A DNA stretch of 64,000 nucleotides from Thunnus maccoyii (Eukaryota > Chordata > Actinopteri > Scombriformes > Scombridae), in assembly GCF_910596095.1 (NCBI RefSeq), contig NC_056540.1:24062501-24126500 (forward strand). The letters run 5' to 3'. Made by a program: the position numbers and the translations under genes. Positions 1 through 64,000 of this stretch are shown here, piece after piece. Each line of letters begins with the position of its first letter. Position 1 is the first letter of the stretch. Below the pieces are notes generated by a model. That model saw nothing but the letters and a program-made list of their open reading frames with translations. It was not told the origin of the DNA and did no database searches.

Positions 1-290
1 TTTTAGAAAAATTTCTTAATGTAACTGCAGTGTTGTTTGATTTGTGTTAGCCTGCAAATGGAAATAGTTTGGAGTGTACTGGGCAACTGGTTCACATTAG
101 CCCAGACCACATCTCACTGAAGTGACAGCATTTTTAAAGTGCTGCCATGTAAAACTATTAAGACCTTAAAATTATCTACTGAATTACCGATTACTGTAGA
201 CACACGACAGGTTAGGTGTAATTTGAAAGTACGGGTTTGAATAAACAGTTTGAACTGACTCCATGACAGATCAAGTTAATTATCCTTCTT

Positions 291-337
291 AATTATATTA
301 TATATATTATATATAGATTATATAATATATTATATGT
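291..337. repeat. AT-rich low-complexity tract
   Basis: A run of alternating T and A bases with little else, probably a decayed (TA)n microsatellite. It has no coding potential. Confidence 0.7.
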
Positions 338-540
338 GATTATACTTCATTATTACAGGATAATTAATGATATAGTACATGGAAAATGACTATTTAATCA
401 TTGAAATGCAGCAATATTTGGTGTTTATGTTTTCAGATCAAAGATGTTACTGCAACAGTGTGCCTTTTTCAGAGCTTAGAAAACTAAATCACATCATATA
501 TATATATGAAGCTTCAGGGGCACCTGTACACACTAAAAAT

Positions 541-637
541 CACTGGGTTCAATTTTTAGCCAGTTTGGGTGAATATGGCACCAATACAACATTGGGTTTA
601 ATTTAACCCAGGAGTGACCTATTATTTTGACCCAGTG
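541..637. repeat. Small palindromic MITE-like repeat
   Basis: The block begins with CACTGGGTT and ends with the inverted counterpart GACCCAGTG, with further GGGTTTAA/TTAACCC inverted pairs inside. Short elements built from the word ACTGGGTT in both directions are common in fish genomes. No target-site duplication was established. The family is not assigned. Confidence 0.5.
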
Positions 638-2310
638 TTACACACAACAAGCTTTAGCTATAAACTGTCACAAATGTATTGTTTCTTGTACAAAACAATG
701 TCCATGAGACATTCAAAAGATACATAAGTATTTAACAATCAATAACAAACCATGGCATGTAAGTTTAAAAAGAGTTAAGTAGATTATAACAAGCTTTAGT
801 TTGGGTAAATAACAATAACAATACAAACTTTTGTAGAAAACATCACAGTGACATTTCCAAAAAAATAATCTTAACTTGGAATATAAATAAGAAAAAAATA
901 TCATTTTAATCTGAATAAGACTGAAATGAGTTACTTCAGCTCAGCTCTATTTATGTGACATGTAGGCAGGAGTCTCGCCTCTCTCTTAGTTCCTGAGATG
1001 AGAAGATAACACGTATGCCGTGAAGTGGTTAGGCCCACCAACGGACGCTCAAAGTACAGCGTGCTTTTATCATCAAAGGGAAATGCTGGCTACCTTACGT
1101 GCTTTTAGGTGTGAAGAGGAACTAGTGTCATGGGCCTGTGTGTTTCTCTTCTCGCTCTCTATTTCAAAAGAAAGCTTCAACAGAAACACAATCTTATATC
1201 TCTTTACTCTCCTCTAGGTAATGTGATGGGCACATTTCTATTTAGATAATGTGCAGCATTCTTTTAAAAATCCTAAAAATGAATACAGGAGATTATCTAT
1301 AATATAGTCTCTAGCACAGTAGACATTTTACTAACTATTACTCTTAGGGTATTGACAGATTTCACCAAATTCATAGAAAGTCAGGAACAAAATGACCCTT
1401 TTCAGGCTGTTTGGGGGGAAAAGCACCCACCAAAACGTGCTCTGTTTCTGGGTGTGTTTCTTCCAACTTGGTCATGTGTTACATTAATACAATTGTTTGT
1501 GTTTGGGAAGTCAGTGAGGGATCATGTCTTTGTAGCTGTGCAAGCAACTCCTGCAAGTTGGTCAGTTTGTCTGCATTGAGGTTTATCTATTTAATAAAAA
1601 TACCCAATCTGTATTTGTACCACTAAATGCTGTTTGCCCACTACAGAATTTTGTTTGATTGGATATTTATTTCTGACATTTGCTACAATGTTTCTGAAAC
1701 TAGTTTCTTATACTGTAGACTTAGTGTTTATTGAAATTTTTAAGTGTTGTGTGTGTAATGTGTATGTGTAATGTGAGCTGTTTTTTTTAATATAGCCAGT
1801 ATAACCAAAATGTGCTCCATTTTGCAACAATAAGCTGCACACAGGAGGATATGCCTCTGCAGCAGCCAACCTCTTTCAGGACAATCTGTGCATTTTTGTG
1901 GTGGCCGATGTTTTGCCCTCTAGCTTCATTTCTCACCACTCAGAGATTTGTGGCTTTCCCTGTGTGATGTGTGTGATGAACAGCAACTGCTTGACTGCAA
2001 ATGTCAAATCAAACCATTAAGTGCTAACTATTGTTCACAGACCTTTTATCAAATGAATTATGTGTTTGTGGTTAGTTTTAGCTTCAGAGATAAATGTTCT
2101 ATTAAAAGGGGTTGACAGAAGTTGATACTTGGGCTGGATTCTGTCAACTTGACAGGAAAATGGCCAAAATGAAAATGAGATAAATTGATTCATAGCACCT
2201 TCTAACTTGTAGTGTCTTGAGGGCAATAGACAAAATCACACCAGGCTGCTTTTAGCAGTAATGGAAGAAGTATTTAGATAATTTACCTAAAGATATACTA
2301 TGCAGGATTT
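638..2310. other. Intergenic stretch, nothing recognised
   Basis: AT-rich DNA with only short chance reading frames in all six frames. No splice-bounded exon, transposon end or RNA gene could be supported. Confidence 0.5.
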
Positions 2311-2379
2311 GTCGGTTGGTGTTTGGAAACACACAGCATTCAAAGTTGACCCCTCCTACCAGAGGTTATAGGGTGTTTT

Positions 2380-4190
2380 GGTGTTCAATCATCAGACACC
2401 CTTGCCTGTGCAACCCAGCCGGGTTGATCAGCCCCCAACTTGTGTCCAAGTGGCGAACTGCTCCACAGATCCCCCCAGTGTTCTCCAGCCATTGCTCCAG
2501 CACTCTGTAACAAGATCTGTGTGTTTAGCCCTTTTGTGTTTGTTGGCTTCTTCAATCCAGTCTTCCCAGGGGACAGTAAGTTCCAGCAGGATCACTTGCT
2601 TTGTAGACTCTGATGTTAACACCATGTCTGGGCAGAGCAGAGTGATTGTGATGTTTTTTGGGAACTTCAGCTGTCTTCCTAGGTTGACTTGGAGCTGACA
2701 GTCCCATGTGGTGGCAAGAAGCCATCCTGAGGAGCAAGGCTGATGTTGTGCCTTCTCTGCAGCTCTGACGAAGGTGATGGATTGTTTGGGTGTGTGCTGC
2801 TTCTTGCTGTTTTGAATTGCTGTGCTGATTGTGTCTGCCAAAGACCTTAGGACTTGGTCATGGTGCCAGCAGTTTCGCCCTTCCCCCAAGTGCCTTCAGG
2901 CAGACACTGAGGATGTGCTTCGAGGTGCCCCTCTTCTGGCACAGTTGGCATGCTGGAGTGTTTGCCATTCCCCAGCTATGCAGGTTGGCTGGACTTGGGA
3001 GAACATTATAGACTGACTGGATGAGAAACTTGATGCACAATGGTTTGGCTCTCCAGAGCTCTGTCCAGGTGATCTTGTGAGGTTCTGCATGCTCCCATCT
3101 GGTCCAGGAACCTTGTCTGTACATGCCGGTCTCTGCTTATACCTCAACCTGAACCAGTTGACGCTTCTGCTTTCCATGGGCTTTGTCGTAGCATGGTTTA
3201 GGAAAACTGCCCAGTCCTGCCCACCCCACTGCTACAGTGCCCACCCAGATATTGTGCCACAGCCGTGCCTCTGCTCTGTTGACAGTTTCCTGTGCCTACC
3301 TCTTCCTTACAGTCTTTACAAGGATTCCTGCCAAAGTGACTTTAACATCAGAAGAGTCTTGGTACATCATAACCTCCCTGGGTCGAGTGACTTTGGATTC
3401 CTCTGATAGGCCACTGATGGGGAGCTGCAGCTTGGTGGAATGCCCATACAGGGCAATGCTGCCTAAGGACCAAGGAAGCCCCAACCAATTCCGGAGAAAC
3501 TGTCTGATGGTCATCACTGTTGTCATTGGCACTTTGTAGACTAGAAGGGGCCAGAGCAGCCTTGGCAAGACTCCATGTTGGTACATCCAGGCATTGAATT
3601 TTCCTGGAAGCCCCGATTTGTTAATCACAGTGAGCCTGGTTTGTTGAAGTGCAGCAGTGTCCTTTAGGGAACTCTCAAAGATCTTGCCCAGGCTCTTTTT
3701 TTTTCTGTCACCACTGGAATCAGGGTCCCTTCGAGGGTAAAGCGGAGCTGGTTGGCCACTCTTCCCTTCTTCAGGACCAGAGACCTGGACTTGGCTGGTT
3801 TAAAACTCATCCTTGCCCATGAGATGATCTGTTCAAGCCCTTGAGGGAGCCATCTGCTCTTATGGGGGGCTGCTGAGTACCAGATTTAGAAATGGGGCCT
3901 CTACATTCCACCTCTGTTGACTTGACAATAATGTTCATGGCCAATGAGAAGAGTGACACAAAGACTGTGATGCTAGTGATTATGCCCTTCTCCTGCTGTT
4001 GCCAGGTGGATATTAGTGACCCTGAGGAGACTCTCAACCTTAAGTTGCTGTAATAGTCCAGAATGAGGTTTTGGATCATCTCTGGGACAGGGTGTCTTGT
4101 CAGTGCTATTTCAACAAGCTTGTGTAGGATGGATCCATAGGCATTGGTTAGGTCTAGCCAGAGTGCTGTAAGGTCTCCTCTACTTTCTCT
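2380..4190 (-). mobile_element. Non-LTR retrotransposon fragment with restriction-like endonuclease (R2-like)
   Basis: Read on the minus strand, the pieces follow the order of a LINE with a C-terminal restriction-like endonuclease. First comes part of the reverse transcriptase (DLTNAYGSILHKLVEIAL, about 4,170-4,110, then a degenerate stretch to 3.9 kb). Next are thumb-like pieces about 3.6-3.3 kb (GLPGKFNAWMYQHGVLPRLL). Then a CCHC-type knuckle CQLCQKRGTSKHILSVC lies near 2.95-2.90 kb, and the nuclease-like CPDMVLTSESTKQ...LLELTVPWED near 2.65-2.56 kb. PD...E followed by TVPWE matches the nuclease of R2-group elements. The fragment is 5' truncated and interrupted by several stops and frame changes, so it is inactive. 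The exact clade (R2 or a related fish lineage) is not settled. It has no functional link to the immune genes downstream. Confidence 0.75.
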
Positions 4191-4195
4191 TTTTT

Positions 4196-5520
4196 TTAAA
4201 ATTTTTTTATTTGCAGAACAGGAAAACAAAGCAGCATAAACACAACAACAAAAGAGAAGAAACAATAGTGCAGGTGAGATTTAGAAAACCCCTAGAGGCT
4301 TTTGGAAGTAATCTCACCCCATTATGCATTATAAGCAAATACAAAAGTCATGTGATCCACAAAAATAAGCAACCACAGAATCAGAGCAGTGAGATGATAG
4401 GAAACTTCTTTCACTATCCAGACACCCTCCATGTGCCTCCACTGAGCAGCGACCTTTCAAGTCGACAAGTAAAAGCATCAAAAACATTGACTTTAAGTGC
4501 AGAAATGTTAGCAACAAAAGGTACTTGTAAGTACTAATCTAGTTGTAGTTGATTGTGTTTGAGCTAATTTTAACCACTTCATATACATTTGGGTAGTTTA
4601 ATCTATATTAATTAATCATAATTAATAACTAATTAAATGCTTTTTATGTTTTAACTCTTAATCTGAAAAGTAGCTGTCAAATAAATTGAGTGGAATGAAA
4701 AGTACTAAAGTACAAAATATATGAAGTATAAAATTTCTCACTGAAATGAATGAGAAAAAAGTACATCTCAAAATCATACTTATGTACAGGACTTGAGTAA
4801 ATGTTCTTCTTTACTTTCGGCTTCGGCTTTCACTTATAACCCTGCACTGATGTGCACTAAATGACTCCAATGGAACTAAGGGTTTAACAGCGGGAGAGCC
4901 GAGTGTCACTCTAAATGTGTTAACAAGCATTTCTTGTAGGTGGCTTTATCCTTATTTATCTTAAACTCCCCTGGCTCCATCACATCTGTTTGACTGAGAA
5001 AAGCAGTTTGATCCGACTCAAAACAAAACCGCAACACTTGAGCAGTGTGCCAGTACATCAAAGCGTTCACATTATGGCTTCATTTTATAGTCAAGTGAAT
5101 TTTTGGGTGAGTACTATAAATGTTTGTTATAACTGAATATTCAGATTTTTATTCTGTCCTTAAATTTAATTACTAATGCTTTAATATCAGCCTATGACTT
5201 GTAGGAATTGTTAGGGATTAATAAGTCAGTGTGAGTAAAACAGACATCTCTGGTGGCTGCAGGTTATTTTATGTTACATGCCAGCGTTACTGAGTAACAT
5301 GTTCAAATCATGACTTTGTGCTCAATATCAAATTTGGCATCAAAAAGAAAGGAACAAGTACAGTTTTAAAATACAGTTTTAACAGTTATTTAAGTCTAAT
5401 TATTACTTCATTGTATAAGTATATTACTGTCACATATATAATACAGCTTTTCAGTCATGACAATGATAGTAGAATACTGCTATCACTATATTTACAGAAA
5501 ATGGGTCATTGGTTTCTATA
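4196..5520. other. Upstream region of NITR-A, no gene seen
   Basis: AT-rich DNA between the LINE fragment and the promoter of the first receptor gene. Only short chance frames are present and no repeat family was recognised. Confidence 0.45.
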
Positions 5521-5525
5521 ATTTT

Positions 5526-5657
5526 GCAGGAAGTGCATTTTCTACATTTCAGCCAATCACCATGATTTCCACTTTGCAAACCATGATCACCTTGTGACTG
5601 AATCTTCCATCTGAGTGGGAAGACTTCAGTTGTGCAAGAGAAGGGTCATGAAACACA
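5526..5657 (+). promoter_or_regulatory. Putative promoter of NITR-A (ETS site plus CCAAT box)
   Basis: GCAGGAAGTGCA at 5,526-5,537 is a good ETS/PU.1-type site. AGCCAATCAC at 5,551-5,560 holds a CCAAT box whose last base lies 101 bp before the start codon. No TATA box is apparent. The same two sites in the same order and orientation occur before all other receptor genes here, which is the main reason for the call. Factor binding is inferred. Confidence 0.5.
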
Positions 5658-8600
5658 ATGATCGGAAGACTGGCTCCTTTGATTCTTCTAAGTACATTGT
5701 GTGAGTGCAGCTCTTTTACTTAAACTGTAGAATTTAGATTTGAAATTTTATTTCAGTATTGATAACAATTTGTATGGACCATACGATTGGCCTCTGTTAT
5801 ATAGTTTTCATAGTTTTTGTTCTGTGTAGTAACTCTTTTGTTGTTTGTCTCTTTTCTTTAGCTCTGATTCAAACTAAAGAGACTTCTCGACAGATCTCTT
5901 TAACTGTGGCTGAAGTTGGTGATAATTTTACCCTGATATGCCCAGTCTCTGGGGATGAACCCGCTTTGTTTTACTGGTATAAGCTGAGTTTTGGATATAT
6001 GTTCCAAACTGTTGCTGAGGGATCTTTTAACAAAATCACACGTATAGGACAATTTAACAACTCAAGATTCACAGTTGGACGAAGCAATACTCAGTATGTT
6101 CTTAACATCAGAAATGTAAGCAAAGAAGATGAAGCAACATACTTCTGTCAAGCTGGATCAGCATACATAATGACCTTTATTAATGCCACACTTCTGGCTG
6201 TGAAAGGTAAAGTATGTTAATTTTTTTTGTTTCCTCTTCCTGCACCAATTCCTAAATAATCAGTTAGTTAATTCCTTTTCATGCCTTTTTTGTGAATCAC
6301 ACAGATCATAGAGATCAGCAGAAATCTTTCTATGTGAAACAAAGTCCAGAGACGGAGTCAGTCCAGTCAGGCAAGTCAGTGACTCTCGAGTGTTTGCTTC
6401 TCTCCAAGAAGAAAGAAAATGAAAGCCAGTGTCCAGATGAACGCAGTGTGTACTGGTTCAGAGATGGATCAGGAGACTCACACTCAGGCATCATTTACAC
6501 TGAGAAGACCAGGAGTGATGAACAAGACAAAAGGAGCTGTGTCTACAGTCTGTCCACAACTATATGGAACTCCTCTGATACTGGGACTTACTACTGTGCT
6601 GTGGTCACATGTGGAGAGATCCTGTTTGGAAAAGGAACTAAAGTGGACTTAAGTATGTCTTTAAAGTCTTATTTCAAACATAAATGCATCTATATTTATT
6701 ATTCAGTTGCTTTCTAAGTACAGTGTTGTTAAAACTTGTGGTTAAATATTGATACGTTTAGTTATTCTTATAAGCACTTTGTACCATGCTTTGATTGAAT
6801 TAGTTTATTGTTTCACAACCTAGTGATTGACAAAGTAAAACCAAAGGGGTCACGAGATGATCAGCAAGTTAGGAATGATGAACAAAGACACTCAACAACA
6901 ACAACAACAACAACAGCGTTTAGAAGTTAGTCGATAATTTTACCTCTTCACGCCTCTAAAAATATTCAAATGACACAATCTGAGCAGGTGTTACTCTTTG
7001 CTTTGAAGTGCTCACAGTTCCTGGAAACACATTATGTAACCAGTGATGAGGGGTTGGTGAGTTGACTTCTTGTTGTTTTAAGGGGTCACAAGCCACAAAG
7101 GTTGGAAACCACTAAATTGGTTAGTTTACAGGCTACAGGGGATGGACCAATAGCAACACATAGTGCGTTCATAGTTCTGTTATGGGTGTGGTTCAGCTCT
7201 ACTCTTCCTCTCTTTGTTCTGCCTGTGTGCGTCTGTGTCAGTTGATTGTAAAGCTACCGTGAACAACTTCTTGTTCTCCTACATTAGTCTTTAGTTTATT
7301 TAATGTTAATTTTTTGTTGTGACTGTATAAGTGAGGTGTTGATAACAGAAGCATCCACAATATAATACAACCCAACAGAAAAATTACACAAATAGTAGCC
7401 TTAAAATGACAACAGCTTTAAATCAGTATGTTTTTGACACATTCTTGATGAAAACAAGATTGTTTTAGATTGTGTTGCTGCTTTGTGTTTTTCTTGAAAT
7501 GGCTCTCAAGGAGTCCATTTGACATACTGTACAGAAACAATGTTTATCTCTATGGCCTTGTGGTGGAGACAGATGTCCCTCAGACAGATGCCAGTAACTG
7601 CACTAAGATAACGCCTATGCCAATACAGACAGTACCCAGGGGAGTTAAATAATGTGTTAATCAGTAATATGACAGTTTGCAGTAATGTTTGTATGTAATG
7701 TGAAAAAAAGGCCGTTAGCTTATTTTTATTTTTGGATTGTGGAGACACCCTTATCTCCAAGCCAGGTGCAAACTGTAAATTCTGACACCACTGTTTTCAA
7801 GCCAGGTGAAACTGGTAAAAAGCTAGGTGGAGCCCTGATTGGCTCCACTATAGGAGGGATCACAAAATAGTATATAAGATGGTGGTTTCTTATTCGGTTT
7901 CAGGTTCTTTGTCCCGGGTCAAGGTCTCGGTTTGCTCTGTAAACCTATTCACATTGAACTCTGTCAGTTTCCAGTGCATTCTTTTGAGTTTTTTATTACA
8001 AATGGTGAATTAATTTCTAAGTTGTGGGTGACCTGAAGATTTCTGGCCCATCTGAAGATTTCCCATGACAGCCTAACAACTTTTTTACTTTATGTAGTTT
8101 TATGTGTGTTTCATGTGCCACAAAACAAAGTTTGTTAGACCAATGAAATAAACATTGTTTCTATGCAACATGAACCATCTTACACTGCAGAAAGTGATTT
8201 TTAAAGTATTTTATCAATCAAAACTTTATTATTGATTTGGTTTACTGTTTAATCTACTCTTTTGTTGATTTCTTTTTCCCAAAAATTGTTTTGCTTGAAA
8301 AAAGATTTTCGCATACAAGTTTTATTGCATTAGATTATTTTCTTAACTTGTCTTAAAACAACATACAACAGGAAACGAACTTAAAAAAAACAAAACCCGC
8401 GCCCCAAAACTAAACAAGAACAAAAACTAAGACAGTTACATTTATCAATTGCACAATAAATCACAGAGGCTCTGAAGTTGTTAGTAGAAGTCCAAATCTG
8501 TCTTTCATTATCTAACATATGCGTAACAGGAAAAAACAATCTACAAAACATGTTTTTTATTCCTGTTAAAGAGGAAGGGAAAATGGAATATTTTTCTGTG

Positions 8601-10573
8601 AACATGGGGCATTGTGGTTTGCCTTAACTGCTAGGCTTCCAGGATGCCTCAACCTTGAGGTTTTTAACTAAATTGTAAAAAGATTTTATAATTTGACACT
8701 AACTTGTAGTGTCTCTCTGGGATTTTTTTTCTGATTCCAGGACAAGAACTGTACCCAGCTGTCATTGTGCTTTGGACACTGCTGGCCTGTTGTGTGATTG
8801 TGATCGTTGCTCTAATAACCTTCAGGAATCGAAAGCCAGTTTGTCAACATTGCAAAGGTGGGTTCATTGTGTACTGTACATGGATCTTATGATACATTAA
8901 TCAAATGAGGGAGCAACGTTGATATTTGATCAGTTTTTGTAGAGATTCCAGTATAGTTTTGAAATTTAACCAGAAAGGTCTGAATTCATGGGGTTACATT
9001 TATAACTTCACATTCAATCTGAGAAAGGCTCTCACAACTGCATCTATTTAAATAAGCATCTGGGTTATATTGTTTATTTTTTATAGAAGACAAACATTGA
9101 TGTGAAATGACAACAATAACTGGATTGCCAATGTCAACACACTTTATTAATGTCTTGCTTTTATGAATAGGAGGATTGACTGCTTCCTATCATGTTGGAA
9201 ATGAAAGATCACCAGAGGATCAATCAAATAATATGGTAAGTATAATCATCAATATATTGTAATCAATTGCATGAGTGGAACTGAATCATAATAAGGTTAT
9301 TCTACATTGGATACGTGCCATGGATGTGAAAGCTGAGCAGCTCCTGTTTATTTGTATGTGGAGCAGAAAATCCCCTGAAAGGAGCATGATGGGAAAGTTA
9401 CTACAGTGAGACGGAAAGATAGTGCAAAGTTTAAATAAATGACCTCTGACCTGGAAGGGGTGTAAAATTGTGGTGTGGTAACCAACCACCCCTGACAAAA
9501 TAATTTTAATTGCAGACAATTATTTTACTCCTGAAAAACACTTCAGATCAGATGCGGCTCATCATTAATCTATATGATCGTAAATGCTGCTTGAACTGAT
9601 GACACAGTGGATCTGCTCCCAGGCAGCCGAGTGTACGAGGAAGTGGCTGCTTTCTGTGTGTTTTTACCCTCACTTAAACAAAACACAAGATCAGCTTCTT
9701 GAACTAATTATTCCTGGTTCAATAATTACGTTAGAATGTAAATCAGCAATCTTTTGATCTTTTTTAGCGCAACAGATACCAAAGCTTTTAAAGAGGACAT
9801 TCATTTCTTTTCAGTTTATAAAGCAGGTCTAGGTGCTGTATAAATACTGTGAAAGTATCAAAACGCTCAGTCTACGGAGAAATGCACACAGCCCGTATTC
9901 AGAGACTGTGCTTTTAAACGAGCTGTTTGGACTTCTGTAAGGTTATGATGTCACAACTATATGCTCAACGTTTTCCTTAGCATTGCTTTGGAGGGGCGGC
10001 CTGCCCCTCCAACAGGACCCCCCGCCCCTCCTGAAAGAAACAAAATTAGTTTATTTATGTTACCTAATTTATATGCAGTCATTTCATTCCAGCTTAATGT
10101 GAGAGGTCGCGTCAGTTTCTCTCCTCTCCTCTGCTCTCTTTGTGCTACAATCTGTTACATGTGGTTGACCTGGGCGTGCGTCACTCATAATACAGTCAGC
10201 CAATCAGAAGAGAGGGGCATTGAGCAAACACAAATAGCCTGTTTCATGCTGAGTGAGACAGAGGGACTGCATCCATGGCTTGTACAGCTGCAACTAGGTG
10301 CTTTTTGACCATGAAAACATGCAAATGTTTGTAAATAGACCACGAAAATAAAAATATTAAACTGGGAAAGGGGCATAATATGACCTCTTTAATGTGTAAT
10401 GTAAAAATGAATTGGTTGGTCCAAATTCTAACAAACATAATTATCATTTTCAGGATGGTGAAGCAGCGGCACTGAACTATGTAGCACTGGATTTCCCCTC
10501 AAGAAAAGCTAAAAGATGGAAGAATAAAAGCGAGTTACCACAGGACTGTTTGTACTCTGGCATGAGTGACTGA
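5658..10573 (+). CDS. nitr: NITR-A: novel immune-type receptor, divergent subfamily, canonical ITIM
   Basis: Predicted type I membrane receptor of 345 residues. Coding exons: 5658-5700 (leader), 5862-6206 (V), 6305-6652 (I), 8741-8857 (membrane), 9171-9235 (linker), 10454-10573 (tail); all have GT-AG borders and matching phases. The V domain has Cys41, YWYK at 52-55 and the YFC cysteine at 110. The I domain (about 130-245) has WFRDGS and ends in CGEILFGKGT, the J-like motif typical of NITRs. The membrane segment is about 252-273, without a charged residue. The tail has LNYVAL (Tyr315), a canonical ITIM, so an SHP-type phosphatase-recruiting inhibitory role is likely. One of the six I-domain cysteines of the B-H paralogues (the one in their DEC) is Gln here. 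A second tail tyrosine (CLYSGM) does not fit an ITIM. AATAAA is at 10,658-10,663. Family assignment is strong; the ligand is unknown. Confidence 0.85.
6892..6916 (+). repeat. (CAA)n microsatellite
   Basis: About eight CAA triplets in intron 3 of NITR-A. Confidence 0.8.
7735..8050 (+). promoter_or_regulatory. Promoter-like segment in intron 3 of NITR-A
   Basis: The stretch has a CCAAT-type word (GATTGGCTCC, 7,836-7,845) followed about 30 bp later by a good TATA box, TATATAAG at 7,871-7,878. It could be an internal promoter or the regulatory part of a decayed repeat. No partner copy is seen in the window, so its nature is open. Confidence 0.25.
9792..10388. mobile_element. piggyBac-like MITE in intron 5 of NITR-A
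   Basis: The 597-bp block starts AGAGGACAT and ends ATGACCTCT, giving imperfect inverted ends. It is flanked on both sides by TTAA (9,788-9,791 and 10,389-10,392), the target duplicated by piggyBac transposons. It has no transposase gene. Its insertion leaves the flanking exons untouched. Confidence 0.55.
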
Positions 10574-10989
10574 CAGTGAACTCATGAAGAAGAAACATCT
10601 GATATGTACATTGTCACATAAAATAATTTTCACGCAGCTGTGATTCCTGTTAAGGTGAATAAAATAAGACATTGTAATCTCATTTTTTTGTAGCATTGTT
10701 ATTGTTTTGATTGATTGATTTTGCCTGGTTGAACGAAGAATGGATATTTATTATTATTTCATTTTTATTATTAATATTGCTTGTCAGACTGATCATGAAT
10801 AGTCACTCAAATTCTGAATAATGTAAGAAAAACTTATTAAAACGTATGTTGCTATTAAAGAGAAAATCCATGTTCTGTGTTATTTTTATTATGATATTAG
10901 ACACTTTTGTTAATGTTTACTCATAATATAATTTGATAAGGACAAAGTGTTTCACAGTGTGTTTTATTTTGTTTCTCCGTTTCACATTG

Positions 10990-11330
10990 TTTGGTTCAGA
11001 CTTGCTGGACCTGCAAAAGGCTTTTGACATAGATCACATCTACTTTGTTTAATCTAAACTGAAGACTGTTGGCTCGATGGCTCCACTCTCTATTTTTATT
11101 TATCAGTAAGGGTGCAGAAAATAGTAGTAGGTGTTCTTACGTTTGGGCCTATTCCAATAACCTGTGGGGTTCCCCAAAGTAGTGTGTTGGTACAAGTTCT
11201 GCTTTTGTTTCCACTACTCTCCATCCCCTTTGCAGGCATGTTCCTGAACAGGAGGTGGTACCAAATCCATGATCTAGGTCTCCGGGGACAGAAATGCAAC
11301 AGCTCATTTGCGACATGGCAAACACCATAA
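10990..11330 (+). mobile_element. LINE reverse-transcriptase scrap (L2/CR1/Rex-like)
   Basis: The plus strand encodes LLDLQKAFDIDH (near 11,000), matching the DLTKAFDTVDH block of LINE reverse transcriptases. It then encodes ITCGVPQSSVLVQVLL (near 11,160-11,205), matching the GVPQGSVLGPLLF block. Spacing is about right, but the frame between them is broken and the YADD block is missing, so it is a dead fragment. Confidence 0.6.
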
Positions 11331-11599
11331 TTAATAAAGCACTACATGTGTTTAGCTAAGCTCTGCAAGGAAGTGTGTTTGGATATACAAGCAGTCATCA
11401 GAATTTTAGACATGCTTGTTTTGCTGCCCTGTTTGTTTGTGTAAGCTGTAGATTGTGCGCACAGTGTTGGGGAATACATGTCTAGGAGTATGCGACACAT
11501 TGGTTTGATGGTATGTAGTAGAGAGCGGGACCAGCAGTGGACCGGACCTGAGGGACGCAGCTGGCTCTGGAGAGCTGGTAAGTGCGGTGGGTGCCACTT

Positions 11600-13080
11600 T
11601 CTGTGATCTTTCAGTTTTCGGTAGAAAACACAGAGGGAGCGCAAGGAAAATCAGAAACTATGTCCTTACAGGTTCTTAAAAGTTCATGTTATGGGAAACT
11701 CCAGGTTATGGAGTTGTTAAGGACCAACAGTGTAATAAATCTGTTAGATTTTCATGTGCAGAGACTTTGTCAAGGCTATTCTCAGTAAAGGAGGAGAACT
11801 AGTGATGGACCTGATCAGCAGGTCAGAAAAACTGAGCAACTGAGTAAACAGCCTTTGCAACAACAAACAACTAAAAGGCGACTTTTGCTTTGTCAGCATG
11901 ACAATGAGTAAAACCTATACATCATGACCAAGATGATGATTTCATATGGGAAACTGAATTTTCTAAAGTTAGCATGGAGAATTGTATAGCATTTCTAAAG
12001 TGAGACTTCAGTTTACTGACAGAAAGGAGGAATAGAGCAATCGATGACTGGGGTTGAACATTTAAGTTAGGCAATATTTCATCAGCCTTAAACTTTGAGG
12101 CCAAAATAGATTTTAACCCTAAACCAGATGGGAGGTTTGTTATGGCACGAGTAGGCTGGACAGACTGCAGCCTCTGTGGTCGCGTAGATTAAAGGTGGGG
12201 ATGTGCTTGTTGAGGCTACGAGTGGGAGGCAGAGCTTTGTTCAGGCTGTTCTCAGCAGGAAGGAAGACGTAGTGACAGACAGATTCACCTGATCCAGACA
12301 TGATGAGTCTAACTGTGCGGTGACGGTCAAACAGGAATGTCTGACTGAGAGATGTTAGCCTGACTTTGACAGATTTTTGTCTGTTGTGGGGAAGTTTGAG
12401 GACATGAAGTCTGAGTGGGCCATTTCTAAACCTGCAGAGGTGGCTGCTCAGATCTGAAGCGACCAAGTTCCTCAACATGTGTAGGGAACATATCAGCATA
12501 TATTTTAACATACACACACATATATATCTGATGTGATGTGTCTTAACTGCAGAAGTAACCCCTGACTGTAAATCACTGAAGTAGAGTTTTATCATGATTC
12601 AGAAATAAAAGTATAACAAAATATTCAACTACTTAAACAAAAAGTAAAAGCTAAAAACTCTCTTCACATACTTTACTCTCCATTCTGTTTGCCAAATAAT
12701 TTGTGGGCCAAAAACCAAAACAATTAGCTAAAGAGGCTAAAATGGAAAACTCTCTTAGAGCTATTAAGCAGGGCGGATGTCTGTAGGTCATCCTCCCTGC
12801 TAAATAGCTGTTCAAATAGTATTAATATGACTCAAATGGCTTCTTAATTTAAACATGATCTTTTAATCTGATACATGTTTTAAAGGGAAAAAAGTAGTTT
12901 GTGTTCTTTTTTGTAAAGTTTTCTTCTTTTGAACAGACACCAGGATCCAGATGATACTCTATTTTATTCTACAGTATTTATATCATTATATTCTGTATGT
13001 TGCCATTTATAAGTTTAATAATTTTTTTTCATTTTGCCAAAGTGAATGTGTTTCATTCTCAAAATATTAGTATTACACAT
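11600..13080. repeat. R block, copy next to NITR-B
   Basis: Diverged copy of the 3'-flank block found beside the other minus-strand receptor genes (for example 19,200-19,920 and 22,050-22,900). Shared landmarks are TATGTCCTTACAGGTTCTTA (11,659), AAGGAGGAGAACTAGTGATG (11,788) and GGCAGAGCTTTGTTCAGGC (12,229). It holds the longest version of an open frame that recurs in these blocks (minus strand, 12,140-12,595). I judge that frame non-functional because the differences between copies mostly change amino acids. Confidence 0.65.
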
Positions 13081-13398
13081 GAAAAACATGTGAGCCATTT
13101 AGTTTAAGAATTTTTATTGCAGCAGTAATTTCAGATTGAGACAACGAGCAGTTTTCAAACATAAATTTTGTGTTAATACAATTAAAGACCAAAGATAACA
13201 CTGATATGATAAATATGATAAAGATGATATGTAAGAAAGGCAACAATACTGTGTTATAGACTATGATAGTCCTAATTGTATCAACAATAAAATAATTTTT
13301 TTGAGTAAGGGTTTATATTTAATATTTAGCCAAGATAAAAAAAACAGAACAAAATAATCACAAACAGATGCAAGTGCTCAATATTATCAACAGTATCA

Positions 13399-15277
13399 TC
13401 ATTTAACTTGAGAGTACACACAATCCTCTGAAAAGTCTTTCTTCTTTCTTCCTCTCGTTGCTTTTCTTTCTGAGAAATTCAGTGCAGCGTAGTTCATTCT
13501 GTCATCAGCTTCAGTCTGTGCAGCAAATAAAACAGTTATATATATAAAGTGATATATATACGGTGCCTTTAATGGAATAACAATATATTTTGTTTTGTCA
13601 CTCACAATATCATGTACCTGTTGGCGCAAGTTGTCATGTTGAGCTTCTGAAATAGTGCTTTCCATTCCTAAAGATGAATGAAATCATAAAAATGAAATAT
13701 TTGATAGATAAAGGAACTTAATCTGACTTTTTCGTAAGAGTATAATGTCATAAAATAAAAATCGTAAAGGTGGACATTTTCTTTGATTATTCAGATAAAA
13801 TATGATCAGAGAATTTAATGAGGCACACAAAGGAAAAACAACCTCTATGGAGACTTAAATGTTTGTCTTTTGAATGCATGTTGCTGCTAATGTTCAACAG
13901 TTCATTAATAATATACAATATGACATGATTTTACCCAAGAACCTATACTGTAAAGGTTTGTCCAAACTTGTACATAAAATGTGTAAATAAATTAATATGT
14001 AATACATCAGAACATGTTTTCAATCTAAAAGAAGCATTTAGTTTGTTACAACACTTACCTTTATATTGTTCATGTACTCTTAGACTTCGGTTGCAGATGA
14101 AGACAACATTTGCAGCAACAGAAATGGCCAAGCAGACTATTAATATCACTATTCCAATAAATAGTGAATGTGTTGTTTGCACTAGAAAACAAACCAACAG
14201 GAAAGACTTATCAATGTTGATGTTATCAACATAATTTGAGTATTACTTTCATTATGTACACCATTTCATACCAAGTTCCAGTTTAGTTCCATTTCCAAAT
14301 AATATCTCTCCACATGTGGCCACAGCACAGTAATAAGTCCCATCATCAGAGGAGCTGATGTTTTTAGAGAAACGATAGACACAGCTCTTTGGAGATGAGT
14401 GAATGCCAGTTTTCTTTCTACATTCATCACGGCTACTTCCATCAGTGTAGATGAGGTCTGGATGAGATGCATTTGATCCGGCTCTGAACCAGTAAACACT
14501 GTGTCCTCCTGGACACGTCTTGTTCTCGTATTCAGAGAGGATTGAACACTGGAGAGTCACGGAGTCTCCTGGATGGACTGGATCAGATACTGTCGGCCAC
14601 TGAACAACAGTATAGTTTGATGTCCTTTCAGTGTTTCCTATGCAATGCAAAAATGTCAAAATTTTGAGATCACTTTTGAAAATATAAATTTATGTTTTGT
14701 GATGAAATTGGGGAATTTAGTGACTTAAAGTAAAATAGATCACATTATTACCTTTAACTAACAAATATGTCCCGCTCCATTCAAGATTATTCCACTCTGT
14801 GATTGCACAATGGTACATTCCCTCGTCTTCTTGGGTTGTACTCAAAATGGTCAGGTTACTAAAATTCTTATCAGTTTGTATGTCCAATCTTGTGGAAGAA
14901 AACACATACTGAGGTGTTGTAGATTTATACAGTTGCACAAATGATTTCAGAGTATCACCGGCACTCTGCTTGTACCAGTAAAGACTATGTGTGCTGAAAT
15001 CATAATTACGCAAAGCACATGTCAAGTTTGCAGGTTCACCAGGTTGAACTGTGATCACTGGAATCAGCGTATCTGAATGAAATTAAAATATAAAATACAT
15101 GACATTGTAAATAACTATTATTGTATGATGAAGAAAATGTATTATGCAAAAGGATGATATATGAACCAACCAAATAACATTTCGTTGCAAATTCTTAGTT
15201 GTATACAGAATGCACAGAATTAGATGGTACTTACATCCTTGATGAAGAACAAGCAGTGTTACCCATAACACGATCAT
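13399..15277 (-). CDS. nitr: NITR-B: novel immune-type receptor
   Basis: 343-residue receptor in six coding exons (minus strand): 15277-15235, 15072-14752, 14637-14272, 14181-14059, 13667-13606, 13515-13399. The leader MIVLWVTLLVLHQG is followed by a V domain with LYWYKQ and the YHC cysteine and a CDR3-like AITEWNNLEW. The V domain is two codons shorter than in the paralogues. The I domain has six cysteines and ends CGEILFGNGTKLEL. A neutral membrane segment starts at HSLFIGIVILIVC. The tail has MNYAAL (Tyr314, ITIM-like because Met replaces the usual I/V/L/S at -2) and CVYSQV (Tyr339, Cys at -2). An AATAAA lies at 13,118-13,113. All frames are open and splice sites standard, so it looks functional. 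An inhibitory role is inferred from the tail. Confidence 0.85.
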
Positions 15278-15425
15278 CTTGACATTGTCTCTTGTTAGGA
15301 ACCTTTCTGGTATTTCACTGAGTAAAGGAGGTGATGTAATGTGGCCACGACACTGATTCTCACACTGAGAAATGCATGTGATTGGTTATCACAGAATCTA
15401 GATTCAAAGTGCACTTCCTGTCACA
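15278..15425 (-). promoter_or_regulatory. Putative promoter of NITR-B
   Basis: On the minus strand there is CAGGAAGTGC (15,420-15,411, ETS type) and a CCAAT box ending at 15,381, 104 bp before the ATG. The CRE-like TGACGTGG word found before C, D, E and G reads TAATGTGG here. No TATA box is seen. Confidence 0.5.
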
Positions 15426-15711
15426 TGTGAGGCATATTTCACCTCTCATTCTTCACCATTCACTCAGTCATTTTAATTATAATCTCAAAAATTTTTGATT
15501 TAATGAATTTTTGGAACTCTTCCATTACTGCTCTCATCTTGTAGTGCTTTTCATCTTTGGTCGGCATGTCCAGCTTCTGTCCTCACTCTGCGTGTAGGTG
15601 CACAGCTCTGCAGCGAGCTAAACACACTTTTAACAGTGGTTGAAGACAGGAGTGGCCTGTGAGGATTTTACTGGAACAAACTGTGAAAAAACAGTATCAG
15701 AAAGAAAATTC

Positions 15712-16733
15712 AATTAAAGCTGCAAGCAGCGATAAACGGGTCCTCGTACCTCACGTGCAGTGGAGGGAGCGGCAGCCGTTGTATCACTACTGGAGGACGG
15801 TTGACACAGCTCTGAATTGTCAGGATTATCGGACACTTTGTGAATGGGTAAAATATTATTTCCTGTGTGCAGTATTTGGCGCTGGAGATGACATATTGTA
15901 AATTGTGTATACAGTTGAGGAACTATGTGTCACTTAGGCTTCACTTCCTGTTGCCTGTAGACAATACTACATAAGTGAAATATTAATGCATCAATACATT
16001 TACCTGATGAAAACTGACATGGATATACATTTTAATGAATATCGGACATTGCATGTAAGAGATAACTATCAGTTTCTGTGTCCACTATGTAGTGCTAGAG
16101 AACACCCACTAATTATATGTCATGTTGTTGTATATCATGTGGAGACCACACCATATAAATTTCATGTAAAATGGATGATGTTAGTCACATAAGGTTGACT
16201 TACTGTTGTCAGTAGGTGGTGCTATGACTATAATTCAATATTGACATGTAGATGTGTTCAGGTCTGGACTCTTATCAAGCATGAGGATTTTGTGGCAGAT
16301 TGGACAATGTAAAGTGGAGTTACAACAACTTCCTGTTTCATATTTTGGGCAAAATTGACTGGCACGCCACACCAAAAATCTTCCATGAAAATTCAAAAGC
16401 TTTGCAATTTGGCGTCACAAAGTTCTTTAGATGTCACCTACCAAATTTGAAGTCGTTCAGGTGAATTCTCTCAGAGGAGTTCATTAAAGTACAACCCCTG
16501 TAAATGGCTTCACTTTGCAAAAGAATTGCACAGTAAATTCAAATGTCTGACTTCCTGTTGGACTTAGGTTATGGCTCCAAGAGGCTTTTTTTAAAGTCTG
16601 GTACATCTGCGTACCAAATTTTGGACATCTATGTCAAATTTAAAGGTGGGGGTGTCCTCGAGCCATTTTGCCACACCCAGACCCAAGAACTATATCAGAT
16701 ATCAAGTTATGCCACTTCATGCTCGGGTCCTAA
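15712..16733 (+). repeat. Fish-wide dispersed repeat (ATTAAAGCTGCAAGCAGCG family), copy 1
   Basis: It starts AATTAAAGCTGCAAGCAGCG and ends GGGTCCTAA. It lies at a site that is empty in the 5' flanks of F, G and H (compare 56,365-56,385 and 62,855-62,875). Compared with the E copy, about 90 bp near the right end are missing. The repeat is familiar from percomorph genomes, but I cannot assign its superfamily. It has no credible coding content. Confidence 0.65.
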
Positions 16734-17142
16734 TGATATTGATTACAAATCAGAAAAAGATAAGATACCATAAACAAGTGTCTGACTGAACGTACTGTCA
16801 AGATGAACTAGTACAGAAACAAGAAAACTGGATTGGATGGACTGGATGTATGATGACACAAAGCATCATTAGTACACATCAACTTTAAAGAGGGTATAAT
16901 CGATCTTGTGTCAAACAATTTGCCATGTGAGAGGCATCACTCGTACTGATGAATCTTCTGTGCACCTCGGCCTTACAGGGTTTTATAATGAGTTTAGGTT
17001 ATTGTTTAAATGTCTGACTTGTATCTTTTCAGTTTTGATTCACTCGCTGTTCTCATTGCGCCATTTTCAGCTGCAGTATTCTGCAAAAAAGCAATAAAAA
17101 CCTAATGTGTACTACCTGCTCAGCACTAAGTGACAAACAGAC
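16734..17142. repeat. Distal 5' flank of the NITR-B unit
   Basis: The stretch from GATATTGATTAC onward is shared with the distal 5' flanks of C (27,025-27,420), E (42,648-43,100) and, partly, G and H. It is part of the duplicated unit. No gene was seen. Confidence 0.55.
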
Positions 17143-19917
17143 ACAGTTAGCAACTGGTGATCATAGTGGAGCATTTAGCAGCCAAAGAATCTGATCTTTC
17201 CCTCAGGAGTTGGTCGAGATGAGAAACAGAGCTAAAAGAGAGTGAATATTGGACTTACATTCCCCATGAATCCAGAAACATGACTCCAGATGAATGATAA
17301 TGTTGCTCTGTAACTGCTGGATGTGTAAATAAGCAACTAGCTGACAAGTTCACCATATCAACTCAAAGTTATTACAGGAACTTTTAACTGGTTATGAAAC
17401 AGTCTCATGATGCCTCTGATGCTTCTTTATGACCTACAGTGAGAAGATGACTATTTTTATACAGTTATTCTAAATGCCTGCCACCAGGTCAGATTCCCCA
17501 TGAAATCAGATGAAATGCTTTATGGCACGCAGACTGGAAGAGCCTATGTTTACATTACACATAGCATTGTAGTATGAGGGAGTACAAAGACCTTACGGGG
17601 ACATGGGGAGGAAATTTCTCTTCATTTGATAATGTTAAAAGTAAAGTTAGACTTATTGTCAATTGCTCGACTCATTTTAAAAAAGACGAGAGAAAAAGAG
17701 AGAGAGTGTGATTGAGCTGAAAGCACAAACAGAGAGAGAGAGCAGCGGTGGTTGAGCAAGCTAGAGAGTGAATGAAGAGAGCGTTTGGCGGTGTAGTGAG
17801 AACAATGGACTGAATCTGAGAAATAAAACGTTATCTTCTCATTGTTTCACAGGGGTAACGTTATAAAGCACAGATAAACACGCCAACACCTCCACACAAC
17901 CCTTTGGGAAGGTTGCAACCTTATGTGTAACCTAGGTGTATGAACGGTACTAAAACAAAGTTTACTTTGTTTCACCATCTTCATATTACAATTATTGATC
18001 TTACATAGCCACAAATAGATACATTACCTCATCGCTATGCATCCTGTAAACAGAAGTGTTTAAGAATGAAAAATAGTATTAAAAATAAGTAGCATCTTTC
18101 TTTCACTGGCATCCAAGACAAATACATGCACTAATCAAGTTCTTATGACACAAGGAGATGGTGCTCATGGGAAATGCAGTCTTCATTCCAAGAAAACACT
18201 ACCACTTTTGTCTACAGGGGCCGCTAAAATCAACACAAAATGAAAGTTCATTGTAGTAACTTTAAAATGTGATGATATGTCAATGTTGTGTTCATAGCTT
18301 GTTTCCAGTATTGACTGAGAGCACTGCAGCCGGCAGCCTTGAAATGGGCTGTAATGTGATCCGACAGGGCAATAGCGGCCCGTGAATGTACGTCCACTAA
18401 AAGTGCTTGTTTTTGTCACTGACAGGCTCAGATTGTTATTGTAAGTGTGACAACATTACGGAAAGGACCACACAGAGAAATAAAACGTTTTTATTTACCG
18501 TTTGCTTGATCCAGTCTGTTTGTTATTGTGTCAAACCAAGTCTCACTCAAGGAGAAGTCTTGTTCTGAAATCTTGCAAGAGTTGAGTTGTTGTCGAAATC
18601 AACTAAAGTTGATTCAGTCATGACGGAGTTGGAGAGAGGAGTGCTGGGAAGAATTTGTTGTGTTGGAGTACAGAAAGCAGAGCTTAGTGTTATCTAAAAG
18701 ATTTTCAAAGTCATGGCTGAATATTTAGCTGATTTTGATAATAACTCAACTCCAGAAGCGTTCAGAGCTAGTTGAGTCCTGGGCTTTTGACTTGCAGGGA
18801 GCATTTCTACATCCGTTAACCCTCTAAAACCTACACAGACAAAGAAGCGCCTGGACATATTTTTTTTTCCAACTCTGAGCTTATTCTTTCAGTGAGTATC
18901 AAGTGTTATACATCATATGATTCAGGGGAACCTACCCTTTCTTTCTGGTGCAGTGTAAAGTCACCATCATGCATTACCTTTGTGTGAGAATATCATATAT
19001 AGTAAAAAAAGAAAAACGCCCAGTGAAAAAACTTGTGTTTTGTTGTTTTGTTCTTTATAGTCAATCAGGGAATTTTTTTCAATGTGAAAAGTGCTATTTA
19101 GGTGTTTTGGAGCTCGATGTCAAGTTCACTCAAATTCTGAATAATGTAAGAAAAACACCCTTCGGGGGCTCCATAGAAAGTACAGAGGAAAACACAAGGC
19201 ATTATCAGGAACCATGTCCTTACAGGTTCTTAAAAGTCCAGGTTATGGGAAAGTCCAGGTTATGGGGTTGTTAGGGTCCCACAATATAATAGACCTGTTA
19301 GATTTTCATATGTAGAGACTTTGTCAAGGCTATTCCCAGCAAAGGAGGAGAACTAGTGATGGACCTGAACAGCAGGTCAGAAAAACTAAGTAACTGATTA
19401 AAATTTGGGTAAACCCAAACAACTAAAAGGCCACTTTTGCATTGTCAGCATGACAATTAGGAAAAACTATACATCATGACCAAGATGATGATTTCATATG
19501 GGAAACTGAATTTTCTAAAGTTAGCATGGAGAATTGTATAGCTTATCGTGTGGACTACAGTGTAAAATAAATCAGAAAATTTTGACATTATTAAAGTGAG
19601 ACTTCAGCTTACTGACAGAAAGGAGGAATAGAGCAATAGATGATTAGGGTCAAACATTTGGGTTAGGCAATATTTCATCAGCCTTATACTTTGAGGCCAA
19701 AATAGACATAAAGCAGATGGGAGGTTTGTTATGGCACGAGTAGGCTGGAAGGACTACAGCCTCTGTGGTTGCGTAGATTAAAGGTGGGGATGTGCTTGAT
19801 GAGGCTACGAGTGGGAGGCAGAGCTTTGTTCAGGCTGTTCTCAGCAGGAAGGAAGACGTAGTGACGGACGGATTCATCTGATCCAGACACGATGAGTCTA
19901 ACTGTGACATGACGGTC
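17143..19917. repeat. R block, tandem copy 1
   Basis: About 2.8 kb that is repeated almost immediately at 19,977-22,770 in the same orientation with few differences. It contains a (GA)-rich tract near 17,690-17,750 whose surroundings resemble the inner part of the MITE at 52,684-53,314, so an older MITE relative is embedded. The right edge breaks off abruptly at 19,917, where copy 2 continues. It carries no receptor gene, so this R block has lost or never had its partner. Confidence 0.75.
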
Positions 19918-19976
19918 TTTGAGCACCATTAGCACCTCAAAAATGCTAAAAGTAAATGACCAAATGACAAACAGAT

Positions 19977-22900
19977 ACAGTTAGCAACTAGCTGGTGATC
20001 ATAGTTGGGCATTTAGCTGCAAAAGAGCAAGATGTTTCCCTCAGGAGTTGGTTGAGATGAAAAACAGAGCTAAAAGATAGTCAATATTGGACTTACATTC
20101 ACCAGGTGTCCAAAAACATGATTCCAGATGAATGATAATGTTGCTTAGTAACTGCTGGATGTGTAAATAAGCAGCTAGCTAACAAGTTCACCATATCAAC
20201 TTAAAGTTACTACAGGAACTTTTAACTGGTTATGAAACAGTCTCATGATGCCTCTGATGCTTCTTTATGACCTACAGTGAGAAGATGGCTATTTTTATAC
20301 AGTTATTCTAAATGCCTGCCACCAGGTCAGATTCCCCGCGAAATCAGATGAAATGTTTTATGGCACGCAGACTGGAAGAGCCTATGTTTACATTACACGT
20401 AGCATTGTAGCATGAGGGAGTACAGAGACCTTACGGGGACATGGGGAGGAAATTTTTCTTCATTTGATAATGTTAAAAGTAAAGTTAGACTTATTGTCAA
20501 TTGCTCGACTCATTTTAAAAAAGACGAGAGAAAAAGAGAGAGAGTGTGATTGAGCTGAAAGCACAAACAGAGAGAGAGAGCAGCGGTGGTTGAGCAAGCT
20601 AGAGAGTGAATGAAGAGAGCGTTTGGCAGTGTAGTGAGAACAATGGATTGAATCTGAGAAATAAAACGTTATTTTCTCATGTTGTTTCACGGGGGTAACA
20701 TTATAAAGCACAGATAAACACGCCAACACCTCCACACAACCCTTTGGGAAGGTTGCAATGCAATGCAGCCTTACGTGTAACCTAGGTGTATGAACGGTAC
20801 TAAAACAAAGTTTACTTTGTTTCACCATCTTCATATTACAATTATTGATCTTACATAGCTACAAATAGATACATTACCTCATCGCTATGCATCCTGTAAA
20901 CAGAAGTGTTTAAGAATGAAAAATAGTGTTAAAAATAAGTAGCATCTTTCTTTCACTCGCATCCAAGACAAATACATGCACTAATCAAGTTCTTATGACA
21001 CAAGGAGATGGTGCTCATGGGAAATGCAGTCTTCATTCTAAGAAAACACCACCACTTTTGTCTACAGGGGCCGCTAAAATCAACACAAAATGAAAGTTCA
21101 TTGTAGTAACTTTAAAATGTGATGATATGTCAATGTTGTGTTCATAGCTTGTTTCCAGTATTGACTGAGAGCACTGCAGCCGGCAGCCTTGAAATGGGCT
21201 GTAATGTGATCCGACAGGGCAATAGCGGCCCGTGAATGTACATCCACTAAAAGTGCTTGTTTTTGTCACTGACAGGCTCAGATTGTTATTATAAGTGTGA
21301 CAACATTATGGAAAGGGCCACACAGAGAAATAAAATGTTTTTATTTACTGTTTGCTTGATCCAGTCTGTTTGTTATTGTGTCAAACCAAGTCTCACTCAA
21401 GGAGAAGTCTTGTTCTGAAATCTTGCAAGAGTTGAGTTGTTGTCGAAATCAACTAAATATTCAGTCATGACGGAGTTGGAGAGAGGAGTGCTGGGAAGAA
21501 TTTGTTGTGTTGGAGTACAGAAAGCAGAGCTTAGTGTTATCTAAAAGATTTTCAAAGTCATGGCTGAATATTTAGCTGATTTTGATAACAACTCAACTCC
21601 AGAAGCATTCAGAGCTGGTTGAGTCCTGGGCTTTTGACTTGCAGGGAGCATTTCTACATCCGTTAACCCTCTAAAACCTACACAGACAAAGAAGCGCCTG
21701 GACATATTTTTTTTTCCAACTCTGAGCTTATTCTTTCAGTGAATATCAAGTGCTATACATCATATGATTCAGGGGAACCTACCCTTTCCTTCTGCTGAAG
21801 TGTAAAGTCACCATCATGCATTACATTTGTGTGAGAATATCATATATAGTAAAAAAAGAAAAATGCCCAGTGAAAAAACTTGTTTTGTTGAACAACTTTA
21901 TAGTCAATCAGGGAATTTTTTTCAATGTGAAAAGTGCTATTTAGGTGTTTTGGAGCACGATGTCAATTTCACTCAAATTCTGAATAATGTAAGAAAAACA
22001 CCCTTCGGGGGCTCCATAGAAAGTACAGAGGAAAACACAAGGCATTATCAGGAACCATGTCCTTACAGGTTCTTAAAAGTCCAGGTTATGGGAAAGTCCA
22101 GGTTATGGGGTTGTTAGGGTCCCACAATGTAATAGACCTGTTAGATTTTCATATGTAGAGACTTTGTCAAGGCTATTCCCATCAAAGGAGGAGAACTAGT
22201 GATGGACCTGAACAGCAGGTCAGAAAAACTAAGCAACTGGTTAAAATTTGGATAAACCCAAACAACTAGAAGGCAATTTTTGCGTTGTCAGCATGACAAT
22301 TAGGAAAAACTATACATCATGACCACGATGATGATTTCATATGGGAAACTGAATTTTCTAAAGTTAGCATGGAGAATTGTATAGCTTATCGTGTGGACTA
22401 CAGTGTGAAATAAATCAGAAAATTTTGACATTATTAAAGTGAGACTTCAGCTTACTGACAGAAAGGAGGAATAGAGCAATAGATTATTAGGGTTGAACAT
22501 TTGGGTTAGACAATATTTCATCAGCCTTATACTTTGAGGCCAAAATAGACATAAAGCAGATGGGAGGTTTGTTATGGCACGAGTAGGCTGGAAGGACTAC
22601 AGCCTCTGTGGTTGCGTAGACTAAAGGTGGGGATGTGCTTGATGAGGCTACAAGTGGGAGGCAGAGCTTTGTTCAGGCTGTTATCAGCAGGAAGGAAGAC
22701 GTAGTGACGGACGGATTCATCTGATCCAGACACGATGAGTCTAACTGTGCCATGACAGTCAAACAGGAATGTCTGACTGAAAGATGTTGGCCTGACATTG
22801 AGTTTTTTATCTGTTGTGGGAACATTTGAGGACATGAAGTCTGAGTGGGCCATTTCTAAACCTGCAAAGATGGCTGCTCAGATCTGAGGCGACCAAGTTC

Positions 22901-23230
22901 CTCACTTCCACTTCACTATTCATTCTGTTTGCCAAAGAATTTGTGGGCCAAAAACAATTAGCTAAAGAGGCTAAAATGGAAAACTCTTTTAGAGTTATGA
23001 AGCAGGGAGGATGTCTGCAGGTCCATAAACAGTATTAAAATGTCTTAAACTGAAATGTGAAAGTAGTATTAATTGATTAATTTGACTTAAATATGAAACC
23101 ATGACTTCTTAATTTTAACATTAGCACTTGATCTGGTACATGTTTTAATAGGAAACAAGTTTACTTATTTTCATGTTGCAATAGTGAATGTGTTTCAGAC
23201 TCAAAACACAGTTAATATTACACATGGAAA
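19977..23230. repeat. R block, tandem copy 2 (3' flank of NITR-C)
   Basis: The most complete R copy. It runs from ACAGTTAGCAACTAGCTGG through CAGGGGCCGCTAAAATCAAC (21,066) and CACCCTTCGGGGGCTCC (21,999) to the receptor 3' end. The recurring minus-strand frame is at 22,572-22,853. No functional gene was recognised. Confidence 0.75.
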
Positions 23231-23565
23231 GCATTTGAGCCATTTACTTTAAGAATTTTTATTGCAGCAGTAATTTCACAGTAACACAACGATTAGTTTT
23301 CAAATACAAAATTTTGTGTTAACACAATTAAAGACCAAAGATAACATTGATATGATAAAGATGATAAAGATGATATGTAAGAAAGGCAACAATAATATGT
23401 TCTAGACTATGATAGTCCTAATTGTGTCAACAATAAAGTAATTTTTTTGAGTAAGGGTTAATATTTAATATTTAGCCAAGATAAAAAAAATACAACAAAA
23501 CAATCACAAACAGATGCAAGTGCTCAATATTATCAACAATATCATCATTTAACTTGAGAGTACAA

Positions 23566-23632
23566 GTAAACTGGGAATCGTTAAGCAGAAACGGAATCAG
23601 AATTGATAAAATTCAGACGATACTCAACCGTA
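23566..23632. mobile_element. 67-bp hAT terminal remnant inside the last coding exon of NITR-C
   Basis: The remnant ends in ACTCAACCGTA, the inverted end of the hAT element at 59,557-60,560. It is flanked by GAGTACAA (23,558-23,565) and GAGTACAC (23,633-23,640), an 8-bp duplication with one later change. The inner part and the other end of the element are gone. It supplies the last 15-16 codons and the stop of NITR-C. Confidence 0.8.
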
Positions 23633-25545
23633 GAGTACACACAGTCCTCTGAAAACTCTTTCTTCTTTCTTCCTCTCGTTGCTTTTCTTTCTGAGAAATT
23701 CAGTGCAGCGTAGTTCATTCTGTCATCAACTTCAGTCTGTGCAGCAAATAAAATGGTTATATATATAAAGTGATATATATACGGTGTCTTTAATGGAATA
23801 ACAATACATTAAATTTTGTTTTTTCACTCACAATATCATGTACCGCTTGACGCAAGTTGTCATGTCGAGCTTCTGAAATAGTGCTTTCCATTCCTACAAA
23901 TGAATTAAATCATAAAAATAAGTATTTGATAGATAAAGGAACTTAATCTGACTTTTTAGTAAGAGTATAATGTCATAAAATAAAAATCGTAAAAGTGGAC
24001 ATTTTCTTTGATTATTCATATAAAATATAGTCAGAGAATTTAATTTTTTACATAAAGGAAAAACAACCTCTATGAAGATTTAAATGTTTGTCTTTTGAAT
24101 GCATGTTGCTGCTGTTGTTCAAAAGTTCAATAATAATATACAATATGACATAATTTTACCCAAGAACATATACTGTAAAGGTTTGTCCAAACTTGAACAT
24201 AAAATGTATAAATAAATGAATATGTCATACATCAGAACATGTTTTCAATCTAACAGAAGCATTTAGTTTGTACAACACTTACCTTTATATTGTTCACGTA
24301 CTCTTAGACTTCGGTTGCAGATGAAGACGACATTTGCAACAACAGAAATGGTCAAACAGACTATTAATATCACTATTCCAATAAATAGTGAATGTGTTGT
24401 TTGCACTAGAAAACAAACCAACAGGAAAGACTTATCAATGTTGATGTTATCAACATAATTTGAGTAATACTTTCATTACTGAACACTAAATCATACCAAG
24501 TTCCAGTTTAGTTCCATTTCCAAATAATATCTCTCCACATGTGGCCACCGCACAGTAATAAGTCCCAGCATCAGAGGAGATGATGTTTTTAGAGAAGCGA
24601 TAGACACAGCTCTTTGGAGACGAGTGAATGCCAGTTTTCTTTCTACATTCATCACGACTTCCATCAGTGTAGATGAAGTCTGGATGAGATGCATCTGATC
24701 CGGCTCTGAACCAGTAAACACTGTGTCCTCCTGGACACGTCTTGTTCTTGTAGTCAGAGAGGACTGAACACTGGAGAGTCACAGAGTCTCCTGGACGTAC
24801 TGGATCAGATACTGTTGGCCACTGAACAACAGTATAGTTTGATGTCCTTTCAGTGTTTCCTATGCAATGTAAAACTATGTTAAAAATTAGAGACCTTCAC
24901 ACACATTTTGAAAACTGGTATTGAAGTATATCTCAAACATTAATTCAAATTTTGTAATGAAATTGGGAAATTTAGCGACACTTAAAAGTTAAAGTAAAAT
25001 AGATCACATTATTACCTTTTACTAACAAATATGTCCCGTTCCATTTAGCATTAATCCAGTCCGTGATTCCACAATGGTACATTCCCTCGTCTTCTTGGGT
25101 TGTCCTCAAAATGGTCAGGTTACTAAAATTCTTTTCAGTATGTACGTTCAATCTCGTGGAATTAAACTCTGGTTCATACTGAGGTGTTGTAGATTTATAC
25201 AGTTTCACAATTAATTTCAGAGTATCACCGGCACTCTGCTTGTACCAGTAGAGTTGTTTAGTGTTTAAATCATGATTATGCAAAGTACATCCCAAGGTTG
25301 CAGGTTCACCAGGTTGAACTGTGATCACTGGAATCAGTGAATCTGAATGAAGTGAAAATATAGAATACACATTGTAAATAACAATTATTGTATGATGTAC
25401 AAAATGTATTATGCAAAAAGCTGATATATGAACCTCCAAACATCTTGTAGAAATGCAAATTCTTAGTTGTATACAGAATGCACAGAATTAGATGGTACTT
25501 ACATCCTTGATGAAGAACAAGCAGTGTTACCCATAACACGATCAT
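23581..25545 (-). CDS. nitr: NITR-C: novel immune-type receptor with transposon-derived C-terminus
   Basis: 357-residue receptor; coding exons (minus): 25545-25503, 25342-25016, 24859-24497, 24405-24283, 23893-23832, 23736-23581. V domain: Cys33, LYWYKQ 45-50, NFSNLT 86-91 (two N-glycosylation sites), Cys105, CDR3-like GITDWINAKW. I domain about 125-245, with six cysteines (154, 165, 195, 208, 226, 231) and J-like FGNGTKL at 236-242; it is one codon shorter than its paralogues at DGSRDEC. Membrane segment about 250-274, uncharged. Tail: MNYAAL (Tyr315) and CVYSTV (Tyr340). After YST the frame runs into the remnant of a hAT transposon end, so the usual QVK* is replaced by TVEYRLNFINSDSVSA*. 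The Val at +3 of the second motif is kept. The frame is intact otherwise. Confidence 0.83.
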
Positions 25546-25690
25546 CTTCACATTGTCTCTTGTTAGGAACCTTTCTGGTATTTCACTGAGTAAAGGAGGT
25601 GATGTGACGTGGCCACGACACTGAATGTCACACTGAGAAATGTATGTGATTGGTTATCACCGAATCTAGATTCAAAGACAAACTTCCTGT
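25546..25690 (-). promoter_or_regulatory. Putative promoter of NITR-C
   Basis: Minus strand: an ETS-type CAGGAAGTT (25,689-25,681), a CCAAT box ending at 25,649 (104 bp from the ATG) and a CRE-like TGACGTGG near 25,605-25,612. Confidence 0.5.
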
Positions 25691-25999
25691 CACATTGATC
25701 TTATCCTGGTCTTTGTGAAGCACATTTCACCTCTCATTGTTCACCATTCACTCAGTTATTTTAATTATAATCTCAAAGATTTTTGATTTTATGAATTTTG
25801 GGAACTTTTCCATTACTGCTCTCATCTTGTAGTGCTTTTCATCTTTGGTCAGCATGTCCAGATTCTGTACTCACTCTGCATGTAGGTGCACAGCTCTGCA
25901 GCGAGCTAAACACACTTCCAACAGTGGTTGAAGACAGGAGTGGCCTGTGAGGATTTTACTGGAACAAACTGTGAAAAAACAGTATCAGAAAGAAAATTC

Positions 26000-27024
26000 A
26001 ATTAAAGCTGCAAGCAGCGATGAACGGGTCCTCGCACTTGGACACTTTGTGAATGGGTAAAATATTATTTCCTGTGTGCAGTATTTGGTGCTGGAGATGA
26101 CATATTGTAAATTGTGTATACAGTTGAGGAACTATGTGTCACTTAGGCTTCACTTCCTGTTGCCTGTAGACAATTCTACATAAGTGAAATATTAATGCAC
26201 CAATATATTTACCAGAGGGCGACTGTCATGGATATACATTTTCATGAATATTGGACATTGTATATAAGAGATAACTATCAGTTTCTGTGTCCACTATGTA
26301 GTGCTAGAGAACACCCACTAATTATATGTCATGTTGTTGTATATCATGTGGAGACCACACCATATAAATTTCATGTAAAATGGATGATGTTTGTCACATA
26401 AGGTTGACTTACTGTTGTCAGTAGGTGGTGCTATGACTATGATTCAATATTGACATGTAGATGTGTTCAGGTCTGGACTCTTATCAAGCATGAGGATTTT
26501 GTGGCAGATTGGACAATGTAAAGTGGAGTTAAAACAACTTCCTGTTTCATATTTTGGGCAAAATTGACTGGCACGCCACACCAAAAATGTTCCATGAAAA
26601 TTCAAAAGCTTTGCAATTTAGCGTCACAAAGTTCTTTAGATGTCACCTACCAAATTTGAAGTCGTTCAGGTAATTCTCTCAGAGGAGTTCATTAAAGTAC
26701 AACCCCTGGAAATGGCTTCACTTTGCAAAAAAATTGCACAGTAAATTCAAATGTCTGACTTCCTGTTGGACTTAGGTTATGGCTCCAAGAGGCTTTTTTT
26801 AAAGTCTGGAGATGGTACATCTGCGTGCCAAATTTCGGACATCTATGTCAAATTTAAAGGTGGGGGTGTCCTCGAGCCATTTTGCCACACCCAGACCTAA
26901 GACCTATATCAGATATCAAGTTATGCCACTTCTGATGCATGTGCAAAGTTTCGTGAGTTTTTGAGCAACCCTAGCACCTCAAAAATGCTAAAAGTAACGA
27001 GGCACTTTCATGCTCAGGCCCTAA
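26000..27024 (+). repeat. Fish-wide dispersed repeat, copy 2 (5' flank of NITR-C)
   Basis: Same family, insertion site and orientation as the copy at 15,712. About 110 bp are missing shortly after the left end (GGGTCCTCGCA joins CTTGGACACTT). It ends GGCCCTAA before TGATATTGATTAC. Confidence 0.65.
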
Positions 27025-27419
27025 TGATATTGATTACAGATCAGAAAAAGACAAGATACCATAAACAAGTGTCTGACTGAACCTACTGTCAAGACGAACT
27101 AGTACAGAAACAAGAAAACTGGATTCACACAAGTAAAATGTTAAACTAGTTACGTTGTCCCGCATGTATGATGAAATAAAGTATCATTAGTACAGATCAA
27201 CATTAAAGAGGCTATAATCGATACTGTGTCAAATAACAATGTGTTATGTGAGAGGCATCACTCGTATTGATGAACCTTCTGTGAACCTCGGCTTTATGGG
27301 GCTTCATAACAAGTTTTAGGTCATTGTTTAGCTGTCTGATTTGCAACTTTTGGTTCGATCTCACTGTTCTCATAGCGCCAAAAAAAAGCACTAAATACCC
27401 ACTGTGTACTACCTGCTCA

Positions 27420-29303
27420 GCACCAAATGACAAACAGATACAGTTAGCAACTAGCTGGTGATCATAGTTGGGCATTTAGCTGCAAAAGAGCAAGATGTTT
27501 CCCTCAGGAGTTGGTTGAGATGACAAACAGTGCTAAAAGATAGTCAATATTGGACTTACATTCACCAGGTGTCCAAAAACATGATTCCAGATGAATGATA
27601 ATGTTGCTCTGTAACTGCTGGATGTGTAAATAAGCAGCTAGCTAACAAGTTCACCATATCAACTTAAAGTTACTACAGGAACTTTTAACTGGTTATGAAA
27701 CAGTCTCATGATGCCTCTGATGCTTTTATATGACCTACAGTGAGAAGATGGCTATTTTTATACAGTTATTCTAAATGCCTGCCACCAGGTCAGATTCCCC
27801 ATGAAATCAGATGAAATGCTTTATGGCACGCAGACTGGAAGAGCCTATGTTTACATTACACGTAGCATTGTAGTATGAGGGAGTACAGAGACCTTACAGG
27901 GACATGGGGAGGAAATTTCTCTTCATTTGATAATGTTAAAAGCAAAGTTAGACTTATTGTCAATTGCTCGACTCATTTTAAAAAAGACGAGAGAAAAAGA
28001 GAGAGAGTGTGATTGAGCTGAAAGCACAAACAGAGAGAGAGAGCAGCGGTGGTTGAGCAAGCTAGAGAGTGAATGAAGAGAGCATTTGGCGGTGTAGTGA
28101 GAACAATGGATTGAATCTGAGAAATAAAACGTTATTTTCTCATTGTTTCACAGGGGTATTATAAAGCACAAATAAACACGCCAACACCTCCACACAACCC
28201 TTTGGGAAGGTTGCAACCTTACGTGTAACCTAGGTGTATGAACGGTACTAAAACAAAGTTTACTTTGTTTCACCATCTTCATATTACAATTATTGATCTT
28301 ACATAGCCACAAATAGATACATTACCTCATCGCTATGCATCCTATAAACAGAAGTGTTTAAGAATGAAATATAGTGTTAAAAATAAGTAGCATCTTTCTT
28401 TCACTGGCATCCAAGACAAATACATGCACTAATCAAGTTCTTATGACACAAGGAGATGGTGCTCATGGGAAATGCAGTCTTCATTCTAAGAAAACACTAC
28501 CGCTTTTGTCAACAGGGGCCGCTAAAATCAACACAAAATGAAAGTTCATTGTAGTAACTTTAAAATGTGATGATATGTCAATGTTGTGTTCATAGCTTGT
28601 TTCCAGTATTGACTGAGAGCACTGCAGCCGGCAGCCTTGAAATGGGCTGTAATGTGATCCGACAGGGCAATAGCGGCCCGTGAATGTATGTCCACTAAAC
28701 GTGCTTGTTTTTGTTACTGACAGGCTCAGATTGTTATTATAAGTGTGACAACATTATGGAAAGGGCCACACAGAGAAATAAAACTTTTTTATTTACTGTT
28801 TGCTTGATCCAGTCTATTTGTTATTGTGTCAAACCAAGTCTCACTCAAGGAAAGTCTTGTTCTGAAATCTTCCAAGAGTTGAGTTGTTGTCGAAATCAAC
28901 TAAATATTAAGTCACGACGGAGTTGGAGAGAGGAGTGCTGGGAAGAATTTGTTGTATTGGAGTACAGAAAGCAGAGCTTAGTGTTATCTAAAAGATTTTC
29001 AAAGTCATGGCTGAATATTTAGCTGATTTTGATTACAACTCAACTCCAGAAGCGTTCAGAGCTGGTTGAGTCCTGGGCTTTTGACTTGCAGGGAGCATTT
29101 CTACATCCGTTAACCCTCTAAAACCTATACAGACAAAGAAGCGCCTGGACATATTTTTTTTTCCAACTCTGAGCTTATTCTTTCAGTGAGTATCAAGTGT
29201 TATACATCATATGATTCAGGGGAACCTACCCTTTCTTTCTGGTGCAGTGTAAAGTCACCATCATGCATTACCTTTGTGTGAGAATATCATATATAGTAAA
29301 AAA
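27420..29303. repeat. R block, truncated copy (3' flank of NITR-D)
   Basis: Matches 19,977-21,860, then jumps within a run of A bases near 29,300 straight to the 3' untranslated region of NITR-D. About 1.4 kb of the block (the part from 21,860 to 23,230 in copy 2) is missing. Confidence 0.7.
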
Positions 29304-29624
29304 AAGAAGCATTTGAGTCATTTACTACAAGAATTTTTATTGCAGCAGTAATTTCATATTGACACAACGATCAGTTTTCAAACACAAAATTTTGTGTTAA
29401 TACAATTAAAGACCAAAGATAACATTGATATGATAAAGATGATAAAGATGATATGTAAGAAAGCCAACAATACTGTGTTATAGACTATGATAGTCCTAAT
29501 TGTGTCAACAATAAAGTAATTTTTTTAAGTAAAGGTTAATATTTAATATTTAGCCAAGATAAAAAAAAAATACTACAAAACAATCACAAACAGATGCAAA
29601 TGCTCAATATTATCAACAGTATCA

Positions 29625-31559
29625 TCATTTAACTTGAGAGTACACGCTGTCCTCTGAAAAGTCTTTCTTCTTTCTTCCTCTCGTTGCTTTTCTTTCTGAG
29701 AAATTCAGTGCAGCGTAGTTCATTCTGTCATCAGTTTCAGTCTGTGCAGCAAATAAAACAGTTATATATATAAAGTGATATATATACGGTGTCTTTAAGA
29801 GAACAACAATACATTAAATTTTGTTTTTTCACTCACAATATCATGTACTGGTTGACGCAAGTTGTCATGTCGAGCTTCTGAAATAGTGCTTTCCATTCCT
29901 ACAGATGAATTAAATCATAAAAATAAGTATTTGATAGATAAAGGAACTCAATCTGACTTTTTAGTAAGAGTATAATGTCATAAAATAAAAATCGTAAATG
30001 TGGACATTTTCTTTGACTATTCAGATAAAATATGATCAGAGAATTTAATGAGGCACACAAAGGAAAAACAACCTCTATGGAGACTTAAATGTTTGTCTTT
30101 TGAATGCATGTTGCTGCTGCTGTTCAAAAGTTCATTAATAATATACAATATGACATGATTTTACCCAAGAACCTATACTGTAAAGGTTTGTCCAAACTTG
30201 AACATAAAATGTATAAATAAATTAATATGTCATACATCAGAACATGTTTTCAATCTAAAAGAAGCATTTAGTTTGTTACAACACTTACCTTTATATTGTT
30301 CACGTACTCTTAGACTTCGGTTGCAGATGAAGACGACATTTGCAGCAACAGAAATGGCCAAGCAGACTGTTAATATCACTATTCCAATAAATAGTGAATG
30401 TGTTGTTTGCACTAGAAAACAAACACATACAAAAAGAAAGATGTATCAATGTCTCTTAAAGAGACTTATCAATCATTATGTTATCAACATAATTTGAGTA
30501 TTACTTTAATTATTGACCACTAAATCATACCAAGTTCCAGTTTAGTTCCATTTCCAAATAATATCTCTCCACATGTGGCCACAGCACAGTAATAAGTCCC
30601 AGCATCAGAGGAGCTGACGCTTTTAGAGAAGCTGTAGACACAGCTCTTTGGAGATGAGTGAATGCCAGTTTTCTTTCTACATTCATCATGGCTACTTCCA
30701 TCAGTGTAGATGAAGTCTGGATGAGATGCATCTGATCTGGCTCTGAACCAGTAAACACTGTGTCCTCCTGGACACGTCTTGTTCTTGTAGTCAGAGAAGA
30801 TTGAACACTGGAGAGTCACAGAGTCTCCTGGACGGACTGGATCAGATACTGTTGGCCACTGAACAACAGTATAGTTTGATGTCCTTTCAGTGTTTCCTAT
30901 GCAATGCAAAACTACGTCAAAATTTTGAGATCCACATACACATTTTGAAAATATAAATTTGAATTTTGTAATGAAATTGAGAAATTTAGAGACACTTTAA
31001 AGTTAAAGTAAAACAGATCACATTATTACCTTTTACAAACAAATATGTCCCGCTCCATTCATAATCAATCCACTCCACGAATGCACAATGGTACATTCCC
31101 TCGTCTTCTTGGGTTGTCGTCAAAATGGTCAGGTTACTAAAATTCTCGTCAGTATGTACGTTCAATCTTGAGGGAGAAAACTCTGGTCCATACTGAGGTG
31201 TTGCAGATCCATACAGTTTCACAATTAATTTCAGAGTATCACCAGCAGTTTGTTTGTACCAATAGAGATTTATTCTGCTGAGATCATAATTACGCGAGGC
31301 ACATGTCAAGTTTACAGGTTCACCAAGTTGAACTGTGATCACTGGAACCAGCGTATCTGAATGAAATGAAAATATAGAATACACATTGTAAATAACAATT
31401 ATTGTATGATGTACAAAATGTATTATGCAAAAAGATGATACATGAACCTTCAAACATCTTGTCGAAATGCAAATTCTTAATTGTATACAGAATGCACAGA
31501 ATTAGATGGCACTTACATCCTTGATGAAGAACAAGCAGTGTTACCCATAACACAATCAT
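29625..31559 (-). CDS. nitr: NITR-D: novel immune-type receptor, canonical second ITIM
   Basis: 345-residue receptor; coding exons (minus): 31559-31517, 31356-31030, 30896-30531, 30411-30289, 29898-29837, 29741-29625. The V domain has LYWYKQ, NFSNLT, the YHC cysteine and a CDR3-like AFVEWIDYEW; its CDR1-like loop RNYDLSRINL is unique in the cluster. The I domain has six cysteines and FGNGTKLEL. The membrane segment is uncharged. The tail has MNYAAL (Tyr316) and SVYSQV (Tyr341). With Ser at -2 and Val at +3, the second motif is a true ITIM by the S/I/V/LxYxxI/V/L rule, unlike the Cys version in B, C, E and G. There is no hAT insertion; the tail ends VYSQVK. It looks intact. Confidence 0.85.
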
Positions 31560-31702
31560 CTTGACATTGTCTCTTGTTAGGAACCTTTCTGGTATTTCAC
31601 TGAGCAAAGGAGGTGATGTGACGTGGCCACGATACTGAATGTCACACTGAGAAATGCATTTGATTGGTTAACACAGAATCAAGATTCAAAGTGCACTTCC
31701 TG
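31560..31702 (-). promoter_or_regulatory. Putative promoter of NITR-D
   Basis: Minus strand: CAGGAAGTGC (31,702-31,693), a CCAAT box ending at 31,663 (104 bp from the ATG), and a TGACGTGG CRE-like word near 31,619-31,626. Confidence 0.5.
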
Positions 31703-31899
31703 TCACATTGATCTTATCCTGTTCTTTGTGAAGCATATTTCACCTCTCATTCTTCACCATTCACTCAGTCATTTTAATAATAATCTCAAAGATTTTTGAT
31801 TTTATGAATTTAGGGAACTCTTCTATTAATGCTCTCATCTTGTAGTGCTTTTCATCATTGGTCGGCATGTCCAGCTTCTGCCCTCACTCTGCGTGTAGG

Positions 31900-32880
31900 T
31901 AAACCCAAACAACTAAAAGGCAACTTTTGCATTGTCAGCATGACAATTAGGAAAAACTATACATCATGACCACGATGATGATTTCATATGGGAAACTGAA
32001 TTTTCTAAAGTTAGCATGGAGAATTGTATAGCTTATCATGTGGACTACAGTGTAAAATAAATCAGAAAATTTTGACATTACTAAAGTGAAGCTTCAGTTT
32101 ACTGACAGAAAGGAGGAATAGAGCAATAGATGACTGGGGTTGAACATTTGGGTTAGACAATATTTCATCAGCCTTATACTTTGAGGCCAAAATAGACATA
32201 AAGCAGATGGGAGATTTGTTATGGCACGAGTAGGCTGGAAGGACTACAGCCTCTGTGGTTGCGTAGATTAAAGGTGGGGATGTGCTTGATGAGGCTACGA
32301 GTGGGAGGCAGAGCTTTGTTCAGGCTGTTCTCAGCAGGAAGGAAGACGTAGTGACGGACAGATTCATCTGACCCAGAGACGATGAGTCTAATTGTGCCAT
32401 GACGGTCAAACAGGAATGTCTGACTGAAAGATGTTAGCCTGACATTGAGTTTTTTTTGTGTTGTGGGAACATTTGAGGACATGAAGTCTGAGTGGGCCAT
32501 TTCTAAACCTGCAGAGATGGCTGCTCAGATCTGAGGCGACCAAGTTCCTCACTTCCACTTCACTATTCATTCTGTTTGCCAAAGAATTTGTGGGCCAAAA
32601 ACAAAAACAATTAGCTCAAGAGGCTAAAATGGAAAACTCTTTTAGAGTTATGAAGCAGGGAGGATGTCTGCAGGTCCATAAACTATTAAAATGTATTAAA
32701 CTGAAATGTAAGAATAGTATGAATTGATTAATTTGACTTAAATATGAAACCATGACTTCTATATTTTAACATTAGCACTTGATCTGGTACATGTTTTAAT
32801 AGGAAACAAGTTTACTTATTTTCATGTTGCAATAGTGAATGTGTTTCAGACTCTAAACACAGTTAATATTACACATGGAA
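31900..32880. repeat. R block, right half only
   Basis: At about 31,897-31,905 the 5' flank of NITR-D (GCGTGTAGGT) joins the middle of an R block (AAACCCAAACAACTAAAAGG, compare 19,415). The left half of R is missing. The recurring minus-strand frame is at 32,219-32,500. Confidence 0.7.
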
Positions 32881-33000
32881 AGCATTTGAGCCATTTACTT
32901 TAAGAATTTTTATTGCAGCAGTAATTTCAGATTGAGACAACGATCAGTTTTCAGACATAAAATTTGTGTTAATACAATTAAAGACCAAAGAAAAATTTTA
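32880..33000 (-). pseudogene. Ghost NITR locus: 3' untranslated remnant only
   Basis: The stretch matches the 3' ends of the receptor genes (AAGAATTTTTATTGCAGCAG with its reversed AATAAA, then AATACAATTAAAGACCAAAG). It then passes within about 10 bp into the receptor 5' flank (GTGTAGGTGCACAGCTC, 33,010). The equivalent interval in the C unit (about 23,340-25,870) contains a whole gene, so roughly 2.5 kb including every exon has been deleted here. Confidence 0.75.
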
Positions 33001-33128
33001 CACTCTGTGTGTAGGTGCACAGCTCTTCAGTGAGCTAAACACACCTCCAACAGTGGTTGAAGACAGGAGTGGCCTGTGAGGATTTTACTGGAACAAACTG
33101 TGAAAAAACAGTATCAGAAAGAAAATTC

Positions 33129-33715
33129 AATTAAAGCTACTAGCAGCGATGAACGGGTCCTTGCACCTCATGTGCATTGGAGGGAGCGGCAGCCGTTGTA
33201 TCACTACTGGAGGACGGTTGACACATCTCTGAATTGTCAGGATTATCGGACACTTTGTGAATGGGTAAAATATTATTTCCTGTGTGCAGTATTTAGCGCT
33301 GGAGATGACATATTGTAAATTGTGCACACAGTTGCGGAACTATGTGTCACTCAGGCTTCACTTCCTGTTGCCTGTAGACAATACTACATAAGTGAAATAT
33401 TAATGCACCAATACATTTGCCAGAGGGCAACTGTCATGGATATACATTTTCATGAATATCGAACATTGTATGTAAGAGATAACTATCAGTTTCTGTGTCC
33501 TCTATGTAGTGCTAGAGAACACCCACTAATTATATGTCATGTTGTTGTATATCATGTGGAGACCACACCATGTAAATTTCATGTAAAATGGATGATGTTA
33601 GTCACATAAGGTTGACTTACTGTTGTCAGTAGGTGGTGCTATGACTATGATTCAATATTGACATGTAGATGTGTTCAGGTCTGGACTCTTATCAAGCATG
33701 AGAATTTTAATGTTA
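33129..33715 (+). repeat. Fish-wide dispersed repeat, copy 3 (truncated)
   Basis: Left part of the same repeat as at 15,712, at the same insertion point. It is cut at TCAAGCATGAGAATTTT, where an R block begins in mid-sequence. Confidence 0.65.
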
Positions 33716-34273
33716 TAAAGCACAAATAAACGTACTGACACCTCAACACAACCCTGTGGGAAGGTGCTGCATTGCTGGATTTGGTGGTGAATGCAGCCTT
33801 ACGTGTAACCTAGGTGTATGAACGGTACTAAAACAAAGTTTACTTTGTTTCACCATCTTCATATTACAATTATTGATCTTACATAGCCACAAATAGATAC
33901 ATTACCTCATCGCTGTGCATCCTGTAAACAGAAGTGTTTAAGAACGAAAAATAGTATTAAAAATAAGTAGCATCTTTCTTTCACTCGCATCCAAAACAAA
34001 TACATGCACTAATCAAATTCTTATGACACAAGGAGATGGTGCTCATGGGAAATGCAGTCTTCATTCCAGGAGAACACTACCGCTTTTGTCTACAGGGGCC
34101 GCTAAAATCAACACCAAATGAAAGTTCATTGTAGTAACTTTAAAATATGATGATATGTCAATGTTGTGCTCATAGCTTGTTTCCACTGCCCTCAAGTGGC
34201 CAAAATAGAAATAAAATAATCAAAATTATTGCAGGTTTGAGTAGAAAAAGAAACTGGAGTAGGTAGACAGTTA

Positions 34274-35160
34274 AGGGTTGTCCACACCAAGAAATATAAC
34301 CCTAACAGTAACTATAACGATAATGATGTGAGCATCCCCGCACTTATTAATGATAATGCTCTGTAAACAGTGGCGCCATGCACGAGCTGTTCACTCCAGC
34401 TGTGTTGGCAGCTGAGGAAAATGGATATTGATGACTTGTTACTGCTGTATGTTACACAGAGAAAGAAACAGAGGATCAGAAAGGTATGGGTTCACTGGCG
34501 AGTGGTGATTCAATGTGTTGCTCAGAAGTATTTCAGGACACTAGTTGCTGTGATGTTTCAGTATTTACAGACCAAACTGCACTGACTGATGGCAGCAGAT
34601 GCTGAAGTGTGATGCTCAAAAGCACACATATGACCAGCTTTTCTTGCGCTGTGGCAGGGACACGCGGTATGAGCACAGATCTAAAGCCTAAAAGGGTCGC
34701 TAACTTTATGTTTTTTTTACATTATAATGGAGATCAAAGTTCCAGCATCACTGTATAATAAAGAGAGAGAAACCCATCTTAAGAAATCAGCTGTGTGTGT
34801 CATTCTGCTCCAATTTACAGTGCATCAGTTTGTAGTGAGAAAGGTGCAAAAACCAATAAAGTCATCAGTCAGTTTCCAGAATTAAGATGATATATGCAGG
34901 TTTTGAGGTTTAACTGTAAATTTCAGGCTAGATGGAGATTTTGTCATGCCTTATGGTTTAGGGGATGGATTTTGATGGGCTGTCAGGGTTTCTATTGTTC
35001 ATGAAATTGCTCTGAAAGTGATCCCAACGATATCGTTTACAACTGTCATTGTCGTTACAATAGTGGTGTGGACTCCACAATCTACTTGAGTTAGAACGAT
35101 TTCTAAAACTACATATTTATAGTTATCGTTATAGTTATCATTCTTTGCGTGGACAGCGTT
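34274..35160 (+). mobile_element. PIF/Harbinger-like element, internally decayed
   Basis: Ends are imperfect inverted repeats: AGGGTTGTCCACACCAAG on the left, and the complement of CTTTGCGTGGACAGCGTT on the right. The flanking trinucleotide is TTA on both sides (34,271-34,273 and 35,161-35,163), as expected for PIF/Harbinger. Near 34,420-34,585 the plus strand encodes MDIDDLLLLYVTQRKKQRIR followed by KVWVH, which resembles the start of Harbinger transposases (LLLLYLLLRRRRRRR...WVHPI). The nuclease domain is absent. Confidence 0.6.
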
Positions 35161-35892
35161 TTAGTCAGTATAGTAACAGTTGCTTTGAATGTTGTATTAG
35201 TAGCACAGCCTCAGACAGCTAGAAATGTAGGAGGTTACTTGTAAATACAGAAGTACATAACTTTAATTATTCTGTCATTATATGTGAAAGAATGTCCAGG
35301 CTAGAGTAATAGAATTTATTTCTGTTCATCATTAACCCTGCAGTGTATTTTCTTTAGTACAATTAATATCAGATTTAGTGACCCCTGACCTCTGACCACC
35401 TGAACTCAAACATACACCTGGAGGAATGTGGTTCCTTTTACCTGTATTTAGTTATACTCTCTATTTTAATATTTATATGTGATATGTGATTGTAAACTAA
35501 AGTTGCAATTACAGTGGAGGCAAGACCTCATGTCCTCATGTACTGATGTAGTAGGAAAGTTGATCTGTGTCTGATCCATTGTTGATATCCATTTGCTGGG
35601 TTTTGACAGACACCCTCAAACTGACGGGTCTGTTTAAATACCTATGTGTATTGCTGTCTGCTGCCTCAATATAGCAATGTGCCAACAATGTGCCTGACCA
35701 CACCTCATTTTAAGACCAACACGCCCATGGGTGCTCAGATGGGTGCAAGTGCATTTGCTATTTAACCAACGTGGGCACTGGACGGGAAAATGACAACTGT
35801 GTCGGTCTTAAACTAGCAAAGACACTTGCGTTGCGCTTGGCACCGCTTTATGCCGGGCGTAAGATATATAGTCTTGTGCAATGGATTCTACC

Positions 35893-36404
35893 CATATACT
35901 GTATAAAAATATGGACGCAGTTACCGTGATGTCACCCGTTGGTTTCTGAAGAGCGGTTTTGATGCTCAAAGTGAGCTGCTCCGGCCATCGCCATCTTGGC
36001 AGTGCATGACACTGCCTAACTCCCAGCCAATCAAAAATGGGCAAAGAGGCGGGCTGAATGGCTGAAACAAGCCACCTAGCGGCTGGCAGACCTGTCACTC
36101 AAAGCAGCCATGTCCTTCATTATGCATAACTTTACGGCTTAATAAAATTTAAACGGGTGAGTTATAAAAAAATTCACCTCCCGTACAGTTGTCATGAAAG
36201 CAGAAATTAGCTATAGAGACCAAAACCTTTTTTTTATACTAGGCTGTAAACATGTTTATTTCTGCTGTAAAGTTGGGCATTTTAACATGGGGGTCTATGG
36301 GGATTGACTCGCTTTTGGAGCCAACCTCAAGTGGCCATTCAAGGAACTGCAGTTTTTGGCACTTCTGCATTGGCTTCATTTTACAGCCCCAGAGGTTGCC
36401 GCTT
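35893..36404 (+). repeat. 512-bp fish-wide dispersed repeat with 9-bp target duplication
   Basis: Starts CATATACTGTATAAAAATATGG and ends GGTTGCCGCTT. It is flanked by GATTCTACC at 35,884-35,892 and 36,405-36,413. The paralogous site at about 50,405-50,425 (GGGTTCTACCACACG) lacks the insert. I have seen this sequence type widely in percomorph genomes. No inverted ends, poly-A tail or coding region are evident, so the class is open. Confidence 0.6.
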
Positions 36405-36413
36405 GATTCTACC

Positions 36414-36732
36414 ACATGCTACGTCCAAGCCAATGGTTGTATTACATGCAGAGCTGTAGTGGTAAATAAAAGCTTGGGGAAATTCTACCTTACCTGTGCC
36501 GTGGAATTGCGGCTGCGAGGCCTTATGGATGGATAAATGGACCGATCAGTCTCTATCTTAAAAACAAATCTCGATTCTCACACAGTCTATAGTTTTTAAG
36601 TCCATTCTGTTATTTTGTCATATAACAAACATTGATTTATATTAAAGGGAAACTGCTGTATTTTTCAATTTTGACCCTATTTTCCCATATTTTTGTGTCT
36701 AAGTGACTAATGAGGCCAACAATTTTTGAAGC
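36414..36732. repeat. Block shared with 50,420-50,730
   Basis: CCAAGCCAATGGTTGTATTA, GGTAAATAAAAGCTTGGG and CACACAGTCTATAGTTTTTA occur in the same order at both places, followed in both by R sequence. It is part of the composite insertion into R and therefore older than the split of these two units. No gene was seen. Confidence 0.65.
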
Positions 36733-39093
36733 TGGTTCAGTATTGACTGAGAGCACTGCAGCTGGCAGCCTTGAAATGGGCTGTAATGTGATCCGACAGG
36801 GCAATAGCGGCCCGTGAATGTGCATCCACTAAAAGTGCTTGTTTTTGTCACTGAGAGGCTCAGATTGTTATTATAAGTGTGACAACATTATGGAAAGGAC
36901 CACACAGAGAAATAAAACGTGTTTATTTACTGTTTGCTTGATCCAGTCTATTTGTTATTGTGTCAAACCAAGTCTCACTCAAGGAGAAGTCTTGTTCTGA
37001 AATCTTGCAAGAGTTGAGTTGTTGTCGAAATCAACTAAATATTCAGTCATGACGGAGTTGGAGAGAGGAGTGCTGGGAAGAATTTGTTGTATTGGAGTAC
37101 AGAAAGCAAAGCTTAGTGTTATCTAAAAGATTTTCAAGGTCATGGCTGAATATTTAGCTGATTTTGATAACAACTCAACTCCAGAAGGGTTCAGAGCTGG
37201 TTGAGTCCTGGGCTTTTGACTTGCAGGGAGCATTTCTATATCCGTTAACCCTCTAAAACCTACACAGACAAAGAAGCGCCTGGACATATTTTTTTTTTCC
37301 AACTCTGAGCTTATTCTTTCAGTGAGTATCAAGTATTATACATCATATGATTCAGGGGAACCTACCCTTTCTTTCTAGTGCAGTATAAAGTCACCATCAT
37401 GCATTACCTTTGTGTGAGAATATCATATATAGCAAAAAAAGAAAAACGCCCAGTGAAAAAACTTGTTTTGTTGACAACTTTATAGTCAATCAGGGAATTT
37501 TTTTCAATGTGAAAAGTGCTATTTAGGTGTTTTGGAGCTTCATGTCAAGTTCACTCAAATTCTGAATAATGTAAGAAAAACACCCTTCGGGGGCTTCATA
37601 GAAAGTACAGAGGAAAACACAAGGCATTATCAGGAACCATGTCCTTACAGGTTCTTAAAAGTCCAGGTTATGGGAAAGTCCAGGTTATGGGGTTGTTAAG
37701 GTCCCACGATATAATAGACCTGTTAGATTTTCATATGTAGAGACTTTGTCAAGGCTATTCCCAGCAAAGGAGGAGAACTACTGGTGGACCTGAACAGCAC
37801 GTCAGAAAAAATAAGCAACTGGTTAAAATTTGGATAAACCCAAACAACTAAAAGGCAACTTTTGCGTTGTCAGCATGACAATTAGGAAAAACTATACATC
37901 ATGTATAGCTTATCGTGTGGACTACAGTGTGAAATAAATCAGAAAATTTTAACATTACTAAAGTGAGACTTCAGCTTACTGACAGAAAGGAGGAATAGAG
38001 CAATAGATGACTGGGGTCAAACATTTGGGTTAGGCAATATTTCATCAGCCTTATACTTCAAGGCCAAAATAGAATTTCACGTAAAGCAGATGGGAGGTTT
38101 GTTATGGCACGAGTAGGCTGGAAGGACTACAGCCTCTGTGGTTGCATAGATTAAAGGTGGGGATGGGTGGGAGTGGGAGGCAGAGCTTTTTCAGGCTGTT
38201 CTCAGCGGGAAGGAAGACGTAGTGACGGACGGATTCATCTGATCCAGACATGATGAGTCTAACTGTGATGTGACGGTCAAACAGGAATGTCTGACTGAAA
38301 GATGTTAGCCTGACATTGAGTTTTTGTTCTGTTGTTGGAAAGTTTGATGTCATGAAGTCTGAGTGGGCCATTTCTAAACCTGCAGAGATGGCTGCTCAGA
38401 TCTGAGGCGACCAAGTTCCTCACTTCCACTTCACTATTCATTCTGTTTGCCAAAGAATTTGTGGGCCAAAAACAAAAACAATGAGCTAAAGAGGCTAAAA
38501 TGGAGTACTCTCTTAGAGTTATTACGCAGGGAGGATGTCTGCATTTCCATAAATTATTAAAATGTCTTAAACTGAAATGTAAAAATAGTATTAATTTATT
38601 AATTTGACTTAAATATGAAACCATGACTTCTTAAATTTAACATTAGCACTTGATCTGGTACGTGTTTTAATGGGAAACAAGTTTACTTAACATTTTCATG
38701 TTGCAATAGTGAATGTGTTTCAGACTCTAAACACAGTTAATATTACACATGAAAGCATTTGAGCCATTTACTTTAAGAATTTTTATTGCAGCAGTAATTT
38801 CACAGTAACACAACGATCAGTTTTCAAACACAAAATTTTGTGTTAACACAATTAAGGACCAAAGAAAACATTGATATGATGAAGATGATAAAGATGATAT
38901 GTAAGAAAGGCAACAATAATGTGTTATAGACTATGATAGTCCTAACTGTGTCAACAATAAAGTAATTTTTTTGAGTAAGGGTTAATATTTAATATTTAGC
39001 CAAGATAAAAAAAAAAAATACTACAAAACAATCAGAAACAGATGCAAGTGCTCAATATTATCAACAGTATCATCATTTAACTTGAGAGTACAA

Positions 39094-39160
39094 GTAAACT
39101 GGGAATCGTTAAGCAGAAACGGAATCAGAATTGATAAAATTCAGACGATACTCAACCGTA
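39094..39160. mobile_element. 67-bp hAT terminal remnant inside the last coding exon of NITR-E
   Basis: Same scar as in NITR-C, flanked by GAGTACAA (39,086-39,093) and GAGTACAC (39,161-39,168). The same inner breakpoint (AGTAAACTGGGAATCG) in C and E shows that both inherited one deletion event. Confidence 0.8.
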
Positions 39161-41097
39161 GAGTACACACAGTCCTCTGAAAACTCTTTCTTCTTTCTTC
39201 CTCTTGTTGCTTTTCTTTCTGAGAAATTCAGTGCAGCGTAGTTCATTCTGTCATCAACTTCAGTCTGTGCAGGAAATAAAATGGTTACATATATAAAGTG
39301 ATATATATACGGTGTCTTTAATGGAACAACAATACATTAAATTTTGTTTTTTCACTCACAATATCATGTACCGGTTGACGCAAGTTGTCATGTCGAGCTT
39401 CTGAAATAGTGCTTTCCATTCCTACAGATGAATGAAATCATAAAAATAAGTATTTGATAGATAAAGGAACTTAATCTGACTTTTTAGTAAGAGTATTATG
39501 TCATAAAATAAAAATCGTAAAAGTGGACATTTTCTTTGATTATTCATATAAAATATAGTCAGAGAGTTTAACGAGGTACACAAAGGAAAAACAACCTCTA
39601 TGAAGACTTAAATGTTTGTCTTTTGAATGCATGTTGCTGCTATTGTTCAAAAATTCATTGATAATATACAATATGACATGATTTTACCCAAGAACCTATA
39701 CTGTAAAGGTTTGTCCAAACTTGTACATAAATTGTATAAATAAATTAATATGTCATACATCAGAACATGTTTTCAATCTAACAGAAGCATTTAGTTTGTT
39801 ACAACACTTACCTTTATATTGTTCACATACTCTTAGACTTCGGTTGCAGATGAAGACGACATTTGCAACAACAGAAATGGTCAAGCAGACTATTGATATC
39901 ACTATTCCAATAAATAGTGAATGTGTTGTTTGCACTAGAAAACAAACACACAAAAAGAAAGATGTATCAATGTCTCTTAAAGAGACTTATCAATCATGAT
40001 GTTATCAACGTAATTTGAGTAATACTTTCATTATTGAACACTAAATCATACCAAGTTCCAGTTTAGTTCCATTTCCAAATAATATCTCTCCACATGTGGC
40101 CACAGCACAGTAATAAGTCCCAGCATCAGAGGAGCTGATGTTTTTAGAGAAGCTGTAGACACAGCTCTTTGGAGACGAGTGAATGCCAGTGTTATTGCTA
40201 CATTCATCACGACTATTTCCATCAGTGTAGATGAAGTCTGGGCGAGATGCATTTGATCCAGCTCTGAACCAGTAAACACTGTGTACTCCTGGACACGTCT
40301 TGTTCTTGTAGTCAGACAGGATTGAACACTGGAGAGTCACAGAGTCTCCTGGACGGACTGGATCAGATACTGGCGGCCGCTGAACAACAGTATAGTTTGA
40401 TGTCCTTTCAGTGTTTCCTATGCAATGCAAAACTATGTTAAAAATTAGAGACCTTCACACATTTTGTAAACTGGTATTGAAGTATATCTCAAACATAAAT
40501 TCAAATTTTGTAATGGAATTGGGAAATTTAGCGACACTTAAAAGTTAAAGTAAAATAGATCACATTATTACCCTTTACTAATAAATATATCCCGTTCCAT
40601 TCAGGATTAATCCACTCCATGGCTGCACAATGGTACATTCCCTCGTCTTCTTGGGTTGTCCTCAAAATGGTCAGGTTACTAAAATTCTTTTCAGTATGTA
40701 CGTTCAATCTTGAGGGAGAAAACTCTGGTCCATACTGAGGTGTTCCAGATCCATACAGTTTCAGGATTAATTTCAGAGTATCACCGGCACTCTGCTTGTA
40801 CCAGTAGAGTTGTTTAGTGTTTAAATCATAATTATGCAAAGTACATCTCAAGGTTGCAGGTTCACCAGATTGAACTGTGATCACTGGAATCAGTGCATCT
40901 GAATGAAATGAAAATATAGAATACACATTGTAAAGAACAATTATTGTATAATGTACCAAATACATTATGCAAAAAGATGATATATGAACCTCCAAACATC
41001 TTGTTGGCAAATTCTCAATTGCATACAGAATGCACAGAATTAGATGATACTTACATCCTTGATGAAGAACAAGCAGTGTTACCCATAACACGATCAT
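39109..41097 (-). CDS. nitr: NITR-E: novel immune-type receptor with transposon-derived C-terminus
   Basis: 358-residue receptor; coding exons (minus): 41097-41055, 40898-40572, 40417-40052, 39934-39812, 39421-39360, 39264-39109. The V domain is closest to that of C (CDR1-like HNYDLNTKQL), with CDR3-like AAMEWINPEW. The I domain has six cysteines and FGNGTKLEL; DECSNNTG adds a possible N-glycosylation site not seen in the others. The membrane segment is uncharged. The tail has MNYAAL (Tyr316) and CVYSTV (Tyr341) and then the same transposon-encoded ending as C. The exon 2 donor is shifted by nothing, but the last codon before it is AAG instead of AAA. All frames are open. Confidence 0.83.
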
Positions 41098-41233
41098 CTT
41101 CACATTGTCTCTTGTTAGGAACCTTTCTGGTATTTCACTGAGTAAAGGAGGTGATGTGACGTGGCCACGACACTGAATGTCACACTGAGAAATGCATTTG
41201 ATTGGTTATTACAGATTCAAAGTGCACTTCCTG
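41098..41233 (-). promoter_or_regulatory. Putative promoter of NITR-E
   Basis: Minus strand: CAGGAAGTGC (41,233-41,224) and a CCAAT box ending at 41,201 (104 bp from the ATG). The spacing between the two is about 8 bp shorter than in B-D because one GAATCT-type repeat is missing. TGACGTGG is present near 41,157-41,164. Confidence 0.5.
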
Positions 41234-41543
41234 TCACATTGATCTTATCCTGGTCTTTGTGAAGCACATTTCACCTCTCATTGTTCACCATTCACTCAGT
41301 CATTTTAATTATAATCTCAAAGATTTTTGATTTTATGAATTTTGGGAACTTTTCCATTACTGCTCTCATCTTGTAGTGCTTTTCATCTTTGGTTGGCATG
41401 TCCAGCTTCTGCCCTCACTCTGCATGTAGGTGTACAGCTCTGCAGCGAGCTAAACACACTTCCAACAGTGGTTGAAGACAGGAGTGGCCGGTGAGGATTT
41501 TACTGGAACAAACTGTGAAAAAACAGTATCAGAAAGAAAATTC

Positions 41544-42647
41544 AATTAAAGCTGCAAGCAGTGATGAACGGGTCCTTGTACCTCATGTGCATCAGAGGGA
41601 GTGGCAGCCGTTGTATCACTACTGGAGGACAGTTGATACAGCTCTGAATTGTCAGGATTATCGGACACTTTGTGAATGGGTAAAATATTATTTCCTGTGT
41701 GCAGTATTTGGTGCTGGAAATGACATATTGTAAATTGTGTATACAGTTGAGGAACTATGTGTCACTTAGGCTTCACTTCCTGTTGACCGTAGACAATACT
41801 ACATAAGTGAAATATTAATGCATCAATACATTTACCTGATGAAAACTGACATGGATATACATTTTCATGAATATCGGACATTGTATGTAAGAGATAACTA
41901 TCAGTTTCTGTGTCCACTATGTAGTGCTAGAGAACACCCACTAATTATATGTCATGTTGTTGTATATCATGTGTAGACCACACCATGTAAATTTCATGTA
42001 AAATGGATGATATCAGTCACATAAGGTTGACTTACTGTTGTCAGTAGGTGGTGCTATGACTATGATTCAATATTGACATGTAGATGTGTTCAGGTCTGGA
42101 CTCTTATCAAGCATGAGGATTTTGTGGCAGATTGGACAATGTAAAGTGGAGTTAAAACAACTTCCTGTTTCATATTTTGGGCAAAATTGACTGGCACGCC
42201 ACACCAAAAATGTTCCATGAAAATTCAAAAGCTTTGCAATTTAGCATCACAAAGTTCTTTAGATGTCACCTACCAAATTTGAAGTCGTTCAGATTAATTC
42301 TCTTAGAAGATTTCATTAAAGTACAACCCCTGTAAATGGCTTCACTTTGCAAAAAAATTGCACAGTAAATTCAAATGTCTGACTTCCTGTTGGACTTAGG
42401 TTATGGCTTCAAGAGGCTTTTTTTAAAGTCTGGAGATGGTACATCTGCGTACCAAATTTCGGACATGTATGTCAAATTTAAAGGTGGGGGTGTCCTCGAA
42501 CCATTTTGCCAAACCCAGACCCAAGACCTATATCAGATATCAAGTTTCGCCACTTCTGATGCATGTGCAAAGTTGGTGAGTTTTTGAACAACCCTAGCAC
42601 CTCAAAAATGCTAAAAGTATTGAGGCACTTTCATGCTCGGGCCCTAA
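41544..42647 (+). repeat. Fish-wide dispersed repeat, copy 4 (longest)
   Basis: Runs from AATTAAAGCTGCAAGCAG to CGGGCCCTAA, about 1.1 kb, without the internal losses of copies 1-3. It lies in the 5' flank of NITR-E at the same point as in B and C. Confidence 0.65.
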
Positions 42648-43299
42648 TGATATTGATTACAAATCAGTAAAAGACAAGATAGCATAAACAAGTGTCTGAC
42701 AGAACCTACTGTCAAGACGAACTGGTACAGAAACAAGAAAACTGGACTGGATGGACTGGATGTATGATGAAACAAAGCATCATTAGTACAGATCAACATC
42801 AAAGAGGGTGTAATCAATACTGTGATAACAATGTGTTATGTAAGAGGCGTCACTCGAACCTTCTGTGAACCTTGGCTTTATGGGGCTTTGTAAAGAGTTT
42901 CAGGTCATTGTTTAAATGTCTGACTTGGAACTTTTCAGTTTTGGTTCACTTTCACCATTCTTATAGCGCCATTTTCAGCTGCAGTTTTCTGCAAAAAAGC
43001 ACTAAAACGCTGCTGTGTACTACCTGCTCAGCACTAAATGATAAACAGACACAGTTAGCGACTAGCTGGTGAACATAGTGGAGCATTTATCAGCAAAAGA
43101 GAATGACAAACTGAGCTAAAAGAGATTGAATATTGGACTTACATTCACCATGTGTCCAGAAACATGAATCCAGATGAATGATAATGTTGCTCTGTAACTG
43201 CTGGATGTGTAAATAAGCAACTGGCTAACAAGTTCACCATATTAACTTAAAGTTACTACAGTAACTTTTAACTGGTTATGAAACAGTCTTATGATGCCT
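42648..43299. repeat. Distal 5' flank of the NITR-E unit
   Basis: Paralogous to 16,734-17,400 and 27,025-27,720, ending at the AT-rich tract. No gene was seen. Confidence 0.55.
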
Positions 43300-43361
43300 C
43301 TATATAATAATATAATAATATTATAATACATAATATAGTATAGTATAGTATAGTATAATAA
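43300..43361. repeat. AT-rich microsatellite (TATAATA / TAGTA units)
   Basis: Runs of TATAATA followed by four or five TAGTA units. The tract marks a break between unit DNA and the block to its right. Confidence 0.75.
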
Positions 43362-43810
43362 AGAGAGACAAGCCTATTTTAAGAAATCCCCTCATTCTGC
43401 TCCAATTTACAGTGCATCAGTCTGTGGTGAGAAAGGAGCAAAACCACATTAAAATACATAAAAATAAATGAATAAACTCATCAGTCAGTTTCCAGAATTA
43501 AGATGATATATGCAGGTTTTGACGTTTAACTGTAAATTTCAGGCTAGATGGAGATTTTGTCATGCCTTATGGTTTAGGGGATGGATTTTGATGGGCTGTC
43601 AGGGTTTCTATTGTTCATGAAATCGCTCTGAAAGTGATGCCAACGACGCCTTTTAGTCAAGTTTAGTAAAGTAACAGTTGCTTAACACAGCCTCAGACAA
43701 CTAGCTCAATGTGGTTCCTTTTACCTGTATTTAGTTATACTCTCTATTTTAATATTTATATGTCATATGTAATTGTAAATTAAATTTGCAATAACAGTGG
43801 AGGCAAACAG
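43362..43810 (+). repeat. Partial copy of 34,755-35,520
   Basis: Shares AAGAAATC...CTGCTCCAATTTACAGTGCA, GGATTTTGATGGGCTGTCAG and CTGTATTTAGTTATACTCTC with the right half and right flank of the Harbinger-like element at 34,274. The element's right end is missing here (CAACGACG joins CCTTTTAGTCA). No gene was seen. Confidence 0.65.
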
Positions 43811-43839
43811 GGACATATTTTCATTTATATTTTTAATCT

Positions 43840-43990
43840 AGGCTCCACTGGAATATCTCTGCGTGATTTACAGTTCAAAAAAACTCCCTATTTATCTTAT
43901 AGCGGCTCTTTATGCAGCCCCTCAGTTCAGCCTCTATCAGAGACAGGCCGTTTTAGCTCCTGTCTCTTCAAGGCCCCCCTCAAAGATTTT
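43840..43990. repeat. Dispersed-repeat-like segment
   Basis: Contains TATTTATCTTATAGCGGC, CAGCCCCTCAGTTCAGCC and TTTTAGCTCCTGTCTCTTC, words I recall from a fish-wide repeat. There is no second copy in the window, so the call rests on memory. Confidence 0.35.
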
Positions 43991-44599
43991 TGAGGGGGAC
44001 GTGCACGTGCACGTAAAGCTGCTGTGGCGCACCCTGGTTCCTTTGTTCCTTTGTTTACTTTGGCGGTAAACATTTGTCTGCTCGTATGAGTGTCTGTCAT
44101 GGCTGAGGGAAAGGACACAGTGCATTTTGGCTGGCTGAACAGGGTAAGTTGGAGGATCTGCTTGGAAGTTTGGCCATGGCTTTGGTTTGAAATATGAATT
44201 TGTAGGTTGCTTTGTTATCAGAGAGTTTTAGTGCTAGGACCAAGTCATAGTTTGTGTTGTTAACAGGTGGGCTGGGTGATAGGTGTCGGTCCTTGTCTGC
44301 ATAGAACTGGTAAAGTCCCTGGTAGGCTGTAGCAGTGTTCCCCTTTTGAGTTTGTTGGGTGATCTTTGTAGTGTTGTGGCCAGCGGGGTTGAAGTGTTGC
44401 TTGGGAGCACATCCATGGCTTCTGGAGGGTTGCTAGTTTGCTAGTTGCCCCCCTGACCCATCGGGCTTTAGCACATAAATACCAACCACAAGCTGAATGA
44501 AATTAGGGGGGAGCTTAGGTAGGGGAACTTGGTGTTCAGATAGTGGGGAAACTTCAAACCGGCTGGGGCGTAAGCTTCTTAGTGTGAATGGGGAGACTT

Positions 44600-47229
44600 T
44601 GCTGTGTCTTGCTGGGCCTGCATCAGCATAAAGTTTTTTGGTTGGCTGGTTGTAATTGGAGGAATTTGGAGTTGAAATGGCAGAAAGTGAGGCGTTTATT
44701 GCTGCTCCGTCCGAGGAGGCCTTGGAGAGGTGCACAAAAGAGCAGTTGCTTAGATTGTTATTCAGTGGTGGTGGGGGTTACATGTCTCAAAATGTCTCAA
44801 AGAAAATATTAAAGTGGCTTTGAAATCAAAACTAGTTGAAATGGGGGTTATGACAGCAGACCCAGAGGTGCTTTCTCCAGTTGTCACTACTATACTTGTT
44901 CAGATGCAAGGGCTGACTTTTGAGCAACAAAAAGAGCTTCTCTTGATCCAAATGGAACAAGAGAAATGTAAACAAGAGTTGGAAGTTAAAAAGCAAATAG
45001 AGGTGTAGATGATTTGCCAGCAGACACAGAGAGCAAGGTTAGAGCTGGAGGGACATCGTCTATCTCTGAGTTAAGACAGCAAGTGGTGCAAGCAGTGAGG
45101 ATCAGGGTGGGCAAGTGCCAAGGTCTGGTGTGCATCCCTTTGATATTAGTAACTTGCGTTTGTTGCCAAAGTTAAATGAGAGGGACCTAAATGTTTTTTT
45201 GTGTTGTTTGAGCATGTTAGTAAGGTGAGGAGCTGGCTTGATGCGGACTGTGTTTTAATGTTCCAGTGTGTTCTCACTGGAAAGGCGCAGAAAGCTTATT
45301 CATTCTTGTGCCTAGAAGATAGCTCTAGCTACCACAAAGTAAAATCTACCGTGCTTAAGGCCTATGAGTTTGTGCCAGAGGTGTACCGCCATCGGTTCAA
45401 GTCTTGGGAGAAGAGAAATGGTCAAACATATGTTGAATTTGCTAAAGATCTGACAAACCATTTTAAATGCTGGTTGACTGCACTCGAAGTTACTAATTTT
45501 AATGACTTGTGTGATTTGGTTATTTTGGAGTAGTTCAAAAATACTACGACCTACATTAACGAGAAAAAGGTCACCACTGCTGCTGAGGCTGCTGCATCAG
45601 CAGATGAATATGTGCTGCTCCATAAAAGCAGTTTTAGGAAGCACACTGCTGCACGTGATGACTCTGGATGGAGAGGGAATAACTCCGGTACTACTTCATT
45701 CGACCAGATGTGGCCACGGAAAGCTAGTTCATTTAAGTTTGACCATAATTCACGTGGCACCTTGGATAAGAGTAAAAGCTGCAACTACTGTCATGAGACA
45801 GGGCATTGGAAGGCTGAGTGTCCTGCTTTACAGACAAAAAATAAGGGAGTAAAACCTAATGTGAAGCCTTCTGTGGCTGCTGCACCTGTTGGTACTGGTC
45901 GCACCTCTGAAGTGCCTTCCTCTAATGGTTGTAAGCCTGATGTTTTGGCTGCGCATGCTCCTTTCATTAGAGATGGTTTTGTGTCACTGGTGGAAAATCC
46001 TGAGGGACACAGGTGCATATGACTCTTACATAGTGGACTCTGTGTTGCGTTTATCAGCAGAAACTGACACTGGTGATCAGTTGTGGGATGGGTTTAACCA
46101 TTTTGCCTATGCCCTTGCACAAAATGATCCTTAGCTGTGAGCTTGTGCAGGGTGAGGTGGCTGCGGTGGTACAGCCAGAGTTGCCCATTGAAGGGGTTCA
46201 CTTTATTTTGAGCAATGGCTTGGCTGGTAGCCGGGTTTGGGCTGAAACTCCTTCATCAACTGTGGTTACACTCTGTCTGGGTGACACTGGGGAGGCCGCA
46301 GTTTGATCGGGCATTTATGCTCTGGGTGGATGCCAGCCAGGTGGGAGCAGGTGCCGTCTTGCTGCAGGAGGATGGATGGGGGTGGGGAGGCCAGTAAGCT
46401 TCTTTTCCAAAAACTTAAACCGTTACCAGTTTAATTACTCAGTGATAGAGAAGGAACCGTTGGCACTCATTTGGGCTTTGCAGCATTTTGAAGTGTATGT
46501 ATGAGCAGGTGTAGCACCTCTTGTGGTTTATACGGATTATAATCTTCTGACTTTTTTACAGTCTCTCAGGAGCCCAAACCAGAGACTAATGAGGTGGTCT
46601 TGGTTTTTGCAGGCCTATGACCTGGACATTAGACACATTAAAGGAATAGACAACATCATAGCAGATGTGTTGTCACGTGCCCCTTTGCTCTGAGTTCTTG
46701 CCCGTGTGACCTCTGAGCCTACTGTAACGCCATTTCTTTCTGCCCTTTTGACTTGCTCTTACAAGTGCCTGTTGTCTTAATCTCCTTCCCAGGTACCGGG
46801 GTTGCTGAGGAGGGGTGGGGGAAGCAGCAGGTGGATTCCATTGTGTGCACTGTCAGTTACTGTGTCTGTCTTTGAGGTGCTACAGGAGCTGATTGCAGGA
46901 GGCTATCAACCAGATTTGGAGCACCTGAGCCCAGTGCTCCACAGGACATAAAAGGCCCAGCTTCCAGCATGGCTTGCTCTCTCTCTCCCCGCTAGTGAAT
47001 GTTTTGTTTTGCTTAGCCTTTTGTTTTACTTTTATTACACAACACCCTCCTCCACACCATCCACACCCATCCATGTGAACACTATAGATGCCACTGACTA
47101 ACACACCTCACATCCTGAAGTTACTTTGCAGTTTATTCACTTACTTACTCTACAATAAATTATTTGGTATTTATTGGCATTTGGTGTCTTTTCCTGTTTT
47201 TGGCATGGCCTATGGGCTGGGTTATTACA
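44600..47229 (+). mobile_element. Ty3/Gypsy LTR retrotransposon fossil
   Basis: Parts occur in the order of a Gypsy element: a gag-like region (about 44.8-45.5 kb), a CCHC zinc knuckle CNYCHETGHWKAEC (about 45.78 kb), an aspartic-protease start DTGAYDS (about 46.01 kb), and RNase H pieces (VDASQVGAGAVLLQED, 46.33 kb; VYTDYNLL and IKGIDNIIADVLSR, 46.5-46.7 kb). A 3' LTR follows. Most of the reverse transcriptase and the integrase region are not recognisable. The element is broken many times over. The left edge lies somewhere between 43,990 and 44,680, and no 5' LTR was recognised, so LTR divergence cannot give an age. It sits in the 5' flank of NITR-F. Confidence 0.8.
46723..47229 (+). repeat. 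Probable 3' LTR of the Gypsy fossil
   Basis: Begins TGTAACGCC and ends GGGTTATTACA, giving TG...CA ends with short inverted TGTAA/TTACA. It contains a TATA-like CATAAAAGG and an AATAAA near its right end. The sequence right of it is paralogous receptor-unit DNA. Confidence 0.55.
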
Positions 47230-47806
47230 CCTCTTAAATGTTGATCTGTACTAGTGATACTTGGTTTAATCATTCATGTAGGACAACGTTACTAGTTCAA
47301 CATTTTATTTTTGTGAATCCAGTTTCCTTGTTTCTGTACTAGTTCTTTACAGTGTGTAAATGCATGCGATTGGTTGTCACAGAATCTACATTCAAAGTGC
47401 ACTTCCTGTCACATTGATCTTACAGTATGTTTGGTATGACACTTGTTTATGGTATCTTGTCTTTTTCTGATTTGTAATCAATATCATCAAATATAATTTC
47501 TGATACTAGTTTTTCACAGTTTAACTGATTGTTTCAGTAAAATCCTCACAGGCCACTGCTATTTTCAACCACTGTTGGAAGAGTGTTTAGCTCACTGCAG
47601 AGCTGTGCACCTACACGCAGAGTGGGGACAGAAGCTGGACATACCGACCAAAGATGAAAAGCACTACAAGATGAGAGCATTAATAGAAGAGTTCCCAAAA
47701 TTCATAAAATAAAAACTCTTTGAGATTATAATTAAAATAACTGAGTGGATGGTGAAGAATGAGAGGTGAAATATGCTTCACAAAGACCAGGATAAGATCA
47801 GTGTGA
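47230..47806. repeat. 5' flank of the inverted NITR-F unit
   Basis: Reverse complement of the 5' flanks of the other units (compare 56,370-56,500 and 27,030-27,200). The fish-wide repeat is absent, so the site is empty. An 80-bp foreign piece is inserted at about 47,345-47,425 (listed separately). Confidence 0.65.
47345..47425 (-). promoter_or_regulatory. Stray NITR promoter fragment in inverted orientation
   Basis: GCGATTGGTTGTCACAG ... AAAGTGCACTTCCTGTCACA is the CCAAT plus ETS part of a receptor promoter, pointing left, inside the right-pointing flank of NITR-F. The insert lies between two copies of TTACAGT. No gene follows it. Confidence 0.65.
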
Positions 47807-47946
47807 CAGGAAGTGCACTTTGAATGTAGATTCTGTGTTAACCAATCAAATGCATTTCTCTGTGTGACATTCAGTGTCGTGGCCACATCACATCACCTTT
47901 ACTCAGTGAAATACCAGAAAGTTTCCTAACAAGAGACAATGTCAAG
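47807..47946 (+). promoter_or_regulatory. Putative promoter of NITR-F
   Basis: CAGGAAGTGC at 47,807-47,816 and CCAAT at 47,842-47,846, the latter 101 bp before the ATG. The CRE-like word of C, D, E and G is altered (complement of TGATGTGG). Confidence 0.5.
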
Positions 47947-49679
47947 ATGATCGTGTTATGGGTAACACTGCTTGTTCTTCATCAAGGTTGTAAGTATCAT
48001 CTAATTCTGTGTATTCTCCATACAATTAAGAATTTGCATGCCAACAAGATGTTTGGAGGTTCATATAGCATCTTTTTGCAATATGTATTTTCTACATCAT
48101 ACAATAATTGTTCTTTACAATGTGTATTCTATCATTTCATTTCATTCAGATACGCTGATTCCAGTGATCACGGTTCAACTTGGTGAACCTGCAACTTTGA
48201 CATGTGCTTTATCTCATGATGAGCTCAGCAGTAAAAAACTCTACTGGTACAAGCAGAGTGCTGGTGATACTCTGAAATTAATTGTGAAACTGTATGGATC
48301 TACAACACCTGAGTATGAACCAGATTTTTCTCCCTCAAGATTTGACATACATAGAGATAAGAATTTTAGTAACCTGACCATTTTGAAGACAACCCAAGAA
48401 GACGAGGGAATGTACCATTGTGGAGTTGTAGAGTGGACGAATCCTGAATGGAGTGGGACATATTTGTTAGTAAAAGGTAATAATGTGATCTATTTTTTAA
48501 CTTTAACTTTAAAGTGTCACTAAATTTCTCATTGTCATTACAATATTTAAATTTATATTTGAAATATACTTCAATATTTATATAATATACAATTTTCAAA
48601 ATGTGTGTGGAGGTCTCTAATTTTTAACGTAGTTTTGCATTGCATAGGAAACACTGAAAGGACATCAAACTATACTGTTGTTCAGTGGCCAACAGCATCT
48701 GATCCAGTCCGTCCAGGAGACTCTGTGACTCTCCAGTGTTCAATCCTCTCTGAATACAAGAACAAGACGTGTCCAGGAGTACACAGTGTTTACTGGTTCA
48801 GAGCCAGATCAAATGCATCTCATCCAGACCTCATCTACACTGACGGAAGTAGCCGTGATGAATGTAGAAATAAAACTGGCATTCACTCATCTCCAAAGAG
48901 CTGTGTCTACAGCTTCTCTAAAAACATCAGCTCCTCTGATGATGGGACTTATTACTGTGCCGTGGCCACATGTGGAGAGATATTATTTGGAAATGGAACT
49001 AAACTGGAACTCGGTATGATTTAGTGGTCAATAATGAAAGTAATACTCAAATTATGTTGATAACATCAACATTGATAAGTCTTTCTTGTTGGTTTGTTTT
49101 CTAGTGCAAACAACACATTCACTATTTATTGGAATAGTGATATTAACAGTCTGCTTGACCATTTCTGTTGCTGCAAATGTCATCTTCATCTGCAACCGAA
49201 GTCTAAGAGTACGTGAACAATATAAAGGTAAGTGTTGTAACAAACTAAATGCTTCTGTTAGATTGAACATTGACTATATTTTATCTGAATAATCAAAGAA
49301 AATGTCCACCCTAACAATTTTTATTTTATGACATTATACTCTTACTAAAAAGTCAGATTAAGTTCCTTTATCTATCAAATATTTATTCTTATGATTTCAT
49401 TCATCTTTAGGAATGGAAAGCACTATTTCAGAAGCTTGACATGACAACTTGCACCAATCGGTACATGATATTGTGAGTGAAAAAACAAAATGTGTTGTTG
49501 TTCTATTAAAGACACCGTATATATATCACTTTATTTATATAATCATTTTATTTGCTGCACAGACTGAAGCTGAAGACAAAATGAACTACGCTGCACTGAA
49601 TTTCTCAGAAAGAAAAGCAACAAGAGGAAGAAAGAAGAAAGAGTTTTCAGGGGACAGTGTGTACTCTCAAGTTAAATGA
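47947..49679 (+). CDS. nitr: NITR-F: novel immune-type receptor, tail cut by a stop codon
   Basis: Inverted relative to its neighbours. Exons: 47947-47989, 48150-48476, 48648-49013, 49105-49227, 49411-49472, and a relic tail exon 49563-49679. The V domain (CDR3-like GVVEWTNPEW), six-cysteine I domain with FGNGTKLEL, and uncharged membrane segment are intact. In exon 5 the codon that is CGA in C is TGA (49,437-49,439), giving a 295-residue product ending GMESTISEA and lacking both tail motifs. The untranslated exon 6 still encodes MNYAAL and a good SVYSQV ITIM with no further damage, so the stop looks recent. Skipping exon 5 would also end at once (GAC TGA). AATAAA is at 49,952-49,957. The product may be a tail-less surface receptor or the gene may be an early pseudogene. 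Confidence 0.82.
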
Positions 49680-50079
49680 TGATACTGTTGATAATATTGA
49701 GCACTTGCATCTGTTTGTGATTGTTTTATTGTGTTTTTTTTTTATCTTGGCTAAATATTAAATATTAACCCTTACTCAAAAAAATCACTTTATTGTTGAC
49801 ACAGCTGGGACTATCATTGTGTATAACATAGTATTGTCACCTTTCTTACACACCATCTTTATCATATCAATATTATCTTCGATTAATTGTATTAACACAA
49901 AATTTTGTGTTTGAAAATTGCTCGTCTCAATCTGAAATTACTTACTGCTGCAATAAAAATTCTTAAATGAAATGGCTCAAATGTTTTTCATGTGTAATAC
50001 TAACTGTGTTTTGAGTCTAAATATCAATTTAAAAATAAGTATCACTAAGGTAAGATATAACAAATACAGCATAATAAAT

Positions 50080-50345
50080 CTGTTTTACAGCCTCCATCTT
50101 GAAATTAGTTGTCCCAGCCACAAAATGCTTTGTCTTGTATTTTCCAGTCGTGTAGATCTGGCAATCCTGACAGTACATTATGTTTTTATCAAGGTCAAAT
50201 ACAAGCTCCTTACGACCCGATTGCCATTTGCCATTAAATGTCCTCATTTTATTCTTCACCCCTCCTTTGTTTTCATTTTTATCATCAGCCTTCCTCTTCT
50301 GCTAATTTTGTTTTTTTGCCCCATTCAAAAATCTCCACATCTTTA
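50080..50345 (-). pseudogene. Fragment encoding a TTF-type zinc finger (hAT-related)
   Basis: The minus strand encodes FNGKWQSGRKELVFDLDKN, then IMYCQDC, then KHFVAGTTNFKMEAVK. This resembles the TTF-type finger of hAT-derived proteins of the C17orf113/ZNF862 kind (W...MxCxxC...FVxGTxNFK). A possible splice donor follows (complement of CTTACC near 50,050). The frame is open for about 65 codons only, with a stop upstream. No partner exon was found, so it is a stray fragment. Confidence 0.5.
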
Positions 50346-50399
50346 GCTAACTGACCTATGAAACTCATGGATAAATCAACATCAGTGGTACAGTTTGCA

Positions 50400-50729
50400 T
50401 ACTCATGGTCTTGTGCAGTGGGTTCTACCACACGCTATGTCCAAGCCAATGGTTGTATTACACGCAGGGCTGTTGTGGTAAATAAAAGCTTGGGTAAACC
50501 CTATCTTACCATTGTCATGATATTGTGGCCGCAAGGCCTTATGGATGAATAAATGGACCATTTGGTCTCTATCTTAAAAACAAATCTTGATTCTCACACA
50601 GTCTATAGTTTTTAAGTCCGTTTATATATTTTGTCATGTCACAAACATTGATCTATATTAAACCTGCACACTATTTTCCCAAATTTTTGTGTGTAAGTGA
50701 CTAATTGGGACAACAATTTTTGAAACTGG
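50400..50729. repeat. Block shared with 36,414-36,732
   Basis: Second copy of the block next to R in the NITR-E unit. It lacks the 512-bp dispersed repeat and so preserves its empty target (GGGTTCTACCACACG). Confidence 0.65.
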
Positions 50730-51917
50730 TCCAGTATTGACCGAGAACGCTGCAGCCAGCAGCTGTAATGTGATCCAACGGGGTGATTGCGCCCCGTCAA
50801 TGCATGTCCACTAAAAGTGATTGTTTTTGTCACTGAGAGGCTCAGATTGTTATTATAAGTGTGACAACATTATGGAAAGGACTATACAGAGAAATAAAAC
50901 GTTTTTATTTACCCTTTGCTTGATCCAGTCTGTTTGTTATTGTGTCAAATCAAGTCTCACTCAAGGAGAAGTCTTGTTCTGAAATCTTGCAAGAGTTGAG
51001 TTGTCGAAATCAACTAAATATTCAGTCATGACGGAGTTGGAGAGAGGAGTGCTGGGAGGAATTTGTTGTGTTGGAGTACAGAAAGCAGAGCTTAGTGTTA
51101 TCTAAAAGATTTTCAAAGTCATGGCTGAATATTTAGCTGATTTTGATAACAACTCAACTCCAGAAGGGTTCAGAGCTGGTTGAGTCCTGGGCTTTTGACT
51201 TGCAGGGAGCATTTCTACATCCATTAATCCTCTAAAACCTACACAGACAAAGAAGCGCCTGGACATATTTTTTTCCCCAACTCTGAGCTTATTCTTTCAG
51301 TGAGTATCAAGTATTATACATCATATGATTCAGGGGAACCTACCCTTTCTTTCTGGTGCAGTGTAACGTCACCATCATGCATTACCTTTGTGTGAGAATA
51401 TCATATTTAGAAAAAAAAGAGAAAAACGCCCAGTGAAAAAACTTGTTTTGTTGAACAACTTTATAGTCAATCAGGGATTTTTTTTCAATGTGACAAGTGC
51501 TATTTAGGTGTTTTGGAGCTCCATGTCAAGTTCACTCAAATTCTGAATAATGTAAGAAAAACACCTTTTTGAAGTCTGAGTGGGCCATTTCTAAACCTGC
51601 AGAGGTGGCTGCTCAGATCTGAGGTGACCAAGTTCCTCAACATATATAGGGAACATTTCAATATATAATTCAACATACACACACATATATCTGATGTGAG
51701 AAACTCTTAACTGCAGAAGTAACCCCTGGCTATAAATCACTGAAGTAGAGTATTATCATGATTCAGAAATAAAAATCTAACATAATATTCAACTACTTAA
51801 ACAAAGAGTAAAAGCTAAAACTCTCTTCACACACTTCACTCTTCATTCTGTTTGCCAAATAATTTGTGGGTCAAAAACAAAAACAATTAGCTAAAGAAGC
51901 TACAATGGAGTACTCTC
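50730..51917. repeat. R block, internally deleted (3' flank of NITR-G)
   Basis: R sequence from CCAGTATTGACCGAGAACG runs to AAGAAAAACACC at about 51,563, then jumps to GAAGTCTGAGTGGGCCATTT (compare 22,833). The part holding the recurring minus-strand frame has been lost. The right end is interrupted by two MITEs. Confidence 0.7.
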
Positions 51918-51920
51918 TTA

Positions 51921-52671
51921 TGTTGTGTTCACACCAAACGCAAAGATAATTTTCACCTTGCGTTACTTGTGCGAGTTTGAATGCAGGAACATTTGTTTTT
52001 ATCTGCGTAATTCGCGCAAGTTTGGCTGCGGGATAATTTGTGCTTATTTGCCCCTTACAACCAGTGAGCAATGGCAGGCACCGACTAGTCCCCATCTGGA
52101 CAATGGGAGCCAGCCAGTGATGTTACTGAAGCTCAGCCTGCCTGCCAGCTCAGTCCTCCTGCTAACAACATTCATACTGACAATTATCTGTAAACACAGA
52201 CACTTATCTGTAAATAGCTCTGGTTAGGTTGAGATGTGAAAGTGAAGATAAATCAGTTTAAAAGTCAAAAAAAATAAAGTCCTCCCGCTGGTAAATGGCT
52301 CTGGATTACAGCAGAATCCGGTGTGACTAGTGTGGTGGTCCGGTGTGTGCTTATTCCTCCAGAAATCAGCAGCAGCACCACCAACGTGCTCCCCGGCTCT
52401 CTCCTCAGCAGCTGTCTGTCGGCAAGCCATGGCTGAATCCCCCGGTCCAGCCCCATGATAGGCGCGAAATTTTTGCTGAAGTTGAATATTTTCAACTCAT
52501 GCGAATACGCATATTTCGCGCCATTCGCGTCGTGTTATTCGTGCCATTCGCGCCATTCGCGTCACCTGGTGCGAATACATGTGAATTTGCGTCTATTTGC
52601 GTCTTAACATTGACTTTATATGTAATCTCAACGCGTGAAAAATTCACTTCATGTTTGGTGTGAACACAACA
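51921..52671. mobile_element. 751-bp MITE, PIF/Harbinger-like
   Basis: Terminal inverted repeats TGTTGTGTTCACACCAAAC and GTTTGGTGTGAACACAACA are near perfect. Flanks are TTA (51,918-51,920) and TTG (52,672-52,674), a 3-bp duplication with one change. Paralogous empty sites exist at 38,510-38,525 and 58,880-58,895 (CTCTCTTAG). No transposase frame. Confidence 0.75.
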
Positions 52672-52683
52672 TTGGACCTATTA

Positions 52684-53047
52684 ATCTGTATTCAGACCAA
52701 ATCAGGCGGTGCGGCAAAAATGCCAGTCCCCTCATTCATTTGAAAAGGGGTGGTGCATTTTGGCTGTGGGTGTTTTGGCCGCAGTGGTGCTGCACCGGAC
52801 TGTGGCCGGAAAGTTGAGCCCAAGTCAGCTTTTGGAGAAACACAACCTGACATAACTGCGGCTACGGTGGCCAATCACAGCCAGAGATCAGACTGATCAC
52901 AGCTGTAAACTCTGCCATGAGGGGGTACAAAGATGTTACTAGGAGGAGGGGAGGACATTTCTATTTGTTTGATAACAGCTAAAAGTAAAGTCAGACTTTA
53001 CTTTCGTCTGTCCGACTCATTTTAAAAAAGATGAGAGAAAGAGAGAG

Positions 53048-53126
<79 letters not shown>

Positions 53127-53314
53127 CTGTAGTCGAGCGAGCTGGAGAGTGAGTAAAGAGAGAGAGCACTGGTAGCAAGAACCAGATCAATAAAATGTTA
53201 TTTTCTAATTGTTTCACAGCGGTTACGTTCTAGGGGACAAATAAACACGCCCACACACCTCTGCTCAACCTTGCGGCTGTATGCTGCACCAACTGATTTG
53301 GTCTGAATACGGCC
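52684..53314. mobile_element. 631-bp MITE, PIF/Harbinger-like
   Basis: Ends ATCTGTATTCAGACCAAATC and the complement GATTTGGTCTGAATACGGCC form inverted repeats. TTA flanks both sides (52,681-52,683 and 53,315-53,317). The empty version CTATTAAGCAGGGAGG is seen at 58,899-58,914. Its inner part, including the (GA)n tract, resembles a segment in the R blocks near 17,570-17,930. Confidence 0.75.
53041..53123 (+). repeat. Compound (GT)n(GA)n microsatellite
   Basis: About 14 GT units followed by over 20 GA units, inside the MITE. R copies keep only a short GA tract at the matching place, so this tract has expanded. Confidence 0.95.
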
Positions 53315-53317
53315 TTA

Positions 53318-53984
53318 AGCAGGGAGGATGTCTGCAAGTCCATAAACAGTATTAACATTTCTTCAACTGAAATGTTCAAATAGTATTAATTGATTAATTT
53401 GATTCAAATAGGAAACCATGACTTCTTAATTTCAACATTAACACTTGATCTGGTACATGTTTTAAAGAGAAAAGAGTAGTTTGTGTTCTGTTTTGTTAAG
53501 TTTTCTTCTTTTAAACAGACACCAGGATCCAGATGATACTCTATTTCATTCTACAGTATTTATGTTATTTTATTCTGTATGTTGCCATTTATAAGTGTAC
53601 TTAATATTTTCATGTTGCTATAGTGAATGTGTTTCAGACTCAAAACACAGTTAGTATTACACATGAAAAGCATTTGAGCCATTTAGTTTAAGAATTTTTA
53701 TTGCAGCAGTAATTTCAGATTGAGACAACGAACAGTTTTCAAACATAAAATTTGTGTTAATACAATTAAAGACCAAAGATAACATTGATATGATAAAGAT
53801 GATAAAGATGATATGTAAGAAAGGCAACAATACTGTGTTATAGACTATGATAGCCCTAATTGTGTCAACAATAAAGTGATTTTTTTGAGTAAAGGTTAAT
53901 ATTTAATATTTAGCCAAGATGAAAAAAAAATACAACAAAATAATCACAAACAGATGCAAGTGCTCAATATTATCAACAGTATCA
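53318..53984. repeat. 3' flank of NITR-G
   Basis: Continuation of the unit between R and gene, matching 12,765-13,398 and 58,905-59,530. It includes the reversed AATAAA of NITR-G near 53,700. Confidence 0.6.
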
Positions 53985-55912
53985 TCATTTAACTTGAGAG
54001 TACACACAATCCTCTGAAAACTCTTTCTTCTTTCTTCCTCTTGTTGCTTTTCTTTCTGAGAAATTCAGTGCAGCGTAGTTCATTCTGTCATCAACTTCAG
54101 TCTGTGCAGCAAATAAAATGGTTATATATATAAAGTGATATATATATACGGTGCCTTTAATGGAATAACAATACATTTCATTTTGTTTTTTCACTCACAA
54201 TATCATGTACTGGTTGACGCAAGTTGTCATGTCGAGCTTCTGAAATAGTGCTTTCCATTCCTACAGATGAATGAAATCATAGGAATAAATATTTGATAGA
54301 TAAAGGAACTTAATCTGACGTCTTAGTAGAGTAGAGTATAATATCATAAATAAAAGTCGTAAAGGTGGCCATTTTCTTTGATTATTCATATAAAATATAG
54401 TCAGAGAGTTTAATGAGGTACACAAAGGAAAAACAACCTCTATTGAGAGATAAATGTTTGTCTTTTGAATGCATGTTACTGCTATTGTTCAAAAGTTCAA
54501 TAATAATATACAATATGACGTGATTTTTCTCAAGAACCTATACTGTAAAGGTTTGTCCAAACTTGAACATAAATTGTATAAATAAAGTAATATGTCATAT
54601 ATCAGAACATGTTTTCAATCTAACAGAAGCATTTAGTTTGTTACAACACTTACCTTTATATTGTTCACGTACTCTCAGACTTCGGTTGCAGATGAAGACG
54701 ACATTTGCAACAACAGAAATGGCCAAACAGACTATTAATATCACTATTCCAATAAATAGTGAATGTGTTGTTTGCACTAGAAAACAAACCAACAAGATAG
54801 ACTTATCAATGTTGATGTTATCAACATAATTTGAGTATTACTTTCACTATGAACACCATTTCATACCAAGTTCGAGTTTAGTTCCATCTCCAAATAATAT
54901 CTCTCCACATGTGGCCACAGCACAGTAATAAGTCCCATCATCAGAGGAGCTGATGTTTTTAGAGAAGCGATAGACACAGCTCTTTGGAGACGAGTGAATG
55001 CCAGTTTTCTTTCTACATTCATCACGGCTACTTCCATCAGTGTAGATGAAGTCTGGGTGAGATGCATCTGATCCGGCTCTGAACCAGTAAACACTGTATC
55101 CTCCTGGACACGTCTTGTTCTTGTATTCAGAGAGGACTGAACACTGGAGAGTCACAGAGTCTCCTGGAGGGACTGGATCAGATACTGTCGGCCACCGAAC
55201 AACAGTATAGTTTGATGTCCTTTCAGTGTTTCCTATGCAATGCAAAACTATGTTAAAAACTTGAGACCTTCACACACATTTTGAAAACTGGTATTGAAGT
55301 ATATCTCAAACATAAATTTAAGTATTGTAATGAAAATGGGAAATTTAGTGATGCTTTAAAGTTAAATAGATCAAGTTATTACCTTTTACTAACAAATATG
55401 TTCCTCTCCATACAGGAATAATCCACTCCGCGATTGCACAATGGTACATTCCCTCGTCTTCTTGGGTTGTCCTCAAAATGGTCAGGTTACTAAAATTCTT
55501 ATTGGTATTTATGTCCAATTTTGAGCGGGGAAACTCTGATCCATACTCAGGTGGTGCATTTTGATGCAGTATGACAATTAATTTCAGAGTGTCACCAGCA
55601 CTCTGCTTGTACCAGTAGAGTTGTTTAAAGCTGAACACATCATTAGGGAAAGCACATGTCAAGTTTGCAGGTTCACCAAGTTGAACTGTGATCACTGGAA
55701 CCAGCGTATCTGAATTAAGTGAAAATATAGAATACACATTGTAAATAACAATCACTGTATGATGTAGAAAATGTATTATGCAAAAAGATGATATATGAAC
55801 CTCCAAAAATCTTGTCAGCATGCAAATTCTTAATTGTATAGAGAATGCACAGAATTAGATGATACTTACATCCTTGATGAAGAACAAGCAGTGTTACCCA
55901 TAACACGATCAT
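53985..55912 (-). CDS. nitr: NITR-G: novel immune-type receptor
   Basis: 345-residue receptor; coding exons (minus): 55912-55870, 55709-55383, 55232-54867, 54776-54654, 54260-54199, 54101-53985. The V domain differs from B-F in CDR1 (PNDVFSFKQL), CDR2 (LHQNAPPEYGSEF) and CDR3 (AIAEWIIPVW) and is nearly the same as in H. The I domain has six cysteines and FGDGTKLEL (Asp for the usual Asn in the J-like motif). The membrane segment is uncharged. The tail has MNYAAL (Tyr316) and CVYSQV (Tyr341) and the normal QVK ending. The last exon resembles those of C and E (EVDDRMN) but has no transposon scar. It looks intact. Confidence 0.85.
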
Positions 55913-56048
55913 CCTGACATTGTCTCTTGTTAGGAACCTTTCTGGTATTTCACTGAGTAAAGGAGGTGATGTGACGTGGCCACGACACTGAATGTCACAC
56001 TGAGAAATGCATGTGATTGGTTGTCACAGATTCAAAGTGCACTTCCTG
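55913..56048 (-). promoter_or_regulatory. Putative promoter of NITR-G
   Basis: Minus strand: CAGGAAGTGC (56,048-56,039), a CCAAT box ending at 56,016 (104 bp from the ATG), and TGACGTGG near 55,972-55,979. It has the short ETS-CCAAT spacing, as in E and H. Confidence 0.5.
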
Positions 56049-56517
56049 TCACATTGTTCTTATCTTGGTCTTTGTGAAGCATATTTCACCTCTCATTCTT
56101 CACCATTCACTCAGTCATTTTAATGATAATCTCAAAGATTTTTGATTTTATGAATTTTGGGAACTCTTCTATTACTGCTCTCATCTTGTAGTGCTTTTCA
56201 TCTTTGGTTGGCATGTCCAGCTTCTGTCCTCACTCTGCATGTAGGTGCAAAACTCTGCAGTGAGCTAAACACACTTCTAACAGTGGTTGAAAACAGGAGT
56301 GGCCTGTGAGGATTTTACTGGAACAAACAGTGAAACTGTGAAAAAATAGTATCAGAAAAGAAATTTGATGATATTGATTACAAATCAGAAAAAGACAAGA
56401 TACAATAAACAAGTGTCAGACCAAACATACTGTAAAGACAAACTAGTACAGAAACAAGGAAACTGGATTCACAAAAGTAAACTGTTAAACTAAACATAGC
56501 ACAAAAAGTAAGGAAAA
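56049..56517. repeat. 5' flank of the NITR-G unit, empty repeat site
   Basis: Matches 62,568-63,010 closely and the flanks of B-E more loosely. At about 56,365-56,380 the site that carries the fish-wide repeat in B, C and E is uninterrupted (AAATTTGATGATATTG). Confidence 0.6.
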
Positions 56518-57388
56518 ATGTTTAGTAGATTATTTCTTTGTTGTAACAATGCTCCTTGGCTATAAATCTTATACCATTGGAAAGCCTGTTTATTTCCCTT
56601 TTAAATGGTGCCACATTTGTAAGGAACATGCATTTGTGGGATGAGCAGCAGAGCTGAGTATGTGGGTTGTGCCCATGAAAAATATGCCAAATCTTCTCTG
56701 CCAATGCCAAACAGCTTATTTTGCTGTTGCTATTGACTCTTGTTTTGAGCTTCTGGTACCCCCAGGTGCTGCCAGTCAGGTGATAGAGTAACATCTTCTG
56801 GTGGAGGCAGTGTGATGGTGTGGGGCGGCATCTCCCTCACTGGAAAAACAAGGCTTGTCATCATTGGAGGCAATCTCAATGCACAGAGATATCGAGATGA
56901 GATTCTGCAACCAGTGGCAATCCCATGTCTCCACAGTCTGGGACCGAACTCTGTCCTCTACGATGACAACGCTTGCTCCCACAGAGCGAGGTTTATCAGA
57001 GACTACCTCCAGAATTTGGGAGTGGAGAGGATGGAATGGCCTGCCAGCAGTCTTGACCTCAACCCCATTGAACACTTGTGGGATCAGCTTGGGTGTGCTG
57101 TTCGTGCCAGAGTGACCAACACAACCACGTTGACTGACTTGCGACAAATGCTGGTTGAAGAATGGGATGCCATCCCACAGCAGTGTGTGACAAGGCTGGT
57201 GACCAGCATGAGGAGGAGGTGCCAGGCTGTTGTGGCTGTGTATGGTTCTTCCACACGCTACTGAGGCTCCTGTTTGTTAAATGAATAAATTGTTAAATCA
57301 CCAATATATCTTGTTTCTTCAGACTTCAATAATCCAATCCACCAAACACCAAACAAGAGTCAATGGCAGAATAAGCTGTTTGGCATTG
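56518..57388 (+). mobile_element. Tc1-like element, deletion derivative, copy 1
   Basis: A long left terminal repeat (about 56,518-56,760; the part from GAAAGCCTGTTTATTTC at 56,580 can be checked against its inverted partner in copy 2) runs directly into the C-terminal half of a Tc1-type transposase (about 56,797-57,264). This includes MVWGGIS, the second Asp in LYDDNACSHRA and the Glu in LDLNPIEHLWD. The DNA-binding half and the first catalytic Asp are missing, so it cannot be active. The right terminal repeat is lost: the sequence departs at TTGGCATTG (57,388). Confidence 0.85.
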
Positions 57389-57984
57389 CATTTGTATTTG
57401 TATCTATAGTTGTTGAGGCAACAAAATTATTTATATTTGTATTTGTATTCAAATAAAAGTGGAAATATGCGTAAAAATCCAGTTTTTGTTTTTAGTACGC
57501 TTTTACTTTTAGGATATTAAAGTGTTAAAAGCAGTGTTACATAGGAGTTCCTCACACTGGGTCTTGAACTTGATTTTCCCAGATCATAGATGACTACACT
57601 GACTACTGAGCTAAACCAAATGCTGACGATTATTGCTTTTCACTTTTTATTTACTGCCTATTTTTTACAACCTAACTTTGTGGGGAACAACAGGTTATGG
57701 AGAGTCCCTTGTAAGCACTTTGCTTGTGTCAGTAGCTCAGCTTTATCTCTGGGGAACACCTCCAACTCAAGGAGTGATGTCCAAATGAGGAAATGTGCAT
57801 CATGTAGCAGGTGGATGTGACTCCCTCATTGAGATCTGCTGATAGACCTGACAGGGGGAGGAGAGAGACTGAGATAGCGATGTAACCGACCTGCCTGCTG
57901 GTATTTGACATGTTTATTTTCTTCTTCCCGAGAATGCGCAAGGGTGTGAAGGCCCATTCAGCGCTGCTTGCAGCTTTAATTTTC
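57389..57984. repeat. Unclassified repeat-like stretch with a reversed piece of the fish-wide repeat
   Basis: TTTGTATTTGTATCTATAG and TTGTATTTGTATTCAAATA look like the end of another dispersed element, not identified. At about 57,935-57,981 the reverse of ATTAAAGCTGCAAGCAGCG and adjoining bases forms a short inverted fragment of the family at 15,712. No gene was seen. Confidence 0.45.
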
Positions 57985-59240
57985 ATTATTATTAATATTG
58001 CTTCTCAGATTGATCATGAATAATCAGTCAAATTCTGAATAATGTAAGAAAAACATATTAAAGCAGCTGGCTCTAGAGAGCTGGTCAGTGCAGTGGATGC
58101 TGGTCTCAGTCAGAACACAGTTTAGAGAACTACACATTAACTAGCCTCTTCTAGTTATCTTACTATTAAATACAATGATACAGACTTGGCAACTCAGTCA
58201 GTGTCAGTGAGAGTGTGCCCACCTGCATTGTTATCACAACCACTGACTGTAACTGATGCTTAATATTATTTGTTATGGTTTGTTATGGTCTGAGCAGGTT
58301 GGAAGGACTGCAGCCTCTGTGGTTGCAGAGGCCAAAGGTGGGGATGTGCTTGACGAGGCTACGAGTGGGAGGCAGGGCTTTGTTCAGGCTGTTCTCAGCA
58401 GGAAAGAAGAAATAGTGACAAACGGGTTCAGTGAATTCAGACACGAAGAGCTAAATGTGGCGTGTCGGTCAAACAGGAATGTCTGACTGAAAGATGTTAG
58501 CCTGACATTCGGAGTACTTTTTCTTTTAAATTGTTGGAAAGTTTGAGGACATGAAGTATGAGTGGATCATTTCTAAACCTCCAGAGGTGGCTGTTTAGAT
58601 CTGAGGCGGTCAGGTTCCTCAACATGTATAGGGAACCTACACATAAACATGTATCTGATGTGAGAGACACTTACCTGCAGAAGTAACCCCTGGCTGTAAA
58701 TCACTGAAGTAGAGTATTATCATGATTCAGAAATAAAAATCTAAAATAAAATATTCAATTACTTAAACAAAAAGTAAAAGCTAAAAACTCTCTTCAGACA
58801 CTTTACTCTTCATTCTGTTTGCCAAAGAATTTGTGGGCCAAAACCAAAACAATGAGCTAAAGAAGCTACAATGGAGTACTCTCTTAGGGCTATTAAGCAG
58901 GGAGGATGTCTGTAGGTCCATAAACTGTATTTAAATGTCTTAAACTGAAATGTCCAAATAGTATGAATTGATCAATTTGACTCAAATATGAAACCATGAC
59001 TTCTTAATTTCCACATTAACACTTGATCTGGTACATGTTCTAAAGGGAAAAGAGTAGTTTGTGTTCTGTTTTGTTACGTTTTCTTCAGACATCAGGATCC
59101 AGATGAGACTCTGCTATTTCATTCTACAGTATTTATGTTATTTTATTCTGTTTGGTGCCAAGTTTACTTATTTTTCCATTTTGCCAAAGTGAATCTCTTT
59201 CATTCTCAAAACACAGTTAGTATTACACATAGAAAGAATT
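57985..59240. repeat. R block, diverged partial copy (3' flank of NITR-H)
   Basis: Matches 12,160-13,080 and 51,570-51,920 (GGGGATGTGCTTGACGAGG, CCATTTCTAAACCTCCAGAG style words). It provides the empty sites for both MITEs at 51.9-53.3 kb (CTCTCTTAGGGCTATTAAGC at 58,880-58,899). Confidence 0.65.
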
Positions 59241-59556
59241 TGAGCCATTTAGTTTAAGAATTTTTATTGCAACAGTAAATAATTTCAGATTGAGACAACA
59301 AACACAAAATTTTGTGTTAATACAATTAAAGAAAAAAGATAAAACTGACATGAAATAGCTGATATGTAAGAAAGGCAACAATAATATGTGATAGACTATG
59401 ATTGTTCTAAGTTTGTCAACAATTAAGTGATTTTTTTGAGTAAGGGTTAATATTTAATATTTAGCCAAGATAAAAACAAAACAAAACAAAACAATCACAA
59501 ACAGATGCAAGTGCTCAATATTATCAACAGTATCAACATTTAACTCATGAGTACAC

Positions 59557-60560
59557 TAGGGTTGGGCATCGAGAACTGGTTCCAAAATTTAGATTCCCAG
59601 TGAATCATTAAGAAATTCTTATTTCGATTCCACTTATCAGTTCCCAAACACGTTACATATCTGCAAGGACCTGTCTCCATTATGCATCAATGCAACAGCT
59701 TGTTTGTTTACATATGAGCATGCATGGCTAACATCACAACAATATTGAGAGAAAGATGGACCGCGGTAAACGCTGTAAAGTGTGTCTTCACTTTATTTAA
59801 GAAAATGAAAAGGCAAAGTACAATGCATGTGGGAGGCTAATTAGGTGTAAATCAGATTGCACATCAAATCTGACCAAATATTTAAGGCAGCACGGCGCCG
59901 GTCTCCCAGCCTGAGGGTGTCATCAGCCAGCACCTCCAGTAGAGCCGGGGATACCAAGCTGCGACACACTGTCTATGTATGTATGTAAGTTTCTGTTTCC
60001 TGTTGTCATTAAGGTGTCACTTTTCTTTTTCAAGTTTTTCTTGTTGTTCAGCAACATAAAGGAAGTCCTCAGCTGCATTCAGACTGAAAACAGTGCTGTG
60101 TTGGTGTGATCAATGAAATACAATCCAGCAGTCTAGTGGGGGGAACAGATTATTGCGTTTAAAGGCTGATCAGAAAAACACTGTTCAGTGGTTTGTTATA
60201 CTCACAGACTGGATTTAACAACTCTGGAAAATTATCACACTGAAACCCTGTTCACTAGTGCACACATGTGACATGTCTGTGTCTACAGACCTCCGAAAAA
60301 AGTGACAGCACACTATGTCATTGAGGGAAAGATGAGACAGAAAGTCTTCCGGACAAAAGCAGAAAGTTCAGTTTAAAAGACTTTGAAATGACTTATTTTA
60401 ATGAAACAATAAAAGTCATAGTAAACGCTTAAAAGAATGAAGATATTTTTGTTATTTAAACATTTGATCTCTTTTTTCTTACCACATTGGAATAGAAACT
60501 GGGAATCGTTAAGCAGAAACAGAATCAGAATTGATAAAATTCAGACGATACTCAACCGTA
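59557..60560. mobile_element. hAT transposon, decayed, inserted in the last coding exon of NITR-H
   Basis: 1,004 bp with imperfect inverted ends TAGGGTTGGGCATCGAGAA and the complement of its partner, TACGGTTGAGTATCGTCTG. It is flanked by a perfect 8-bp duplication GAGTACAC (59,549-59,556 and 60,561-60,568), the hallmark of hAT. At 59,800-59,900 the plus strand encodes KAKYNACGRLIRCKSD followed by TSNLTKYLRQHG, a degenerate BED zinc finger of hAT transposases. The catalytic region is absent. The end nearest 60,560 is read as coding sequence by NITR-H. Confidence 0.85.
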
Positions 60561-62431
60561 GAGTACACACTGTCGTCTGAAAACTCTTTCTTCTTTCTTC
60601 TTCTCGTTGCTTTTCTTTCTGGGAAATTCATTGCAGTGTAGTTCATTTTGTCTTCAGCTTCAGTCTGTGCAGCAAATAAAACAGTTATATATATAAATTG
60701 ACATATATATATATATATATAATGCCTTTAATGGAATAACAATACATTTCATTTTGTTTTTTCACTCACAATATCATGTCTTTGTTGGCGCAAGTTGTCA
60801 TGTTGAGCCTCTGAAATAGTGCTTTCCATTCCTAAAAATGAATGAAATCATAACAATAAACATTTGATTACTTAAAGGAACTTAATCTGACTTCTTAGTA
60901 AGAATATAATGTCATAAAAAAAATCGTTAGGATGTACATTTTCTTTGATTATTCATATAAAATATAGTCAGAGAGTTAAATGAGGTACACAAAGGAAAAA
61001 CAACTTCTATGAAGACTTAAATGTTTGTCTTTTGAATGCATGTTGCTGCTATTGTTCAAAAGTTCATTAATAATATACAATATGACATGATTTTACCCAA
61101 GAACCTATACTGTAAAGGTTTGTCTGAACATGATTTCAATGTAACATAAGCATTTAGTTTGTTACAACACTTACCTTTATATTGTTCACATACTCTTAGA
61201 CTTCGGTTGCAGATGAAGACGACAATTGCAACAACAGAAATGGCCAAGCAGACTACTAATATCACTATTCCAATAAATAGTGAATGCGTTGTTTGCACTA
61301 GAAAACAAACACACAAGATAGACTTATCAATGTTGATGTTATCAACATAATTTGAGTAATACTCTCATTATGAACACCATTTCATACCAAGTTCCAGTTT
61401 AGTTCCATTTCCAAATAATATCTCTCCACATGTGGCCACTGCACAGTAATAAGTCCCATCATCAGAGGAGCTGATGTTTTTAGAGAAGCGATAGACACAG
61501 CTCTTTGGAGACGAGTGAATGCCAGTTTTCTTTCTACATTCATCACGGCTACTTCCATCAGTGTAGATGAGGTCTGGATGAGATGCATCTGATCCGGCTC
61601 TGAACCAGTAAACACTGTGTACTCCTGGACACGTCTTGTTCTTGTAGTCAGAGAGGACTGAACACTGGAGAGTCACAGAGTCTCCTGGACGGACTGGATC
61701 AGATGCTGTCGGCCACTGAACAACAGTGTGGTTTGATGTCCTTTCAGTGTTTCCTATGCAATGCAAAACTATGTTAAAAACTTGAGACCTCCACACACAT
61801 TTTGAAAACGGTATTGAAGTATATTTCAAATATAAATTTAAGTATTGTAATGAAAATGGGAAATTTAGTGACGCTTTAAAGTTAAATAGATCAATTATTA
61901 CCTTTTACTAACAAATATGTTCCTCTCCATACAGGAATAATCCACTCCGTGATTGCACAATGGTACATTCCCTCGTCTTCTTGGGTTGTCCTCAAAATGG
62001 TCAGGTTACTAAAATTCTTATTGGTATTTATGTCCAATCTTGAGCGGGGAAACTCTGATCCATACTCAGGTGGTACATTTTGATGCAGTATGACAATTAA
62101 TTTCAGAGTGTCACCAGCACTCTGCTTGTACCAGTAGAGTTGTTTAAAGCTGACCACATCATTAGGGAAAGCACATGTCAAAGTTGCAGGTTCACCATGT
62201 TGAACCGTGATCACCGGAACCAGCGTATCTGAATGAAATGAAAATATAGAATACACATTGTAAATAACAATCACTGTATGATGTAGAAAATGTATTATGC
62301 AAAAAGATGATATATGAACCTCCAAACATCTTGTCAGCATGCAAATTCTTAGTTGTATAGAGAATGCACAGAATTATATGGTACTTACATCCTTGATGAA
62401 GAACAAGCAGTGTTACCCATAACACAATCAT
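60509..62431 (-). CDS. nitr: NITR-H: novel immune-type receptor, hAT-derived C-terminus, YxxM motif
   Basis: 358-residue receptor; coding exons (minus): 62431-62389, 62228-61902, 61753-61388, 61297-61175, 60831-60770, 60664-60509. The V domain is almost that of G (PNDVVSFKQL; AITEWIIPVW). The I domain has six cysteines and FGNGTKLEL. The membrane segment is uncharged. The first tail motif is MNYTAM (Tyr316): +3 is Met, so it no longer fits an ITIM but fits YxxM, the p85/PI3K SH2 pattern. The second is SVYSTV (Tyr341), a canonical ITIM. After it the frame enters the hAT element and ends VEYRLNFINSDSVSA*. The original last codons and stop lie beyond the 1-kb insert near 59,540. The last exon is nearest to that of F (EAEDKMN), unlike the rest of the gene. 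Confidence 0.83.
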
Positions 62432-62567
62432 CTTGACATTGTCTCTTGTTAGGAACCTTTCTGGTATTTCACTGAGTAAAGGAGGTGATGTAACGTGGCC
62501 ACAACACTGAATGTCACACTGAGAAATGCATGTGATTGGTTATTACAGATTCAAAGTGCACTTCCTG
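62432..62567 (-). promoter_or_regulatory. Putative promoter of NITR-H
   Basis: Minus strand: CAGGAAGTGC (62,567-62,558) and a CCAAT box ending at 62,535 (104 bp from the ATG). The CRE-like word is altered (TAACGTGG). Confidence 0.5.
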
Positions 62568-63015
62568 TCACATTGGTCTTATCTTGGTTTTTGTGAAGCA
62601 TATTTCACCTCTCATTCTTTACCATTCACATTCGTTTTAATGATAATCTCAAAGATTTTGATTTAATGAATTTTGGGACCTCTTCTATTAATGCTCTCAT
62701 CTTGTAGTGCTTTTCATGTTTGGTCGGCATGTCCAGCATCTGTCCTCACTCTGCATGTAGGTGCAAAACTCTGCAGTGAGCTAAACACACTTTTAACAGT
62801 GATTGAAGGCAGGAGTGGCCTGTGAGAAACTGTGAAAAAATAGTATCATAAAAGAAATTTGATGATATTGATTACAAATCAGAAAAAGACAAGATACCAT
62901 AAACAAGTGTCAGACCAAACATACTGTAAAGACAAACTAGTACAGAAACAAGGAAACTGGATTCACAAAAGTAAACTGTTAAACTAAACATAGCACAAAA
63001 AGTAAGGAAATTTGT
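62568..63015. repeat. 5' flank of the NITR-H unit, empty repeat site
   Basis: Near-copy of 56,049-56,517, including AAATTTGATGATATTG, with no fish-wide repeat. No gene was seen. Confidence 0.6.
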
Positions 63016-64000
63016 GTTTAGTAGATTATTTCTTTGTTGTAACCATGCGTCTTGGCTATAAATCTTATACCGTTGGAAAGCCTGTTTATTTCTGTTTTAA
63101 ATGGTACCACATTTGTAAGGAATTTGTGGGATGAGCAGCAGAGCTGAGTATGTGGGTTGCGCCCATGAAAAATATGCCAAATCTTCTCTGCCAATGCCAA
63201 ACAGCTTACTTTACTGTTGCTATTGACTCTTGTTTTGAGCTTCTGGTACCCCCAGGTGCTGCCAATCAAGTGATAGAGTAACATCTTCTGGTGGAGGCAG
63301 TGTGATGGTGCTGGGTGGCATCTCCCTCACTGGAAAAACGAGGCTTGTCATCATTGGAGGCAATCTCAATGCAGAGAGATATCGAGATGAAATTCTGCAA
63401 CCAGTGGCAATCCCATATCTCCACAGTCTGGGACCGAGCTCTATCCTCTACGATGACAACGCTTGCCCCCACAGAGCGGGGTTTATCAGAGACTACCTCC
63501 AGAATTTGGGAGTGGAGAGGATGGAATGGCCTGCCAGCAGTCCTGACCTCAACCCCATTGGACACTTGTGGGATCAGCTTGGGCGTGCTGTTCGTGCCAG
63601 AGTGACCAACACAACCACGTTGGCTGACTTGTGACAAATGCTGGTAGAAGAATGAGATGCCATCCCACAGCAGTGTGTGACCAGGCTGGTGACCAGCATG
63701 AGGAGGAGGTGCCAGGCTGTTGTGGCTGTGTATGGTTCTTCCACACGCTACTGAGGCTCCTGTTTGTTAAATGAATAAATTGTTAAATTGCCAATATGTC
63801 TTGTGTCTTCAGACTTCAATAATCCAATCCACCAAACACCAAACAAGAATCAATGGCAGAATAAGCTGTTTGGCATTGGCAGAGAAGATTTGGCATATTT
63901 TTCATGAGTGCAACCCACATACTCAGCTCCGCTACTCATCCCACAAATGCATGTTCCTTACAAATGTGATACCATTTAAAAGGGAAATAAACAGGCTTTC
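63016..64000 (+). mobile_element. Tc1-like element, deletion derivative, copy 2 (runs off the window)
   Basis: The left terminal repeat (from GAAAGCCTGTTTATTTC at 63,076) is matched in reverse by the last 150 bp of the window (63,850-64,000), giving terminal repeats of at least about 150 bp. Between them is the same transposase C-terminal half as in copy 1 (about 63,287-63,754). The catalytic Glu is Gly here (LNPIGHLW) and a TGA follows at TTGGCTGACTTGTGA. The identical flank and identical inner deletion show that copies 1 and 2 were duplicated together with NITR-G and NITR-H. Confidence 0.85.

Follow-up and report, generated by a model that had tools for sequence, protein, structure and literature searches.

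In a cluster of NITR immune-receptor genes, which to judge by the gene family would be those of a fish, five of the 14 genes compared are predicted to end in a coding tail contributed by the end of a hAT-like DNA transposon, with the last exon running directly into the element and the last tyrosine motif retained. The account that we favour as a whole, with a probability of about 0.65, is that a single insertion left the ITIM in place and that the resulting tail spread among neighbouring genes by duplication and conversion and was probably tolerated. At the level of sequence the observation is real, its origin is clear, and it is wider than first noted.

The window, that is, the whole stretch of 64,000 nucleotides that was analysed (G000:C8:24062501-24126500), belongs to a genome of 782 Mb in 54 contigs, which was searched as well. 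The NITR gene cluster spans the window and the neighbouring 80 kb, and a sequence search located 16 last-exon sites in it; leaving out the two most divergent ones (window positions 10473-10557 and cluster position 141042-141144) gave a comparison set of 14 genes. All 14 were modelled with six exons, leader, V, I, TM, C1 and C2, which is the NITR plan given in the accessible text of PMC2442602. The internal exon boundaries checked were AG/GT in the 14 models, bar the exon-5 donor of O, which a shifted alignment places elsewhere, and 13 models are open to the end, the exception being F, with a stop in C1 (exon 5). NITR-F also lies on the strand opposite to its neighbours; its exon 5 reads SEA and then a stop, and its other exons look normal. 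The tail carriers are C, E and H in the window and I and J just past its edge, all five with open six-exon models and AG/GT splice sites. The other nine genes have an empty insertion site, and their last exon ends in VYSQVK (seven genes) or VYSQVKC (two). The I domain of H, with six cysteines and the motif FGNGTKLEL, fits the NITR definition and its J-like motif FGXGTXLX(V/L) as worded in that same text (PMC2442602). A structure search matched 2895 chains, and the matches listed (60 of 2895) were antibody-type chains, none of them named NITR.

Several other features of the region were recorded. A divergent NITR-like pair of V and I domains occupies positions 5744-6717 on the + strand, its V part matching V-set. 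Tc1-like transposase remnants lie at 56749-57264 and 63239-63634, the second of which matches DDE_3, and Gag-like open frames are found at 45180-46022, the second of them with a weak zinc-knuckle match under the curated cut-off. The 5000 bases directly before the window (G000:C8:24057501-24062500) are all N, and the edge of the cluster is unreadable there.

Table 1. Features of the NITR cluster related to the element and to its empty sites. Positions are those of the window unless given as genome coordinates.
Feature	Position	Strand	Basis
Whole element (1004 bp), non-autonomous hAT-like, last exon of NITR-H	59557..60560	-	TAGGGTTGGG and CTCAACCGTA at the two ends, enclosed by an exact 8-bp duplication; 8-bp duplications also around sibling copies
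Target-site duplication GAGTACAC, far side, H	59549..59556	.	identical to exon-side copy
Target-site duplication GAGTACAC, exon side, H	60561..60568	.	identical to far-side copy
Predicted element-derived tail of H: third base of Ser codon, then 16 codons and the stop	60509..60560	-	translation
NITR-H last coding exon (C2): ITIM SVYSTV, then tail	60509..60664	-	gene model
NITR-H exon 5 (C1)	60770..60831	-	gene model
NITR-H transmembrane exon	61175..61297	-	gene model
NITR-H I-domain exon (six cysteines, FGNGTKLEL)	61388..61753	-	gene model; V-set in overlying ORF
NITR-H V-domain exon	61902..62228	-	gene model; V-set in overlying ORF
NITR-H leader exon	62389..62431	-	gene model
65-bp element end in NITR-C, coding up to stop at 23581	23568..23632	-	sequence comparison with H
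NITR-C: incomplete duplication GAGTACA (23558-23564) plus 3 bases	23558..23567	.	sequence comparison
NITR-C coding span, leader to transposon-encoded stop	23581..25545	-	gene model
65-bp element end in NITR-E, coding up to stop at 39109	39096..39160	-	sequence comparison with H
NITR-E: incomplete duplication GAGTACA (39086-39092) plus 3 bases	39086..39095	.	sequence comparison
NITR-E coding span, leader to transposon-encoded stop	39109..41097	-	gene model
Empty site, NITR-A last exon, VYSQVK then stop	13412..13516	-	exon comparison
Empty site, NITR-D last exon, VYSQVK then stop	29638..29742	-	exon comparison
Empty site in last exon of NITR-F, a gene interrupted in exon 5	49562..49666	+	exon comparison
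Empty site, NITR-G last exon, VYSQVK then stop; V exon common to G and H	53998..54102	-	exon comparison
Full elements in I and J, exact duplications	G000:C8:24129147-24130141 and 24138069-24139078		outside window

Full elements are present in H (1004 bp), I (995 bp) and J (1010 bp), each between exact copies of GTGTACTC as read on the gene strand, and the stop codon of H lies inside its element (60509-60511). A sequence-only reading of the window had placed an element of about 1 kb with a perfect 8-bp duplication within the last ITIM codons of H, and this holds, both duplications being identical and both ends readable. It had also counted three such receptors; C, E and H indeed qualify, but the number is too low, since I and J also carry full elements with exact duplications. 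NITR-C and NITR-E keep one end of the element, 98.5% identical to that of H and found at the same site and in the same orientation. What had been described for these two genes was correct as to the end and the site, but this end measures 65 bp instead of 67 bp, and the flanking duplication is not the same, its second copy (GAGTACAA) retaining seven of the eight bases and being separated from the 65-bp end by three bases. An in-frame YSQVK behind the stop of C and E was considered and is taken as chance.

As had been reported from the letters alone, the reading frame of C, E and H enters the element and ends in VYSTVEYRLNFINSDSVSA followed by the stop, and the translations of the three agree; all five carriers end in TVEYRLNFI(N/D)SD(S/A)VSA and the stop. 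Comparison with the tail-less VYSQVK end likewise bears out that Gln at +2 of the last tyrosine motif is replaced by Thr and that Val stays at +3. By the definition (S/I/V/L)xYxx(I/V/L), taken from the accessible text of PMC2442602, the last motif of H, I and J (SVYSTV) is a conventional ITIM whose final Val is encoded by the element, and that of C and E (CVYSTV) is ITIM-like only. In the other intact genes under comparison the first motif is MNYAAL, which is ITIM-like; in H, I and J it is MNYTAM and departs from the consensus at both ends. The tail itself adds VEYRLN, which is without the last ITIM position only. The products would most likely be inhibitory-type receptors in which the last tyrosine motif is still usable and which exceed their relatives by 13 residues.

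The origin of this tail could be followed through other copies of the element. A query made of the element end and the exon gave at least 24 genome matches, comprising the five carriers, the nine tail-less genes and 10 element ends elsewhere, these siblings being 77-90% identical to the query over the aligned part. Four of the 10 siblings have exact 8-bp duplications at both ends, one has duplications with one mismatch, one with two and one with four; the far element end was sought in all 10 and not found in three. The terminal inverted repeats of the element read TAGGGTTGGGCATCG and TACGGTTGAGTATCG. A profile search detected zf-BED remnants in two siblings (E 5.8e-06 and 7.2e-05); the BED match was absent from two pieces of the H element, and no hAT transposase was seen. 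In its sequence features the family fits a non-autonomous hAT. Read in the phase of the NITR frame, all 10 siblings have Val at the codon that corresponds to ITIM +3 and nine have Tyr two codons further, and in the other two phases nine of the 10 stop at once or within six residues. The +3 Val thus comes from a conserved inverted repeat and the motif was kept on landing, with a one-in-three chance of phase; since all 10 siblings have Val in this phase, ITIM retention needed the right phase only. We had considered the retained Val remarkable in itself and dropped this idea, as the phase gives Val in all 10 siblings and also at the opposite element end. At the +2 codon the siblings have Arg in eight cases, Lys in one and Ser in one. 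Because eight of these ends would encode Arg and none Thr, the Thr of the NITR tails is probably a post-insertion change. It results from one of four private bases common to the five NITR tails and present in 0 of 10 siblings, which give Thr, Glu, Val and the stop, those for Val and the stop falling in a gapped part of the alignment.

These comparisons suggest how the tail may have arisen. The empty sites and the exact duplications show a single insertion of a non-autonomous hAT, placed behind the second base of the Ser codon next to the last ITIM tyrosine. The sibling ends show that the inverted repeat in that phase completes Ser(+1) and supplies Val(+3), so that landing left the ITIM form intact, and that translation originally continued V-G-Y-R-L-N-F. 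The four private bases, whose sharing by the tails and absence from the siblings are observed, would have arisen after the insertion. Two separate insertions of this element, hitting the same base once in C and E and once in H, I and J, might be invoked to account for gene backgrounds that differ on both sides of the insert, but they would hardly explain why all five tails carry four private bases found in none of 10 siblings, and other matches to this end, among the matches listed, are at most 90% identical. That site, orientation and the four private bases are common to five paralogues is more than chance; we consider independent insertions extremely improbable and have set them aside on account of the private bases. 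The central proposal of the sequence-only reading, namely an in-frame predicted coding tail derived from one hAT insertion and present in several receptors, is supported.

Local duplication and conversion would then have carried the tailed 3' end to further genes; H, I and J combine one 3' end with different V exons. Their 3' flank has 27 variable columns of 965 and the element 52 of 994. In the V exon, each of these genes differs little from a tail-less one (H-G 9/328, I-K 6/325, J-L 1/328). In the first stretch downstream of the site the same pairs show 29/269, 32/260 and 36/274 differences, and H, I and J compared among themselves 6/269, 7/274 and 7/269. V exons being common to H and G, I and K, and J and L, the same V domains are found in tailed and in tail-less genes. 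Conversion of V exons in the cluster was noted as such, with V exons common to tailed and tail-less genes whose 3' ends differ. The informative sites of J match I at 37 consecutive positions upstream and L at 23 consecutive positions across V; downstream, 424 of 436 are I-like, in a region where L can hardly be aligned over much of its length. This mosaic of H, I and J implies that V exons and 3' ends were exchanged separately.

The situation of C and E is different: the two belong together, and their exon is of the type seen in G, K and L. No column of the 14-gene alignment outside the insert is common to the five carriers and absent from the nine other genes. Fixed differences between C and E on one side and H, I and J on the other amount to 0/65 in the tail, as counted by eye on the printed tails, vs 21/289 in the near flanks (p=0.019, post hoc and uncorrected). 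AU tests reject a single carrier clade for intron 4-exon 6 (p=0.033) and exon 5-exon 6 (p=0.024) as well as for the V exon (p far below 0.001), and do not reject it for the 3' flank (p=0.27); all of these tests are post hoc and uncorrected. Plain descent of the five carriers together with their flanks is therefore disfavoured upstream, the downstream flank leaving p=0.27. In terms of sequence, the tail occurs against two different gene backgrounds, and copying from gene to gene is its probable history. The 65 bp of C and E on another background would most simply reflect a gene conversion, short or interrupted, that drew on a full copy. A second route, which we regard as possible though less favoured, is that C and E inherited a full element with its flanks, that most of it was deleted, and that tail-less relatives overwrote the flanks up to the insert. 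It can be entertained because seven of the eight duplication bases are kept on both sides, including the far side, as after the cutting down of a full element; a conversion tract coming from a tail-less donor would end where it meets the insert, and the downstream tree does not reject one clade. Nevertheless, this route needs overwriting on both sides, with no shared flank column left. The predicted protein outcome is the same whether deletion or copying occurred.

The sequence-only reading had gone further and called the element end co-opted. Such a co-option would mean that selection has kept the tail as a new signalling segment, in which the VEYRLN tyrosine and the adjacent Gly-to-Glu change alter phosphatase or adaptor binding, the receptor pairs then offering one V domain with two tails. 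The open frame in all five carriers, whose genes are otherwise intact, the fact that all four private bases alter the protein, the V domains common to both tail classes and the spread to five genes are all in line with it. However, an open frame is expected anyway over so few changes, and four replacing changes out of four are not unusual by chance. Moreover, the first 51 element bases have three variable columns in H, I and J (two replacements and one silent change), so that the tail is about as variable as the noncoding remainder of the element (3/51 vs 49/943, p=0.75, on few sites, post hoc and uncorrected). The adjoining coding exon of the same genes has 0/104 variable columns vs the 3/51 of the tail (p=0.034, post hoc and uncorrected). 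The pN/pS of the I domain is 0.52 in carriers and 0.53 in tail-less genes and that of the V exon 1.17 and 1.18, respectively (calculated without F, whose exon 5 is broken), and since these values are alike the carriers look like ordinary receptors. After these variation counts and pN/pS values we gave up the idea that purifying selection acts on the tail; co-option in the sense of selection is unsupported, and we consider it unlikely. Even more speculative, we think, is the full scenario in which the inverted repeat provides the ITIM +3 residue and a tyrosine, gene conversion moves the tail as a cassette, and one recognition specificity thereby gains two inhibitory outputs. Separately, the preceding cytoplasmic exon shows five changes specific to H, I and J and present in no other compared gene, all of them replacements, which may hint at selection on the cytoplasmic end. 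Our preferred interpretation from sequence is that the tail is an in-frame, ITIM-sparing extension spread by duplication and conversion and probably tolerated, the added tyrosine having possibly a modest effect only.

The tail might also not be made at all, if the genes were silent or the insert spliced past, and its open frame would then be a genomic curiosity. This appears quite improbable given the open gene models, the AG/GT splice sites and an I-domain restraint equal to that of the tail-less genes. The stop lies in the last exon, and AATAAA occurs 275-298 bases into the 3' flank of all five carriers (element and duplication subtracted), with similar places in seven of nine other genes; a normal 3' end is thus possible in the carriers.

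The closest precedent for the NITR tail is exon 4 of Xenopus dm-W, whose coding sequence derives from the noncoding hAT-10 (accessible text of PMC9250109). In both, a noncoding hAT became C-terminal coding sequence of a host gene and a substitution made the stop; dm-W, as described in that text, gained a newly spliced 71-codon exon, whose effect on DNA binding has been measured, whereas the NITR tail is a run-on from an existing last exon, with 16 predicted codons in five paralogues. The IL13RA1-LOR1a isoform resembles the NITR case in that mobile-element sequence ends an immune receptor, but according to the accessible sections of PMC7617988 it involves retroelements and a terminal exon used through alternative splicing, with loss of signalling parts, whereas here a DNA transposon lies in the only last exon and the ITIM is kept. 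The medaka NITR clusters share the L-V-I-TM-C1-C2 organization, ITIM or ITIM-like tails, six I-domain cysteines and tandem expansion, and the accessible text of PMC2442602 shows no transposon-derived tail in them; nor was a transposon-derived NITR tail found among the matches listed in the open-licence literature. For paired receptors such as Siglec-11 and Siglec-16, the portions of PMC5701461 available describe gene conversion that keeps the ectodomain alike on receptors with different signalling ends. Those ends are inhibitory vs activating, whereas both members of the NITR pairs look inhibitory, one of them with a transposon-derived extension. What is distinct here is the direct entry into the inverted repeat in an existing last exon, with the ITIM retained and with V domains that also exist tail-less.

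The NITR cluster thus offers a clear case of a DNA transposon end becoming predicted receptor coding sequence with splicing unchanged, and holds together empty-site paralogues, full elements and partial ends. It indicates that a signalling motif can outlive an insertion provided that the inverted repeat by chance supplies a suitable residue, and that exchange within a tandem immune cluster can hand a new tail to several V domains. The pairs G/H, I/K and J/L are natural matched pairs for the effect of the tail.
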